Source: Lentibacillus halodurans
GTDB lineage: Bacteria > Bacillota > Bacilli > Bacillales > Amphibacillaceae
NCBI RefSeq assembly: GCF_900112045.1
Contig: NZ_FOJW01000007.1
Coordinates: 124,001 to 188,000 of the forward strand
DNA: 64,000 nucleotides
Direction of reading: 5' to 3'
A program made the position numbers and the translations under genes. The notes below the pieces were generated by a model. It was given only the letters and a program-made list of their open reading frames with translations. It was not told the origin of the DNA and did not search any database. Positions 1 to 64,000 of the stretch are shown in pieces (positions within the stretch are counted from its first letter, which is position 1; every line of letters starts with the position of its first letter).

Positions 1-279
1 GTTACGCTCGGGACGGAATAATTGCGCATCGCCATCAGGTGTCAGATATGCTTTCATTCCTTCAAACACGGATTGGCCATAATGGAAAACCATTGCTGAC
101 GGGTCGACAGTCAGCGGCTCGTAAGGCACAATGCGCGGAGCATGCCATCCTTTTTCGCCCGTGTAATCCATCAAAAACATGTGATCTGTAAATTTTCGTC
201 CGAATTCCAGTTGATCTGCTTGTGGTTTATCCTTGCCTGAAGAACAGGGATCCATTCGAATTGAATGTTCTTCCTCCAT
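1..279 (-). CDS. ilvE: Branched-chain amino acid aminotransferase, N-terminal part (runs off the left edge)
   Basis: Reading the minus strand from ATG at 279 gives 93 residues with no stop, so the gene continues beyond base 1. The segment FGRKFTDHMFLMDYTGEKGW followed by PRIVPYEPL and FHYGQSVFEGMKAY is the typical N-terminus of PLP fold-type IV branched-chain aminotransferases such as B. subtilis YbgE/YwaA. This enzyme transfers the amino group between glutamate and the keto acids of valine, leucine and isoleucine, the last step of the pathway encoded to the right. AGGGG lies upstream of the start at a normal distance. The catalytic lysine lies outside the window. The gene is divergent from the transporter at 467. 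Confidence 0.88.
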   Translation of the reverse strand, partial: MEEEHSIRMDPCSSGKDKPQADQLEFGRKFTDHMFLMDYTGEKGWHAPRIVPYEPLTVDPSAMVFHYGQSVFEGMKAYLTPDGDAQLFRPERN

Positions 280-466
280 GTCGCCATCCCCTTGTGTAAA
301 AAGTTGTATACCATCATAAGATAATTTTTAAATAATAGCAAGCCCAAAATTTGATTTTTTACGCTTTATTAAAATATTTTAAAAATAATCTTCCAATACT
401 TGAACAAGTGTGTTAAAATCTAAATTATCTGAATATTAAAATTCGATGAATGTGGGAGAGGATGGA

Positions 467-1435
467 GTGAAGACATTAGAGAAGATAAGCAGTTATGCGG
501 GCAATACATTCGCGATCTGGGTAATCCTATTTGCTGTTCTAAGTTTAATTTTTCCCGGGGGTTTTGCGTGGATTGCCCCGCACGTATCACTGCTTTTGGG
601 TATCATCATGTTTGGTATGGGACTGACATTGACCCTTGATGATTTTAAAGGCGTGTTCAAGTCGCCAGTTAGTGTTCTTGTCGCCGTTGCGGCACAGTAT
701 ACGATCATGCCGCTTGTGGCGTTTGGCCTGGCGGTTATTTTTCAGCTTCCGCCGGAGATTGCCGCAGGTGTTATTTTGGTAGGCTGCTGTCCGGGTGGTA
801 CGGCATCAAATGTTATGACGTTTCTGGCAAAGGGAAATACAGCATTGTCTGTATCGGTAACAGCTGTCTCAACGATTCTTGCGCCGATTCTGACGCCAGC
901 ACTGACACTGCTTTTTGCTAGTCAATGGCTGCCAGTGTCCGCTGCTGATATGTTTATGTCGATTGTGCAAATTGTGCTGATTCCAATTATCTTGGGGATT
1001 GTCGTGCGCTTGTTGTTTAGCAGGCAAGTTGATAAAAGTGTTAAAGCATTGCCGCTCGTGTCTGTTGTCGGAATCGTCGCTGTAGCTTCTGCTGTTGTGG
1101 CGGTAAACAGGGAGGATATTCTGACAACCGGGCTGCTGATTTTCACGGTCGTTATTTTGCATAATGTACTGGGATTGGCCATTGGTTATGTAATTGGAAA
1201 GCTGTTCAAATTTGATTTTGCCGATCAAAAGGCAGTATCGGTTGAGGTCGGCATGCAGAATTCCGGGCTTGGATCGGCCCTGGCACTTGCACATTTTTCG
1301 CCCATAGCTGCTGTTCCAAGTGCTTTGTTCAGTGTCTGGCACAATATTTCCGGACCAGTTCTGGCAACATGGTGGGGCAAGAAGAGCAAGAAGAGTGATG
1401 ATTTACAATCTGATGCGTACGATGAAACAGGCTGA
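467..1435 (+). CDS. Bile acid:sodium symporter (BASS) family transporter
   Basis: A membrane protein of about 322 residues with some nine to ten hydrophobic segments. Features such as MFGMGLTLTLDDF, VGCCPGGTASNVMTFLAKGN and VEVGMQNSGLGSALA are typical of the BASS/SBF family, sodium-coupled importers of organic anions. B. subtilis YocS and Salmonella PanS (ketopantoate) belong to this family. I chose GTG at 467 because GGGAGAGG lies just upstream; an in-frame ATG at 446 has no ribosome binding site. Its place between an aminotransferase and ilvD suggests a keto acid or related carboxylate as substrate, which is inference. It is transcribed alone. Confidence 0.85.
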   Translation: MKTLEKISSYAGNTFAIWVILFAVLSLIFPGGFAWIAPHVSLLLGIIMFGMGLTLTLDDFKGVFKSPVSVLVAVAAQYTIMPLVAFGLAVIFQLPPEIAAGVILVGCCPGGTASNVMTFLAKGNTALSVSVTAVSTILAPILTPALTLLFASQWLPVSAADMFMSIVQIVLIPIILGIVVRLLFSRQVDKSVKALPLVSVVGIVAVASAVVAVNREDILTTGLLIFTVVILHNVLGLAIGYVIGKLFKFDFADQKAVSVEVGMQNSGLGSALALAHFSPIAAVPSALFSVWHNISGPVLATWWGKKSKKSDDLQSDAYDETG

Positions 1436-1566
1436 GCGGAAAAAGTGGTTGAATTCTGTGAACAGGTTAGCTTAAACGGACAAATTCAGATACGGGCGAG
1501 CGCTGTGGTGATTTGCTGATAGAGTCGTCAAAATTGCTGATAAAACAGTTAGAATTAAAAAAAACG

Positions 1567-1595
1567 TTGAATTATTTAAAAATGAGTCATATAAT
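1567..1595 (+). promoter_or_regulatory. Probable sigma-A promoter of ilvD
   Basis: TTGAAT (1567-1572), a 17-base spacer and TATAAT (1590-1595), placing the start of transcription near 1602 and giving a leader of only about 20 bases before ilvD. No T-box is seen here, unlike ilvB. The AT-rich stretch between the boxes weakly resembles a CodY site with several mismatches, which I do not claim. Confidence 0.6.
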
Positions 1596-1623
1596 GATTC
1601 GAAAATGAAAGGTGGACTGCTGG

Positions 1624-3345
1624 ATGGAGAAAGATTTACGCATTAAAAGCCATGTCTTCAGCGATGATACGATGCGGGCACCGAACCGTGCGATGCTGCG
1701 GGCAGTCGGTGTATCTGATGATGATTTTCAAAAGCCGATGATCGGTATTGCCAGTACATGGAGTGAGGTAACTCCATGCAATATTCATATCGATGATTTG
1801 GCCGTCAATGCAAAGAAAGGGGCGCGAGAGGCAGGTGCCACGCCACTCATTTTCAATACGATCACGGTTTCTGACGGTATTTCCATGGGGACACAGGGAA
1901 TGCGCTATTCGCTGCCAAGCCGTGATTTAATCGCCGATTCGATTGAGACGGTTGTCGGTGCGGAAAGTTTGGATGGATTTGTGGCGATCGGGGCCTGTGA
2001 CAAAAACATTCCCGGCTGTATGATTGCGATAGCCAATGCCGATGTGCCAGCTGTCTTTGTCTATGGGGGGACGATTGCACCAGGTTCGCATAATGGTAAA
2101 AACATTGATCTTGTGTCTGTTTTTGAAGGAGTCGGCAAGCATAATAACGGAGATATTGATGACGCCGAATTAAAGAATATCGAGTGCAAAGCATGTCCTG
2201 GTGCTGGTGCATGCGGTGGCATGTATACTGCGAATACGATGGCATCAGCGGTTGAAGCGATGGGGATGAGCCTGCCGGGAAGCTCGTCGAATCCTGCTGA
2301 ATCAGAGGAGAAAACCGCAGATTGTGCTGCTGCCGGAGAAGCAGTGTACAAGCTGCTGGAAAAAGGTATTTATCCGAAAGACATTATGACGAAAAAGGCG
2401 TTTGAAAATGCCATGACCGTTGTGATGGCACTTGGAGGGTCAACGAATGCCATCCTGCACTTGCTTGGAATGGCGCATGCGGTTGGAACGGATCTGACGA
2501 TTGACGATTTTAACCGAATTCAGGAAAAGACCCCTCATTTGGCTGACTTGAAGCCAAGCGGGCAGTATGTGATGCAGGACTTGCACCGTGCAGGGGGTGT
2601 TCAGGCCGTGATGAAGCTGTTGTATGAGGCTGGTTACCTGCATGGGGATTGTTTGACGGTTACTGGCAAAACAGTTGCTGAAAATCTTGCAGAAGCACCA
2701 TCTCTGTCAGAAGATCAGCAAGTGATCGCATCGTTGGATAATCCAAAGCGTGCAGATGGTCCGCTTATTGTTTTGAAAGGCAATTTAGCGCCAAGTGGGG
2801 CTGTTGCGAAAGTATCAGGTGTCAAGGTGAAACGGCATACGGGGCCTGTCCGTGTATTTAACACCGAGCAGGAGGCAACAGACGCAATCAGGCAAAATAA
2901 AATTCAGGAAGGAGATGTCCTGGTCATACGCTATGTCGGACCAAAAGGAGGTCCCGGCATGCCTGAAATGCTGTCTGTTTCCAGCCTGCTGGTCGGAAAG
3001 GGCATGGGTGAAAAAGTGGCCTTACTGACTGATGGCAGGTTTTCGGGTGGGACGCATGGTCTTGTTGTCGGACATATCGCACCGGAGGCACAGGGGGGCG
3101 GTCCGATAGCATTTTTAGAACAAGGTGATCATGTCACGATTGATTCAGACAAAAAAGAAATAACAGTTGATATTTCTGACGAGGAATTTGAGCGACGCAA
3201 ACAGGCATGGACAGCACCACCGCTGTACAAAAAAGGTGTGCTTGGTAAATATGCACACAATGTTTCCTGTTCGTCGAAAGGTGCTGTGACAGATTTTCTG
3301 GATGCACACGATCAAGATATATCTCCTAATACTCCGGGTGAATAA
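1624..3345 (+). CDS. ilvD: Dihydroxy-acid dehydratase
   Basis: IlvD/Edd family enzyme that dehydrates 2,3-dihydroxy-isovalerate and 2,3-dihydroxy-3-methylvalerate to the keto acids of valine and isoleucine. The cluster-binding regions [16 protein letters not shown] and [18 protein letters not shown] are present, as are [11 protein letters not shown] and [12 protein letters not shown]. Length is 573 residues, usual for the family. The ATG at 1624 fits AAAGGTGG eight bases upstream and aligns with the family start; an in-frame GTG at 1612 overlaps that site. The gene is separated from the main ilv-leu operon by 840 bases and has its own promoter and terminator. Confidence 0.95.
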
Positions 3346-3362
3346 GCCCGGGGTTATTTTAT
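3332..3362 (+). terminator. Rho-independent terminator of ilvD
   Basis: CTCCGGG pairs with CCCGGGG across an 8-base loop that holds the ilvD stop codon, followed by TTATTTTA. The stem therefore begins inside the last codons of ilvD. Confidence 0.75.
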
Positions 3363-3486
3363 GGCTTTATAAAGTATATAAGACTTCAGCCCGCGTTATA
3401 AGACAACCCCCACTGATTGATTCTGCGCCCAAATTTGACTGTAACAAAAATGAAATATTTTGACTTTTTCTTTGGCGCGCAGTCAT

Positions 3487-3500
3487 TGTAAGCGCATTCA
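3487..3500 (+). promoter_or_regulatory. CcpA-type cre site upstream of the ilv-leu promoter
   Basis: TGTAAGCGCATTCA matches the cre consensus TGNAANCGNNNNCA. Its centre is about 88 bases upstream of the predicted transcription start. In B. subtilis an upstream cre makes the ilv-leu operon CcpA-activated, and the same arrangement is inferred here. Confidence 0.65.
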
Positions 3501-3545
3501 ATTATTTCGACTTATCAAAAGTATCAAAAAAATTTAAAAATGCTG

Positions 3546-3574
3546 TTGACCGTTCAACAAAAACGTTATATGAT
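3546..3574 (+). promoter_or_regulatory. Sigma-A promoter of the ilvB-leu-ilvA operon
   Basis: TTGACC (3546-3551), a 17-base spacer and TATGAT (3569-3574). Transcription would start near 3581, about 600 bases before ilvB, which fits a long T-box leader. Confidence 0.75.
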
Positions 3575-3655
3575 TATCGGCAATATTAATTTTTAACTTT
3601 TCGAAACGTTGATGAAAAAAGCAAATTAATGGACCAATAAATTTAATAAATCAAT

Positions 3656-4104
3656 TCGATGACGGGAAAAAAGGAACATGCCGTGTGCATTCACAGAGAT
3701 CCGGGGTTGCTGGAAGCCCGGAAGTGCATATTGTTCCGACATCTTCTCTGAGTGCCTTGCTGAACAGTTATCCTTATTAGGCTTGGCCAGGTGCAGGCTC
3801 ATGTACCTGTTATCAAATCAGCTGGTGAAATTGTCCTGCCTTAACGGGTGTAAGACCCCTGCTTCAAGGTTTCAAACAAACCCATAAAGCTAAATGGGGA
3901 GCAGCTGTCCGTAAAAGGTACTAACATTTAGTGTGGAAAGGAAGTAAATCCCCCACTGGGATGAAGTTTCACTTTATCAGCTGGCAAGATAGTATTTGTG
4001 AAGATGCTATGAAACTGGGTGGTACCGTGGAAAGATGACTCTTTTCTCCCCAATAATTCTGCGAGAATGCAGTTTTGCGGGCAGAAAAGGGTCTTTTTTA
4101 TTTT
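3656..4104 (+). promoter_or_regulatory. T-box riboswitch leader with terminator, ilv-leu operon
   Basis: The conserved T-box segment GGGTGGTACCGTGG lies at 4017-4030. Stem I is visible as GGAACA (3673-3678) pairing with TGTTCC (3732-3737), enclosing CCGGG/CCCGG. A segment resembling the conserved stem II region (TTATCC, AACGGGTG) follows. The terminator pairs GACTCTTTTCT (4037-4047) with AGAAAAGGGTC (4083-4093) and ends in a T-run; the T-box sequence can form the competing antiterminator when uncharged tRNA binds. By its distance from the CTCTGAG motif the specifier may be ATC (Ile) at 3741-3743, but Leu codons in the same loop are not excluded. Confidence 0.85.
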
Positions 4105-4185
4105 AGTGAGCCATAAAACGTTGGCTTCTCTTCACGGTGAGAAGGCTCAAGTTTTTTAACAAAAAATCAAAGGAGGCGAGCAGCA

Positions 4186-5913
4186 GTGAGTGTTGAAGCT
4201 GAGCAGGAATTGAGTCAAGTGGAAAAAAAGGTGACCGGTGCTGATTTACTGATTCAGACATTGTCAGCCGCCAATGTGGACACCGTCTTCGGCTATCCTG
4301 GCGGAGCGGTATTGCCGATTTACGATGCTTTGTACCGCAGTGATGCACCGTTTGAACATGTGCTGACACGACATGAACAGGGGGCGGTTCACGCAGCGGA
4401 AGGCTATGCACGCGTTACCGGCAATCCTGGGGTGGTTTTGTCAACATCAGGTCCGGGAGCCACGAATCTGGTGACCGGTATAACAGATGCGATGATGGAT
4501 TCATTGCCACTGGTGGTGTTTACCGGTCAGGTCGCCAGCACTGTCATCGGGACGGATGCATTTCAAGAGTCGGATGTGATGGGGATTACAACACCTGTCA
4601 CAAAATACAACTATCAGGTCCGGGATTTGGCGGAATTGCCACGGATTGTCAAAGAGGCTTTTCATATAGCATCGACAGGGCGCCCGGGACCGGTTGTTGT
4701 AGATATTCCAAAAGATATTTCATCAAGGGTTTCAAACGTCCCAATGGATGACAGTGCCGACTGCTACTTGCCTGGCTACCAGCCGAATCAAAAACCGAAT
4801 CCGCTGCAGATCGTTAAATTGGCGGATGCATTAAGCCGCTCCAAAAAGCCGCTCATCCTTGCCGGTGCAGGTGTTTTATTTGCAGAAGCATCGGATGAAC
4901 TAAAGGCTTTCTCGGAAAAACACCAGATTCCGGTTGTCAATACGCTTCTTGGACTGGGGAGTTTTCCCGGAACACATGCGTTATCACTCGGTATGGGGGG
5001 GATGCATGGCAGTTATGCAGCCAACATGGGGATTGTTGAATGTGATTTGCTTATCAATGTCGGGGCACGGTTTGATGACCGGCTGACCGGAAGTCTCAAG
5101 CATTTTGCCCCAAATGCTAATGTAGCTCATATTGACATTGATCCGGCAGAAATCGGGAAAAACGTTGAAACGGAAATACCGGTTGTGGCTGATGCAAAAG
5201 AAGCACTGCAAGCTTTGCTGAAAGCAGATATCGAGGAAAATGTTTATGACAAATGGCTGGAAAACCTGCACGAGTGGCAAAACGATTACCCTTTTTGGTA
5301 TGACCGGTCGGAAAAATTCATTTCCCCACAATGGCTGATCAAACAGGTTTACCGTGAATCGGATGGCAAAGCGATTGTGACGACAGACGTCGGGCAGCAC
5401 CAAATGTGGGCGGCACAACTTTACCCGTTTGATAAGCCGAATCGGTGGGTGACATCAGGTGGGCTCGGAACAATGGGATTTGGCTTCCCGGCAGCAGTTG
5501 GCGCACAACTGGCTGCATCGGATGAACTCGTTGTTGCTGTTGTTGGTGATGGAGGTTTTCAGATGACAGCACAGGAACTGTCAGTCGTTAAGGAAAGGGA
5601 GCTTTCGGTGAAGGTTGTTATCGTGAACAATCAATCACTCGGGATGGTCCGGCAATGGCAGGAAAGTTTTTACGAAAAAAGATATTCTGAATCCATTTTT
5701 CCGGAGAATCCTGATTTTGTAAAATTGGCCGAGTGCTATGGTATACGTGGCATGAAAGCTGAAAAAGAGGCAGAACTGCCCGATGTGCTTGCTGAAGCTT
5801 TTGCGTATGATGGTCCTGTTGTAATTGACTGCCGGGTTGTTCAGGCAGAATGCGTCTACCCGATGATCGCACCAGGAAAAGGAATCCATGAAATGATAGG
5901 AGTGACAAGATGA
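4186..5913 (+). CDS. ilvB: Acetolactate synthase, large catalytic subunit
   Basis: ThDP-dependent enzyme joining pyruvate with pyruvate or 2-oxobutyrate, the first common step to valine/leucine and isoleucine. The N-terminal pyrimidine-binding part has [14 protein letters not shown] and the conserved glutamate in [15 protein letters not shown]. The C-terminal ThDP motif runs from GDGGF to VNN around 450-480. Length is 575 residues, typical. The start is GTG at 4186 with AAAGGAGGCGAG upstream. The last codons overlap ilvN by four bases (ATGA), so the two subunits are probably translationally coupled. Expression is expected to follow the T-box directly upstream. Confidence 0.95.
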
Positions 5914-6428
5914 AACGTGTTATCACAGCCGATGTTCAGGACCAAAGCGGTGTCCTTAACCGGATTACCGGCATGCTTCATAAACGGCAGTTCAATATAG
6001 ACAGCATATCAGTCGGCAAATCGGAGCGGGAAGGCATATCTAAAATGACATTCGTTGTAGAAGTGAGCGATGATCAAAAACTGGAGCAATTAACGAAACA
6101 GCTGAATAAACAGATTGATGTGCTGAAGGTAAAAGATATCACGGATCAATCGATTGTGGCACGGGAATTGGCTCTGATCAAAGTTGGCGGAAGCGGTCAA
6201 TTACGTGCTGAAATCCAGGGAGTGATTGCCCCGTTTCGGGCATCCGTGATCGATATCAGCAAGGACAGTCTGACTGTTCAGGTGACAGGAAAACCGGATA
6301 AAGTCGAGGCGCTGATTGCATTGCTGAGACCATATGGAATCAAAGAGCTTGCCCGAACAGGTGTCACAGCTTTTCTGCGGGGGCAGCAGCCCAAAGAAAT
6401 CACTGAAATCAATTCACAATTGGTGTGA
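5910..6428 (+). CDS. ilvN: Acetolactate synthase, small regulatory subunit
   Basis: A 172-residue protein with an N-terminal ACT domain (about 1-75, beginning [20 protein letters not shown], with [13 protein letters not shown]) and the C-terminal domain of the family. It binds IlvB, stimulates it and confers feedback inhibition by valine. The start overlaps the end of ilvB. The gene is called ilvH in B. subtilis. It sits 65 bases before ilvC. Confidence 0.95.
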
Positions 6429-6451
6429 AATACGTGTTCGAAAAAGGATAA

Positions 6452-9074
<2,623 letters not shown>

Positions 9075-9168
9075 AATCGATTAATTAATGAAATATGTTG
9101 CTTCAAGTGATTAACTGCGGCAGAGAAAAACTTCACGAAAGAACCACTAAATAGAGGAGGGAAAATGA

Positions 9169-10275
9169 ATGAATAAGCACATTATTCTGCTTCCGGGTGA
9201 TGGTGTCGGGAAAGAGATTATGGCATCGGCGAAACATGTGCTGAACGCAACTGCAAGCGAATTTGGCCATAGCTTTACTCTGCAGCAGCAAGCAATCGGG
9301 GGTTCAGCCATTGATCAGTACGATACGCCATTGCCGGAAGCTACCATTAAAGCGTGTGGGGAGGCAGATGCCATTTTACTTGGTGCTGTAGGCGGTGAAA
9401 AGTGGGATTCACTTCCAGCAGCAAAACGACCTGAAAAAGGCTTGCTGGGTATCCGTAAAGCGCTAGGACTGTTTGCCAATTTGCGGCCAGTCAAAGGATT
9501 TCCCTCATTGCTGCATGCTTCCCCTCTGAAGGAGCATATAATCGATGGCAGTGATATCCTGATTATCCGTGAACTGACGGGCGGACTGTATTTTGGCACA
9601 CCAAGTGAACGGCGTGATCATGGGAATGCTGTTGTTGACACACTGCATTACCATCGGGACGAAATCGAACGAATTGTTGATAAGGCATTTCAAAGTGCCC
9701 GTTTGCGGCATCATCATCTGACATCCGTTGACAAGGCGAATGTTTTGGAATCGAGCCGGCTTTGGCGTGAGGTCGTCGATGATAAAAGCAAAGAATATCC
9801 CGATGTTGCAGTGGAGCATTTATTGGTTGATGCTGCAGCAATGAAACTGATTACCCAGCCTGATCAATTTGATGTGATGGTTACAGAGAATATGTTTGGA
9901 GATATTTTAAGTGACGAGGCTTCGGTCTTAACCGGATCATTGGGGATGCTGCCTTCTGCAAGTGTGCGGTCAGATGGTGTTGGCTTGTATGAACCGGTAC
10001 ACGGGTCAGCTCCGGATATTGCCGGGAAAGGAGTTGCCAATCCATTGGGCATGATTCTTTCAGTGGCATTGATGTTCCGCCACTCGTTCCAAATGGAAAC
10101 AGAGGCTGCAGCTATTGAACGGGCGGTTCATGAATGTTTGGCACAAGGGTATTATACAGCTGATCTTGATATGAAAGACGGCGAGTCGGTAAGCACCGGT
10201 CAAATGACAGAAGCTGTAGTGGAAAATCTGACGGTCAAAAGTGTCTCAGACAGTATTTGCAGTATGTATGTGTGA
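9169..10275 (+). CDS. leuB: 3-isopropylmalate dehydrogenase
   Basis: NAD-dependent oxidative decarboxylation of 3-isopropylmalate. Motifs include [12 protein letters not shown] near the start, the substrate arginines in LRPVKGF and [10 protein letters not shown], and [15 protein letters not shown] with [10 protein letters not shown] near 240. Length 368 residues, typical. AGAGGAGGG lies before the ATG. A 94-base gap separates it from leuA, the widest within the operon. Confidence 0.95.
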
Positions 10276-10292
10276 GAAGTGGAGGTGACGAA

Positions 10293-11705
10293 ATGGGAAA
10301 ACCTGAAACGATTATAGAGAAGATATGGAAGAAACATGTGGTGCATGAAGAAGCAGGTAAACCGGACTTAATGTATATCGATCTGCATCTGGTGCATGAG
10401 GTGACGTCCCCGCAGGCGTTTGAGGGGTTGCGTTTGAGTAATCGAAAGGTACGACGGCCAGATTTGACGTTTGCGACAATGGATCATAACGTTCCGACCA
10501 AAAACAGGGATGTCATCGATGATCAAATTTCCAAAAAACAAATGGGAACGTTGAAGAAAAACTGCAAGGACTTTGGTATTACATTGGCTGATATGTTTCA
10601 TCCAGATCAAGGGATTGTGCACGTGATCGGTCCTCAGCTTGGACTGACACAGCCGGGTAAAACGATTGTATGCGGTGACAGTCATACGTCTACCCACGGA
10701 GCATTCGGCGCCTTGGCGTTTGGTATTGGCACCAGTGAGGTGGAGCATGTGCTGGCAACCCAGACGTTATGGCAACAACCGCCGAAAACGTTGAATGTCC
10801 ATGTGGAGGGCGATCTCGGATCAGGGGTCACCGCGAAGGATTTAATCCTGGCGATCATCTCTAAATTTGGCGTGCGGTTTGGTACCGGATATGTGATGGA
10901 ATATACGGGTGAAGCAATCCGGAATTTATCGATGGAAGGCCGTATGACTATCTGCAATATGTCGATTGAAGCCGGTGCCAGGGCAGGACTTATTAGCCCG
11001 GATGAGACAACGGTGGAATTTCTTCGGGATAAACCGAATGTGCTACAGGGAAATGCATTTGAAGAAAAAGCAGCGGAATGGCTTGCTCTGGCAACAGATG
11101 AAGGTGCTGAATACGATGAGACGGTTACAATCAAAGCAGAGGAAATCGAACCGCAAGTATCTTGGGGAACGAACCCTGGCATGTGTGTACCGGTCAGCGG
11201 AAGTACACCGGATGTGAGTCAATCTGATGATTCGGATAGCGTAGTACGCGCCCTGGATTATATGGGTCTTGATGAAAATCAGCCGATCACATCAATTGCG
11301 ATTGATCATGTGTTTATCGGTTCCTGCACAAATTCCCGTATCACTGACTTGCGTAAAGCGGCTGCGATTGTTGAAGGGCATCGAGTAAATGAAGCTGTCA
11401 GAGCCATTGTGGTGCCGGGATCATTTGGGACAAAGCTTCAGGCTGAAAAGGAAGGTCTTGATATCATTTTTAAGCAAGCTGGCTTCGAATGGCGTGAAGC
11501 AGGATGCAGTATGTGTCTGGCGATGAATGATGATGTTGTTCCGCCGGGCGGTCGCTGTGCATCCACCTCCAACCGGAATTTTGAAGGGAGACAGGGAAAT
11601 GGCGCCCGCACGCATTTGGTAAGTCCGGAAATGGCGGCAGCGGCAGCAATTGAAGGTCATTTTGTCGATGTCCGGAAGTTTGCAGCAGGTGTCTATTCTG
11701 CATAA
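10293..11705 (+). CDS. leuC: 3-isopropylmalate dehydratase, large subunit
   Basis: Aconitase-family large subunit (470 residues) that with LeuD isomerises 2- to 3-isopropylmalate. [20 protein letters not shown] is the substrate and cluster region. Cysteines for the 4Fe-4S cluster are seen in [12 protein letters not shown] and in [11 protein letters not shown] chose ATG at 10293 because GTGGAGGTGA precedes it by the usual distance; the frame is open upstream to 10257 and overlaps leuB, but without a better start. Confidence 0.95.
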
Positions 11706-11756
11706 CAGGACTCATTGATTGAAATTTTATGAATGATAAGAAGGGAGGCGTCAGTC

Positions 11757-12335
11757 ATGGAAGCGATTCGGAAACATGAAGGAGTGGCTGTTCCGTTAAA
11801 TCGGGCAAATGTCGACACGGATCAGATTATTCCGAAACAGTTTTTGAAACGGATTGAACGGAGCGGTTTTGGCCAATTTCTTTTCTATAATTGGCGTTTT
11901 GATGATGACGGGAATCAGCGTGACGAATTTGTCCTGAATAAGCCGGCATATCAGAATAGCACAATTCTGCTGGCTGGAGAAAACTTCGGCTGCGGTTCAT
12001 CGAGAGAACATGCGCCATGGTCGCTTCTGGACTATGGATTCCGCGTGATTATTGCCCCAAGTTTCGCAGATATTTTTTACAATAATGCCTTAAAAAATGG
12101 CATTATTCCCGTACAGATGGATGAGGAGCAGGTTCATCAGTGGATGAAACAGGCGGAAAAGCAGGAATTGGTGTTATCGGTCGATTTGGAAAAGCAGGTC
12201 ATTCGCGGCAACGGCAGTGAAGTGCCTTTTGATATTCCAGCGTACCATAAGGAAAACTTGCTGCACGGACTGGATGATATTGCCCTCACATTGCAGCATG
12301 AAGATAAAATTACTGCGTTTGAGGGTGCCAGATAA
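11757..12335 (+). CDS. leuD: 3-isopropylmalate dehydratase, small subunit
   Basis: Swivel-domain partner of LeuC, 192 residues. NVDTDQIIPKQFLKRIERSG and GENFGCGSSREHAPW are diagnostic of LeuD. ATG at 11757 is preceded by AAGGGAGGCG. It follows leuC by 51 bases and precedes ilvA by nine. Confidence 0.95.
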   Translation: MEAIRKHEGVAVPLNRANVDTDQIIPKQFLKRIERSGFGQFLFYNWRFDDDGNQRDEFVLNKPAYQNSTILLAGENFGCGSSREHAPWSLLDYGFRVIIAPSFADIFYNNALKNGIIPVQMDEEQVHQWMKQAEKQELVLSVDLEKQVIRGNGSEVPFDIPAYHKENLLHGLDDIALTLQHEDKITAFEGAR

Positions 12336-12344
12336 GCTTAATGA

Positions 12345-13376
12345 GTGACGACAGTTATTATAATGAAGGAGAGTGGAAGAGTTGGGAATTGCTTAACAGG
12401 TGACTTAGTGGCTGCGGCAAGAGATCGTTTGGCAACAGTCACTCACCGTACACCCGTCATGAGGTCTGCAACAACCGATGCGTTAGTCGGAAAACATGTC
12501 TATTTTAAAATGGAAAACCAGCAGAAAACTGGGGCATTCAAATTCAGGGGTGCGAGTTTTAAACTGATGCAGCTGTCGGATGAACAATTGAAAAAAGGTG
12601 TCATTGCCGCTTCTGCCGGCAATCATGCACAAGGAGTGGCGAATGCGGCCGCAAAATTGAACGTCCGGGCGACCATTTTCATGCCAGAAAAAACACCGGC
12701 AGCCAAAGTGAACGCAACACGTGCTTATGGCGCAGAGGTAGTCCTGACTGGTGAGTCGTTCCAGGAAGCATATGATGCCTCGATGAAACGGCAAATGCAG
12801 ACAGGGGCAGAATATATCCATCCGTTTGACGATTATGATGTGATGGCAGGCCAAGGCACGATTGCAACGGAAATGCTGCAGCAGGAAGACCGGATTGATA
12901 CGATTGTGGTTCCTGTTGGGGGTGGCGGGCTGATCAGCGGGATTGCCACAGCTGCCAAGCATGTGAGCCGGCGCGTTAAGGTGATTGGCGTTCAGTCGGC
13001 GGGAGCATCTGCCATATATCAAAGCTATTATCAAAATCGGATCAAGCATCTTGATCGTGTATCAACCATTGCTGAGGGAATAGCCGTCAAACAGCCTGGG
13101 GAGCATACGTTACCGCTGATTAATAAATATGTAGATGATATGGTCACGGTAACTGATGAGGAAATTGCTTCAGCTATTATCTACATGCTTGAACGAAACA
13201 AAACATTGCTAGAAGGAGCAGGTGCTGCGGCATTAGCTGCATTGTTCGCCCATGGAAGCCGCATGAAATCGGATCACTGCGGTATCATTGTCAGTGGCGG
13301 CAACATGGATATCAGTACACTGCCGATGATCCAGCAACTTGCAAAAAAGCTGCATTACTCGGCATGTATCATCTAG
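12345..13376 (+). CDS. ilvA: Threonine dehydratase, short form without regulatory domain
   Basis: PLP fold-type II enzyme deaminating threonine to 2-oxobutyrate for isoleucine synthesis. The PLP lysine is in GAFKFRGA, followed by ASAGNHAQGVA and the phosphate-binding loop VGGGGLISG. At about 343 residues it ends with the catalytic domain and lacks the C-terminal ACT-like domain of biosynthetic IlvA, so by family knowledge it resembles the short TdcB type. The start is uncertain: GTG at 12345 or ATG at 12363, neither with a good ribosome binding site. An AAGGAGAG at 12366 has no in-frame start behind it. It is the last gene of the operon. Confidence 0.88.
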   Translation: MTTVIIMKESGRVGNCLTGDLVAAARDRLATVTHRTPVMRSATTDALVGKHVYFKMENQQKTGAFKFRGASFKLMQLSDEQLKKGVIAASAGNHAQGVANAAAKLNVRATIFMPEKTPAAKVNATRAYGAEVVLTGESFQEAYDASMKRQMQTGAEYIHPFDDYDVMAGQGTIATEMLQQEDRIDTIVVPVGGGGLISGIATAAKHVSRRVKVIGVQSAGASAIYQSYYQNRIKHLDRVSTIAEGIAVKQPGEHTLPLINKYVDDMVTVTDEEIASAIIYMLERNKTLLEGAGAAALAALFAHGSRMKSDHCGIIVSGGNMDISTLPMIQQLAKKLHYSACII

Positions 13377-13399
13377 AAAGATAGATTCGAATGGATTGG

Positions 13400-13440
13400 A
13401 AACCTGCACAGAACCAATGAGAGAAGTGCAGGTTTTCTTA
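13400..13440 (+). terminator. Terminator of the ilv-leu operon
   Basis: AACCTGCA (13401-13408) pairs perfectly with TGCAGGTT and is followed by TTCTT. It lies 25 bases after ilvA. Confidence 0.8.
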
Positions 13441-13550
13441 TGGCTGTTTTTGACAGATTTTCGCAATTACAGAAGGTCATCTTTATTGTATTTTCCATGA
13501 ATATATTTCATACTAGTATTATAGTAGAAACTCGACAAGGAGGATTTTTC

Positions 13551-13943
13551 ATGCAACGTTTAATGTGCAAGGGAAAGATACATAGGGCGAGGGTTACGGA
13601 AGCTGAGCTTGACTATATCGGCAGTGTAACGATTGATGAAAAACTGATGAAAGAAGCAAATATTAAACCATACGAAATGGTGCAGATTGCTAACTTAAAA
13701 AATGCGGCCAGATGGAAAACGTATGCTATTCCGGCACCGGAGGGCTCAAACCGGATTTGTCTGAACGGCCCGCCGGCAAATATTTTTTCACCGGGCGATC
13801 TTGTTATTATTTTAAGCATGGGACTCATCACTGATGATGAAATAGAAGATCTTCAGCCGCGTGTCGTCTTTGTTGATGAAAATATCGAGATTACCAGTGT
13901 AGAAGAACACGATTTACATTGGCCTGAAGGGGTTAAACAATAA
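13551..13943 (+). CDS. panD: Aspartate 1-decarboxylase proenzyme
   Basis: Pyruvoyl enzyme making beta-alanine for pantothenate. It is 130 residues, beginning MQRLMCKGKIHRARVTEAEL. The self-cleavage site is in YIGSVTID, where the chain breaks between Gly and Ser and the serine becomes the pyruvoyl group. ATG at 13551 has AAGGAGG upstream. panB and panC are not beside it, unlike the B. subtilis panBCD order. The metabolic link to the neighbouring operon is that 2-ketoisovalerate is the other pantothenate precursor. Confidence 0.93.
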   Translation: MQRLMCKGKIHRARVTEAELDYIGSVTIDEKLMKEANIKPYEMVQIANLKNAARWKTYAIPAPEGSNRICLNGPPANIFSPGDLVIILSMGLITDDEIEDLQPRVVFVDENIEITSVEEHDLHWPEGVKQ

Positions 13944-13949
13944 ATGAAG

Positions 13950-13988
13950 TGGATCCAACTGGTGATATGTCTGGTTGGATTCATTTTT
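13950..13988 (+). terminator. Terminator after panD
   Basis: GATCCAAC pairs with GTTGGATT across about 14 bases and is followed by CATTTTTGG. It suggests panD is a single-gene transcript. Confidence 0.6.
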
Positions 13989-14110
13989 GGCAGAAAGAAA
14001 AGTTTCTGCATAAGGGCTGCTAGGCTTGGTGTTTTAAAGCAACGAAATTCTAAACGCTTATTTGCCGGAGATAAAAGCACTCTACCATAAATTATCGGAG
14101 GAAAAATAAA

Positions 14111-14464
14111 ATGTTCGGACTACTGAAACAAGATATGGAATGAATTGTTCAGGCAATCAAAAGCTTTCGAGAAATTGACAGTGCCATTATATACGGAAGC
14201 CGTGCTTTAGGCACTTATAAGAAAGGTTCTGACATAGATCTTGTCATTAAAGGTGTACAAGCAAACCGCGATACAGTGGCACGATTAAGCGAATCATTAA
14301 ACGAAAAGTATCCGCTTCCTTATTTTTTTGACATTGTGCATTATGATTCCATAATGAATGAAAAATTGACAGAGCACATTGACCATAATGGCGTCAAAAT
14401 CTATGAAAAAGAAGCAGCACTGCACAGAAATCCGCAAAAGTATTATACTGCTTCAGACGACTAA
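14111..14464 (+). pseudogene. MNT-type nucleotidyltransferase with an early in-frame stop
   Basis: From ATG at 14111, with CGGAGG upstream, the frame reads ten codons, meets TGA at 14141-14143, then stays open to 14464. The rest contains GSRALGTYKKGSDIDLVI, the G-S...D-x-D signature of MNT-domain nucleotidyltransferases, the family of MntA antitoxins and kanamycin nucleotidyltransferase-like proteins. Total length would be about 117 residues, normal for such small proteins. A single point change could restore it. No HEPN partner gene is seen on either side. Restart at a rare internal codon cannot be excluded, so it may not be fully dead. Confidence 0.7.
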
Positions 14465-14532
14465 CCTCTTGTTTGTCCCCAGTTTATCGCAATATTTTAA
14501 TCCCTGTTTCAATTACAATCGAATTCTGAAGC

Positions 14533-14577
14533 TAAAAAGGGGGCATGAGAACAGAAAAAAATGTATGCTCCTTTTTT
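14533..14577 (+). terminator. Hairpin with T-run in the gap before the TAXI gene
   Basis: AAAGGGGGCAT pairs with ATGCTCCTTTTTT around a loop of about 16 bases. Apart from this hairpin and the cre site at 14769, I see nothing in 14465-14784. Confidence 0.65.
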
Positions 14578-14768
14578 GCCGTTTCTTTCGATTGCAGTGA
14601 TGAGCCACCTATTTGTTTGTTGGAGTTTACGACGAAAATGATATCGAAACAATTTGAAAGTTTGGTATTTATTGAAAATAACTGTTGATTATTAAGTGTA
14701 AAAGAGCATATAATAAACTCAATCGGCAACGTATATGAAGTGATTTTCTATAATATATGAAACTATTT

Positions 14769-14782
14769 TGAAAGCGTTGTCA
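14769..14782 (+). promoter_or_regulatory. cre site before the permuted TAXI gene
   Basis: TGAAAGCGTTGTCA fits the CcpA consensus. It lies 30 bases before the start codon, a position typical of repression. A near-identical site stands before the other TAXI gene at 50461. Confidence 0.6.
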
Positions 14783-14811
14783 CCATGAATAGAAAGGAGA
14801 GGGGATACGGA

Positions 14812-15813
14812 ATGCAAAAGAGGCATATGACAGGAATCATTTCGTCATTGTTTGCGTTGACTTTGTTACTCGCTGCATGTGGCGACGGCGGGTCTAATGT
14901 CGCAATCGGTCCACCTGCGAGTGAGACAAACTCTGCGTCCCAATTGATTCTTGATGCTTACGGTATCAGTGAGGATGATTACAGTCAGTATCAGGAGGGT
15001 TTTGGTGATGCGGCTGATGGCGTCCAGGATGGCAATATCGATGTATCGATCGGTATTTTGGGCATGCCGGCCGGAAGTATTGAAAGTTTGCATGCTTCCA
15101 GCGGTGATGTCAAACTGCTCGGGTTGTCGGATGATGCTGTTGCTCAAATTGAGGAAAACAGCGGTTACAACCAATTTACCATTCCGGCAGGCACGTATGA
15201 TTTTCAGGATTCGGATGTGAATACGGTCGCGGCACGGGCTGTATTAATGGGCAGCATGAAAACGATTGATGAGGAGCTTGGCTATCAGCTGGCAAAAATC
15301 ATGATTGAAAATGCCGATGAAAATACACATGCTCAGTCCGAACAAATGACCCTTGAAAATGCACTGGATGGATCTGAAGGTTTGCCGATCCATCCCGGAG
15401 CAAAACGCTATTATGAAGAACAGGGATTAACGGTCGACAATGAAGTTGCCGAAATATCAGCAGATGAGTCCAGCCGCAAAAGTGAGCTCGTGCTGGGAAC
15501 GGGCAGTCAGGGGGGCACGTATTACCCACTCGGTGGTGAGATGGCAAATGTCTGGAATAATCATTTGGACGATGTGAATGTTACGAATACAGAAACAGGT
15601 GCATCTGTTGAGAATTTATCCAGTATTCGTGACGGCAGCATGGATCTTGGCATGACTGTCAATGTGCCGGCGCTTGATGCCATGAATGGTGAAGGCGATT
15701 TTGAAGACGCCCAGGTTGACAATGCTGCTTTTATTGGTCATATTTACCCGGAAATTGTTCAGATCATAACACGTGATGCAACAGGCATTGAAAGTATTGA
15801 GGATATAAAATAA
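14812..15813 (+). CDS. TAXI-family TRAP transporter binding lipoprotein with swapped halves (apparent circular permutation)
   Basis: A 333-residue lipoprotein; the lipobox is LLLAACG. TAXI proteins bind carboxylates or similar ligands for TRAP permeases. Normal order, as in the paralogue at 50505 in this window, is VLGTG..GTYYPIGG first, a GKRV hinge segment in the middle, and HPGAEKFYEE at the end. Here the mature protein starts at the middle (VAIGPPASETNSASQ), runs to the usual end (IHPGAKRYYEEQG), then after a short linker begins the usual N-terminal half (LVLGTGSQGGTYYPLGG) and stops at IESIEDIK, just where the other half would join. Total length is normal. Start ATG 14812 has AAGGAGAGG upstream. 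A TRAP permease follows. It may be functional, a rearranged pseudogene or an assembly error. Confidence 0.85.
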   Translation: MQKRHMTGIISSLFALTLLLAACGDGGSNVAIGPPASETNSASQLILDAYGISEDDYSQYQEGFGDAADGVQDGNIDVSIGILGMPAGSIESLHASSGDVKLLGLSDDAVAQIEENSGYNQFTIPAGTYDFQDSDVNTVAARAVLMGSMKTIDEELGYQLAKIMIENADENTHAQSEQMTLENALDGSEGLPIHPGAKRYYEEQGLTVDNEVAEISADESSRKSELVLGTGSQGGTYYPLGGEMANVWNNHLDDVNVTNTETGASVENLSSIRDGSMDLGMTVNVPALDAMNGEGDFEDAQVDNAAFIGHIYPEIVQIITRDATGIESIEDIK

Positions 15814-15940
15814 TGTAAGACAGCTTTACAACTCTGTGGTGCCAACCACCACGTATCCAGCAAGTAAACGGCAATGGAGATGATGGCAATAAAAGGACTT
15901 TCATCTCCTTCTTTGAAATTCTCAACAAGATGGTGATGAT

Positions 15941-17899
15941 ATGAGCAATCAACCAAATAATCAGACCAAGAATATTTTGGAGAAATATGATCGAGAAAGT
16001 CAATCCCGTATTCATCTCGGAAAGTGGATTTGGGTGGTAACGTTTTTGGGGGTCGGGTTAACCCTTTTCCACTTATATACCGGGTATTTTGGTACGCTGC
16101 CATCACAGCAACAGGGGGCTATTCATTTAGGGACAGCATTGGGCATTGTTTTCTTGCTATTCCCGGCGAAAAAGGGGTTGCAGAAAAAGCAAAAAAACGT
16201 TCCGTGGTATGATGTGATACTGGCGTTTATGGCGATGTATGTCACCTATCATAAAATTATCTTTTTTGAGTCCATTTTGCAGAGCAGGATTTCCGGCTAC
16301 AGCCTCCTCGATATTGTAATTGCAATCATCGGTGTATTACTTGTTCTGGAAGCAACACGGAGAACAGTCGGCCTTCCAATTGTCATTGTGGCGAGTATCA
16401 CCCTGTTATACGCGGTGTTTGGAAACTACATTCCGACCGACATTTTATCCCACCCTGGTTTTTCTGTTGATGCAGTGGCAACTGATTTATGGTTTCAGGA
16501 GAGTGGTGTATTCGGTACGCCCATTCAGATTTCCTCGAAATTTATTTATCTATTCCTGTTTTTTGGTGTATTGCTGATTCATACGAATATCGGTAAAATT
16601 TTTAACGACATGGCGTTCGCGCTTACCGGAAAGTATACAGGTGGAACAGCTAAGGCAGCGGTTGCGGCTAGCGGGATGCAGGGGATGGTATCGGGAAGTT
16701 CGGTTGGCAATACCGTTGCATCCGGTTCGTTTACGATTCCGATGATGAAAAAAGCAGGATTCAAACCGGAATTTTCCGCTGCTACGGAAGCCTCAGCCTC
16801 TACAGGCGGTCAAATAATGCCACCGTTAATGGGAGCGGCGGCATTCATTATGATGGAATATTTAGGTGTACCATATTCAACCATTATGATGGCTGCGGCG
16901 ATACCGGCAGTATTGTATTTTACTGGTATCTTTATCGGGACACATTTTGAAGCCAAAAAACTCGGCATACTTGGACTGCCTAAATCGGAACTGCCGGTGT
17001 TCAGGACATTATTTTTAACATACGGTTATTTATTGCTTCCATTGTTTCTGATTATCGGAACTATTTTAATCGGATTTACGCCTCAACGTGCAGCATTGTT
17101 TGGTGTTGTGTCTGCTTTTTTGGTCAGTTTTATTCGCAAGGAAACCCGCATGTCTTTACGCCAGATTATTCATGTTCTGGAGCAGGGAGCAAGAGTGGCG
17201 CTTCCGGTTATTGCAGCGGTGGCCACAGCAGGAATCATTGCCGGGATCATCAGCATTACCGGTCTTGGCTCCAAATTTGCGGCAGGGATCATTGCTTTAT
17301 CAGGTGGCTTTCTCGTGTTGGCACTGATTTTTACCATGATTGCCTGTATTATACTTGGCATGGGGCTGCCGACAACAGCTAATTATGTTGTGACAGCAAC
17401 AGTAGCAGCTCCCGCACTGATCAATGAGTTCGGAATTGAACCGATTGCTGCCCATATGTTTGTTTTCTATTTTGGCATTGTTGCCGATATTACCCCGCCT
17501 GTCTGTCTGGCTGCATATGCCGGTGCAGGTATTGCCAAGGCTAACCCGTTCAAGTCAGGGATAACGGCTGTCAAATTGGCAATTGCTGCGTTTATCATAC
17601 CATATATTATCGTCTATAATCCGATTCTTGTACTCGTGGACGTGACTGCGGTGAACATTGTGCTGGCGATCATTACGGCTGTTGTTGGAATGATGGGGGT
17701 CAGCAGTGCGATGATCGGCTATTTTATCAGGTCATCACGACTGTGGGAGCGTTTGGCGTTGTTTGCAGGTGGATTATGCCTGATACTCCCTGAATTTATA
17801 ACGAACTTGATTGGAATAGGGCTTATGGCAACTGTGTGGTTCCTTCAAAAGCAAAGAAAAGATGATGACGTGGGTCGTTTACGGGCGGCGGAAGCATAA
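15941..17899 (+). CDS. TRAP transporter fused permease (4TM/12TM), TAXI-associated
   Basis: 652 residues, almost entirely membrane segments. It joins the small (DctQ-like) and large (DctM-like) TRAP subunits in one chain. Typical motifs are GMVSGSSVGNTVASGSFTIP, STGGQIMPPLMGAAAFIM and GMGLPTTANYVVTA. It takes up the ligand delivered by the TAXI protein, driven by sodium in known members. A 127-base gap separates it from the TAXI gene; no DUF1850 gene lies between them, in contrast to the second system at 50505-54159. Confidence 0.92.
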   Translation: MSNQPNNQTKNILEKYDRESQSRIHLGKWIWVVTFLGVGLTLFHLYTGYFGTLPSQQQGAIHLGTALGIVFLLFPAKKGLQKKQKNVPWYDVILAFMAMYVTYHKIIFFESILQSRISGYSLLDIVIAIIGVLLVLEATRRTVGLPIVIVASITLLYAVFGNYIPTDILSHPGFSVDAVATDLWFQESGVFGTPIQISSKFIYLFLFFGVLLIHTNIGKIFNDMAFALTGKYTGGTAKAAVAASGMQGMVSGSSVGNTVASGSFTIPMMKKAGFKPEFSAATEASASTGGQIMPPLMGAAAFIMMEYLGVPYSTIMMAAAIPAVLYFTGIFIGTHFEAKKLGILGLPKSELPVFRTLFLTYGYLLLPLFLIIGTILIGFTPQRAALFGVVSAFLVSFIRKETRMSLRQIIHVLEQGARVALPVIAAVATAGIIAGIISITGLGSKFAAGIIALSGGFLVLALIFTMIACIILGMGLPTTANYVVTATVAAPALINEFGIEPIAAHMFVFYFGIVADITPPVCLAAYAGAGIAKANPFKSGITAVKLAIAAFIIPYIIVYNPILVLVDVTAVNIVLAIITAVVGMMGVSSAMIGYFIRSSRLWERLALFAGGLCLILPEFITNLIGIGLMATVWFLQKQRKDDDVGRLRAAEA

Positions 17900-18279
17900 G
17901 ATTTATGGAGATCAAACAAAGATTCACTGGATTAGGTCCGGCAATCACGTACAGGGGATTCGTCATGAAGATGGTTGCACATCACCATGTTAAAAGGGGT
18001 ATTCGGATTATCGTGTGGAAAACATAAATTATATTCCGTTAAACGAATGGAGAGGTTAGTAAAATAGTTGTCTAAAATAGGTTAAATTACTCTAATAATA
18101 TTTTATATAGTTTAAGGAATTTGATGGATTGGAAGGAGAGTATTCTTTATCCTTTGGAGGTAGATAACGTCTATACAAGATGTATTATAAAGCGATTAAC
18201 TATTCTGGTTAACCGCTTTTTGTGATATTTTTTCATCATTTTCAAATTATATTAAATGACCAAAGTATTGTTTCCTATT
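17900..18279. other. Intergenic region between convergent genes
   Basis: No gene is supported. A 39-codon frame at about 17905-18026 has no ribosome binding site or recognisable content. The only clear structure is the hairpin at 18190. Confidence 0.5.
18189..18222 (+). terminator. Terminator of the first TRAP operon
   Basis: AAGCGATTAAC pairs with GTTAACCGCTT with one mismatch and is followed by TTTTGTG. It lies in the convergent gap and may serve both directions. Confidence 0.7.
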
Positions 18280-18792
18280 TTACTTCAAGGTCTCAACTAG
18301 TGCATCTAAACTATCCCACGTTTGCGTAATGCCTTCCAGCAATCCCATGTCCAAAACAGCTTGAAGAGAATCTGCTGAATCGAATTCAGAACGGCTGACC
18401 AATTTTGTTTGACTACCCAAATCGATGAATTCCATCGTGACCTCTGGAGAAGGCATAGACTCATTGATATTGCCTTCCGCGTCCGAGAAATAGTCGTTAT
18501 AGACCATCTTTTCTGGCTCAATAATTTCTTTATAAATGGTTTTGTTCCAAGATTCCATTCCATATTCTTCTTGATTCCTATCAACACATTTCATGCAGTA
18601 GTGCCATACGCCTCCCGGACGAAAGTCCATGTTGCAAACGGGTAGTTCCCAACCATCCGTACTCCACCAGCGCTTTAAGTGTTTTGGTTCCTTAAACAAT
18701 TGAAATAATTGATCACGTGGCATATCATAAACTCGTTCTAAAACAATAAACCTTTCATTCTCTACTCTTGAAACCATTTTGTTATTTGGCAT
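18280..18792 (-). CDS. SRPBCC/AHSA1 domain protein
   Basis: A 170-residue protein of the START-like fold. The segments VYDMPRDQLFQLFKEPKHLK and WWSTDGWELP, and a later GGVWHYCMKC, are typical of the activator of Hsp90 ATPase homologue 1-like family common in Bacillaceae. The ligand or role is unknown. It lies 12 bases after an ArsR-family gene on the same strand, a widespread pairing in which the regulator controls the AHSA1 protein. Confidence 0.85.
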   Translation of the reverse strand: MPNNKMVSRVENERFIVLERVYDMPRDQLFQLFKEPKHLKRWWSTDGWELPVCNMDFRPGGVWHYCMKCVDRNQEEYGMESWNKTIYKEIIEPEKMVYNDYFSDAEGNINESMPSPEVTMEFIDLGSQTKLVSRSEFDSADSLQAVLDMGLLEGITQTWDSLDALVETLK

Positions 18793-18804
18793 AATTTTTC
18801 CTCC

Positions 18805-19161
18805 TTATTTTTCATTCGTCTCTTTTCTTTTGTTTTGGAATTCTTGTACATAATCGTCCAAGCTGTCGAATCTCCTTTCCATATCCTTTTTAAAGGAAGT
18901 CGCCCAATATTCTAATGCCTGGAAGGGCTCAGGTCGCAGCTTGTAATATCGACGATTAGCTTCTGGCTTCACTTCTACAATTCCATTGTTACTTAGCACT
19001 TTTAAATGCTTTGATGCATGTGGCTGGCTCAGTCCCAGCCGATTAGCAATTTCTCCCACGGTTAGAGGACCATTGCTTAACAGTTCAACGATAGCCATCC
19101 GATTTGGTTCAACTAATGCACCCAGCATAGCAACATCCATACCAGAATTTTTACCTGACAT
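18805..19161 (-). CDS. ArsR-family transcriptional regulator
   Basis: A winged-helix protein of 118 residues. The HTH is in TVGEIANRLGLSQPHASKHL, followed by the wing VEVKPEANRRYYKL. No metal-binding cysteine pair of the ELCVCDL type is seen, so it is probably not a metal sensor. ATG at 19161 has GAGGTGA six bases upstream; an in-frame GTG at 19170 is less likely. It probably represses its own two-gene operon with the AHSA1 gene. Confidence 0.88.
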   Translation of the reverse strand: MSGKNSGMDVAMLGALVEPNRMAIVELLSNGPLTVGEIANRLGLSQPHASKHLKVLSNNGIVEVKPEANRRYYKLRPEPFQALEYWATSFKKDMERRFDSLDDYVQEFQNKRKETNEK

Positions 19162-19353
19162 GTCGCTCACCTCATTAAATAAATATCTATTTTTATCATC
19201 GCATCCCCTTTCTGATAGATGACATATTCATGTGATTCGAATATAACTTAATTGAAATATAACATATATAGAATATAACTGTAAAGTTATATTATGGACT
19301 AAATTCATTCTTAAGAAACTATACACTAATGTTGTTATAATCTATACTATAAA

Positions 19354-20287
19354 CCAGTGTTGCAGATGAAATAGGAGTTAATGAAAAGACTGTACGAAAT
19401 ATCTTTAATGACTACGTTACAGAACTTGAAGCACAAACAGATTTCAGAACTCCCAAATGGCTTGGTATTGAAGAAGTCCATTTGCTGAAAAACTATCGTT
19501 GCGTCATCACAGATGTTGAAAATAAGTCCGTAATTGACATTTTACGAAAACGAAATAAAGATACGGTTATCAGTTACCTATCAAAATTTCAGGACATTGA
19601 TAAAAATCGAACTTGTACCAATGGATATGTGGAATCCTTATAAAAGTGCAGTTAGTACAGTGATACCACATGCCAAAATCGTAATCGACAAGTTTCATGT
19701 GGTTAAATTAGCCAATGAAGCGTTAGAAAAAATACGAAAGGCTAACCGACAAAATGTGTCAGCCAAAGAACGTAGACAACTTATGAGGGATCGTTATGTG
19801 CTACTTACAAGACGAAAAGACCTTAACGACTTCGATGATCAAATAAAGTTGCAAATATGGACTGATAATTTCCCATTACTTGGTCAAGCCTACGAACTTA
19901 AAGAGCAATTCTTTGAGATATATGAAGCTAAATCGATTAATGAAGCCTATAAACTTTATCAAAGCTGGCTATCAAATGTACCTAAAGAATTATTGCCTTA
20001 TTTTGCGGATCTGATAAAAGCAATGAATAATTAGGAAGAAGAAATATTCAATCGTTTAATTAAGACAATCGTGGCTACTCTTTGAAGCCCTCAGAGCAAA
20101 AATTTTATTTACACAAGGCTATCGTAAAGTAAAAAAGAAATTCCCAGAAGTTGAAGTTACTTTCGGAAAAATGTTACCTGATCACTTCCCAAATTGGGCA
20201 CAAACTGGTTATGAATGGGTGTATGAGGAAATCTATGGGGTTGATTTTTCCACACTGATAAAGGTTATGGAAGAGGGTACCTTTTAA
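19354..20287 (+). pseudogene. ISL3-family transposase, decayed
   Basis: Parts of one transposase in three frames. The N-terminal third is missing; homology starts near VADEIGVNEKTVRNIF and continues with WLGIEEVHLLKNYRCVITD. An extra A in the run at 19601-19606 shifts the frame. Then come VPMDMWNPYKSAVSTVIPHA and the DDE-region segment KIVIDKFHVVKLAN. TAG at 20032-20034 replaces an expected Trp codon (NN-stop-EEEIFN). A deletion of about 30 codons follows, and the C-terminal part ALRAKILFTQGYRKVKKKFP ends at 20287. No terminal inverted repeats were found. It is an old, inactive insertion. Confidence 0.85.
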
Positions 20288-20318
20288 CCCTCTTTCCACA
20301 CTATTTTCCGATTACATG

Positions 20319-20353
20319 TTAAAAGAGCAGCTCACTTTATGTGACCTGCTCCT
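20319..20353 (-). terminator. Terminator of the nitroreductase gene
   Basis: On the minus strand GGAGCAGGTCAC pairs with GTGAGCTGCTCT around a short loop and is followed by TTTAAC. It lies just after the stop codon at 20359. Confidence 0.75.
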
Positions 20354-20358
20354 TATCA

Positions 20359-20925
20359 TTATAAGAATGTCCCTTCAAAAATGGATTCCTTCAGTGGACG
20401 GCGGTCAGATGGCTGCTCACGTGGCTGAAGGTCTTCATCGAGCGCTTCTTTCTCACCTTTATATCCGACGGCAACGAGTGCCTGAATATCAAAGTCATCC
20501 GGGATGTTTAATATCTCCCGCGCCTGATCCCGATGAAAACCGCCCATCGGATGGGTCACCAGTCCTTGGCGCGCTGCCTCCAGTGAGAGATAGCCCCAGG
20601 CAGCCCCTGCATCAAAAGCATGGGTATTGTCTTGTTTATCTGAAATGATTAATGCTAAGACGGGTGCCTTTTCACACCATTTACGGTTTCCTTCTTTAAT
20701 AAAAGAATAAAATTTTTCCCGATCTTCATTTGTACGGGCAATGATGAAACGCCATGGCTGGAGATTCATGGCAGACGGTGCCCAGCGTGCCGCTTCAAAT
20801 ATACGCACAAGTACATCTTCCGGAATATCCTTTTCCAAAAAGGAACGTGGTGACCATCGATGTAAGAAGACGGGATCGATATCATGATCGGTATGTCGAA
20901 ATTGCTTTATTTCCGGTTTAATCAT
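20359..20925 (-). CDS. Nitroreductase family protein
   Basis: An FMN-dependent oxidoreductase of 188 residues. RWSPRSFLEKDIPEDVLVRI and AARWAPSAMNLQPWRFI form the FMN-binding N-terminus; GAAWGYLSLEAARQGL and MGGF further on are also family features. It is transcribed alone and has its own terminator. The natural substrate (quinone, flavin or nitro compound) cannot be told. Confidence 0.9.
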   Translation of the reverse strand: MIKPEIKQFRHTDHDIDPVFLHRWSPRSFLEKDIPEDVLVRIFEAARWAPSAMNLQPWRFIIARTNEDREKFYSFIKEGNRKWCEKAPVLALIISDKQDNTHAFDAGAAWGYLSLEAARQGLVTHPMGGFHRDQAREILNIPDDFDIQALVAVGYKGEKEALDEDLQPREQPSDRRPLKESIFEGTFL

Positions 20926-21038
20926 GTTCTTACCTCCAAATGAGAATTTTCAATGTGACTTATTATAGTGAAGGAGCGTTATAAAATCAAGCTATATACC
21001 TGATGAGAAGTCCTGTTGATACCTAATGGCTAAAGAGC

Positions 21039-21066
21039 CAAAAAAAGACCGGAATCGCTCCGGCCT
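21039..21066 (-). terminator. Terminator of the tRNA-Ala gene
   Basis: On the minus strand GGCCGGA pairs with TCCGGTC around a GCGAT-like loop, followed by TTTTTT. It ends about 20 bases beyond the tRNA. Confidence 0.75.
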
Positions 21067-21085
21067 GTTTTGGGAAATGATATGA

Positions 21086-21158
21086 TGGAGCATATCGGGC
21101 TCGAACCGATGACCTTCGCGCTGCCAGCACGACGCTCTCCCGACTGAGCTAATGCCCC
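21086..21158 (-). tRNA. tRNA-Ala (anticodon GGC)
   Basis: A complete cloverleaf on the minus strand. The acceptor arm GGGGCAT pairs with ATGCTCC (one G-U). The D-arm has GCTC/GAGC, the anticodon stem is TCGTG/CGCGA with loop CTGGCAG, giving anticodon GGC, and the T-arm contains GGTTCGAGCCC. The discriminator base is A and CCA is not encoded. It stands alone, not in an rRNA cluster. Confidence 0.92.
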
Positions 21159-21787
21159 ATTTGAATCCGATATTCATTATAGACATTTTTTGAGTAATTT
21201 TCAAGAGGGAATTTTAAATATATATGGGTATGGATCGACTCCTCTAACTGTACGTGTGAAGGGGTTTACAATATTAACGAGCGTGAGAGAATATCAAACG
21301 AAAACACCATCCAAGAATACAAATATCAGCAGGTGACGCAAATTAACCGATAGCGAAAACATATTAAGCAGCAAAAAGAATATCAGCTTTTGTGCGTATG
21401 GGATAAATATTACCCGGGAAATATTTTGTCAAAAGAAGTCAAAAGACCATTTTTAGAGCGAAGACTTTGTAAAAGTGATTACATTCATACAGGAAAGCGT
21501 AAAATTGACTAAATTCGTGTGTGTTGTAAAGCGTTTCACAGAACAAATCAATTAGAAAGCACATGAAGGCAGTATGGTTACGATACAAATAAAAATTGAC
21601 GAGATTTGTTTTGTATAACGTTATTGTTGTGCTACGATATATTATATCTGTTTTTTATGGACTTTACAGGATTAGTAAAGGTTCACTAAAATCCTATTTT
21701 AATTGAGGTGAACACCCTTCTAATATTCTCACTAAATTTTCCACATAACGAATTACAATCCACTTTAATAAGGAGATTCAATTACAT
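21159..21787. other. Intergenic region before the SSS symporter gene
   Basis: 630 bases, AT-rich, with frames broken by many stops and no recognisable gene remnant. A cre-like palindrome TGTAAAGCGTTTCACA is at 21525-21540, but it has one extra base relative to the cre consensus. A conventional promoter could not be fixed. Confidence 0.45.
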
Positions 21788-23215
21788 ATGGCATGGTATT
21801 TATCTTATATTGTGATTTACTTTGTTTTAATGTTTGCAATGGGAACGTATTATTTCTTTAAGATTAAGACGTATGATGATTATTTGATTGGAAGCTGGAA
21901 TACTGGATTCTGGCCAATCGTTGGCACGATTATTAGTACGTGGTGTGGTGCTGCAGTGTTTATCGGATGGGTCGGCATGGGGTTTACGGTCGGTCTTTCC
22001 GGGTTTTTTAAATTCGCACTGCCGGGAATTTTTTTCTCGCTGTTGCTAATTGTCGGGTTTGCCGGTCCACTCAGAAGACAACGCTTATATACGCTGGCAG
22101 ATTTATTTGGCGAACGGTTTGGCGGTAAATCGGGTGTTTTGCCATCTATTCTTTCTGCGTTTATCTATTCAGTGCCGACACTTGCGTTGCAGATGGTTGG
22201 TATGTCAACAATTTTCACAATTACGCTGGGAATTGACACTAATGTCGGGATTACACTGTCATTTGTGCTGATACTTAGTTTCACGATTTTGGGCGGCTTG
22301 CCGGCTACAATTATTACCGATGCAATTCAATCGATAATTGTGATTATCGGTATTGTTGTGCTATTCGTTGCAAGTATCGTATATGCAGGAGGATTTGAAG
22401 AGATTTTTGCGAATACGTCTGTTGAATATATCAGTCCGCTCGGGCCTGAAGGGTTAAGTGAAATTTTGTTATATGCATTATCTGTGGCACCATTCTACAT
22501 GGTGTGGCAGTCAACCTGGCAGCGGATTTTTGCATCTGAAAGTGAAGAAGTGGCAAAAAAAGCGGGGGTGACCGGATTTCTGATTGCCGGTGCGGTTTCG
22601 ATTTTGCCATTTTCAATTGGTGTCATTGCCCGGCAGTATGTTCCATTGGATATAGATGCGGATTTATTGTTTTCGTACGTAACAGCGGAGTTATTGCCGC
22701 CTGCTGTTGGCGGAATTGTCTTTATCGGGCTGGTGGCTGCGCTGATGACTGGTGCGACATCGTTCATCCTGCAGGGAAGTTCCAATTTGACACGTGATTT
22801 GTACCAGCGTGTGATGAAACCCGGTGCCTCCAATAAACAGCTGATGGTGACCTCGCGATTGACGGTCGTACTCATTAGTTTATTAGGCCTGTTGGTTGCT
22901 TACTTTGTAACGGATATTGAAACCGCGTATCAATGGGCATTAAGGCTGTCGGCGACTGTTTTGTTATTCCCGTTTCTTGCTGTCATGTTTTGGAAGCGGG
23001 TGACCAAATCAGGTATGATCTGGAGTATGGTTCTGGCGGCGATTGCAACATTATGCTGGCCATTTCTTGATCTGAATATCGATCATACGATTTTTGGTTT
23101 CTCCGTATCAATCGTCAGCTTAGCTGTGATCAGTCTGCTGACACAGCATGAAAATACTGAACAAGTCAGAGCTGTCTATTGGCAGGATCTTGATTCAGCA
23201 AAAAAAACAGATTAA
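21788..23215 (+). CDS. Sodium:solute symporter (SSS) family transporter
   Basis: 475 residues with about 12-13 membrane segments. The N-terminus (DDYLIGSWNTGFWPIVGT) and the segment RRQRLYTLADLFGERFG match the SSS family. Known members carry sugars, proline, pantothenate or carboxylates with sodium; the substrate here is not evident. TAAGGAGA precedes the ATG. The amidohydrolase gene begins 30 bases later and is probably cotranscribed, so the transported compound may be an amide-type substrate of that enzyme. Confidence 0.88.
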   Translation: MAWYLSYIVIYFVLMFAMGTYYFFKIKTYDDYLIGSWNTGFWPIVGTIISTWCGAAVFIGWVGMGFTVGLSGFFKFALPGIFFSLLLIVGFAGPLRRQRLYTLADLFGERFGGKSGVLPSILSAFIYSVPTLALQMVGMSTIFTITLGIDTNVGITLSFVLILSFTILGGLPATIITDAIQSIIVIIGIVVLFVASIVYAGGFEEIFANTSVEYISPLGPEGLSEILLYALSVAPFYMVWQSTWQRIFASESEEVAKKAGVTGFLIAGAVSILPFSIGVIARQYVPLDIDADLLFSYVTAELLPPAVGGIVFIGLVAALMTGATSFILQGSSNLTRDLYQRVMKPGASNKQLMVTSRLTVVLISLLGLLVAYFVTDIETAYQWALRLSATVLLFPFLAVMFWKRVTKSGMIWSMVLAAIATLCWPFLDLNIDHTIFGFSVSIVSLAVISLLTQHENTEQVRAVYWQDLDSAKKTD

Positions 23216-23245
23216 ACTTAAGAACATTTAAAGGAGTCTTTTAAG

Positions 23246-24895
23246 GTGAGCAAACATGACTTGCTGATTAAAAATGCGAATATATTAACGATGGATGAGA
23301 ATAACAGCCGGGCAGGATCTGTGGCAGTGTCGGACGGCTTGATAACAAAGGTATGGCCTGAATCTGAACCGCTGGATGCTGATATGAATCTGTCTTCCGA
23401 TGCCTGGGTTCTGGATCTGGATGGAGCTACACTGATTCCCGGATTTATTGATACACACAATCATCTGCTCATGTACGCCATGTTCCGGCAGCAAGTTAAT
23501 TGCAGTACAAAGAAAAATATCCCGGAAATCCTTACCGAAGTAAAAAAACAGGCTGCCTGCACTGATAATGCTGAGTGGGTGATGGGCTGGGGCTATGATA
23601 ATACTATGCTGGATGAAAACAGGCACCCAACGCGTAAAGAGCTGGATTCGGTTGTACCTGACAAACCGGTATTTCTGCGGCATAGTTCATCCCATTTCGG
23701 CGTTGCCAACTCCAAAGCGCTGGAGATGGCAGGCATCGGTGAAGATATTGAAAACCCTGAAGGCGGACGTTTTGGACGAGACGAGGATAGAGGTCTTGAT
23801 GGTGTATTGTACGAGCTTCCGGCACTAAATCTGGTACAGGAGCACATTCCCACCCCGACAACAGAAGCGATTGCTTCCTTTATCGGTGAGGCAGCCGAAG
23901 AATATTTAGCCCACGGTATTACGACAAATTCAGATGCCGGTGTTGGGCTGGATTATGGCATGAAGGAATACGAAGCGCATCTTTTATCTCTGCGTCAAGG
24001 GAAGAACCCGATCCGCATGCGGCTGCTTCTGCTTCACCATCTGTTAAATGAGCATGGGGAATTTCAGGATTTCACTGCAGAAGAGATGGACGCAGAAATT
24101 CAAAGACAGTCGGCAGGGCGTGCTGTGCTGGATAGTGCCAAATTGTTTCAGGATGGTTCAATCCAGGGCATTACGGCTGCACTCAGGGAGCCCTATTATA
24201 ATGAACCAGGTACCGTCGGAGAACTCTTGCATGATCAGGCGGCATTTAATGCGGAGGTGCTGGATCTTCACAAACGAGGTTTTCGGGTTACGATTCACGG
24301 AAACGGAGATCGGGCCATTGAGTCGATTTTGGATGCATATGAACATGCGTTGAGCATTGAACCACGATCAGATCACCGGCACCGGATTGAGCATGTGCAG
24401 ACAGCATTGCCGGAGGATCTTGACAGAATGCAGCAACTGGATGTGGCGGGATCATTTTTCATTAATCATGTTTATTACTGGGGTGACCGGCATAAACGTC
24501 TATTTCTGGGTCCGGATCGGGCGAGCCGTATCAATCCATTGGCCGACGCTTCAGCTCGGCATATGTTGTATACCTTACATTCCGATTGCCCGATTACACC
24601 GATTTCGCCGTTGTTTTCGATTTGGGCTGCCGTTAATCGCCGTACAAGAGAAGGCGACATACTGGGTGAAGAACAGTGCATCAGTGTGGAAAAAGCACTT
24701 CGGACGATGACAATTGACGGAGCAAGACTGAATTTCCAGGAAAATGAAACAGGCAGTATTGAAGCGGGAAAGCTTGCGGATTTTGCCGTGCTGGATGCTG
24801 ATCCGACAACCATTTATCCGATAAACATTAAGGATATTCAGGTGCTGATAACGCTGATTGGCGGGGAAGTGGTTTTTCGGAAAGAAAGCAGATAA
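23246..24895 (+). CDS. Amidohydrolase, YtcJ-like family
   Basis: A 549-residue metal-dependent hydrolase of the amidohydrolase_3 type. LIPGFIDTHNHLLMYAM carries the first metal-binding HxH; further ligands are likely in VTIHGNGDRAIE, HRIEHVQ and HSDCPITPISPLF. The N- and C-terminal parts form the small beta-sandwich (GKLADFAVLDADP). There is no signal peptide, so it is cytoplasmic. The GTG start at 23246 has AAAGGAGT upstream. The substrate is unknown; the coupled symporter is the best clue. Confidence 0.88.
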   Translation: MSKHDLLIKNANILTMDENNSRAGSVAVSDGLITKVWPESEPLDADMNLSSDAWVLDLDGATLIPGFIDTHNHLLMYAMFRQQVNCSTKKNIPEILTEVKKQAACTDNAEWVMGWGYDNTMLDENRHPTRKELDSVVPDKPVFLRHSSSHFGVANSKALEMAGIGEDIENPEGGRFGRDEDRGLDGVLYELPALNLVQEHIPTPTTEAIASFIGEAAEEYLAHGITTNSDAGVGLDYGMKEYEAHLLSLRQGKNPIRMRLLLLHHLLNEHGEFQDFTAEEMDAEIQRQSAGRAVLDSAKLFQDGSIQGITAALREPYYNEPGTVGELLHDQAAFNAEVLDLHKRGFRVTIHGNGDRAIESILDAYEHALSIEPRSDHRHRIEHVQTALPEDLDRMQQLDVAGSFFINHVYYWGDRHKRLFLGPDRASRINPLADASARHMLYTLHSDCPITPISPLFSIWAAVNRRTREGDILGEEQCISVEKALRTMTIDGARLNFQENETGSIEAGKLADFAVLDADPTTIYPINIKDIQVLITLIGGEVVFRKESR

Positions 24896-24899
24896 GCGG

Positions 24900-24929
24900 G
24901 TCAGGGATTTTGTATCCCTGCCTTTTTTT
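24900..24929 (+). terminator. Terminator after the amidohydrolase gene
   Basis: CAGGGAT and ATCCCTG form a perfect seven-base stem with a TTTGT-type loop, followed by CC and seven T. Confidence 0.85.
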
Positions 24930-25013
24930 ATTCTATTGATTGAAATTTTCAAAATAAATGATTCTGATGTGTGGTAGAATGATATTATAACAATGGCTAT
25001 GGAGGGTTCATTT

Positions 25014-25769
25014 ATGACAGATTCTTTTCCTGTTATGGAAAAAGCGGCGGAATTCTATTATTCCGGAAACAAAACTGGAGTGCTTGTGATTCACGGATTT
25101 ACTGGAACGACACAGAGTATGTATTATCTTGGTGAGCAGTTGGCTAACGAGGGTTTTACCGTATTGGGTCCACGATTGAAAGGACATGGAACTGACCCCG
25201 AGAATATGGAACTAGCCACCTATCAGGATTGGATTGAAACAGTGGAAAATGGACTGGAAAAATTGCAGGCCATCTGTGATGATGTGTTTGTGGCAGGATT
25301 GTCCATGGGTGGAACACTGACGCTTTATCTAGCGGAAACACATCCCAGCATAAAAGGGATTATGCCCATTAATGCCGCCACGCATATGCCTGATTTGATT
25401 GAGAGCTATGAGTCCCTGAAAAACTCAGATATCCGATTTGTGGAAGGTATCGGGTCCGATATTAAACAGGAAGGGATCGAGGAACTGGCCTATAGCAAGA
25501 CGCCGGTTAAATCGATGCGGGAAATTATGGTGTTGTCTGAGATTGTGCGCCATAATCTGGCAAGCGTGAAAGCACCTGCTATGATATTTTCTTCTGCTGT
25601 TGATCATGTCGTTCCCCCGGAGAATTCACGGGAAATCTATGAATCCATCTCCTCAGGCATCCGGGAATTTATCATGCTGGAAAACAGTTATCATGTCGCA
25701 ACGCTGGACAATGATAAGGACCTGATTGCGAAGAAGTGTTCGGAATTTATCAGGAAATGGGAAGATTAG
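25014..25769 (+). CDS. Carboxylesterase (Est30-like alpha/beta hydrolase)
   Basis: 251 residues. VLVIHGFTGTTQSMYYLGEQ is the oxyanion-hole region, AGLSMGGT holds the nucleophile serine, SSAVDHVVPPENS the aspartate, and NSYHVATLDNDKD the histidine. This matches the Geobacillus Est30/B. subtilis YvaK family. The ATG at 25014 has GGAGGG upstream; an in-frame ATG at 24993 does not. A decayed copy of its last third lies at 36350, so the sugar locus between them was either inserted beside it or came with a duplication. Confidence 0.9.
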   Translation: MTDSFPVMEKAAEFYYSGNKTGVLVIHGFTGTTQSMYYLGEQLANEGFTVLGPRLKGHGTDPENMELATYQDWIETVENGLEKLQAICDDVFVAGLSMGGTLTLYLAETHPSIKGIMPINAATHMPDLIESYESLKNSDIRFVEGIGSDIKQEGIEELAYSKTPVKSMREIMVLSEIVRHNLASVKAPAMIFSSAVDHVVPPENSREIYESISSGIREFIMLENSYHVATLDNDKDLIAKKCSEFIRKWED

Positions 25770-25870
25770 ACTTCGATCATCGTTTATTTGCGTTCTAGTT
25801 TTAATAAGACAGAATATTGCATTTGATCTTTTATATTTTCAGAAAAAGTTAATTTTCTTTAATAAAGGTA

Positions 25871-25980
25871 TTGTAACGAACTTAAGTTTATTATAATATA
25901 TACGTATGGAAACGATTACAGATAATTAACCTCCTTAAGGTGCTTTCAATCTTTTTTTAAAAAATGTGTAAACGTTTACA
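25871..25980 (+). promoter_or_regulatory. Promoter and two operators of the LacI-type regulator gene
   Basis: TTGTAA (25871) and TATAAT/TAATAT (25892-25899) make a plausible promoter. TGGAAACGATTACA (25907-25920) lies at the expected transcription start, and the perfect palindrome TGTAAACGTTTACA (25967-25980) lies 20 bases before the gene. Both have the central CG of LacI-family sites, and a third similar site precedes the binding-protein gene at 28613. Autoregulation is inferred; CcpA binding to the same sequences is also possible. Confidence 0.65.
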
Positions 25981-25999
25981 GGTAAGGTGAGAGATTAAA

Positions 26000-26998
26000 A
26001 TGAAGAATGTAACAATAAGAGATATTGCAAATGAGTTGGGTATTTCAATTGCAACGGTATCCAGAGTGTTGAATGATAGTGGATATGCCAGCAAAGAGGT
26101 AAAAGAACAAGTATTCAGTATGGCAGAGAAGCTTAGATACCAGCCAAACGCAGTTGCGAGGAGTCTGAAAAATCATCGTACAAACACAATAGGGATTATT
26201 ATTCCTGATATTTCGAATCCATACTTTATGACGATCTCTAAAGGGATTGAAGATTCAGTACGGGAATATGGCTACCATCTAATTTTTATGAGTGGGAATG
26301 AGAATCCAGTAAAAGAAAAAAAGATGTTGCAAGTTCTTATAGAAAAAAGGGTAGATGCACTCGTATTAGCAACGTCTGGAAAAAATGAGGATGTGATTAG
26401 AAATATTAAGGAAAGTGGCGTTCCTATTGTTTTGATTGACAGAAAACTTCGTGAAGATTCCCTTGGTTTGGACTTAGTTGTAGAGGATAACATTAAAGGT
26501 GCTTATGATCTAACGAATTATCTCTTAGAGCGTGGCCACCATAGAATTGGGGTTATTAACGGGTCATTAGAAGTCAGCACGGGCTTTGAACGTTATGAAG
26601 GATTTCGAAAAGCTATACATGAAAAAGGTTTAGAAGCAAATCCTGAGTTGATATTTAATGGCAATTTTACAAAAGAAGATGGTATCAATGCTGTTGACTA
26701 TTTTTTGAACCTTCAAAATAAACCAAGTGCTATTCTGTCTTTCAATAACACGATGGCCTTTGGTGCTATTATTCAATTAACAAAAAACGGATATTCAGTT
26801 CCGCATGATATGGTTGTTGCATCATTTGGTGAAGTGGAAGCTGCGCAGATCTTAAAGCCATCTAGCATAATCACAATTAAGCAATCTCCTTATGAAATGG
26901 GTCTCCGAGCAGGAGAAATTCTTTTGGAACACCTGTTAGATAATGCAAAAGAACTTGGTAAAACCATATTTGATCCGCATTTAAGTATAAGTGAGTAA
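26000..26998 (+). CDS. LacI-family transcriptional regulator of the sugar locus
   Basis: 332 residues. The HTH is at the N-terminus (IRDIANELGISIATVSRVLN), followed by the hinge helix around YQPNAVARSLK and a periplasmic-binding-protein-like effector domain beginning TIGIIIPDISNPYF. It heads the locus and is flanked by sites of the TGTAAACGTTTACA type. The likely effector is a sugar or sugar phosphate from the pathway encoded downstream. The gene is more AT-rich than its left neighbours. Confidence 0.9.
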   Translation: MKNVTIRDIANELGISIATVSRVLNDSGYASKEVKEQVFSMAEKLRYQPNAVARSLKNHRTNTIGIIIPDISNPYFMTISKGIEDSVREYGYHLIFMSGNENPVKEKKMLQVLIEKRVDALVLATSGKNEDVIRNIKESGVPIVLIDRKLREDSLGLDLVVEDNIKGAYDLTNYLLERGHHRIGVINGSLEVSTGFERYEGFRKAIHEKGLEANPELIFNGNFTKEDGINAVDYFLNLQNKPSAILSFNNTMAFGAIIQLTKNGYSVPHDMVVASFGEVEAAQILKPSSIITIKQSPYEMGLRAGEILLEHLLDNAKELGKTIFDPHLSISE

Positions 26999-27011
26999 AC
27001 CTAGGTTTACT
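26994..27011. repeat. Perfect 18-base palindrome over the regulator stop codon
   Basis: AGTAAACCTAGGTTTACT is fully self-complementary. It has the GTAAAC/GTTTAC half sites of the operators but with CTAG between them instead of a central CG, and no T-run. It could be an extra regulator site or an mRNA hairpin between the regulator and the isomerase gene. Confidence 0.5.
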
Positions 27012-27041
27012 ATATAAAATCATTTAAAAAGGAGGGAGAAC

Positions 27042-27638
27042 ATGGGAATATTAGATCGTATTAATAGAGTGATAGAAATAGAAGCCACATCTATTACGGA
27101 ACTTTCCAAACAAATTGGTCCTGATTATGAATTGGCTGTCAATATGATAAATGACTGCAGTGGGAAAGTTGTGGTTACCGGAGTAGGTAAATCAGGGCAT
27201 GCCGGAAAGAAAATAGCTGCTACTTTAGCAAGCACTGGAACACCAGCTTTTTTTGTACACAGCACTGAAGGAATCCACGGTGATTTAGGGATGATTCAAA
27301 AAGAAGACATCGTAATCATGATATCCAATAGTGGTGAAACTTCAGAGGTGATAAGTCTATTGCCTTCCTTAATTAAGATCGGCTCAAGAAATATTGCAAT
27401 TACATCCAAGAAAAATTCAACGTTGGCTGATGCTTGCGACATTGCACTCACTTATCAATATGAAAGTGAAGCTGATCACCTTGGATTGGCGCCTACAACA
27501 AGCTCGACGATCGCATTGGTTATTGGAGATGTATTAGCGGCTAGTCTTTCCGAATTGAAAAACTTTAGTAAAGACGATTTTCATGTTTATCATCCAGGTG
27601 GTAGTTTGGGAGAACAATTATCCAGAAAATCACAATAA
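27042..27638 (+). CDS. SIS-domain sugar-phosphate isomerase, arabinose-5-phosphate isomerase (KdsD/GutQ)-like
   Basis: 198 residues forming a single SIS domain. VVVTGVGKSGHAGKKIAATL, STGTPAFFVHSTEGIHGDLG, MISNSGETSEV and the C-terminal YHPGGSLGEQL are close to the SIS domain of KdsD/KpsF/GutQ enzymes, which interconvert D-ribulose 5-phosphate and D-arabinose 5-phosphate. The tandem CBS domains of KdsD are absent; short forms are known. No Kdo pathway is expected in a Gram-positive, so a catabolic role is likely. It lies just before a PfkB kinase gene, with AGGAGGG upstream. Confidence 0.85.
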   Translation: MGILDRINRVIEIEATSITELSKQIGPDYELAVNMINDCSGKVVVTGVGKSGHAGKKIAATLASTGTPAFFVHSTEGIHGDLGMIQKEDIVIMISNSGETSEVISLLPSLIKIGSRNIAITSKKNSTLADACDIALTYQYESEADHLGLAPTTSSTIALVIGDVLAASLSELKNFSKDDFHVYHPGGSLGEQLSRKSQ

Positions 27639-27652
27639 AGGAAGTAGATCGA

Positions 27653-28585
27653 GTGGGAATATTAGTTATTGGTAGTTTTATGATGGATTTAGTAGTCGTT
27701 ACTCCACGTGCTCCGGAAAATGGAGAAACTATAATAGGGTCGAAATTTTCAAGATTTCCGGGCGGAAAGGGCGCTAATCAAGCTGTATCAGCATCAAGAC
27801 TGGGCGGAAGTGTCACAATGGCTGGAAAGATAGGCAAGGATCAATTCGGTAATGAAGCCATAAGAACATTACAGGATGAACAAATTAATACGAAATATAT
27901 CAAAAGAGATTCACAAAAAGCTACAGGTATCGGTGTGGTTACGATAGAAGAAAACGGACATAATCGGATCATTGTCGTACCTGGTGCTAATTTAGACTAT
28001 GATACAGAAAATTTAAGGGAAATCGAAGCTCTCATCAAAAAAACTGACATTTTAGTCATACAGCTGGAAATGGATTTAAACATGATTGAGCAAGCTGTAA
28101 TGCTAGCTTCCAAACATATGATACCAATTATTTTGAATCCGGCTCCTGCACAAAAATTAAGCGATCATATGTTGAATCATATAACGTATCTTACGCCAAA
28201 TGAGACAGAAGCCGAAATACTGACCGGTATCAGCATAACGACTAGGGAAGACGCAAAGGATGCTGCTGAAATGCTTTTAGATAAAGGGGTAAAGAACGTT
28301 ATTCTCACCCTTGCTGAAGAAGGTGCATTAATTGTGAATAAATATGGGAAACAGATGATTCCAGGATTCACTGTAGGGTCCGTTGATTCAGTTGCAGCTG
28401 GAGATGCCTTCAATGGTGCCTTAGCTGTCGGGATCACAGAAGGAAAACCTTTAAACGAAGTAGTGCGATATGCCAATGCTGTTGGTGCATTAACAGTGAC
28501 AAAAGAAGGAGCTATTCCATCATTGCCGACGTCAGAGGATGTTATGAATTTTATACTGAAGCTGAAAGGCCACGATAGCAGGTAA
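27653..28585 (+). CDS. PfkB-family sugar kinase (ribokinase-like)
   Basis: 310 residues. The N-terminal PfkB motif GSKFSRFPGGKGANQAVSAS and the C-terminal VDSVAAGDAFNGALAVGI, with the catalytic aspartate, are present. It is distinct from the true rbsK at 56480, which has the same fold and length but sits in a ribose operon. Here it starts with GTG 14 bases after the isomerase gene. Inferred role: 5-phosphorylation of the sugar released by the GH172 enzyme, feeding the isomerase. Fructose or ribose as substrate cannot be excluded. Confidence 0.88.
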   Translation: MGILVIGSFMMDLVVVTPRAPENGETIIGSKFSRFPGGKGANQAVSASRLGGSVTMAGKIGKDQFGNEAIRTLQDEQINTKYIKRDSQKATGIGVVTIEENGHNRIIVVPGANLDYDTENLREIEALIKKTDILVIQLEMDLNMIEQAVMLASKHMIPIILNPAPAQKLSDHMLNHITYLTPNETEAEILTGISITTREDAKDAAEMLLDKGVKNVILTLAEEGALIVNKYGKQMIPGFTVGSVDSVAAGDAFNGALAVGITEGKPLNEVVRYANAVGALTVTKEGAIPSLPTSEDVMNFILKLKGHDSR

Positions 28586-28612
28586 TGCAACGAGGGTTTT
28601 TTTCACAATTTA

Positions 28613-28626
28613 TGAAAACGTTTACT
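28613..28626 (+). promoter_or_regulatory. Operator before the sugar-binding protein gene
   Basis: TGAAAACGTTTACT shares 12 of 14 bases with the palindrome before the LacI-type gene (25967). It also fits a cre. It lies in the 83-base gap between the kinase and importer genes, implying a second regulated transcript from here. Confidence 0.6.
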
Positions 28627-28668
28627 TATTAACATTAGATTTTTACAAAAATGAGGAGAGGTTAGAAA

Positions 28669-29937
28669 ATGAATATTCTGAAAATTATGATAGGTTCTGG
28701 CTTTGTAATGGTTTTACTGTTCATGTCTGGATGTTCCTCTGAATCTTCAGGTGAGTCCGAAGAGGTCGTAAATTTAACTTTTTGGGATTTTCATTCAGAT
28801 AATGATCAAGAATTTTTCGAAGGCCTGGTTGATGAGTATAACGATATGCAGGATGATGTGAAAATTGAGTATTCAACGACAAATAACCTTACAGATTACT
28901 CTAATACAAAATTGCCTGTTGCCTTTGCAAATAATGAAGGCCCTGACATTTTTATGACTAGTCCAGGTGATTTCCAAAAGTATGCAGATGCTGGGGTTAT
29001 GGCGGATTTAACACCATATTTTGAGGATGGGATCAAAGAGGATTTTCTTCCATCGGCATTAGAGGCTGTAACGGTCGATGATAAGATACTTGCGCTTCCA
29101 TTTGAACTGGAGCTGCTTGGCCTGTATTACAATAAAACAATGCTGGATGAAGCAAATGTTGAGGTTCCAGAAACATGGGATGAGTTACTGGAAGCAGCTA
29201 AAAAACTTACAACGGATGAAGTTTCTGGTATTGCACTTCCTACTGATAAAGGTTCCTATCTTAACTTCGTCTGGTATCCTTTCTTATGGCAGAATGGCGG
29301 ATCTGTGTTAAGCGAAGATGGTAAAGAATCTACTTTTAATACACCTGAAGTAGCAGAAGCGTTAGAGATGTGGGGTTCGTTTTTCCAGGAAGGTGCTGCC
29401 CCATCAAAATTACAAATAGACCCGACAGATATTGGAAACCTGGGCAGTGGATCGGCAGCCATGCAAATTGTTGGCACATGGGCTATTCCAATGCTTGAAA
29501 ATGAATATGGTGATGGTGACGAATATGGTTTGACACCAATTCCTATTCCTGCAGGTGGAGAATCGGCAACTGCTGCTGGAGGCTGGAAACTTGCCGTTAA
29601 TTCGAACAGTGAACATATTGAGGAAGCAGCTGAATTTGTTATGTGGGCACTGGCTGATGATAAGGAGCGCCCATTAGAATATGTTACGGAAACAAAGTTC
29701 GCATATTCGCCACGTGAATCTGTTGTAGAAGAGGGCGAAGAAATTTATGACAAAGGACTCCGCGAAGTATTCACCGAAGAAATCTATGATTCTGCAATTC
29801 CAGAGCCCGAGTTTGGTCCTGAAATTGTGGATGCAGTAGGTGAAGCATTACAAAATGTCATGTTTAGTGGCATGAGTGGTGAAGAAGCAGCAGAAATCGC
29901 GCATGAAAAAATCCAGGCTGTGCTTGACAGCAAATAA
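28669..29937 (+). CDS. ABC sugar-binding lipoprotein 1
   Basis: 422 residues, with signal peptide and lipobox ending FMSGC, anchored outside the membrane. It is an extracellular solute-binding protein of family 1 (sugar type), with NLTFWDFHSDNDQEFFEGLV near the N-terminus and GPDIFMTSPGDFQKYA following. Oligosaccharide ligands are usual. It is closely similar to the protein at 34961. Permease genes follow after a hairpin. Confidence 0.9.
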   Translation: MNILKIMIGSGFVMVLLFMSGCSSESSGESEEVVNLTFWDFHSDNDQEFFEGLVDEYNDMQDDVKIEYSTTNNLTDYSNTKLPVAFANNEGPDIFMTSPGDFQKYADAGVMADLTPYFEDGIKEDFLPSALEAVTVDDKILALPFELELLGLYYNKTMLDEANVEVPETWDELLEAAKKLTTDEVSGIALPTDKGSYLNFVWYPFLWQNGGSVLSEDGKESTFNTPEVAEALEMWGSFFQEGAAPSKLQIDPTDIGNLGSGSAAMQIVGTWAIPMLENEYGDGDEYGLTPIPIPAGGESATAAGGWKLAVNSNSEHIEEAAEFVMWALADDKERPLEYVTETKFAYSPRESVVEEGEEIYDKGLREVFTEEIYDSAIPEPEFGPEIVDAVGEALQNVMFSGMSGEEAAEIAHEKIQAVLDSK

Positions 29938-29944
29938 TGAGGTT

Positions 29945-29975
29945 GCCGATAGTTAAATGTCCGTTTACTATCGGC
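29945..29975 (+). other. Intra-operon hairpin between binding-protein and permease genes
   Basis: GCCGATAGT (29945-29953) pairs perfectly with ACTATCGGC (29967-29975); no T-run follows. Such hairpins often stabilise the upstream binding-protein message so that it is made in excess over the permeases. This is inference here. Confidence 0.6.
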
Positions 29976-30014
29976 TGCCATTTAAAACCTCGAAACCACT
30001 TGGAGGAATTGGTT

Positions 30015-30908
30015 ATGAAGCTCATTAGCAGAAATAGAAAGAAATGGAATGAAACATTGACAGCATACGGGTTCTTACTTCCAAATTTAGTGGGATTAAC
30101 TTTATTTATTTTTGTTCCAATGGTCTATGCATTCTATGTGAGTCTACATGAATGGAATGCGTTGAGTCCCAAAGTGTTTATTGGTCTGGAAAACTATAAA
30201 GAGCTCGCAGCTGATGGGCGCTGGTGGGCATCCGTTGGCAGAACATTTATTTTTACATTTATTTATGTACCCGCCCTATATTGTTTAGCATTATTTTTTG
30301 CAGTCATTTTAAACGGTTTAAAGCAAAAATATCAAAGTATTGCACGGACGATGTTTCTTTTTCCATTTGCCATTACATCTGTCATTTCAGCTGTTGTTTG
30401 GATGTTCTTGTATGACCCTAGGAATGGTTTTATCAATCAAGTGTTAAATGCTTTCGGACTGCCTAGTTTAGAATTTCTAGGTTCAACAGATCTGGCGCTG
30501 GTGTCCATTGTTGTTGTTTTTCTTTGGATAAACCTAGGGTACAATATGATCATTTTTATGGCGTCTATTAAAGAAATACCACAAGATTATTATGAAGCGG
30601 CCAGAATTGATGGTGCAACACCGTGGAAATCCTTTCGATTTATAACGTTTCCATTACTGAAGGGGACAAGCACATTTATCCTAATTGTAACGACAATCGC
30701 TTCATTCACCGTGTTTGATCAGATCATGGTTATGACAAATGGCGGTCCGGCAAGTTCTACTGAAGTTAGTGTAATTTATATTTACAAGCAAGGATTCGAA
30801 TTTCTAAATATGGGATATGCCTCAGCCTTGGCTGTCGTTTTATTCCTGATCATTTTTGTTCTTTCTCTTGCACAGTTAAGGCTTTATACGGGGAAAAAGG
30901 AGGGCTGA
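30015..30908 (+). CDS. ABC sugar transporter permease 1 (MalF type)
   Basis: About 297 residues with six membrane segments. The EAA loop is in YEAARIDGATPWKSFRFITF, where the ATPase docks. It belongs to the carbohydrate uptake type 1 (CUT1) group. ATG at 30015 has GGAGG upstream; the frame is open to 29937 but without a start of similar quality. The second permease gene begins four bases after its stop. No ATPase gene is in the locus, so a shared MsmX-type ATPase elsewhere is likely. Confidence 0.92.
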   Translation: MKLISRNRKKWNETLTAYGFLLPNLVGLTLFIFVPMVYAFYVSLHEWNALSPKVFIGLENYKELAADGRWWASVGRTFIFTFIYVPALYCLALFFAVILNGLKQKYQSIARTMFLFPFAITSVISAVVWMFLYDPRNGFINQVLNAFGLPSLEFLGSTDLALVSIVVVFLWINLGYNMIIFMASIKEIPQDYYEAARIDGATPWKSFRFITFPLLKGTSTFILIVTTIASFTVFDQIMVMTNGGPASSTEVSVIYIYKQGFEFLNMGYASALAVVLFLIIFVLSLAQLRLYTGKKEG

Positions 30909-30911
30909 ACA

Positions 30912-31721
30912 ATGAAATTGCGAAAAACGACTTTGACGATTTTTGCAATTATATGCGGACTATTCATGATTGCTCCCATCTACTTTATGATGATAGGTGC
31001 ATTTCGGACCCCTGAAACAGTTTTTGATTTGAGTCTGTTAATAAAAGAATTTACGTTTGAAAACATGAAAGCTGTTTTTGATGAGACGAATATTTTGCGG
31101 GCAATTTGGAATTCACTATTTGTTTCAACGACTGTAACGGCCGTGGCCATGATTTTTCATGCCATGTCAGGCTATGCACTAGCTCGGTTGAGATTTCCTG
31201 CAAAGTCTTTTGTGTTTGCTTGGATTATCAGCACGTTAATGGTACCGTTCACAGTCATCATGATACCACTTTATATGGTTACACAAGGGCTGGGGATGGC
31301 AAATTCGTATTTGGGTCTGATTATACCAATGATATTCAATGCTTATGGGATATTTTTATTCCGACAGTTTTATTTGGAGTTTCCAACGGAACTTGAAGAA
31401 GCGGCATATGTAGAAGGCTTATCAATTGCCGGCACCTTTTTCCGGCTTGTTCTTCCTCTTTCAAAGCCTATTATTGTTCCATTAACGATCGGTTTTTTCA
31501 CAGCTAACTGGAACAATTATTTATGGCCATTGATTATTAATCAGAGAGAAGAGTTAAATGTGGTTCAGATAGAGCTGGCAAATGTTGTTGGCGGTGGGTA
31601 TGAAACACCTTGGAGTATCGTACTGGCTGCTGCTCTTATTTCGGCTCTTCCGACATTTGTACTTTTTTTCCTGGTTCAGAAGCAATTGGTTGAAGGTGTA
31701 AAGACAACAGGCATTAAATAG
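30912..31721 (+). CDS. ABC sugar transporter permease 2 (MalG type)
   Basis: 269 residues with six membrane segments. The EAA loop is in ELEEAAYVEGLSIAGTFFRL. It forms the CUT1 channel with the preceding permease. The DUF2961 gene begins 30 bases later and is probably in the same transcript. Confidence 0.92.
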   Translation: MKLRKTTLTIFAIICGLFMIAPIYFMMIGAFRTPETVFDLSLLIKEFTFENMKAVFDETNILRAIWNSLFVSTTVTAVAMIFHAMSGYALARLRFPAKSFVFAWIISTLMVPFTVIMIPLYMVTQGLGMANSYLGLIIPMIFNAYGIFLFRQFYLEFPTELEEAAYVEGLSIAGTFFRLVLPLSKPIIVPLTIGFFTANWNNYLWPLIINQREELNVVQIELANVVGGGYETPWSIVLAAALISALPTFVLFFLVQKQLVEGVKTTGIK

Positions 31722-31751
31722 TTAATCAAATGATAAAAAGGAGACATTAAA

Positions 31752-32849
31752 TTGACTTTTACAGGAACATCATTAAGAGATTTATATCGTTTGAAATCCG
31801 CCAAAAGAAAAAGGGCATCCAGCTATGACCCAACTGGAGGCAATCGTGATTTCCTAAGGTTTTATCCAAAGGAGAGAAAAGATATTTGTGAACTGCAAGG
31901 TTCCGGTTGTATTACGCATATTTGGATGACGATGGCACCTTTAGATGATTCTATCGAAGCGTATTTGCACAGGAAAGTTATTTTGAGAATGTATTGGGAT
32001 GGTGAAAAACAGCCAAGTGTAGAAGCCCCAATAGGTGATTTTTTTGGGATGGGCCATGGTGTAACCAGAAACTTTTCATCCGCTCCTTTGCAGATGAGTC
32101 CGGAAGACGGTCGTTCTCTAAATTCTTTTTTTCCAATGCCTTTTGGAAACGGGGCAAGGATTGAGGTTGAAAGTGAAGCCGATAATCCGATCAAATTTTA
32201 TTTTTATGTTGATTATGAGGCTTATAACAAGGATATTGACAGTCCGCTTAGATTCCACGCTATATGGAAACGTGAAATAACCAAGGGCATTAAAGATAAC
32301 ACCTCCAATGAATTTTATGAATTTGGCGGTAAAAATACAACAGCAGAAGATAACTATGTCATTTTGGATGCTGAAGGCAGAGGGCACTATGTAGGCTGCA
32401 ATCTGAATATCCATAATTTACGGTTTACGCAAGAGTGGAACTGGTATGGTGAAGGTGACGACATGATTTTTATCGACGGTGAACCTTGGCCACCTTCACT
32501 GCACGGGACAGGAATGGAAGATTATTTTAACACGGCATGGTGTCCGCAACAGGAAGTATGTGCACCTTACCATGGTATTATTTTAGGCGGAGGCCCGAAT
32601 TGGTCCGGTAAAATATCCACCTACCGTTATCATATTCAAGATCCAATCATGTTTGATAAGTCAATTAAAGTAACGATTGAACATGGTCATAACAATCACA
32701 GAAGCGATGACTATTCCAGTACAGCATATTGGTATCAGACAGAGCCGCATAATATGTTCCATCCGATTTTGCCTGTGAGTGACAGGCTGCCGTTACCGGA
32801 TATTCTGCCATTTAATAATGAGAATCAAGAAAAATACTTTAATTATTAA
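31752..32849 (+). CDS. DUF2961 protein, glycoside hydrolase family GH172
   Basis: 365 residues. ASSYDPTGGNRDFLRF and GSGCITHIWMTMAP at the N-terminus, then HGTGMEDYFNTAWCPQ, are typical of DUF2961. GH172 members are exo-acting on furanosides: alpha-D-arabinofuranosidases (including D-arabinan-degrading enzymes) and alpha-D-fructofuranosidases or difructose-anhydride enzymes. No signal peptide is seen, so it should act in the cytoplasm on imported oligosaccharides. The start is TTG at 31752 with AAAGGAGA upstream. Catalytic residues were not assigned. Confidence 0.82.
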   Translation: MTFTGTSLRDLYRLKSAKRKRASSYDPTGGNRDFLRFYPKERKDICELQGSGCITHIWMTMAPLDDSIEAYLHRKVILRMYWDGEKQPSVEAPIGDFFGMGHGVTRNFSSAPLQMSPEDGRSLNSFFPMPFGNGARIEVESEADNPIKFYFYVDYEAYNKDIDSPLRFHAIWKREITKGIKDNTSNEFYEFGGKNTTAEDNYVILDAEGRGHYVGCNLNIHNLRFTQEWNWYGEGDDMIFIDGEPWPPSLHGTGMEDYFNTAWCPQQEVCAPYHGIILGGGPNWSGKISTYRYHIQDPIMFDKSIKVTIEHGHNNHRSDDYSSTAYWYQTEPHNMFHPILPVSDRLPLPDILPFNNENQEKYFNY

Positions 32850-32928
32850 GCTCGGTTGAGTGAACACTTTTTGACATCAATGATCTGCAGAAGATTTCTG
32901 AATTGAAATGTTTTAAGGAGTGATTGGG

Positions 32929-34938
32929 ATGTCAATGAAAAAAATTTTATCGGCGGGTATGGTGACATCGGTTATGCTCACATGTCACTCAGCAGCTTCT
33001 TCAATAGAAGCTGAGGAGTCTCATATACCTGAAAACAGTACTTTTTTTTCAACTGCTTATATTGAAGAATCTGACTCATATAACACAGAAAGTCAGGGAG
33101 ACCTATGGGCTTCTTGCTGGTCGGATGATGATAATCTATATGCTGCCAATGGGGATGGTGATGGATTTACAGTGAATCCGCCAAATGAGCCGAATATTCC
33201 GCCTGCTCATGAAAACCTCAATGATATTGCCGTAAGTAAAATACAGGGACAGCCAGGCAATTTAAATGGAGAAACGGTTGCGATGTCAGAGGAAATTGGC
33301 CAGGTTTGGAACGATCCGGCTCATTACAATAAAAAGCCAACAGGCATGGCGTGTGTTGATGGCGATATATATCTTGCTGTCCAAGATTTAAGCAGGGATT
33401 TTAATGATGTTCCTTCAGCCACCATTCTTAAATCCACAGATAAAGGGAAGACGTGGTCATGGGATGAATCTGCTCCTATGTTTGATGATTATACGTTCAC
33501 GACCATTATGTTTCTGGACTACGGGAAAGACTATGGAAATGCTAAGGATAACTATGTATATGCATATGGACTGGACAATAATTGGCGAGATTCATTCAAT
33601 GATAGAGTAGAAGATCCCACGAATCTTTATTTGGCAAGGGTTTCAAAATCGAGGATTATGGACCGCTCAACATGGGAGTTCTACAGCGGAGATGCAAATG
33701 GTGAACCTGAATGGTCCAATGATATAAATGATAAAAAAGCCGTATTGCAGGATGAAAGAAAAATTTATCAGGATACGTATTTTTCAGATTCTCCACAGGA
33801 TATGACCGTTATATCCCAGGGGAATGTGGTTTATAATAAACCGTTAGAGCGGTACATTTATACGTCGTGGACAGAGTATACATTTGAATTCTATGAGGCA
33901 CCGAGCCCATGGGGACCGTGGAAAAGATTTATGACGAAAGATTACGGTGCTTATCCCTGGACAGATACTAAAAATGGCGGATATGCCACGACGATACCTT
34001 CAAAATTTATCAGTGATGATGGCAAGGAAATGTTCGTTCAGTCCAATACGTTTATGGGAGAGGTCAATAACTATAATTTTTCATTAAGAAAACTAACGGT
34101 TGAACCATATAGCCCGTCAACTCCTGATAATGATAAAGACAATTACGCAAACCTTGCTGTGGTCGGTGAGGGGACAATACCGATTAACAAAGTTGCCCAT
34201 TACGGAAATGTAGATTATGTCAATAATGGGGTACGTCAAGAGTCAGAAGACAGCTGGAATAATGAAGCCAAGTTACTTGATTGGTGGGGATATAAGTGGG
34301 AAAAAAATTATAATTTTAATCATGTGATCTATACAACCGGAGATATTTATCCCGATGGAGGCTGGTTCAAGGAAGATTTAAAAGTCCAAGTGAGGCAAAA
34401 CTTTGAATGGGTTGATGTATCAAACCTCTCGTCTACACCAGAGTATCCATTTGACGAAACAGCAGGTACGAATAAAACTTATTCATTTGATTTTGATGAT
34501 ACGTGGGGGGATGCTGTTCGTATTATAGGTCTTCCGGGCGGAAACAGGAGTTTCACCTCGATCGGAGAGCTGGCGGTTTTCTATCGAAATGACGATCCTC
34601 CAAACAATAAACGGTTCACTCTGAAAAATACAGAAATGACTAAAACGAAATCGGAAGGGATTTCGGTAAAAACGACTGTAGACCGCACTGCCAATACTGA
34701 TGACCATGAAGGGAAAGAAAGTATCATTTTGCAGCTTAGGAAGAACAACAAACCTGTTGATGTTATGGCAACCAGGAAAGATATACAGCAATCAGAAGAG
34801 ATCATGGTGTCTTTTCAGCGGAAAGATGATTTGAAGAAATACAGCGTTAAGGCCGTCGTGGCAAATTCATTAGAAGATTTTCTGTCAGGTGAAGATGAAG
34901 CGGAGATTTTATCAAATGAAATGATCATTTCAGAGTAA
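32929..34938 (+). CDS. Secreted DUF4185-like (GH183-like) protein with C-terminal accessory domains
   Basis: 669 residues with a signal peptide (MKKILSAGMVTSVML then a polar region). The first 400 residues resemble DUF4185 beta-propeller proteins: GDLWASCWSDDDNLYAANGD, PTGMACVDGDIYLAV, STDKGKTWSW, LARVSKSRIMDRSTWEFY, then SPWGPWKRF. DUF4185 corresponds to GH183, described as endo-D-arabinanases. Residues of about 410-560 look like a discoidin-type beta-sandwich (DWWGYKWEKNYNFNHVIYTT, then DDTWGDAVRIIGLPGG), possibly carbohydrate-binding, followed by an Ig-like end. ATG at 32929 has AAGGAG upstream. The family assignment is from memory of motifs, so only moderately sure. Confidence 0.65.
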   Translation: MSMKKILSAGMVTSVMLTCHSAASSIEAEESHIPENSTFFSTAYIEESDSYNTESQGDLWASCWSDDDNLYAANGDGDGFTVNPPNEPNIPPAHENLNDIAVSKIQGQPGNLNGETVAMSEEIGQVWNDPAHYNKKPTGMACVDGDIYLAVQDLSRDFNDVPSATILKSTDKGKTWSWDESAPMFDDYTFTTIMFLDYGKDYGNAKDNYVYAYGLDNNWRDSFNDRVEDPTNLYLARVSKSRIMDRSTWEFYSGDANGEPEWSNDINDKKAVLQDERKIYQDTYFSDSPQDMTVISQGNVVYNKPLERYIYTSWTEYTFEFYEAPSPWGPWKRFMTKDYGAYPWTDTKNGGYATTIPSKFISDDGKEMFVQSNTFMGEVNNYNFSLRKLTVEPYSPSTPDNDKDNYANLAVVGEGTIPINKVAHYGNVDYVNNGVRQESEDSWNNEAKLLDWWGYKWEKNYNFNHVIYTTGDIYPDGGWFKEDLKVQVRQNFEWVDVSNLSSTPEYPFDETAGTNKTYSFDFDDTWGDAVRIIGLPGGNRSFTSIGELAVFYRNDDPPNNKRFTLKNTEMTKTKSEGISVKTTVDRTANTDDHEGKESIILQLRKNNKPVDVMATRKDIQQSEEIMVSFQRKDDLKKYSVKAVVANSLEDFLSGEDEAEILSNEMIISE

Positions 34939-34960
34939 TGAGATCGGAGGATTGTAAAAG

Positions 34961-36214
34961 ATGCGGCTAAAGGTGATTTTTGGTTGTTTCGTGTTTTTTC
35001 TTTTTTTGCTTGGGTGTTCATCATCTGAAACGGCTGAAAGTTCTCAGGACCCTGTTACATTGAAATTCTGGGATTTTCAGTTTGATATGCATCAGGAATT
35101 GTTTCAGGATATGGTGGATGAATATAACTCGATACAGGATGATGTGAAAATTGAATATTCGTCTCATGGCAATTCAACAGATTATTCCAATCAAAAACTC
35201 CCTGTAGCATTTGCAAACGAAGAAGGACCTGATATATTCCTGACGAGTGCGGGTGATTTTAACAAGTATGCAAATGCAGGTGTCTTGGCAGATTTATCAC
35301 CTTATTTTACAGATTCGATTCAAAATGACTTTCTTCCGTCAACACTAGAGGCTGTGAAGTATGACGGTAATATTCTCGCTATGCCGCTTGAGATGGAACT
35401 TTTAGGGTTGTTCTATAATCAAGAATTGCTGGAAGAACAGAATATAGATCCACCGGGAACATGGGACGAATTATTGGATGCTGCACGACAGCTTACAACA
35501 GATGAGGTATCCGGGCTTGTTCTGCCGACAGATAAAGGACCCTATTTGAATTTTATATGGTACCCATTTTTATGGCAAAATGATGGAAATGTTTTAAACG
35601 ATGATCATTCAGCGTCAACTTTTGATTCTCAGGCAGCTGCTGAGGCGCTGGATTACTGGGGTACGTTTTTTGAAGAAGGGTTAGCTCCGTCAAAGTTGCA
35701 GGAAGGGGCGGGTGATATTGATAACATCACAAATGGAACTGCTGCTATGCAAGTTACCGGTACTTGGGCCATTTCAGATCTGGAAAATAAGTTTCCGGAT
35801 TTTAACGCAGGCTTGGTACCGATACCAATTCCGGAAGGCGGAAGTCATGCAACGGCTGGAGGTGGATGGAAACTCGCCGCTAATGCAAATGGGGATCATG
35901 TCGAGGAAGCAGCGGAATTTATTATGTGGGCGTTTGGTGAAGATTCCGCAAGACCACTGAAATGGGCTAAGATGAAATCTGCTTATCCGGCGAGGAGATC
36001 TGTATTGGAAGATGGCGAAGAATACTTTCAGAGTGGTCTCAGGGAAGTATTCACCAATCAAATTTACGATTCAGCAATTCCCGAACCGCGTTTCGATGCT
36101 CAGGTAGTAGATGCAGTTGGAGAAGCGTTGCAAAATGTTATGTTCAACGATGTCAGCGGGAAAGAAGCAGTAGAGGCTGCTCATGAAAAAATTGAAGGAG
36201 TTGTGTCAGAATAA
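34961..36214 (+). CDS. ABC sugar-binding lipoprotein 2
   Basis: 417 residues with lipobox LLGCSSS. It is a clear paralogue of the protein at 28669; TDYSN, KLPVAFAN, EGPDIF, DKG.YLNF and GEALQNVMF recur in the same order. It follows the DUF4185-like gene by 22 bases and is the last gene of the locus. Two receptors for one permease pair suggest two related ligands, for example oligosaccharides of different length. A weak hairpin with a T-run at about 36220-36275 may terminate transcription. Confidence 0.9.
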   Translation: MRLKVIFGCFVFFLFLLGCSSSETAESSQDPVTLKFWDFQFDMHQELFQDMVDEYNSIQDDVKIEYSSHGNSTDYSNQKLPVAFANEEGPDIFLTSAGDFNKYANAGVLADLSPYFTDSIQNDFLPSTLEAVKYDGNILAMPLEMELLGLFYNQELLEEQNIDPPGTWDELLDAARQLTTDEVSGLVLPTDKGPYLNFIWYPFLWQNDGNVLNDDHSASTFDSQAAAEALDYWGTFFEEGLAPSKLQEGAGDIDNITNGTAAMQVTGTWAISDLENKFPDFNAGLVPIPIPEGGSHATAGGGWKLAANANGDHVEEAAEFIMWAFGEDSARPLKWAKMKSAYPARRSVLEDGEEYFQSGLREVFTNQIYDSAIPEPRFDAQVVDAVGEALQNVMFNDVSGKEAVEAAHEKIEGVVSE

Positions 36215-36349
36215 ATCGTGACGGATGATAGGGGTATCTTTTCCTAGATGGTAAAGCTACTCTCATTTTTTTCTCATAGAATTGCTGACTACATTAAATA
36301 TTCCTGGTTCATGTAACACCAAATTTATTCATTAAAGAAGTTAAAATGA

Positions 36350-36541
36350 ATGGCATTATCTGAGATTGTGCGCCATAACCTGGCAAACTTGAAAGCACCT
36401 GCCATGATTTTTCCCTCGTCTGTTGATCATGTCGTTCCACCGGAGAATTCAGGGAGCTCTATGAATCCCTTTTGTCTGGTGGTGCACCGTTATGATGATA
36501 TCATCACCTACTCAAAATGTCATTTTTACGTTGAAAAATAG
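36350..36541 (+). pseudogene. Fragment of a second esterase gene
   Basis: The translation LSEIVRHNLANLKAPAMIF followed by DHVVPPENS matches the C-terminal third of the esterase at 25014 almost word for word, and the DNA is also similar. After the aspartate region the frame goes off and the histidine segment is lost. No N-terminal part is found upstream. It is a broken duplicate marking the right end of the sugar locus. Confidence 0.8.
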
Positions 36542-36595
36542 TATCTATCTGTTATAATAGTATTAAATATTCTGAACATACCAGCCAGTAGGTAT
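36531..36595 (+). promoter_or_regulatory. Promoter and inverted repeat before the acyl-CoA operon
   Basis: TTGAAA (36531-36536), a 16-base spacer and TATAAT (36553-36558). Downstream of the expected start lies ATACC-N8-GGTAT (36578-36595), a good candidate operator for the TetR protein at 38801. The repressor link is inferred from position only. Confidence 0.55.
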
Positions 36596-36616
36596 TATTT
36601 GACCGGGGGGATGTAA

Positions 36617-37822
36617 GTGGATTTTTCTTATTCCAAGAAAACCAAGGCGTTACAGCGGAAATTAACGGTATTTATGGAAGAACATGTGTATCCAAATGAA
36701 AGAATTTATAAAGAGCAGCTGGACCAGCAGGAAAGCCGGTGGACCAATGTGCCGTCTATTATTGAAGAATTAAAACAAGAGGCTAAAGAAAATGGGTTGT
36801 GGAATTTGTTCCTGCCAGACAGTACATATGGAGCTGGCCTTACCAATCTGGAATATGCACCATTATGCGAAATCATGGGTCGTTCTATGATTGGCTCGGA
36901 AGTTTTCAACTGCAATGCGCCGGATACGGGTAATATGGAGCTTTTGGAGCGATATGGGTCGGAAAAGCAGAAAAAGCAATGGCTGGAACCGCTCTTGGCG
37001 GGGGAAATTAGATCGTGTTTTTCCATGACGGAACCTGATGTCGCTTCAAGTGACGCCACCAATATAGACGTCAGCATAACGCGGGATGGTAATGAATATG
37101 TCATCAACGGACGCAAATGGTGGTCATCAGGGGCAGGCGATCCACGCTGCAAGTTGGCCATCGTGATGGGGAAGAATGATCCTGATGCCCCTAAACATCA
37201 GCAGCAGTCGATGATCCTTGTCCCACTGGATACACCAGGCGTGAAGGTAGAGCGCATGCTGCCGGTATTTGGCTATGATCATGCACCACATGGCCATGCA
37301 GAAATAACGTACGATAATGTTCGCGTTCCGGCGGAGAATATGATTTGGGGAGAAGGAAAAGGTTTTGCCATAGCACAGGGAAGGCTTGGACCCGGGCGGA
37401 TACATCATTGCATGCGGACAATTGGTGCTGCAGAGCGGGCGCTTGAAGCATTGTGTAAGCGCGTTCAAAGTCGGACAGCTTTTGGCAAAAATCTGGCCGA
37501 TCAAGGTGTGATCCGGGAATGGATAGCTGATTCACGGATGGAGATTGAGCAGGCGCGGCTTCTAACCTTAAAAACAGCTTACATGATGGATACGGTTGGC
37601 AATAAGGAAGCAAAATCGGAAATTTCGATGATCAAGGTCATTGCACCGAATATGGCCTTAAAAGTGATAGACCGGACGATTCAAGCTTTTGGAGGTGCCG
37701 GTGTGAGTGATGATTTTATTCTAGCCGAACAGTGGGCCAACATCCGTACGTTAAGAATAGCAGACGGTCCGGATGAAGTTCACCGTAGGCAAGTGGCTAA
37801 ATTGGAATTACGAAACGATTAA
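36617..37822 (+). CDS. Acyl-CoA dehydrogenase, ACAD10/ACAD11-like
   Basis: 401 residues, FAD-dependent. Family-specific segments include [74 protein letters not shown] and [13 protein letters not shown], ending with [17 protein letters not shown]. In ACAD11-type proteins this domain works with an APH-type kinase: 4-hydroxyacyl-CoA is phosphorylated and phosphate is then eliminated, giving the substrate for ordinary beta-oxidation. Such a kinase gene is in this operon (39896). The start is GTG at 36617 after GGGGGGATG. Confidence 0.88.
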
Positions 37823-37849
37823 GCTATTGACTTGATTAGGAGGATTTAC

Positions 37850-38623
37850 ATGAGTGTGTTTGATTTATTTAAACTTGATGGTAAAACGGCGATTGTTTCA
37901 GGTGGTGCCCGGGGGCTTGGCGCACAAATTGCCACAGTCTTTGCCGAGGTAGGCGCCAATGTTGTTGTCTGTTCGCGGAAATTGGAAGCCTGTGAACAAA
38001 TGAGTGAAAAATTGAAGGCGTACGGTGTGGAATCCGTTGCGTTTGAATGTGATGTCACCAAACGTGAGGATGTCCAAAACGTTATTGAAGGGACCATGGA
38101 ACGTTTGGGTGGCATCGATATTTTAGTCAATAACAGCGGTGCGACATGGGGAGCGCATGTGCTGGATATGCCGTTCGAGGCTTGGCAGAAGGTGATGAAT
38201 GTCAATATAACCGGCACTTTTTTGATGAGCCAGGAAGCGGGAAAACATATGGTTAAACAGAAGCAGGGAAAAATTATTAACATGGCATCCATTGCCGGGT
38301 TTGGCGGAACTGATCCAGGGTATATGGATACCATTGGCTATAATACGAGTAAGGGGGCGATCATCACGTTCACGAAAGATCTGGCAGTAAAATGGGGACA
38401 GCACAATATTAATGTGAATGCAATCGCGCCAGGCTTTTTCCCGACGAAAATGTCTCGCGGGCTGCTGGAGAACGGGCAGGAGAAAATTCTTGAAAATACA
38501 CCGCTGAATCGGCTTGGTCGTGATGATGATATTAAAGGTGCAGCCTTGTTCCTAGCTTCAGGAGCGTCTGATTATGTGAGTGGGGATATTTTAACAGTGG
38601 ACGGTGGTGCACATGCCTATTAA
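37850..38623 (+). CDS. Short-chain dehydrogenase/reductase
   Basis: 257 residues. The cofactor motif is VSGGARGLGAQIA, the active site carries NNSGATWG, NMASIAGFGG and YNTSKGA (Tyr-x-x-x-Lys), and the end is VSGDILTVDGG. It lies 27 bases after the dehydrogenase gene. In the Pseudomonas levulinate pathway an SDR (LvaD) makes 4-hydroxyacyl-CoA from the 4-keto form; a similar role, or a 3-hydroxyacyl-CoA step, is possible here. ATG 37850 has AGGAGGA upstream. Confidence 0.9.
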   Translation: MSVFDLFKLDGKTAIVSGGARGLGAQIATVFAEVGANVVVCSRKLEACEQMSEKLKAYGVESVAFECDVTKREDVQNVIEGTMERLGGIDILVNNSGATWGAHVLDMPFEAWQKVMNVNITGTFLMSQEAGKHMVKQKQGKIINMASIAGFGGTDPGYMDTIGYNTSKGAIITFTKDLAVKWGQHNINVNAIAPGFFPTKMSRGLLENGQEKILENTPLNRLGRDDDIKGAALFLASGASDYVSGDILTVDGGAHAY

Positions 38624-38800
38624 TCTATGAAGGCTGATAGACGATTTTGTTATTCTCCCGTAAGCGAAGGTTCCGCTTTCTCTGTTATAATAAAGAAAGC
38701 CATGGTGCCGATAACTGCTATGTGCTGGATAAAGGTAAATGCGGCTTGGCACCGGCGATCAGTCAAAAAATGATCAATTTGAAACAAGAGGGGCATAAAC

Positions 38801-39373
38801 ATGAAAGATCTCATAACACAACAAGCAATTGTCTTATTTGGGAAAAAAGGGTTCAGTGAGACGTCTATACAGGATATTGTCGATGCATTGGACGTTACCA
38901 AAGGAACATTTTATTATTATTTCACCAGCAAGGAACAGCTTTTAAAGGAAATTCATCATGAATATATTACCGATCTGCTCGAACGCCAAAACGGTATTAT
39001 CCAAAGTGATGCCCTGAATCAAAAGGAAAAGATAACCGGTATCATTCGCTTATTGATCACTGACATTGCCGATAAAGGTCCGAGTGCCCGTGTGTTTTTT
39101 CGGGAGATGCGGCATTTAACGAATGAAAATGCAGAAGTGATTAAACAGAAGAGGGAGGATTTCCGTTTAAATATTGAAAAGATATTGCGCACAGGGATTA
39201 AACAGGGGGAATTTCAGCAGGATCTCCGGACTGATATGACAGCATTTGGCATCCTTGGTGTCACCAATTGGAGCTACAACTGGTTTAATCCGCATGGGGA
39301 GGTTTCTCCTGAGGAATTGGCAAAATTATTTTCAGATATGATTTTGACTGGAATTGTACCGGACGAGAGGTAA
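38801..39373 (+). CDS. TetR/AcrR-family regulator
   Basis: 190 residues. The N-terminal HTH is in FSETSIQDIVDALDVTKGTF followed by YYYFTSKEQLLKEI. The C-terminal ligand domain is of the TetR_C type seen in fatty-acid and acyl-CoA responsive regulators. It is embedded in the acyl-CoA operon and probably represses it through the inverted repeat at 36578, released by an acyl-CoA. The 177-base gap before it holds a TATAAT-like box near 38686, so it may also have its own promoter. Confidence 0.9.
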   Translation: MKDLITQQAIVLFGKKGFSETSIQDIVDALDVTKGTFYYYFTSKEQLLKEIHHEYITDLLERQNGIIQSDALNQKEKITGIIRLLITDIADKGPSARVFFREMRHLTNENAEVIKQKREDFRLNIEKILRTGIKQGEFQQDLRTDMTAFGILGVTNWSYNWFNPHGEVSPEELAKLFSDMILTGIVPDER

Positions 39374-39488
39374 TCCGGATGATTTCCAGAGAAGCTATCT
39401 TGGATTTATAAATATCAGAATAGTTTAAATGTTGCATTTGTATAGTATGTACCGCTTGATTTGGTCACGTATAAAAGAGGTGAGATTC

Positions 39489-39872
39489 ATGGAAATCAAA
39501 CCACGCATCTCTGAAACCGATATGTTGGGACACATCAATAATGCGAGCTATTTTGTCTACATGGAGGAAGCACGCCTGACCTTTTTGAAAGAACTTGGCA
39601 TGCATGTCAGTAACGGTGAATTTACTTTTGTACTTGTTTCAACAAAATGTAACTTTGTGCGCCAGGGGTATGTCGGCCAGGTTTTTGATGTTCAAACAGA
39701 TGTCTCGCATATTGGGAGGACCAGTCTGACGCTGATCAGTGAAATCGCTGAGAAGGAATCAGGAAAAATCATTGCAAAAGGTGAGGCAACGATCGTTTAT
39801 TTCGATACGGTTTATCAAAGGGCAGCCGAACTTCCGGATTCTTTCAGAGTAAAATTGAAAGCGAATACATGA
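39489..39872 (+). CDS. Acyl-CoA thioesterase, 4HBT (YbgC-like) hotdog fold
   Basis: 127 residues. RISETDMLGHINNASYFVYM carries the conserved aspartate and asparagine of 4-hydroxybenzoyl-CoA-type thioesterases; EEARLTFLKELG follows. It probably hydrolyses short or unusual acyl-CoAs to save CoA. ATG at 39489 has AGAGGTGAG upstream. The next gene begins in its last bases. Confidence 0.87.
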   Translation: MEIKPRISETDMLGHINNASYFVYMEEARLTFLKELGMHVSNGEFTFVLVSTKCNFVRQGYVGQVFDVQTDVSHIGRTSLTLISEIAEKESGKIIAKGEATIVYFDTVYQRAAELPDSFRVKLKANT

Positions 39873-39895
39873 TTGAAATGAGGGGGGGGATGTCA

Positions 39896-40963
39896 ATGAC
39901 ATTTGCATTCAATGACACGATTCAAGTCCGGAAAGGGGAAGAACTCAATAAAGAAAGTCTGCAGCGTTTCCTGAAAGAAAATATCGGCGGGGTGCCGGAC
40001 GGATCATTGAAAATCAGGCAATTTGGCACCGGTCATTCGAATTTGACGTACTTACTAAACATTGGTGAATGGGAAGCGGTGCTGCGCAGACCCCCGATTG
40101 GACCGGTTGCACCAAAGGCACATGATATGGGGCGGGAATATGCGGTGCTGTCCGGTCTGCATCCGTATTATCCAACTGCGCCAAAACCATATATTTATTC
40201 TGATGATGAAGATGTTATCGGGAACCCGTTTTTTATCATGGAACGGCGGAAAGGGATCGTGATAGATTCCGAGTTTCCTGAACACATCAAGTATGATCCG
40301 TCTTTAGGAAGGAAAATTTCCGGGCTGATGGTTGATAAATTGGTCGAACTGCACCAAATTGATTATACGAAAACGAAATTGGCAAATATGTCGAAGCCGG
40401 ATGGATTTATGAATCGTCAGGTGACCGGCTGGATTAACCGATATGAACGGGCCCGGACGGATGATATCGGTGGCGTGGACCAATTGATGAATTGGCTTGA
40501 GGGGCATATTCCTGTTTCCCTGGAACCGGCGATTATCCATTATGATTATAAGCTGAACAATGCCATGTTCTCCAAGGACTTCAGCGCTATGACAGGGCTG
40601 TTTGACTGGGAAATGACGACTGTCGGCGATCCGCTTGCAGATGTGGGTGCCGCTTTAAGCTACTGGATTCAGGCGGATGATCCAGATGAGCTGAAAAAGG
40701 GTCTTGGCAAACCGCCGGCAACGATTAAGGATGGTTTTTTCACGCGACGGGAATTTTTGGAGGATTATGCCCGCAAAAGCGGCCGGGATGTATCCAATAT
40801 CAATTTTTATCTTACTTTTGCCTATTTTAAGCTGGCTGTCATCTGTCAGCAAATTTATTATCGGTATGCTAGAGGGCAAACTGATGATCCGAGATTTGCC
40901 CGCTTCAATCAATTTGTGGCCAATCTCATCCAGTATGCGCTTTATACGATCAAAGGTGTGTGA
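39896..40963 (+). CDS. APH-type phosphotransferase, ACAD10/11 kinase-domain-like (LvaA-like)
   Basis: 355 residues with a kinase fold. QFGTGHSNLTYLLNIGEWEAVLRRPP is the nucleotide region of acyl-CoA-associated APH proteins. The catalytic motif is IHYDYKLNNAMF, and FDWEMTTVGDPLADVGAALS carries the metal-binding aspartate. In ACAD11 and in LvaA such kinases phosphorylate the 4-hydroxyl of hydroxyacyl-CoA. The partner dehydrogenase is encoded at 36617. I chose ATG 39896, seven bases after AGGGGGGG; ATG 39890 is also possible. No antibiotic-resistance role is implied. Confidence 0.85.
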   Translation: MTFAFNDTIQVRKGEELNKESLQRFLKENIGGVPDGSLKIRQFGTGHSNLTYLLNIGEWEAVLRRPPIGPVAPKAHDMGREYAVLSGLHPYYPTAPKPYIYSDDEDVIGNPFFIMERRKGIVIDSEFPEHIKYDPSLGRKISGLMVDKLVELHQIDYTKTKLANMSKPDGFMNRQVTGWINRYERARTDDIGGVDQLMNWLEGHIPVSLEPAIIHYDYKLNNAMFSKDFSAMTGLFDWEMTTVGDPLADVGAALSYWIQADDPDELKKGLGKPPATIKDGFFTRREFLEDYARKSGRDVSNINFYLTFAYFKLAVICQQIYYRYARGQTDDPRFARFNQFVANLIQYALYTIKGV

Positions 40964-40968
40964 GTGCC

Positions 40969-41754
40969 ATGAAGGTCCATTTACTCTGGAAAAAGGAAGA
41001 AATCGATGAAGCACAAATGTGGGATAATAAAATCGCTGTTGTGTTTGATGTGCTGCTGGCAACGTCGGCGATTACATCCTGTCTTGCATCGGGTGCAGAA
41101 CAAGTTATCCCGGTGCTGAACGAAACGGAAGCATTACAAAAAGCCAAAGCATGGAACGACGGTGCGAGATCTAATGTGCTTTTGGCCGGGGAAGAGGATG
41201 GGCTGACCATTAGCGGATTTCTGGACCCTGTCCCGTCAGTGCTGAACAAGCAGGTTGCAGGCAGGACCGTTATTTTATCAACAACGAACGGTACTGTCGC
41301 TATCAGGAAAGCAGCATCGGCGAAGAAGGTTTATATGGCGTCACTTTTAAATGGAAAGGCAGTGGCTAAGCAGATTAAAGAAACATATGAAAATGAAACG
41401 ATCGTGGTGGTCTGCTCCGGATCAAAAAATGAATTTTGCCTTGAAGACTTTTATGGTGCTGGTTATTTTATTGCCAGTCTAGCTCATCAATTCGGATATG
41501 GGAAGGTAGATTTAACGGACAGCGCATTATCAGCCATGATGTTTTATGACCACTTTCCGGATCAGGCCGACAGTGTATTAAAGCAGTCACGTGTCGGCAG
41601 AATGCTTTCGAACAATGGGTTTAGCCATGAGATCGCATATGTCAGCCAACAGGGTGTATTGGATGTCATCCCGCGGTTGAATGCTGCTGCCACCAGTGTA
41701 ACAGAAGAACTTAGAAAACATATCACGATAGCCGAAAGGAGCGGTCACGAATGA
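40969..41754 (+). CDS. comB: 2-phosphosulfolactate phosphatase (ComB) family protein
   Basis: 261 residues. Segments such as NKIAVVFDVLLATSAITSCL, GEEDGLTISGFLDP, RTVILSTTNGTVAIRKA and FCLEDFYGAGYFI match the ComB family, magnesium-dependent phosphatases named after a coenzyme M synthesis step. Nothing else for sulfolactate or coenzyme M is seen nearby. The gene overlaps the end of the kinase gene region and overlaps the next gene by four bases, so it belongs to the acyl-CoA operon. It may act on a phosphorylated hydroxy acid, which is speculation. Confidence 0.82.
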   Translation: MKVHLLWKKEEIDEAQMWDNKIAVVFDVLLATSAITSCLASGAEQVIPVLNETEALQKAKAWNDGARSNVLLAGEEDGLTISGFLDPVPSVLNKQVAGRTVILSTTNGTVAIRKAASAKKVYMASLLNGKAVAKQIKETYENETIVVVCSGSKNEFCLEDFYGAGYFIASLAHQFGYGKVDLTDSALSAMMFYDHFPDQADSVLKQSRVGRMLSNNGFSHEIAYVSQQGVLDVIPRLNAAATSVTEELRKHITIAERSGHE

Positions 41755-42725
41755 AAGTGGTTCAATTTGAGTCATTTGGCGGGCCTGAAGTGCTGGAAGT
41801 CATTGACAAGAAAGTACCAGCACTCGACGGCAATGATGTACTGATTGATGTTAAAGCAATTGGTGTCAACTATGCAGATACTGCCAGACGGGAAGGGGAA
41901 TATGTTATCCGGACGGAATTACCGTTTGTGCCGGGAACAGAAATTGCCGGTGTCGTGGCTGATACAGGTGCGCATGTCACAGGCGTGTCTAAAGGAACAC
42001 GGGTCGCCGCACTGACCGGGTCAGGCGGTTATGCTGAGTATGCAAAGACTGAAGCCGACAGCTTGATCCGAATTCCTGACGGTGTTTCATATGAAAAAGC
42101 GGTAGGACTTCCGCTGCAGGGGCTCAGTGCCTATCATATTTTGAAAACGATGGGACGGCTGGCAGAGGGTGAAACAGTTCTTGTTCATGCCGCAGCAGGC
42201 GGCGTCGGTTCCCTGGCTGTACAGCTTGCGAGGCAGTTCGGCGCAGGAAAGGTGATTGCAACGGCCAGCACTGAGGAAAAATTGCAGCATGCCGAAAAAC
42301 TGGGAGCGGAACATCTCATCAATTACTCCGAGGAAGGCTGGGAAAAGACTGTCCTGGAAATAACCGGCGGAAAGGGCGTTGACGTCGCACTTGAGATGGC
42401 TGGAGGTGATATTTTTCATAAAACATTGAAATGCCTGGCACCGTTTGGCCGGATGGTCATTTACGGCGTGGCAAGCGGGGAGCAGGCAACGTTTTATCCA
42501 TCATCCTTAATGCGTTACAATCAGTCGGTTGTTGGATTTTTCCTCGGTCAACTGATGCAGCACCAGGAACTTATCATGCGAAGCTTACAAGAGCTGCTTG
42601 AATATACACAAAACGGTGAACTGGAGCTGACAATCAGCGGATCATATCCATTATCGAAAGCGACGGAAGTTCACCGTATGGTTCAGGAACGGAAAACAAA
42701 AGGAAAAATTGTTTTGATTCCGTGA
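41751..42725 (+). CDS. NADPH:quinone oxidoreductase-like, MDR family
   Basis: 324 residues of the zinc-free QOR/enoyl reductase type. The N-terminus is VVQFESFGGPEVLEVIDKKV; LPFVPGTEIAGVV and the cofactor motif HAAAGGVGSLAVQLARQFGA are clear. No structural zinc cysteines are seen. It starts within the ComB gene (ATGA overlap). It may reduce a 2-enoyl intermediate or a quinone. Confidence 0.88.
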   Translation: MKVVQFESFGGPEVLEVIDKKVPALDGNDVLIDVKAIGVNYADTARREGEYVIRTELPFVPGTEIAGVVADTGAHVTGVSKGTRVAALTGSGGYAEYAKTEADSLIRIPDGVSYEKAVGLPLQGLSAYHILKTMGRLAEGETVLVHAAAGGVGSLAVQLARQFGAGKVIATASTEEKLQHAEKLGAEHLINYSEEGWEKTVLEITGGKGVDVALEMAGGDIFHKTLKCLAPFGRMVIYGVASGEQATFYPSSLMRYNQSVVGFFLGQLMQHQELIMRSLQELLEYTQNGELELTISGSYPLSKATEVHRMVQERKTKGKIVLIP

Positions 42726-42933
42726 TGATGAATCCATGAAAGGAGAATGCAATGATGCATATCAAATGAGCACCATTTTTGACCGGCTTGTTTGCATGAA
42801 ACGTAAACAGTTTCAAAAAACTTATATGTCAATTTCGTCATGTCGTGTACACCTCCCACCACGTCATCGTTGCCATTCAGGGGCAGTCTTCCAACAACAA
42901 GCAGCAGCAAACATTCTGCCGGGGGTGCAGGAG

Positions 42934-42952
42934 TGTACAATCAGTTTGTACA
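42934..42952. promoter_or_regulatory. Inverted repeat before the acyl-CoA ligase gene
   Basis: TGTACAA-N5-TTGTACA is a perfect 7-5-7 repeat ending 38 bases before the ligase start. It may be an operator. The remainder of 42726-42990 shows no supported gene. Confidence 0.45.
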
Positions 42953-42990
42953 TGTAAGTGCTACTTATAAATAAACGAGGAGGATGTTTG

Positions 42991-44592
42991 ATGAATAAAG
43001 TGTGGCAAAAACATTATCCGGCCCATATCAAACATGAAATCGACATACCGGATGATTCGCTGCCGGAGATGCTGCAAAAAACGATTAATGATTTTGGAGG
43101 ACATAAAGCTCTTTCTTTTTACGGATATGAGATCACATACACTGAACTGGGTCAACAGAGCGAGGCATTTGCCAACGCCCTCCAGCAGGATGGATTCACA
43201 AAAGGTGACCGCATAGCTCTCATGCTGCCAAATTGTCCGCAATATGTGATCAGTTATTACGGTGTGCTGCAGGCGGGCGGTATTGTGACACAGGTTAACC
43301 CGATGCTTGTCGGGAAAGAGCTAGCGTATATATTGAAAGATTCGGGAGCGGAAACGATCGTCATTTATAAGCCGCTCTTGCCTGTTTTAAATCAAGTTAT
43401 AGAGGAGACATCGGTTAAACGAATCATAAAAGTCAATTTGGAAGGCCGTCAAACGGAAGATGGTATGGCAGTAAGCTTCCCTGATTTTCTCAATAAAGCT
43501 GAAGGGTCACCTGAACCGGTTGATATGACACCTTCTGAAGATGTGGCGGTCCTGCAATATACAGGCGGCACAACCGGCCGTTCAAAAGGTGCCATGCTGA
43601 CCCATCGGAATTTATTGGCGAATGTCATCCAGTCTTATGAGTATTTCAAAGACACGATTGAATTCGGGAAAGAGCGTTTTTTGACTGTTATACCGCTTTT
43701 CCATGTGTTTGGCATGACGTCTTGTATGAATCTTTCCATTTATACGGGTTCGATGAGTATTATGCTGCCGAAATTTGAGCTGGATGACGTACTGCATACG
43801 ATCAAAGAACTGCAACCCACCTCATTTCCAGGCGTGCCAACCATGTATGTAGCCATAACAAATCATCCAAGAGCAGATCAGTACGGAATTGATAGCATCC
43901 GTACTTGCAATAGCGGCAGTGCCCCTATGCCCGGGGAAGTCATGCGGACGTTTGAATCCAAAACCGGAGCCAAAATATTGGAAGGATACGGCCTGTCAGA
44001 GAGTTCGCCGACAACGCACTGCAATCCGTCTTTTGCAGAAAGAAAGCCTGGGAGCATCGGCATCGGTTTGCCATCGACCGATTATAAAATTGTCGATTTG
44101 GTTGACGGCTCGAACGAACTTCCGGCAGGGGAAGCCGGTGAGATTATTATCAAAGGCCCGCAAGTAATGAAAGGATATTGGAATATGCCGGACGAAACTG
44201 CTGAAACATTACGGGATGGCTGGCTTCATACGGGTGATATCGCCTATATGGATGAAGAGGGCTTCGCCTATATTATCGACCGGAAAAAAGACCTCATCAT
44301 TGCAAGCGGGTACAACATTTATCCGCGTGATGTGGAAGAGATTATGTATGAACATCCAGCCATCCAGGAAGTGGTCGTTGTTGGTGTGCCTGATCGCTAT
44401 CGCGGTGAAACCGTCAAAGCAGTTGCAGTCCTGAAAGATGGTGAGACGGTCACCGAGGAAGCACTGATTGATTATTGCCGCAAGAACATGGCGGTGTATA
44501 AAGTACCACGTATCATCGAGTTCAGGGATGAACTGCCGAAAACCAATGTCGGAAAAATTCTGAGGCGAAAAATTAGAGAAGAAAGCACTTGA
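42991..44592 (+). CDS. Long-chain fatty acid--CoA ligase (acyl-CoA synthetase)
   Basis: 533 residues, ANL superfamily. The AMP-binding motif is YTGGTTGRSKGAMLTHRN; GYGLSESSPTTHCNP and GWLHTGDIAYMDEEGFAYII follow, and the hinge and C-terminal lysine region is DRKKDLIIASGYNIYP...KTNVGKILRRKI. It activates the acid that the operon degrades. ATG at 42991 has CGAGGAGGA upstream. Confidence 0.92.
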   Translation: MNKVWQKHYPAHIKHEIDIPDDSLPEMLQKTINDFGGHKALSFYGYEITYTELGQQSEAFANALQQDGFTKGDRIALMLPNCPQYVISYYGVLQAGGIVTQVNPMLVGKELAYILKDSGAETIVIYKPLLPVLNQVIEETSVKRIIKVNLEGRQTEDGMAVSFPDFLNKAEGSPEPVDMTPSEDVAVLQYTGGTTGRSKGAMLTHRNLLANVIQSYEYFKDTIEFGKERFLTVIPLFHVFGMTSCMNLSIYTGSMSIMLPKFELDDVLHTIKELQPTSFPGVPTMYVAITNHPRADQYGIDSIRTCNSGSAPMPGEVMRTFESKTGAKILEGYGLSESSPTTHCNPSFAERKPGSIGIGLPSTDYKIVDLVDGSNELPAGEAGEIIIKGPQVMKGYWNMPDETAETLRDGWLHTGDIAYMDEEGFAYIIDRKKDLIIASGYNIYPRDVEEIMYEHPAIQEVVVVGVPDRYRGETVKAVAVLKDGETVTEEALIDYCRKNMAVYKVPRIIEFRDELPKTNVGKILRRKIREEST

Positions 44593-44678
44593 GCTATGGA
44601 AGCGGTGGGGGAGGCAGAAACACCTTCCCTGCAGGAGCCTCCTGAATAGTCACTTCCTCATGAAAGGAGTTTATCGTC

Positions 44679-44880
44679 ATGACGGCCATTTAAAAAAACA
44701 GCTGTAATCAGCGCTCGTTCCATGGGTCATCAAATTGCTCTAAGGAATGAGCTGGAAGGGATGTCTGGTTTAACCGCAGAAAAAATGAAAGGAAGGCAAA
44801 GGAAGCCAGATTCTGGGGCATCAACACGCGAGCGAATAGTACATGAGCTCTGGAAGGATCGAGTAATCCATTAACATGAG
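44679..44880 (+). pseudogene. Vestige of a 3-hydroxyacyl-CoA dehydrogenase gene
   Basis: ATG at 44679 follows a good GAAAGGAG. The frame breaks after four codons (MTAI then TAA), and one base on it reads KKTAVISARSMGHQIAL, which is the start of the NAD-binding fold KKTAVIGAGSMGxxIA of 3-hydroxyacyl-CoA dehydrogenases, with both loop glycines changed. After that the sequence is not recognisable and stops at 44874. Most of the gene is gone. The assignment rests on a short stretch plus its place between ligase and hydratase genes. Confidence 0.5.
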
Positions 44881-44891
44881 GAGGAACAGGA

Positions 44892-45680
44892 ATGACACTA
44901 CAAGGCAATGAGCATTTGCTCTCTGATAAGAAGGAAGGGGTCTTATATCTGACGCTGAACCGACCGGACACCTTGAATGCATTCAGTCCGGAAATGATCA
45001 CAGGTTTGAAAGAAGCGATTCATCAAGCCGGAAGTGACGAAAGGATCCGTACCATCGTTATTTCCGGATCAGGGCGGGCATTCAGTGCCGGCGGAGATGT
45101 TAAAACAATGGGCAAACAACCGCCGTTAGATGTTTATGATCATATTGGGGAATTAAACGAACTGATTATTGCGATGAAAGATTTTGGAAAACCGATTATT
45201 GCCGCTGTTCATGGGTTTGCTGCCGGAGCCGGGTTTAACCTGGCGCTTGCCTGTGACATGATTCTCGCCGCAGAAGACAGCAATTTCGTGTTAAGTTTTG
45301 CCAAAGTGGGGCTTATTTCGGACGGTGGCGGACTATACTTCCTGCCGCGGCTCGTCGGCCAGTATCGTGCCAAGGAGCTATTATTAAGCGCAGAACCTAT
45401 TTCAGCTGAAAAAGCGCATTCGCTGGGAATCGTCAATCATACGTATCCATTGGATGAGTTTCAGGATAAGGTGCACGCATTCGCTGTGAAAATAGCCTCA
45501 GGTCCATTAACGGCACTTGGATTCATGAAAAAAATCGCCGATCAGTCGGATGATTCAGATCTGGAAGCCATTCTGGAACAAGAACGGATTACGCAGGCAA
45601 CGCTTGTTTCCACGGAAGACCATCAGGAAGGAGTCCAGGCATTTAAAGAAAAACGGGAACCGAATTTTAATAGAGGATGA
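44892..45680 (+). CDS. Enoyl-CoA hydratase/isomerase
   Basis: 262 residues, crotonase fold. SGSGRAFSAGGDVKTM and AAVHGFAAGAGFNLALACD form the CoA oxyanion hole; the acidic position is in FAKVGLISDGGG, where an aspartate stands in place of one usual glutamate, as in PaaG-type isomerases. It hydrates or isomerises 2-enoyl-CoA. GAGGAGGA lies upstream. It is the last clear gene of the acyl-CoA operon. Confidence 0.9.
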   Translation: MTLQGNEHLLSDKKEGVLYLTLNRPDTLNAFSPEMITGLKEAIHQAGSDERIRTIVISGSGRAFSAGGDVKTMGKQPPLDVYDHIGELNELIIAMKDFGKPIIAAVHGFAAGAGFNLALACDMILAAEDSNFVLSFAKVGLISDGGGLYFLPRLVGQYRAKELLLSAEPISAEKAHSLGIVNHTYPLDEFQDKVHAFAVKIASGPLTALGFMKKIADQSDDSDLEAILEQERITQATLVSTEDHQEGVQAFKEKREPNFNRG

Positions 45681-45787
45681 AGGGCAAATCTGGAAATTCA
45701 TCATTTCATCGGTTTTAACGGGCTGATCAAAAGTCGATTAACCTATGATAAACTTATAATAAGATCCTTTCGAAAGGAGTTCTACCT

Positions 45788-46969
45788 ATGTACGACTGCA
45801 TCATCATAGGCGGCGGAATTGTCGGACTGGCGACAGCTCTTGCATTAAAAAGACACAACCCTCAAGCATCACTTGCCGTTCTTGAAAAAGAGGATAAATG
45901 GGCAAGCCATCAGACGGGAAGAAATAGTGGCGTGCTGCATAGCGGCGTTTATTATAACCCTGGCAGTTTAAAAGCGAAATTGGCTGTGAAGGGACGTGCT
46001 TCGATGGTACGGTTTTGCAAAGAATATGGGATCGAGCACGAAGTATGCGGAAAAGTGATTGTGGCAACGGATGAAAAAGAATTGCCCGCTATGGAAGGTT
46101 TGTATCAGAAAGGGATTAAAAATGGATTAGAACTGTCCAAACTAAGCAAAGAAGAAGTATTTGAACGTGAACCACACGTCAATACGGTTGGCGGTCTTTT
46201 TATACCGGATACAGGGATTGTCAATTATAGGCAGGTTTCCGAACGGATCGTGCAATTGCTGGAATCACAAGGTGCAAATTTATTTTTGGGAACGAAAGCA
46301 CTGCAAATCAATGAAACATCCGAGGAAGCTATCATTGATACAAATAAAGGCGATTTCAGAGCGAAACAACTTATTAATTGTGCGGGTCTTTACAGTGATG
46401 AGGTCGTTAAGAGATCAGGCGTGATGACTGATTTGCAAATTATACCTTTTAAAGGTGAATATTATGACTTGGTAGAAAGCAAAAAACATCTTGTCAAAAA
46501 CTTGATTTATCCTGTACCTGACCCGAAATATCCTTTCCTTGGTGTGCATCTGACCCGGCAGATCAGTGGGGAAGTACACGCCGGACCTAATGCTGTTTTG
46601 AGTTTGAAAAAAGAGGGCTATCAAAAGTATGAGCTTTCCTGCAGAGAGGCTGCTGCGATTTTTTCCAATCCTGGTTTTTGGAGATTTGCCGTCCAAAATA
46701 TACAGACAGGGCTCATGGAAATGGCTCGTTCAATCAACAAGGACTTGTTTGTCAAAAGTCTGCAGCGGCTGATCCCGGAAATCGTTGAAGATGATGTGAT
46801 TCCCGGGGAGAGTGGTATTCGGGCACAAGCATTACTTAAGGATGGTCGGCTGGTGGATGATTTCTTTGTTATCAATGGAAAACGCTCCATTCACGTTTGT
46901 AATGCACCATCACCTGCAGCAACCGCATCGCTTGTAATTGGGGAAATGATAGCCGGTAACGTTCAATAA
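45788..46969 (+). CDS. lhgO: L-2-hydroxyglutarate oxidase
   Basis: 393 residues, FAD-dependent DAO family. The FAD motif is CIIIGGGIVGLATALAL; SHQTGRNSGVLHSGVYYNPG is diagnostic for LhgO/L2HGDH. It oxidises L-2-hydroxyglutarate to 2-oxoglutarate and passes electrons to oxygen or quinone. Its 3-prime end overlaps the convergent DctB-like gene by seven bases. The neighbouring dicarboxylate sensor and TRAP system make a C5 dicarboxylate substrate attractive. Confidence 0.9.
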   Translation: MYDCIIIGGGIVGLATALALKRHNPQASLAVLEKEDKWASHQTGRNSGVLHSGVYYNPGSLKAKLAVKGRASMVRFCKEYGIEHEVCGKVIVATDEKELPAMEGLYQKGIKNGLELSKLSKEEVFEREPHVNTVGGLFIPDTGIVNYRQVSERIVQLLESQGANLFLGTKALQINETSEEAIIDTNKGDFRAKQLINCAGLYSDEVVKRSGVMTDLQIIPFKGEYYDLVESKKHLVKNLIYPVPDPKYPFLGVHLTRQISGEVHAGPNAVLSLKKEGYQKYELSCREAAAIFSNPGFWRFAVQNIQTGLMEMARSINKDLFVKSLQRLIPEIVEDDVIPGESGIRAQALLKDGRLVDDFFVINGKRSIHVCNAPSPAATASLVIGEMIAGNVQ

Positions 46970-48021
46970 GCATATTTTTCTTTGATTCTATTGATTTCTT
47001 TCATTAATTCACTGCTGACAGTCTGTTTTGTTTTTTCGTATACGGGCTGGAGTGCCTGTTCCCATTGAAAGCGTTCTTCTGTTGTCAATGTATGAATATT
47101 CATTGGTTGATTGGATCTGAGCTCACGGGCGTGCTGGTCGTTAATTTCAATGGCATGCCTGCGTCCCCAGCTGGTGGCCTCATTCATCGCTTCGGTGATA
47201 GATTCCTGAATGTCGGGTGAAAGAGAATTCCAAAAATCCCTGTTGATCAAAACTCCGTAGCCAAGGTAACCGTGATTGCTGATGGTGAGATATTGCTGGT
47301 GCTCGTAAAATTTTTTCGTGTTGATGTTAGACAGGGTATTCTCCTGTCCGTCCACAAAATTCACTTCAAGATTTTGATAGGTTTTGCTGAAGGATATGGT
47401 GCTGGTACTTGCGTTTAATTGATTGAACTGTTCTTTAATCACGACTCCAGGCATTGTCCTGAAATGGAGCCTGTTGAAATCATCCGGTGTTCTGATGAGA
47501 TATTCCTGGTTGGTGATTTGTTTGAATCCGTTATACCACAGGCTCAGCCCTTTTACTTTTGAACGATCCAACGCCTTAAGCAGTGTTTCACCTATCTTTC
47601 CTTCATAAGCTTCCTCTATTGCCTGGTAATTCGGAAATGCATACGGCAAGTCAAGTATTTGCCACTTGGGATAATGCTCACTGATTTTTGCTGTTGCCGG
47701 TGCAATCATTTCCACAGAACCGTTTTGAACAGCCTCCCATTCATTGGCGTCATTATATAAGGTGGCATTTGGGTATATATGTACCTTTACTTTTCCGTTC
47801 GTTTTATCTTCAACAAGTGCTGCAAACTTTGAAGTCGTTCTGTCTTTTGGTGTATCTTCTGCTGCAACATGGCTGAAACGGATCATGATTTGCTCATCAA
47901 GTCCTTCCTGTTCATCGTCATAATAAATATCGGACGTCATGGCTTCTATATCAAATCCGACCATTACAGCAGAGGTAATTCCTGCTACAATAAATGATAG
48001 AATTATGAAAAAGTTACGCAA
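46963..48021 (-). CDS. dctB: DctP-family TRAP binding protein, DctB-like co-sensor
   Basis: About 352 residues with an N-terminal hydrophobic segment (FFIILSFIVAGITSAVMVGF) that may be an uncleaved anchor. The DctP fold shows IRFSHVAAEDTPKDRTTSKF, then GSVEMIAPATA, FRTMPGVVIKEQF and FVDGQENTLSNI. It faces the DctS/DctR genes 90 bases away. In B. subtilis DctB has the same place and helps the kinase sense C4-dicarboxylates. I favour TTG at 48021, with AGGTGGTGA upstream; GTG at 48030 or 48033 is possible. Confidence 0.85.
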   Translation of the reverse strand: MRNFFIILSFIVAGITSAVMVGFDIEAMTSDIYYDDEQEGLDEQIMIRFSHVAAEDTPKDRTTSKFAALVEDKTNGKVKVHIYPNATLYNDANEWEAVQNGSVEMIAPATAKISEHYPKWQILDLPYAFPNYQAIEEAYEGKIGETLLKALDRSKVKGLSLWYNGFKQITNQEYLIRTPDDFNRLHFRTMPGVVIKEQFNQLNASTSTISFSKTYQNLEVNFVDGQENTLSNINTKKFYEHQQYLTISNHGYLGYGVLINRDFWNSLSPDIQESITEAMNEATSWGRRHAIEINDQHARELRSNQPMNIHTLTTEERFQWEQALQPVYEKTKQTVSSELMKEINRIKEKYAY

Positions 48022-48112
48022 ATCATTCACCACCTGGATTATGGTTTATTTTGTGTCATTATTCTATCACACTATGTTGACTTTTGTTCATTCTGTATAG
48101 GAGACGGTTTGG

Positions 48113-49729
48113 ATGGGATTAAAAAAACTGCCGATACGACTTAAAATTATGATTCTATCGTTCGGCATTGTTTTATTTTCTTTACTGATTGGCGGCATTA
48201 CCGTCATCGGCAATATATATCATGGAGAAGAGGAGCAGCTGGGAGATCGCGGCCTGATGACGGGGAGAATTGTCGCAAATCTGCCTGAAGTTAAGGAAGG
48301 TTTGGCAAAGCCGAATGGGTGGGAAGTTGTGAATCCGGCTGTCGAGCAAATGCAAACGGTAAATCAGGTGGATTATATCGTTGTACTGAATATGAATCGG
48401 ATCCGCTATTCACATCCGCTTGAACATCAGCTTGGCACCATATCATCCGGCAAAGATGAAGGTGCTGCTTTTGCTGAGCACAGCTATGTCTCGAAAGCAA
48501 AAGGTGAGCAGGGGACAGCAGTACGTTCGTTTGTTCCGGTTATGAATGAAGATCATGAACAAATTGGTGTGGTTATTGTAGGGAATATGCTGCCGTCCTT
48601 TCCGGCTATCTTGTCGTCTATTCGTTTAGAGATCATGGTCATCTCATTATTGATACTTGCTTTTGGTATTACAGGTGCCTATCTGCTGGCGAAACATGTC
48701 AAACAGCAAACATTCTTTATGGAACCGTATGAAATGGCCCGGGTGCTGGAAGAACGGACAACAGTTTTCCAGGCAATGCATGAAGGTGTGATTGCAGTGG
48801 ACCGGGATGAAAAAATAGTTGTCTTTAATGATAAAGCAAAAGAAATTTTAGGCATTCATCAGGAAGTGAGTGGTAAACTTCTGAAAACGATTCTTTCAGG
48901 CAATGAAATCATTGATCATCTCAGAAAACAATCAAAAAAATTTAATGAAACGGTTCGCATTGACGATCGACTGATCATGCTTAACCGGATTCCGATTAAG
49001 GTTGAAAAAGAATTGGTTGGTTCTGTCGTCATATTCCAGGATAAAACTGATGTTACAACAATGGCCGAAGAACTAACAGGTGTTAAAGCGTTTGTGGATG
49101 CATTGCGGGTACAGAATCATGAATATATGAATAAATTGCATACGATAGCCGGATTAATTCAATTGGATCAAAATGAACAAGCATTAGAGTACGTGTTTCA
49201 GATTACGAATCAGCAGGAAAAACGTTCGAAATATATTTTGGAACGAATCCATAATTATCGTATTGCAGGGCTTCTGATCAGTAAAATTCGCAGGGGCGAG
49301 GAACTTGGAATTGAAGTGACACTTCATGAATCCAGTCAGTTGGAAGCCTTTCCGCCAATGGTGAATGCACATGATTTTGTCAGAATACTGGGGAATATGA
49401 TTGAAAATTCATTCGATGCGCTGAAAGCATATGCTATTCAAGGCAAACATGTTGAAATTGTCATCATTCAGGACTCTGAGACATGTATATTGGAAGTGTC
49501 TGATAATGGAAAAGGCATAATCTTGAAAGATCAGCAGCATATTTTTCAAAAAGGCTATACAACCAAAGGAGAAGATGGATCCGGTCTGGGGCTCTATTTG
49601 ATCAAACAGATAGTAACAAGAGCAGAAGGTATGGTAAATGTGCATTCATCATTACATAAAGGAACAACAATGGTCATAAAGCTGCCAATGGATATGGGAG
49701 GTCGAACAGCAAATGAAGTCATCAGATAA
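48113..49729 (+). CDS. dctS: Sensor histidine kinase, DctS/DcuS (CitA) family
   Basis: 538 residues. A membrane segment (about 12-33) precedes an extracytoplasmic PAS-like sensor of the CitA/DcuS type with MNRIRYSHPLEHQLG, then a second membrane segment near 170-190. A cytoplasmic PAS domain (about 215-290) follows, then the phospho-acceptor histidine in LRVQNHEYMNKLHTIAGLIQ and the ATPase with NMIENSFDAL, DNGKGI and GLGLYLI. It senses di- or tricarboxylates. It overlaps the regulator gene by 17 bases. Confidence 0.92.
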   Translation: MGLKKLPIRLKIMILSFGIVLFSLLIGGITVIGNIYHGEEEQLGDRGLMTGRIVANLPEVKEGLAKPNGWEVVNPAVEQMQTVNQVDYIVVLNMNRIRYSHPLEHQLGTISSGKDEGAAFAEHSYVSKAKGEQGTAVRSFVPVMNEDHEQIGVVIVGNMLPSFPAILSSIRLEIMVISLLILAFGITGAYLLAKHVKQQTFFMEPYEMARVLEERTTVFQAMHEGVIAVDRDEKIVVFNDKAKEILGIHQEVSGKLLKTILSGNEIIDHLRKQSKKFNETVRIDDRLIMLNRIPIKVEKELVGSVVIFQDKTDVTTMAEELTGVKAFVDALRVQNHEYMNKLHTIAGLIQLDQNEQALEYVFQITNQQEKRSKYILERIHNYRIAGLLISKIRRGEELGIEVTLHESSQLEAFPPMVNAHDFVRILGNMIENSFDALKAYAIQGKHVEIVIIQDSETCILEVSDNGKGIILKDQQHIFQKGYTTKGEDGSGLGLYLIKQIVTRAEGMVNVHSSLHKGTTMVIKLPMDMGGRTANEVIR

Positions 49730-50399
49730 CATTACTGTATTGTTAATTGAAGACGATCCAATGGTCCAGGAAGTTAACAGGCAGATGATAGAGAAGGTGG
49801 AAGGCTTTCAGGTAGCTGCTGCAGCCGGGAATGGCAAGGAAGGTGTAGAACTGGCTGAAAAGCAAAGGCCTGACCTTGTCATCTTGGATATTTTTATGCC
49901 TGAACTTGATGGCATGAAAACATTCAGCACATTCCGGCGTGAAGAATTGGATATTGATGTCATTGTCATTTCGGCTGCTGATGACAAAGAAACCATCCGT
50001 AAAGCCATCCAGAATGGTGCGATTGATTATATTATAAAACCATTCAAGTTTGACAGGTTAGCTCAGGCATTAAACAGATACAAAGTTTTCCTGCGGCAAT
50101 TTTCCGGAATAAATAAAACGGAACAACAGGCAATTGATTCGTGGGTATCGCCAAATGCAGAAAATCAAACGGATGTGTTTCTTCCCAAAGGGTTAAATCA
50201 GCAAACGTTAACACAGGTTAAAAATTATTTGGCTGATCAAAACTTACCTGTTTCCGCCGATGAAGCTGCTTCTCATATCGGGATTGCTCGAGTCACTGCC
50301 AGACGGTATCTTGATTATATGGTAAAGGCCGAGCAAGCTGAAATTCACTTACGATATGGAGAAGTGGGACGTCCAATCAATCGCTACCAGTTAAAGTAA
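49713..50399 (+). CDS. dctR: Response regulator, DctR/CitB family
   Basis: 228 residues. Receiver domain 1-125 with the acidic pair EDD, the phospho-acceptor aspartate in VILDIFMPELDGM, and the lysine in IIKPFKF. The C-terminal HTH (VSADEAASHIGIARVTARRY) is of the CitB/DcuR type. The probable target is the TAXI-TRAP promoter just downstream, where three 9-base repeats stand at 50426. Confidence 0.92.
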   Translation: MKSSDNITVLLIEDDPMVQEVNRQMIEKVEGFQVAAAAGNGKEGVELAEKQRPDLVILDIFMPELDGMKTFSTFRREELDIDVIVISAADDKETIRKAIQNGAIDYIIKPFKFDRLAQALNRYKVFLRQFSGINKTEQQAIDSWVSPNAENQTDVFLPKGLNQQTLTQVKNYLADQNLPVSADEAASHIGIARVTARRYLDYMVKAEQAEIHLRYGEVGRPINRYQLK

Positions 50400-50425
50400 T
50401 AGGCTAAAGGACCAAAAAGACCAAA

Positions 50426-50452
50426 ATGTCCAATATGTTCTAAATGTTCCAA
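50426..50452 (+). promoter_or_regulatory. Three tandem 9-base repeats, candidate DctR site
   Basis: ATGTCCAAT, ATGTTCTAA and ATGTTCCAA follow one another without gap. They begin 26 bases after dctR and precede the cre and TAXI gene. Binding by DctR is inferred from position. Confidence 0.5.
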
Positions 50453-50460
50453 ATCAATAC

Positions 50461-50474
50461 TGAAAGCGTTAACA
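50461..50474 (+). promoter_or_regulatory. cre site before the second TAXI gene
   Basis: TGAAAGCGTTAACA matches the cre consensus TGWAARCGYTWNCW at every position. It suggests catabolite repression of the transporter. Confidence 0.7.
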
Positions 50475-50504
50475 TGATAGCAATACTTTACTGGGGGTAT
50501 GATG

Positions 50505-51506
50505 ATGAGGAAAAAACTCGTTTTTATCAGTTTATTCATGATCTGTGTATTTTTGGCAGCGTGCGATGACAGCGAATCTGCAGAAGGAACAGATGGATCC
50601 GGCAATGAAGATGGAAGCGGTGAATCGATCGTCTTAGGTACAGGTGGAACGTCCGGGACTTACTATCCGATAGGTGGTGCACTTAAGCCAATCTTTGAGG
50701 AAAGTGACAATGTCGGCAATGTAACGGTTGAATCAACTGGCGCGTCAGTTGCTAACATTCAGAACATGCAAGACGGATTAAACCAAATGACCATCATCAT
50801 GAGTGATGTGGCTTTTGATGCGCTTGAAGGCACTGGCCAATTTGAGGACAATCAGGCGGATGTTCAGGCGATGGCAGGCATGTATCAAAATGTTGTGCAG
50901 GTTGTAGCAATGGCTGACAGTGGTATCGAAACGATTGCAGATTTGGAAGGGAAAAGAGTTGGTGTCGGAAAAGTTGGATCCGGCGTCGAACAGAGTGCAC
51001 AAAAGGTGCTGGAGGCTCTTGACCTGACATATGATGACCTTTCAAAAGTAACACATACCGGCTATGCTGACAGTGTGCAGGAGATGAAAAACGGGACACT
51101 TGATGCGGCATTTTTCACTTCAGGTGTCCCGAACAGCAATATTACCGATTTAATGCAGCAAAATGATATTGTATTTGTTGAAATTAAAGATGATGTTGCA
51201 GGGACATTAATGGATAGTTATCCATTTTACAAAGCGTTTACCATTCCTGCTGGGGATGAAGCGATGTATAACCTTGATCAGGAAGTAAACACAGTCGGTA
51301 TTCAAAATATGATCACTGTTTCTCCTGAATTAAGTGAAGATTTGGTTTACGATCTGACTAAACGTTATTATGCCTATCTTGGCAGTGATGAGGTATCGAT
51401 CAGTGCATTGAATCAGCTGCCTCGTGAAGATATAGCTAAAGATTTGGTTGCACCATTACATCCAGGAGCAGAAAAATTTTATGAAGAAAACGGCATGCTG
51501 GAATAA
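50505..51506 (+). CDS. TAXI-family TRAP transporter binding lipoprotein
   Basis: 333 residues, lipobox VFLAAC. Normal TAXI order: VLGTGGTSGTYYPIGGALKP, TGASVANIQNMQDG, then the hinge segment IADLEGKRVGVGKVGSG and the end APLHPGAEKFYEENG. This makes it the reference for the permuted paralogue at 14812. ATG 50505 lies eight bases after GGGGG; ATGs at 50499 and 50502 are alternatives. By context it is controlled by DctS/DctR and may bind a dicarboxylate. Confidence 0.92.
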   Translation: MRKKLVFISLFMICVFLAACDDSESAEGTDGSGNEDGSGESIVLGTGGTSGTYYPIGGALKPIFEESDNVGNVTVESTGASVANIQNMQDGLNQMTIIMSDVAFDALEGTGQFEDNQADVQAMAGMYQNVVQVVAMADSGIETIADLEGKRVGVGKVGSGVEQSAQKVLEALDLTYDDLSKVTHTGYADSVQEMKNGTLDAAFFTSGVPNSNITDLMQQNDIVFVEIKDDVAGTLMDSYPFYKAFTIPAGDEAMYNLDQEVNTVGIQNMITVSPELSEDLVYDLTKRYYAYLGSDEVSISALNQLPREDIAKDLVAPLHPGAEKFYEENGMLE

Positions 51507-51509
51507 CTG

Positions 51510-52001
51510 ATGTTAGGTAAACGCAAAGCATTAATTTTGACCGGGATTTCGAGTCTGATTGCTGTGTGTCTTATGTTTATCCCGGTTAAGGCTTTGACAA
51601 TTATGCATAGCGATCAGCTATTATATGCGTTTTATTTAAAAGATCATGCTTTTTCTGTTCAATGGGAGCATTCGGTGGAAAAGGAAGCGTGGGTTGAGTA
51701 TTTCCGTGTACATGATAACGTAATATATTTGGAGTCCACCAAATTCAAAACGTTCGGTGCGGGTGTTCCATCTGAATCGGAGCACCGTACCGTTTTAAAA
51801 GATGGCTGGGTTCATATGGCTATCGACCGGAAAATTGGCTACGAGCTTGTTATACGTTCCAATCAAATGAATGATTATCAATTGCAGTTTGGAAAAGATA
51901 GCTATGTTTTAAACCCAAGCGACACAGCATATAGAGTAACAGTAAAGGGGATGCCTTTAATAACTATTCTAGTCACACAATTAAAGCGTATTGTGAGGTG
52001 A
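51510..52001 (+). CDS. DUF1850 domain protein
   Basis: 163 residues with an N-terminal membrane segment. FSVQWEHSVEKEAWVEYF and STKFKTFGAGVPSE are the marks of DUF1850, small proteins almost always encoded between a TAXI protein and a fused TRAP permease. Function unknown; a role in transporter assembly or ligand handover is guessed. It starts three bases after the TAXI gene stop. Confidence 0.85.
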   Translation: MLGKRKALILTGISSLIAVCLMFIPVKALTIMHSDQLLYAFYLKDHAFSVQWEHSVEKEAWVEYFRVHDNVIYLESTKFKTFGAGVPSESEHRTVLKDGWVHMAIDRKIGYELVIRSNQMNDYQLQFGKDSYVLNPSDTAYRVTVKGMPLITILVTQLKRIVR

Positions 52002-52005
52002 GACA

Positions 52006-54159
52006 GTGGAAAACAAGGCAAAAGCAGAAGACTATGACCGCGAAAGTAATGTTCGGACAAACTACCCGAAAAGCATTGGTATTTTAATAACTGTTGCTGC
52101 AGCAGGCCTTGGTATATTTCATCTATATACATCATATGCAGGGGCGTTAGTGGATATCCAGCAGCGGAGTATTCATTTATATGTGCTCATGCTTTTAGGC
52201 TTTTTGCTATATCCTGTTTTTAAAAAAGGGAAAAAGAATGGTATTCCAATTTACGACTATATAATAGCGTGTCTGGCCGCGGGAATTGGTCTGTATATGT
52301 TGTTTACGGCCAATCGGATTATTGAATCGGGCGGTCAAATTAATCAGATGGATTTGTATGTCGGATTGATCGCTCTGGTCTTGATTCTGGAAATTACCCG
52401 GCGTGTTACAGGGTGGGGATTGACCCTGCTTGCACTCGGATTTATTATTTACGGTTTTTATGTTAAATTGTCCGTCTATCCGGAATTGACGGCACCGATT
52501 TTTTTCAATGTATCGGAAGGAATCATCTCTCATCTCGTTTTTATCACAGAAGGTATTTTAGGCACTGCGATTGGTGTATCAGCCAGCTATATTATTTTAT
52601 TTATTCTATTCGGTGCCTTTTTAAGCAAGTCCGGTATGGGGCAGATGTTTAATGATTTAGCAATGGCTGTAGCCGGACATACAAAAGGCGGGCCTGCCAA
52701 AGTGGCTGTTTTGTCCAGCGGTTTTTTGGGATCGATTAATGGATCGGCCATTGCCAATGTGGTGACGACAGGGGCATTTACCATCCCATTAATGAAAAAA
52801 ATCGGGTATCATAAAAACTTTGCAGGTGCAGTTGAATCAGCAGCCAGTGTTGGCGGACAGATTTTGCCTCCAATCATGGGGGCGGCGGCATTTATTATGG
52901 CGGAAAATCTGGGAATACCGTATACGACCGTTATACTGGCCGGAATTATACCTGCATTGCTGTTTTACATCGGTATTTTGCTGCAAGTGCATATCAGAGC
53001 ATCCAAACTTGGTTTAAAAGGACTTAACCGGCGTGAGCTGCCGTCCGTTTCCGAAGTGTTGACGAAACGTGGCCACTTATTGATTCCAATGGTCATTCTG
53101 TTATATTTATTATTTTCGGGGAAAACACCATTTTACGCAGCATTCTGGTCGATTATTTCTACGGTGATTATCACAGGAACAGGAAGAATGCTCATCCTTG
53201 CTGCGGCTGTCTCCATGTTTTTAGTTTTTGAACCGCAAGTACGGGCAGTGTTAACTGCTGCCAGCATGCCAGGACTGCGTGACAATTGGCTGGAGCTTAG
53301 CTTGATTGTCATGATCCCTTTAATCATCAATATGATTCGTAAAAAAGCTGGCATTAAGGCAGAGGAAATCAATGTAAGGGAATTTGTAGGTGCCCTGGAA
53401 AATGGGGTAAGGACAACGGTTCCGGTTGCAATTGCGTGTGGAGCTGTAGGTATTATCGTTGGAATTGCTTCACTGACAGGTGTAGCATTGGAAATGGCAA
53501 GTACGATTGTGAGCCTGGGTGACGTGATCAATAGTTCGCTTGTTCAATTGTTAATTACATTAACTTTAACAATGATTGCGTCGATTATTTTAGGTATGGG
53601 ACTGCCGAGCATACCGACGTATATTATTACCAGTACTATGGCAGCGCCAATATTGCTCCAGCTCCCATATTTCAGAGAACTGGCAGGAACAGGTGAAACC
53701 GCGGTATTTGTTGCGCATATGTTTGTATTCTACTTTGGCATTTTTGCAAACATCACACCGCCAGTAGCACTTGCAGCGTTCGCTGGGTCCGGCATCAGCG
53801 GAGGGGATCCGATGCGAACGGGGTTTCAGGCGATGAAACTGGCAATTGCCGGGTTTATTGTTCCGTTTATGTTCGTATTTTCTCATGAAATGTTAATGAT
53901 TGATGCAACAATAGGGAATGTTGTATTAATCGCAGCAACCTCGTTAATGGGCGTCTTTTTATTGTCCGTTGCGGTTGAAGGGTACTTCAAGGTTCCGATC
54001 CGGTGGTATATCAGGATAGTAGCTATCGTCGGTGCGCTGCTTTTGATTTACCCTGGGATTTGGACCGATATGATAGGGTTGGTTGTTTTAATCATTATAT
54101 TTGGTGCACGTTACTTGAGAAAAGATGTCGATCAAGAGCCAGCATCAATCGCAAAGTAA
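52006..54159 (+). CDS. TRAP transporter fused permease (4TM/12TM)
   Basis: 717 residues, polytopic. FLGSINGSAIANVVTTGAFT, SVGGQILPPIMGAAAFIM and GMGLPSIPTYIITSTM are the fused TRAP permease motifs. It is about 65 residues longer than the permease at 15941, mostly in the middle (about 360-460), where extra membrane segments lie. The start is GTG at 52006, four bases after the DUF1850 gene, with GTGAGG upstream. Confidence 0.92.
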   Translation: MENKAKAEDYDRESNVRTNYPKSIGILITVAAAGLGIFHLYTSYAGALVDIQQRSIHLYVLMLLGFLLYPVFKKGKKNGIPIYDYIIACLAAGIGLYMLFTANRIIESGGQINQMDLYVGLIALVLILEITRRVTGWGLTLLALGFIIYGFYVKLSVYPELTAPIFFNVSEGIISHLVFITEGILGTAIGVSASYIILFILFGAFLSKSGMGQMFNDLAMAVAGHTKGGPAKVAVLSSGFLGSINGSAIANVVTTGAFTIPLMKKIGYHKNFAGAVESAASVGGQILPPIMGAAAFIMAENLGIPYTTVILAGIIPALLFYIGILLQVHIRASKLGLKGLNRRELPSVSEVLTKRGHLLIPMVILLYLLFSGKTPFYAAFWSIISTVIITGTGRMLILAAAVSMFLVFEPQVRAVLTAASMPGLRDNWLELSLIVMIPLIINMIRKKAGIKAEEINVREFVGALENGVRTTVPVAIACGAVGIIVGIASLTGVALEMASTIVSLGDVINSSLVQLLITLTLTMIASIILGMGLPSIPTYIITSTMAAPILLQLPYFRELAGTGETAVFVAHMFVFYFGIFANITPPVALAAFAGSGISGGDPMRTGFQAMKLAIAGFIVPFMFVFSHEMLMIDATIGNVVLIAATSLMGVFLLSVAVEGYFKVPIRWYIRIVAIVGALLLIYPGIWTDMIGLVVLIIIFGARYLRKDVDQEPASIAK

Positions 54160-54203
54160 TCGTGAGATTTGAAATTTGAACACTTGTACGAGGAGGTATA
54201 AGA

Positions 54204-54995
54204 ATGAATCTGGGTCTTAAAAATAAATCTGTTCTCGTTTTGGCATCTAGCAAAGGACTGGGCAAAGCAACGGCACACCAATTTGCTTCAGAAGGTGCGC
54301 GTGTATTTCTGGCGAGTCGTGATGAAGATGCACTGGAAAGGACAGCAAAAGAGATACGTGAGAAAACTCAAAATCCATATGTAACGTATGGTATTTGTGA
54401 TATTACAGCGTATGATTCCATCAAGCAGCTGGTTTCTGATGTTATCGACGAGAATGGAACAATCGACGTTTTAGTGAATAATGCGGGCGGACCTCCAGCT
54501 GGTTCGTTTGACGATGTTGATGATGACGCCTGGCAGCATGCATTTGAACTGAACTTGTTAAGTTTTATCCGTGCGATCCGGGTAGTACTGCCATACATGA
54601 GAAAGCAAGGGGGCGGACATATTGTTAATTTTGCTTCGTCATCCATCAAACAGCCGATTGACGGCTTGATTTTGTCTAATACGTTCAGGGCTGGCATTAC
54701 CGGTCTTTCGAAAAGTCTGTCACAGGAACTGGCAGGGGACAATATTTTAATTAATACGATCGGCCCGGGAAGGATTGGCACCGACCGGGTCAGCCATCTT
54801 GACTCGGTCAAGGCTGAAAAGCTCGGAATGCCGGCAGAAGATGTGATGAAGGAAGCTGAAAAACAAATTCCGATTGGACGCTACGGTGAACCTGAAGAAT
54901 TTGCGAAAATAGCGGTGTTTCTCTGTTCAGCAGCGAACACATATGTAACAGGCCAATCGCTTCTGGTTGATGGCGGGATGGTAAAAGCCTTGTAG
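54204..54995 (+). CDS. Short-chain dehydrogenase/reductase
   Basis: 263 residues. VLASSKGLGKATAHQFASEG is the cofactor region; VNNAGGPPAGSF and NFASSSIKQP follow. In the usual Tyr-x-x-x-Lys position the sequence reads NTFRAGITGLSKSLSQEL, so the catalytic tyrosine of a YxxxK motif is replaced by phenylalanine and the lysine is not at the expected place, as in a group of Bacillus SDRs of unknown activity. It ends VTGQSLLVDGG. It lies 44 bases after the TRAP gene with GAGGAGGTA upstream and is probably in that operon. Confidence 0.87.
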   Translation: MNLGLKNKSVLVLASSKGLGKATAHQFASEGARVFLASRDEDALERTAKEIREKTQNPYVTYGICDITAYDSIKQLVSDVIDENGTIDVLVNNAGGPPAGSFDDVDDDAWQHAFELNLLSFIRAIRVVLPYMRKQGGGHIVNFASSSIKQPIDGLILSNTFRAGITGLSKSLSQELAGDNILINTIGPGRIGTDRVSHLDSVKAEKLGMPAEDVMKEAEKQIPIGRYGEPEEFAKIAVFLCSAANTYVTGQSLLVDGGMVKAL

Positions 54996-55006
54996 CGAGT
55001 TATTCA

Positions 55007-55316
55007 AGGGGGGTGGGACAAAAGAACGTTTATAAAACAAAAATCCGAACAAACAAAGCACGGTATAACCCGCTGCGAAAATATACTTGGTACTCGCCGT
55101 GTTGAATGAGATTTCGGAGAAACTGCACTCCTCGCATACTCGGTGGATGTTTTGCTCGTCCGCTTTCCACGAGTGGCTGGTGAGCATCCGCGTGCATTCG
55201 CACTGCGGGGTCTCACATAGCCCTTTCCTCCCGTTGCAGTCTACGTATATTTCCTCCGCTAAACCCGGACTCTTGGTGGTCTTTTAAGCCCCTTACTTTC
55301 GTTATGTCCCAGTCTT
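55007..55316. repeat. Dispersed Bacillaceae-type repeat, copy 1
   Basis: Non-coding sequence richer in GC than its surroundings, bounded by TGGGACA (55014-55020) and TGTCCCA (55305-55311) as inverted ends. It shares GCGGGGTCT (55205) and, 34 bases on, GTCT-CGTAT...CCTCCGCT with the element at 61771, in the same order and spacing. It fills the gap between the SDR and rbs genes; the ends may also form a terminator-like stem (AGTCTTTTT follows). Confidence 0.6.
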
Positions 55317-55364
55317 TTTCTGTCTTTATTAAAAAAGGTTTCAAAATTAATTTATATAGATCTA

Positions 55365-55450
55365 TTGACACGTACATGTAACCGCTTTATTATTATATGT
55401 AACGGGTTACACAAACCCCATAAATTTTGGCTGATATGTAACCCGTTACA
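55365..55450 (+). promoter_or_regulatory. Promoter and tandem operators of the rbs operon
   Basis: TTGACA (55365-55370), 17-base spacer and TATTAT (55388-55393) form a strong promoter. TGTAACGGGTTACA (55398-55411) covers the expected start, and the perfect palindrome TGTAACCCGTTACA (55437-55450) lies 39 bases further. A third half site, TGTAACCG, is in the spacer. Binding by RbsR, with looping or cooperative contact, is inferred. Confidence 0.8.
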
Positions 55451-55488
55451 CATAAGAACATACTAAGTATCATGAAAGGATTCATCAT

Positions 55489-56466
55489 ATGGCGACAATC
55501 CGTGATGTAGCTAAGCTTGCGAAGGTTTCGACTGCAACAGTTTCCAGGGTTATTAACCGCAATGGTTATGTCAATGAAGGAACCAAAAAGCGGGTCAAGG
55601 ATGCGATTGAACAATTGAATTACTTGCCGAATGATGTGGCACGAAGTCTATTTAAAGGGCGGTCGAAAATGATTGCGCTGTTTGTGCCGGATATTACGAA
55701 CCCATTTTTCCCTGAAATGGCACGTGCTGTAGAGGATGTCACAAACAGGCATGATTATACGTTTGTACTGTGCAATACGGATAATGATATTGCGAAACAA
55801 ATCGATTACTTGAATGCACTGCAGCAAAAGTCAGTCGATGGATTTATTATTGTTTCAAGCTCAATGACGGAAGAACATCTGCAGCACATTCAAGTACCGA
55901 TTGTCGCTCTTGACCGGATCATAAGCCCGGATATTTCCTCTGTAACGGTAAACAACCGTGGGGGGAGCAGACAGGCGGTTCAATATTTGAAATCGATCGG
56001 CTGCACTAGGATTGCACATATAGCTGGTCCGGAACACGTAAACAATGCTGTATACCGCATGCAAGGTTATCTGGATGAAGTAAATAATGCAGACTGGTTC
56101 ACAGAAGATTATATTATACCCGGAAAATATAATTTCGATGCTGCCCGGGATGCTGCTGTTAAGCTATTAAACACGCACTCGGAAGTTGATGGCATCTTTG
56201 TCGGAAATGATCTAATGGGGGCCGGGGTATTGAATGCGGCAGTTTCTGTTGGAAGGAAAGTGCCGGATGATCTGGCAGTAATCGGATTCGACGGGATTGC
56301 CATTGGTGAAACGATCACACCAACACTGACAACGATGGCTCAGCCTATTTATGACATTGGTGCGAAGGCTGCTGAAATGCTGATCAAACAAATCAACAGT
56401 CAGGAGCCGGCTGTTATGAATGAAGAATTTACTGTTCAATTAGTTGAACGACAATCAACGCTGTGA
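55489..56466 (+). CDS. rbsR: Ribose operon repressor, LacI family
   Basis: 325 residues. HTH ATIRDVAKLAKVSTATVSRV and hinge NYLPNDVARSLFKGRS, then the ribose-binding-like effector domain starting KMIALFVPDITNPFFPEMAR. First gene of rbsRKDACB, the B. subtilis order. It should repress from the palindromes at 55398 and 55437 and be released by ribose or a ribose phosphate. Confidence 0.92.
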   Translation: MATIRDVAKLAKVSTATVSRVINRNGYVNEGTKKRVKDAIEQLNYLPNDVARSLFKGRSKMIALFVPDITNPFFPEMARAVEDVTNRHDYTFVLCNTDNDIAKQIDYLNALQQKSVDGFIIVSSSMTEEHLQHIQVPIVALDRIISPDISSVTVNNRGGSRQAVQYLKSIGCTRIAHIAGPEHVNNAVYRMQGYLDEVNNADWFTEDYIIPGKYNFDAARDAAVKLLNTHSEVDGIFVGNDLMGAGVLNAAVSVGRKVPDDLAVIGFDGIAIGETITPTLTTMAQPIYDIGAKAAEMLIKQINSQEPAVMNEEFTVQLVERQSTL

Positions 56467-56479
56467 AAGGAGGAATTGG

Positions 56480-57376
56480 ATGAGTACGCAACCGAATGTA
56501 TGTATCGTAGGAAGTATTAATATGGACTTGACAGTAACGACCGACAAGATGCCGATGAAGGGTGAAACGGTTCTGGGCAATAAGTTTTTCACCAACCCAG
56601 GCGGGAAGGGAGCCAATCAAGCCGTAGCTGCTGCACGTATGGGCGCGAATGTGAATTTCATCGGAGCTGTCGGGGCTGATTCATTTGGCGAAACAGTTCT
56701 CGCAAATTTTACGAAGGAAGGTATTCAGACAGAAGGGATTGAAACGATTCCGGATGCATCAACTGGAACGGCAACAATCATTTTATCGGAAAATGATAAT
56801 CGCATCATTGTTGCATCGGGTGCTAATCATCATGTGACACCGGAGCTGGCGAAGAAACATGCTGACCTGATTAAACATAGCGATATAGTGCTGCTGCAGC
56901 TTGAAGTACCGATGGAGACCATTGTATTCACAATAGATGTCGCTGAGGCGAATGGTGTACCGGTTATTCTGAATCCTGCTCCATTCGAGGCGCTCCCGAA
57001 AAAAGTTTTAAAAACCGTTGCTTACTTGACGCCAAATGAAATTGAACTTGCGTCAATGAAAAAAGATCCGTTGTTTGCGTCGATCAAGGAAAAGCTGATT
57101 GTTACCCGGGGTGATAAGGGTATATCGTTTGTTGCCAACGGTGGTGAACGGGATATCAGCGGGTATAACATTCAAGTGGCGGATACAACCGGAGCCGGGG
57201 ACACATTCAACGGCGCATTGGCTGCCGAACTGGCGGGTGGAACAGGCTTGCATAAAGCAATTAGCATGGCGAACGCCGCTGCAGCCTTGTCGGTTTCAAA
57301 AATTGGCGCGCAAGGCGGGATGCCAGCCAAACGGGATGTTACCGAATTTTTACGGGAAAGGGAAATGTTCGAATGA
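56480..57376 (+). CDS. rbsK: Ribokinase
   Basis: 298 residues. GSINMDLTVTTDKMPMKGET and FTNPGGKGANQAVAAARMGA at the N-terminus; VADTTGAGDTFNGALAAELA carries the catalytic aspartate and anion hole. Phosphorylates D-ribose at O5. ATG 56480 has AAAGGAGGA upstream; the frame extends upstream into rbsR without a better start. It overlaps rbsD by four bases. Confidence 0.94.
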   Translation: MSTQPNVCIVGSINMDLTVTTDKMPMKGETVLGNKFFTNPGGKGANQAVAAARMGANVNFIGAVGADSFGETVLANFTKEGIQTEGIETIPDASTGTATIILSENDNRIIVASGANHHVTPELAKKHADLIKHSDIVLLQLEVPMETIVFTIDVAEANGVPVILNPAPFEALPKKVLKTVAYLTPNEIELASMKKDPLFASIKEKLIVTRGDKGISFVANGGERDISGYNIQVADTTGAGDTFNGALAAELAGGTGLHKAISMANAAAALSVSKIGAQGGMPAKRDVTEFLREREMFE

Positions 57377-57768
57377 AAAAAGCAGGGATGTTAAATCGGG
57401 ATATTGCTTCAATACTGGCAAGAATGGGGCATACCGACACGATTATTATTGCGGACTGTGGACTGCCGCTTCCGGATGACACCGTTACGATTGATCTGTC
57501 GATAAAAATTGGTACACCGGATTTTCTGATGGTGCTTGAGGCGGTAGCCCAAGATATGGTGATTGAAGAAATGACGCTGGCAGAAGAAATCAAAACAGCG
57601 AATTTAGCATTGCATAACCGGCTTAAATCGGACTATGCGGACGTGCCAATTCGGTATATGACACATGAAGGACTAAAAGGTGAAATCAAACATACCAAAG
57701 CAGTTATACGTACAGGGGAATCAACCCCTTTTGCCAATACCATTTTAAAATCAGGCGTTATTTTCTAG
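57373..57768 (+). CDS. rbsD: D-ribose pyranase
   Basis: 131 residues. [20 protein letters not shown] is the RbsD signature with its active-site histidine. It converts beta-ribopyranose to the furanose form used by ribokinase. The start overlaps the rbsK stop (ATGA). Confidence 0.94.
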
Positions 57769-57788
57769 CGGAAAGAGGAGGTGGCATC

Positions 57789-59288
57789 ATGGCAAATACC
57801 CCTTTTGTAGAGATGAAGGGAATCAATAAGTCATTTTCCGGCAATCAGGTTCTAAAAAATGTAAACTTCTCGATCAATCAAGGTGAGGTGCATGCCTTAG
57901 TCGGTGAAAACGGTGCCGGGAAATCGACCCTGATCAAAATATTGACCGGGATCCATAAACGTGATCAAGGTGCTATCAAGCTGAATGGAGAGGAAGTTTA
58001 TTTTTCCCATCCGAAAGAGGCAGAACAACAGGGGATCATGGTTATCCATCAGGAACTGAATATCATTCCGCATTTGACGGTCACCGAAAACATGTTTATA
58101 GGTAAAAATTTGACCTATGGCAAAACCGGTGTTCTGAATACAAAGACAATGCGGAAACAATGTGAAGCAAACTTGCAAAAACTAGGCGTATCGAACATTC
58201 ATCCGGATGACATTGCCGGGGACTTATCAGTCGGCAAACAGCAGATGATTGAAATTGCCCGTGCGATATCTACGAATGCTGAATTGATTGTAATGGATGA
58301 ACCGACTGCTGCATTGACAGACCGTGAAATTGAAAGTCTTTTTGACGTTGTCGAGTCGTTGCGGAAACAAGGTGTTGCGGTAATTTATATTTCACACCGG
58401 ATGGAAGAAATTTTTAGAATCTGTGACCAGATTACCGTCTTGCGTGATGGTGAATATATCGGGACTGAAAATATTACCGATGTGGACTTTGAAGCTATTG
58501 TCAAAATGATGGTTGGACGTGAACTGGGCGAACGGTTTCCGGAGCGGGAACATACTGCCGGTGAAGTTATCTTTGAAGTAAAGGATTTGGCGCGAAAAGG
58601 ATTATTCCAGGATATCAATTTTTCGGTTAAGGAAGGTGAAATTCTGGGTGTTGCCGGATTGATGGGGGCCGGACGTTCAGAAATGGTGGAGACGATTTTC
58701 GGTTATGCCCGGAAACAGAATGGACGGCTATATCTGAATGGTCAGGAATTAACGGTTAAACATCCCTCAGACGCGATTAAAGCGGGCATCGGTTTTATTA
58801 CTGAAGACCGGAAATCGAAAGGGCTGCTCACTGATTTTTCCATAGGGGATAATATTTCACTGACAAATATGAAATCGATCTCCAAAAATGGTGTCATTTC
58901 TGCTAAAAAAGAGCATCGGCTAATTGCTGAATTAATGGATCGGCTAAAAGTTAAAGCGACCGGTGCTGCTCAAGAAGCGAAGGCATTAAGCGGGGGTAAT
59001 CAGCAAAAAGTGGTAATTGCCAAATGGCTCGGCATCAAACCGAAACTGCTCATTTTGGACGAGCCGACAAGAGGTGTTGATGTCGGGGCAAAGAAAGAAA
59101 TCTATTCGATTATGAATGAACTGACCAAAAACGGCGTGGCTATCATCATGGTTTCCTCGGAACTGCCTGAAATTCTAGGTGTCAGTGACCGGATCATGGT
59201 GATTCATGAAGGAAAAATAGCGACCATACTCAATCGTGATGAAGCAGATCAGGAGAAAATTATGACAGCAGCAGCGGGGGGTGAGTGA
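57789..59288 (+). CDS. rbsA: Ribose ABC transporter ATPase
   Basis: 499 residues, two fused ATPase domains. The first has Walker [10 protein letters not shown], signature [13 protein letters not shown] and Walker [10 protein letters not shown]. The second has a degenerate Walker A (GLMGAGRSE), signature [15 protein letters not shown] and [13 protein letters not shown]. This asymmetry is normal for RbsA/MglA. GAAAGAGGAGGTG precedes the ATG. Confidence 0.95.
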
Positions 59289-59289
59289 G

Positions 59290-60231
59290 ATGAAATTACA
59301 ACAAAAGTTCTTTCATGATTTTTCCAAATTGGGGCCGTTGATCGGACTCATTTTGATGGTTATTTTTCTTGGCTTTATGAGTGATGATTTTTTCACATTG
59401 GATAATATTTTTAATTTGCTGCGGCAAATATCCGTCAATGCGCTGATTGCATTTGGAATGACATTTGTCATTTTGACAGCGGGGATTGACTTATCTGTCG
59501 GATCCTTGCTGGCATTGGGAAGCGCGTTGACAGCAGGCCTGCTGTCAGGTGGCATGGATCCAATTTTAGCGGTATTACTCGGGCTTCTGATTGGGTTGGG
59601 ACTAGGTGCTATTAACGGTTTGATCATTACAAAGGGAAAGGTGGCGCCATTTATTGCTACACTTGCCACGATGACGATTTATCGCGGGGCAACACTTGTT
59701 TATACAGATGGCCGGCCGATCACGGGTCTGTCCGACAGTTTCACCTTTGAAATGATTGGCCGGGGATATGTGTTTGGGATTCCTTTCCCAGTCATTTTGA
59801 TGCTTGGTGTTTTTCTGATTCTTTATTTCGTCCTAAGAAAAACCGTGTTTGGACGTCAGGTCTATGCTATTGGCGGCAATGAGGAAGCGTCTATTTTATC
59901 AGGTATTAAGGCAGATCGGGTCAAAATAGGTGTTTACGCCCTGACCGGGATGTTGTCTGTGTTAGGCGGAGTTATTTTAACAAGCCGGCTGAATTCCGCA
60001 CAGCCTACAGCCGGGGAAATGTTTGAGCTGGATGCCATTGCAGCGGTTGTTATTGGCGGCACAAGTCTTATGGGAGGACGCGGACGGATAACCGGAACAT
60101 TAATCGGGGCTTTGATCATCGGGGTTATAGATAATGGCTTGAATCTGATGAATGTCTCGTCGTTCTACCAGCAAATCGTTAAAGGTGGCGTCATTCTGCT
60201 CGCTGTATTATTGGATAGAAAATCTAAATAA
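59290..60231 (+). CDS. rbsC: Ribose ABC transporter permease
   Basis: 313 residues with about eight to ten membrane segments. FVILTAGIDLSVGSLLALGS and AIGGNEEASILSGIKADRVK, then VVIGGTSLMGGRGRITGT, are the RbsC/AraH marks. ATG at 59290 is one base after the rbsA stop; an in-frame GTG at 59281 would overlap it. GGGGGTGAG provides the ribosome site. Confidence 0.94.
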   Translation: MKLQQKFFHDFSKLGPLIGLILMVIFLGFMSDDFFTLDNIFNLLRQISVNALIAFGMTFVILTAGIDLSVGSLLALGSALTAGLLSGGMDPILAVLLGLLIGLGLGAINGLIITKGKVAPFIATLATMTIYRGATLVYTDGRPITGLSDSFTFEMIGRGYVFGIPFPVILMLGVFLILYFVLRKTVFGRQVYAIGGNEEASILSGIKADRVKIGVYALTGMLSVLGGVILTSRLNSAQPTAGEMFELDAIAAVVIGGTSLMGGRGRITGTLIGALIIGVIDNGLNLMNVSSFYQQIVKGGVILLAVLLDRKSK

Positions 60232-60254
60232 ACTATGTTAAGGAGGAATTTTCA

Positions 60255-61199
60255 ATGACTAAATGGCTAAAGCGAATGGGGATTTTGGCAGTTTTACTGT
60301 TGGTTGTCAGTGCTTGTTCAACAGAAAGTCCAGGTTCAGACGACGAAGACGATACTTCATCTGAAGGAGGTACCGATGATTCCGTAAAAGTCGGGCTTTC
60401 GGTATCCACTTTAAACAATCCGTTTTTCGTAACGCTTCGTGATGGTGCAGAAGCTGCAGCAGAAGAGGCCGGCTACGACATAGTGGTAACGGATGCCCAG
60501 GATGACGCTTCTTCACAATTAAGTGATATTGAAGACTTATTGCAGCAGGATATTGATGTTTTATTAGTTAATCCTGTCGACTCTGAAGCAATTGTCACGG
60601 CGATTGAATCGGCAAATGCACAGGATGTTCCGGTTATCACTGTTGACCGCAGTGCAGAAGGCGGAGAAGTCGTTACGCATATTGCTTCTGATAACGTGTC
60701 AGGCGGAGAAATGGCTGGTGAATTTATCGCAGAGCAGCTCGGCGAAAGCGGGAATATGATAGAGCTTCAAGGTGTTCCAGGTGCATCGGCAACAAATGAA
60801 CGCGGTGAAGGTTTCCATAATGTTGTTGACGAAATGGACGGATTGGAAGTAACGGCCCAGCAATCAGCGAACTTTAACCGTTCTGAAGGTTTGAATGTGA
60901 TGGAAAACATTATCCAAAGCACAGATGAGATTGATGCCGTATTTGCGCACAATGATGAAATGGCGCTTGGTGCAGTAGAGGCACTTGAATCAAATGGCAT
61001 GCTTGATGATGTGCTGGTTGTTGGCTTTGACGCAACAGACGATGCAGTAGCAGCTGTGGAGGAAGGGAAGATGGATGCGACCATTGCCCAGCAGCCGGAA
61101 TTGATCGGTGAAAATGCGATTGATGCTGTCGATTCAGTTGTCAGCGAAGAATCGGTTGATGAGTTTATACCAGTTGAATTGGAGCTTGTGACAGAATAA
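60255..61199 (+). CDS. rbsB: D-ribose-binding lipoprotein
   Basis: 314 residues with lipobox VVSAC, followed by an acidic, serine-rich linker (about 22-45) typical of halophilic Bacillaceae. The ligand domain begins KVGLSVSTLNNPFFVTLRDG; VDRSAEGGEV and NDEMALGAVEAL follow. It delivers ribose to RbsAC. AAGGAGGAA precedes the ATG. Confidence 0.94.
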   Translation: MTKWLKRMGILAVLLLVVSACSTESPGSDDEDDTSSEGGTDDSVKVGLSVSTLNNPFFVTLRDGAEAAAEEAGYDIVVTDAQDDASSQLSDIEDLLQQDIDVLLVNPVDSEAIVTAIESANAQDVPVITVDRSAEGGEVVTHIASDNVSGGEMAGEFIAEQLGESGNMIELQGVPGASATNERGEGFHNVVDEMDGLEVTAQQSANFNRSEGLNVMENIIQSTDEIDAVFAHNDEMALGAVEALESNGMLDDVLVVGFDATDDAVAAVEEGKMDATIAQQPELIGENAIDAVDSVVSEESVDEFIPVELELVTE

Positions 61200-61206
61200 T
61201 TGACTT

Positions 61207-61247
61207 CAGGTCACTTCACTCAGGTGAGGTGGCCTGTTTTATTTCTA
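61207..61247 (+). terminator. Terminator of the rbs operon
   Basis: AGGTCACTTCAC pairs with GTGAGGTGGCCT around a CTCAG-type loop with minor mismatch and is followed by GTTTTATTT. A second hairpin (CCAG...CTGG) with a T-rich tail follows at about 61258-61290. Confidence 0.75.
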
Positions 61248-61414
61248 GCTTTTCATTCTGAACCAGAAGCAAGAGCTGGTTTCGTTTTTGTTTCAAAAAA
61301 AAAAGATTAGGTAATCATTTATCCTTCTTCCAGAGTTCGTGATGTAAAATATGTATATAAATTAAAAGCTGGGGAATTCTATGTGTGTACAGATTTTTAA
61401 GTGTGGTGATGTGT

Positions 61415-61723
61415 ATGAAACCTTCTTTGTTAGTATTCAGTCTTATATTCACAATATACCTGGTAATAGGTCTAATGCAAGCAGAGGCCAAACCAAATGA
61501 GGGTGAAACCAAGCAGCATAACTGGCAGGAATACAGTACCCACTATGAGACAGTTGATGCCGGATCACATGAATATACATACTGGAAGAACTTTATTGAA
61601 CGAACGCGTACGTGTGATATTTCCCATAAATTGAAGTCAGTTGTGTACTATTGTGACCTACACGACCATACCGATTCCCAGATCTTTCTGGAGGAAACCA
61701 TTCATAGTGAAAAGCATAAGTGA
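61415..61723 (+). CDS. Small secreted or membrane-anchored hypothetical protein
   Basis: About 102 residues starting MKPSLLVFSLIFTIYLVIGL, a signal peptide or anchor, with a possible cleavage site after MQAEA. The mature part is charged and has two cysteines (TRTCDISHK and VYYCDLHD) that could form a disulphide. I do not recognise a family. The ribosome site is weak (GTGTGGTGATG), and the frame is also open from GTG at 61385. It stands alone between the rbs terminator and repeats. Confidence 0.5.
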   Translation: MKPSLLVFSLIFTIYLVIGLMQAEAKPNEGETKQHNWQEYSTHYETVDAGSHEYTYWKNFIERTRTCDISHKLKSVVYYCDLHDHTDSQIFLEETIHSEKHK

Positions 61724-61770
61724 CCATATTTTGTTTACCAAAACGTAATCGTTTTTGAGGAAAACGAGGA

Positions 61771-62150
61771 TGGGACACAATTAAAACTTTCCACGCTAAA
61801 GACGAACGATTACAGACAGGGCAGGAAGTGCAGCATTTGACTTTTTCAACAGTCACATCCTTATTCATCGTTGATAACGACTGCGAAAGCGTGACAATGT
61901 GCCTTGGTGTCCTTCCTTCCATTCTGATGTTAGTTGCGCGCGATCATTCACTCCGGCAGCATACTGCGCTTTCCATGGGCATCTTGGAATGCAAAGACTT
62001 CTTTCCTGCGGGGTCTTTGGCTCGTGCTGTTCCCATAGGAGTCTCCGTATGCTGCCTCCGCTCATGTCATGTTGGAGTGCTGATTGTTGAAAGAAAAGCA
62101 TGCACGGAACACATACACGGAACAATATCAATTGAACTTGCTGTCACCTG
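61771..62150. repeat. Dispersed Bacillaceae-type repeat, degenerate copy 2
   Basis: Begins with TGGGACA (61771-61777) like the element at 55014. It shares GCGGGGTCT (62008) and, 33 bases on, GTCTCCGTAT and CCTCCGCT (62041-62062) with that copy. The right inverted end is not recognisable. Open frames in this stretch have no ribosome sites and are considered accidental. Confidence 0.5.
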
Positions 62151-62168
62151 ATGAGAACACGATTCTAA

Positions 62169-62289
62169 GCTGCGGAAAAATGCGACACGCCTGGGGGAAC
62201 GGCGCAAGCCGAAGATCCACTTTGCCAAGTGGTTTTCTTGGCAAAGTTAGCTGAGGCCGTGCCCCTGGAAAGGGCGTATTTTCCGCAGC
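62169..62289. repeat. Long palindromic repeat with nested hairpin
   Basis: Outer arms GCTGCGGAAAAATGCG (62169-62184) and GCGTATTTTCCGCAGC (62274-62289) pair with one mismatch or bulge. Middle arms around TGGGGGAACGGC and GCCGTGCCCC pair next, and an inner perfect hairpin ACTTTGCCAAG/CTTGGCAAAGT lies at 62219-62247. The whole can fold into one 121-base structure and is richer in GC than its surroundings. It resembles a MITE-like or RNA-structured dispersed repeat. From 62290 to 62639 I see no supported feature beyond the rocA ribosome binding site. Confidence 0.65.
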
Positions 62290-62639
62290 GACCATCATGT
62301 ACTCACCAACAAAAGCATGGAAGAAATCAAATCTAAGACCAAGTGACTTCTCCGTTTATGGATCATTCTCAACAAATTTTCAAACATATCTCAAAAGATA
62401 CCCGAACTGTTCCAATCATAGTGGAATCATATCACATCGTTCGGATTTATCTTTGGCTAATATACTTTTGTTCCAGCCTCTTTATTATATCTATTGGATT
62501 TGCTTATAGTGACACAGTTTTGCCGATACACAATTGAGTACCGCAACAATAGAATTCGCTTGTTTGCGTTTTCACTTGGTTTTATAGTAAACTAGTTGAT
62601 GGATTTAATAAATTGCTATTATCATAAGGAGGTTATACT

Positions 62640-64000
62640 TTGGTATTGCCATATAAACACGAACCGTTTACTGACTTTAATGATAAGCAAAATCGTGCTG
62701 ACTATGAAGCGGCTCTCAGAAAAGTGGAGAGTGAGTTGGGGAAAGATTATCCACTTGTAATCGGGGGCGAGAAAGTTTATACCGATGATAAACTTATTTC
62801 GGTAAATCCTGCCAATAAAGAACAGGTGATCGGAAAAGCTTCCATGGCGACGAAAGAGCATGTCGATCAGGCAATGGAAGCAGCAAAGGAAGCTTTTAAA
62901 GCGTGGAGAACATGGACTGCGGAGGAGCGTGCTGAAGTGTTATTCAAGGCAGCGGCTATTGCTCGTCGCCGCAAGCATGAGATTTCTGCATGGATGTCTT
63001 ATGAAGCGAACAAGCCATGGGGACAATCTGATGCGGATACAGCTGAAGGGATTGACTTCCTTGAGTACTATGGACGGCAGATGATCCGTCTTGGACAAGG
63101 CCGTGAAATTAATGACCGTCCAGGGGAGAATAATACGTTCTTCTATCAGCCGCTTGGACCCGGCGTAACCATTCCGCCATGGAACTTTGCCTTTGCCATT
63201 GTCTGCGGAACAACAGTTGGTCCAGTTGTAGCCGGCAACCCGGTATTGATGAAGCCGTCTGAAAACACTCCGGTAATCGCCTATAAATTGATTGAAATTT
63301 TGGAAGAAGCAGGCCTGCCAAAAGGTGTTGTCAACTTCCTGCCGGGTGACCCTGCTGAAATCGGGGATTACCTTGTTGATCATAAAGACACACATTTTAT
63401 TAACTTTACCGGTTCACGTGCAACAGGTACGCGCATCTATAAGCGTGCATCTGAAGTGCATAAAGGGCAGACACACCTGAAACGTGTTGTCGCTGAAATG
63501 GGCGGTAAAGATACGATTATTGTTGACCATGATGCGGACCTGGATCTTGCTGCCAAATCGATTGTTGATTCAGCGTTCGGCTTCCAAGGACAGAAGTGTT
63601 CTGCTTGCTCCCGCGCTATCGTTCATCAGGATGTCTATGACGAAGTGCTCGAAAAAGCTTTAGAAAAGGCCAAAGCCTATACAGTTGGAAATCCTGGTGA
63701 AGAAGATGTGCCAATGGGCGGTGTCGTGAACCAGAAGCAGTTTGATAAGATTAAAGATTATATTGAAGTAGGTAAACAAGAAGGTGAACTTGTTTACGGC
63801 GGGGAAACCGATGATTCCAAAGGCTATTTTGTGCATCCAACGATCTTTAAGGATATGGATCCGGAAGGCCGCATCATGCAGGAAGAAATCTTTGGTCCTG
63901 TCGTCGGATTTGCCAAAGCAAAAGACTTTGATGAACTCTTGGATATTGCTAACAACACAGATTATGCCCTGACTGGTGCCGTTATTTCCAATAATCGTGC
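62640..64000 (+). CDS. rocA: 1-pyrroline-5-carboxylate dehydrogenase, 5-prime part (runs off the right edge)
   Basis: 453 codons are present with no stop. It oxidises glutamate semialdehyde (from proline or arginine) to glutamate with [23 protein letters not shown] at the N-terminus is typical of RocA/PruA of Bacillaceae. Catalytic features seen: [12 protein letters not shown] (Asn), the cofactor region FTGSRATG, the glutamate in [14 protein letters not shown], and the nucleophile cysteine in [12 protein letters not shown]. The start is TTG at 62640, with AAGGAGG seven bases upstream. About 60 residues are missing at the right edge. Confidence 0.93.

Follow-up and report, generated by a model that had tools for sequence, protein, structure and literature searches.

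The walls of mycobacteria and corynebacteria are marked by D-arabinan, a polymer whose degrading enzyme families were described in 2023. A group of genes in Lentibacillus halodurans raises the question of whether a member of the Bacillales uses this polymer, and by which reactions the released sugar would enter metabolism. The window, meaning the whole stretch of DNA analysed, comprises 64,000 nt (GCF_900112045.1, contig NZ_FOJW01000007.1, positions 124,001-188,000, forward strand). Nine co-directional, closely packed genes occupy 26000-36214 of the window on the plus strand, separated in order by 43, 14, 83, -1, 3, 30, 70 and 22 bases. An Rfam scan of the window returned a single tRNA and nothing else. 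A sequence-only reading had named a LacI regulator, a KdsD-like SIS isomerase, a PfkB kinase, the components of a CUT1 importer including two binding proteins, a GH172 enzyme and a secreted DUF4185-like protein, all of which are present.

25907..25920 (no strand): operator-like site TGGAAACGATTACA
25967..25980 (no strand): operator-like perfect palindrome TGTAAACGTTTACA, upstream of lacI
26000..26998 (+): LacI-family regulator (PF00356, PF00532)
27042..27638 (+): candidate D-arabinose 5-phosphate isomerase of the short KdsD type, 198 aa consisting of a SIS domain alone (KdsD/KpsF best in NCBIfam)
27653..28585 (+): ribokinase-like PfkB kinase, proposed D-arabinokinase (TIGR02152, Gly98, tree)
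28613..28626 (no strand): third operator-like site, two mismatches, ahead of the importer/hydrolase part
28669..29937 (+): CUT1 sugar-binding lipoprotein (PF01547, SBP_bac_1; lipobox by eye)
29937..30908 (+): CUT1 permease (PF00528, BPD_transp_1)
30912..31721 (+): CUT1 permease (PF00528, BPD_transp_1)
31752..32849 (+): GH172 (DUF2961), exo-alpha-D-arabinofuranosidase candidate with E234, E256 and C264 (PF11175, alignments, tree)
32920..34938 (+): secreted GH183-like propeller protein (PF13810, profile match to the EndoMA1 set, AF2 model, Foldseek)
34961..36214 (+): second CUT1 sugar-binding lipoprotein (PF01547, SBP_bac_1; lipobox by eye)

A proposed route and its regulation

The analysis establishes which genes are present, the families and folds in which their products fall, their catalytic residues, the conservation of gene neighbourhoods and a residue pattern in the kinase. 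The locus is predicted, with good though not full confidence, to serve D-arabinan or D-arabinofuranoside utilisation; this interpretation, already that of the sequence-only reading, is supported by the fold of the secreted protein, the GH172 tree, Gly98 of the kinase and the conserved gene neighbourhoods. Outside the cell, the secreted GH183-like enzyme would cleave alpha-D-arabinofuranosyl chains, and oligosaccharides would be taken up by the CUT1 importer with its two binding lipoproteins and two permeases. The whole genome encodes one OB_MalK protein, on a different contig from the locus, and this MalK-type ATPase probably energises the importer. In the cytoplasm, GH172 would release D-arabinose, the ribokinase-like kinase would convert it to D-arabinose 5-phosphate, and the short KdsD would yield D-ribulose 5-phosphate, which would then enter the pentose phosphate pathway. 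We infer each of these reactions, and likewise which sugar is transported, what induces the operon and which natural polymer is used; for the last, actinobacterial wall arabinan would be a source. The order of phosphorylation and then isomerisation, as judged from the genes, appears to differ from that in D-arabinan users described so far, and no report of a locus of this kind in Bacillaceae was found in the open-licence literature.

The operon would be repressed by the LacI protein. The operator motif has 8 matches in the window on both strands, compared with a mean of 1.6 in 100 shuffles, none of which reached 8; these matches come from the three sites listed above and two elsewhere, at 47701 and 50926. 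In one relative (L001), three perfect copies at 2919-3015 lie immediately upstream of lacI at 3017, and a search of another (L039) gave zero copies. The motif is also compatible with the CcpA cre consensus, so that either the locus LacI or a CcpA-type repressor could be its user. Of the earlier claim of matching operators, the three operator-like sites stand, with LacI as one candidate for their use.

The secreted protein and the GH172 enzyme

The secreted protein more likely starts at ATG 32929 than at GTG 32920, with AAGGAG 8 bases ahead of 32929, and begins with a signal sequence (both by eye). Its catalytic domain extends to about residue 396 and is followed by a galactose-binding-like domain to about residue 555 and a C-terminal beta region of lower model confidence. 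A six-frame genome search matched it to PF13810/DUF4185 at 43.9 bits (cut-off 39.5), hmmscan of the protein itself gave no Pfam match, DUF4185 included, and in the 51-member alignment of the protein 30 sequences match PF13810. A PHROGs search with the protein gave no match, and PDB sequence searches, run with the protein and with its profile, returned no more than weak matches to fibre, AlyQ, sialidase and BNR entries; the question was settled by the fold search. Foldseek of the AF2 model (pLDDT 86.4) against PDB chains placed EndoMA1 in the top two positions (8ic1, E 1.8e-19; 8hhv, E 3.3e-18), followed by sialidases (E 2.9e-10), with Mycobacterium tuberculosis AraH2 (8an0) at rank 12. The full-length superposition on EndoMA1 is loose (TM 0.38/0.51, rmsd 12.7, 14% identity), and hhalign of the protein's profile against the EndoMA1 set gave a probability of 98.9 (E 2.2e-17). 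By sequence the protein is a distant member of DUF4185/GH183, in an uncharacterised branch shared with a relative from Microbacterium arabinogalactanolyticum that is taken to be MIAR_33220. Thus the protein at 32929 does not fall outside DUF4185, as the sequence-only reading had allowed it might; the match is weak by sequence and better by profile and fold, and what did not hold is any suggestion of a close member.

Residues were mapped by global profile alignment, in which D61 and D79 correspond to the catalytic D33 and D51 of EndoMA1 with the same spacing of 18; a MAFFT joint alignment, to which the profile alignment was preferred, puts D33 on S58 and R198 on W222, but D51 again on D79. D61 and D79 are kept in 50/50 and 51/51 members of the branch. 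The third acidic residue is absent from the branch: E243 of EndoMA1 aligns with Q300, and Gln occupies this position in 50 of 51 members. To our knowledge, none of them has been assayed. The equivalent change in EndoMA1, E243Q, is described as nearly abolishing activity (PMC10509167), and a Glu mutant of DgGH4185b as retaining most of it (PMC10115798).

The Gln substitution in an uncharacterised branch bears on a rather unlikely alternative, in which D-arabinofuranoside use is correctly assigned but the secreted protein, rather than acting as an endo-D-arabinanase, cuts another linkage or only binds. This alternative overlaps the D-arabinan reading, and the two probabilities are not additive. 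It gains from the 72 loci compared, each with a relative of the secreted protein, of which 41 have neither of the downstream gene pairs considered below within the stretch covered, and from the report on MIAR_33220, whose authors found it insoluble and called it elusive (PMC10509167). Against it, both catalytic Asp residues are retained and EndoMA1 is the best structural match. Moreover, the Microbacterium relative sits directly before EndoMA1, and D-arabinose and an extract of mycobacterial walls are reported to induce its gene (PMC10509167, where the text prints MIAR_32220).

The claim that the GH172 enzyme is a DUF2961 protein lacking a signal peptide was borne out by a PF11175 score of 282.5 bits and, by eye, by the N-terminus MTFTGTSLRDL, read from a TTG start. 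Alignments to 8ah3, 7v1v and 8ic8 equate E234 and E256 with the catalytic E233 and E254 of DgGH172c, a D-arabinofuranosidase. Overall alignment scores are similar for DgGH172c (284 bits) and the fructofuranosidase alphaFFase1 (269 bits). This similarity leaves a slight chance, which we rate as very low, of a fructan/inulobiose or difructose dianhydride locus, with GH172 as an alpha-D-fructofuranosidase and the kinase as a fructokinase. However, Cys264 at the specificity (C1-side) position is shared with DgGH172c, and Cys occurs there in 21 of the 23 members of the window enzyme's tree group, whereas alphaFFase1 has Gly299. The enzyme did not cluster with alphaFFase1, an outcome on which the sequence-only reading had staked its claim: DgGH172c lies within the 23-tip group and alphaFFase1 outside it (support 0.933, midpoint root). 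The GH172 proteins that do group with alphaFFase1 (L118-L120) neighbour kinases that are 25-27% identical to that of the window and have Ala98, and no kdsD adjoins them; nor has KdsD an evident role in fructose use. The fructan reading was rejected on the tree, the specificity residue and the neighbourhoods. Against the D-arabinan reading, the L. halodurans genome has no GH116, and a genome search found no second DUF4185 or DUF2961 gene; known enzymes would therefore leave beta-capped ends in place.

The kinase and the isomerase

The kinase exceeds the TIGR02152 ribokinase equivalog cut-off (346.7 against 299.65) and has Gly in place of the ribose-type lid residue, Ala98 of E. coli RbsK. Gly is found there in 28/28 locus kinases, a set that leaves out the Ala98 kinases of L114 and L118-L120, compared with Ala in 29/29 control ribokinases examined. 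The L114 kinase is 38% identical and lies in a stretch with GH172 but without kdsD. Locus kinases form one group in the kinase tree (93/82), apart from the rbsK group, and Gly98 may therefore have arisen in a single event. The A98G mutation in E. coli RbsK is reported to raise kcat on D-arabinose 15-fold, with a Km of 310 mM and ribose still far preferred (PMC9604405); this Km lowers our confidence in the D-arabinan reading. Gly98 by itself is not proof of D-arabinokinase activity, and by alignment the Thermus ribokinase 8cqx also has it.

The earlier identification of a KdsD-like SIS isomerase was confirmed: PRK10892 (KdsD) is the best match at 216 bits and the KpsF subfamily TIGR00393 is exceeded (205.1 against 203.7), short of the equivalog cut-offs for KdsD (505) and GutQ (481). 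Assignment as a 6-phospho-3-hexuloisomerase was rejected at 49 bits. All 26 aligned locus KdsD proteins keep K50, H79, E102, E143 and H184, which correspond to the KdsD active-site residues, with the His placed by the HPGG motif.

Known KdsD, KpsF and GutQ enzymes serve KDO or capsule synthesis or regulation. These roles, together with the ribokinase equivalog score, lend something to an improbable alternative, in which KdsD is non-catabolic, D-arabinose 5-phosphate is a signal or a surface-sugar precursor, and the kinase acts as an additional ribokinase. The isomerase equilibrium is also said to favour D-arabinose 5-phosphate slightly (PMC11591822), and a KpsF-type gene is reported as dispensable in the Citrobacter rodentium D-ribulose locus (PMC12307932). 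However, a separate rbs operon lies 28 kb away with its own rbsK (at 56444, Ala98), which with the kinase tree makes a ribose role unlikely for the kinase at 27653, and short KdsD accompanies Gly98 kinases and D-arabinan hydrolases in both Bacillota and Actinomycetota.

Several neighbourhoods illustrate this association. In 394 genomes of the order, eight of nine short KdsD genes (E<=1e-30) adjoin a Gly98 kinase and/or GH172/GH183 genes, the exception being G307:C38; of 27 long KdsD genes, none of the eight with surroundings examined does so. Clear GH183, GH172 or GH116 genes adjoin the KdsD/kinase genes of other Bacillales. GH116, GH183, Gly98 kinase, kdsD and lacI are consecutive in L138, and L145 and L146 have the order GH183-kdsD-GH172-importer-GH183-GH172; the stretches examined in two Robertmurraya genomes with kdsD contained no Gly98-type locus kinase. 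Among the 72 loci, kdsD with pfkB occurs in 19 (13 of them Kribbella) and a FucI-like gene in 11 (10 with FGGY; five of the 11 matches just 23-25% identical), never together; the chance of zero overlap is about 0.025 if kinship of the loci is ignored.

Taken together, the Gly98 signature, the kept KdsD residues and the gene neighbourhoods point to the predicted kinase and isomerase activities. We lean modestly towards a broader view, in which short KdsD and Gly98 kinase form a D-arabinose catabolic module across Bacillota and Actinomycetota, constitute the genes for EC 2.7.1.54 and a catabolic phosphoarabinoisomerase, and replace the isomerase-then-FGGY-kinase route in D-arabinan loci, while the secreted protein is the founder of a branch of GH183 in which Gln stands for the third catalytic acid. 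If the D-arabinan reading is right, Bacillales would gain a route for recycling D-arabinan, candidate genes would be at hand for a kinase activity that has long lacked a sequence, and short KdsD-type isomerases of Gram-positive bacteria would gain a catabolic role. The kinases would be natural carriers of an Ala-to-Gly change previously introduced by engineering to make arabinosides. More relatives would also be known of MIAR_33220, a protein that its discoverers could not assign a settled role.

Comparison with known systems

The two reactions proposed for the window pair are the same as those of the D-arabinokinase (EC 2.7.1.54) and phosphoarabinoisomerase that Volk reportedly described in Propionibacterium pentosaceum in about 1959-62. 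The current taxonomic name of that organism is Acidipropionibacterium acidipropionici. A 2007 survey of orphan enzymes grades EC 2.7.1.54 as 'difficult' and names P. pentosaceum (PMC1940265).

The M. arabinogalactanolyticum PUL (PMC10509167; L065) shares LacI, a CUT1 importer, GH172 and DUF4185 proteins with the window locus, including a 47% identical relative of the secreted protein. Its ExoMA1 (L065:8123-9235) is a GH172 of a different clade in the tree. Besides a GH116, the Microbacterium PUL encodes three additional GH183 proteins and pairs a Fucose_iso_C protein with an FGGY kinase. In contrast, the window locus combines KdsD with a ribokinase-like kinase, has a single, distant GH183 and lacks GH116, and a profile search of the L. 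halodurans genome found no Fucose_iso_C protein. Dysgonomonas gadei PUL42 likewise combines a DgGH172c-type GH172 with DUF4185 enzymes, but is a Gram-negative PUL, and among its carbohydrate-active enzymes a predicted fucose isomerase is reported to have been the most abundant during use of D-arabinan (PMC10115798). The C. rodentium Rbl locus resembles the window in its sugar importer, kinase and KpsF-type isomerase, and differs, as described, in its FGGY D-ribulokinase, ribulose substrate and dispensable isomerase (PMC12307932). D-Arabinan loci as such are already known; what is new here is a kinase-first variant with a candidate gene for D-arabinokinase.

Gene layout and flanks of the locus

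The window falls on contig C16 of a 3.67-Mb genome (G000), where nine plus-strand genes at 26000-36214 are spaced by -1 to 83 bases. Family searches give their order as LacI regulator, short KdsD-type isomerase, ribokinase-like kinase, sugar-binding lipoprotein, two permeases, GH172 enzyme, secreted GH183-like protein and second sugar-binding lipoprotein. The regulator, isomerase, kinase, importer with two binding proteins and GH172 enzyme named in a sequence-only reading of the locus as one for D-arabinan use are thus all present. The operators claimed for the regulator were likewise located as operator-like sites, and a related locus (L001) has three perfect copies of the motif directly before lacI.

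Features of the window (position 98 is that of E. coli ribokinase)
25907, 25967 and 28613: operator-like sites
27042-27638, plus strand: short KdsD-type isomerase
27653-28585, plus strand: ribokinase-like kinase
31752-32849, plus strand: GH172 enzyme
32920-34938, plus strand: secreted GH183-like protein (likely start 32929)
55489-61199: rbsR, K, D, A, C, B, an apparent full ribose operon (kinase by TIGR02152, others by eye), ribokinase with Ala98

The genome has one DUF4185 match, one DUF2961 match and one MalK-type ATPase; neither GH116 nor Fucose_iso_C was found in it. Of the genomes sampled, two more belong to this genus; neither has a GH172 match. Downstream of the locus, a degenerate 120-base piece (36350-36468) is 87% identical to 25527-25646, part of an alpha/beta-hydrolase gene upstream. 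This copy is a footprint of insertion or duplication and, together with the lower G+C of the locus (39.4% versus 43.4% for the window), suggests that the locus was gained by insertion. Further upstream, a frame at 19534-20034 resembles, by eye, part of a transposase.

The GH172 enzyme and the secreted protein

The GH172 enzyme scores 306 bits against PDB 4kq7, 284 against 8ah3, 269 against the fructofuranosidase alphaFFase1 (7v1v) and 115 against ExoMA1 (8ic8) in phmmer. We take 8ah3, named DG02479 in the PDB, as Dysgonomonas gadei DgGH172c, since the positions that PMC10115798 gives for the catalytic Glu of that enzyme coincide with E233 and E254 of 8ah3. Both are kept in the window enzyme. 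DgGH172c is a reported exo-alpha-D-arabinofuranosidase, and specificity for Fruf or Araf is set by Gly299 in alphaFFase1 and Asn253 in ExoMA1 (PMC10509167). The window enzyme has Cys264 at this position, as do 8ah3 and 4kq7. In a FastTree phylogeny of 54 sequences (51 from the loci and window, three PDB segments), these three group within 23 tips (support 0.933; Cys in 21/23, Phe in 2/23). Clustering with this fructofuranosidase, of a kind that would have refuted the sequence-only reading, is not seen: alphaFFase1 falls outside this group with three relatives 41% identical to the window protein.

The DUF4185-like label of the secreted protein holds for family and fold, although the protein belongs to a separate branch and hmmscan returned no match for it. 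A six-frame search of G000 gives PF13810 at 43.9 bits (cut-off 39.5). One scan of genome contigs for relatives yielded 72 loci, 50 sequences from which were aligned with the window protein; PF13810 matches 30 of these 51 members, the window protein not among them. Compared by profile with ten DUF4185 proteins, the set scores a probability of 98.9 (E 2.2e-17). The first of the ten is EndoMA1, as the same gene (L065:11140-12675, in the Microbacterium arabinogalactanolyticum locus) matches PDB chains 8hhv/8ic1 at E 0. Searched against 350,542 chains, an AlphaFold2 model built from the 51 sequences (pLDDT 86.4) matches the fold of EndoMA1 best (E 1.8e-19), with M. tuberculosis AraH2 ranked 12th; the superposition on EndoMA1 is loose over full length (TM 0.38/0.51). 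Global profile alignment places D61 and D79 on EndoMA1 D33 and D51, R223 on R198 and Q300 on E243, the open frame running 43 ahead of the published EndoMA1 numbering. Conservation is 50/50, 51/51, 51/51 and 50/51, respectively. Taken together, the PF13810, profile, fold and residue results make this a predicted GH183-type propeller of a separate branch. Residues of about 400-555 form a galactose-binding-like domain, with F5_F8_type_C_2 in 7/51 members.

The same branch takes in L065:9986-11086 (PF13810, 51 bits), which should be MIAR_33220, given its position directly before EndoMA1 (MIAR_33230), its 366 residues and its computed pI of 4.3. MIAR_33220 is described as insoluble, of 300-400 residues and pI 4.3-4.6, with a function called elusive (PMC10509167). 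MAGs carry the branch too, Haloplasma-like and Avimonas ones among them (L029, L055; two copies each in L031, L032 and L035), in stretches lacking the kdsD/kinase pair. A Bacillales genome (G085) with seven DUF4185 matches across four contigs looks like a D-arabinan specialist.

The KdsD/kinase pair and its distribution

Equivalents of the E. coli KdsD active-site residues K59, H88, E111, E152 and H193 are conserved in 26/26 locus KdsD proteins. At ribokinase position 98, the window kinase has Gly and the rbs kinase of the same genome Ala. Gly98 is found in 28/28 locus kinases (22, plus L136, L138, L141 and L212-L214), and Ala98 in 29/29 control ribokinases, obtained as loci from 48 further matches outside this genome in a 61-genome sample of the order. 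The kinases of L114 and L118-L120, which lack an adjoining kdsD and are not part of the 28, all have Ala98. However, Thermus ribokinase 8cqx has Gly at this position, which counts against a simple reading of Gly98. A98G raises the kcat of E. coli ribokinase on D-arabinose 15-fold, but the Km is still 310 mM and ribose still far preferred (PMC9604405). In a 58-row IQ-TREE phylogeny, all 25 locus kinases included fall into a single group apart from rbs kinases (93/82, just under the 95/80 mark).

Among the 72 loci, kdsD and pfkB occur together in 19 (13 Kribbella, two Catellatospora, two Occultella, one Bacillus, one Paenibacillus). FucI-like proteins occur in 11 (Streptomyces, Nonomuraea, Actinacidiphila, Microbacterium), ten with FGGY, five of the 11 being only 23-25% identical. 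FGGY stands alone in one locus, and 41 have neither pair. None has both, against 2.9 expected if independent (chance of zero, 0.025); since kinship among loci weakens this value further, mutual exclusion of the two pairs is only suggestive.

A GH172-clade search, independent of the secreted protein, found matches at E<=1e-60 in ten of 397 genomes of the order. The kdsD gene and/or Gly98 kinase accompanies full-strength GH183 in L112, L136, L138 and L141 and in L145 and L146 (Robertmurraya), ExoMA1-type GH172 in L110, L111, L141, L145 and L146, and GH116 in L111 and L138. The Robertmurraya stretches have kdsD, with no such kinase seen. A KdsD-based search of 394 genomes (E<=1e-30) gave 36 matches, nine short (open frame up to 224 residues) and 27 long (327 or more). 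Eight of the nine short forms adjoin a Gly98 kinase and/or GH172/GH183; none of the eight long forms with fetched surroundings does. L214:4425-9908 and L213:8587-10302 carry the pair without GH172/GH183 in the stretch fetched, perhaps for use of free D-arabinose or another D-arabinoside; in L214 a 25% FGGY-like kinase accompanies it.

Comparison with known D-arabinan systems

D-Arabinokinase is EC 2.7.1.54, and Volk reportedly described the two-step kinase-isomerase route in P. pentosaceum. Among the orphan enzyme activities surveyed in 2007, EC 2.7.1.54 is graded 'difficult', and the survey also lists P. pentosaceum (PMC1940265). In the literature searched, mainly open-licence papers, none connected D-arabinan with KdsD together with a ribokinase-like gene. 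Shimokawa et al. call their locus layout typical of Gram-positive bacteria and end its pathway in 'an isomerase and a kinase' (PMC10509167); their stretch (L065) has a Fucose_iso_C protein in the first role and an FGGY kinase in the second. D-Arabinan loci combining importer, GH172 and GH183 are already known. What is new is the proposed kinase-first pair, together with the Gly98 that marks it, its distribution, and the occurrence of such loci in Bacillales.
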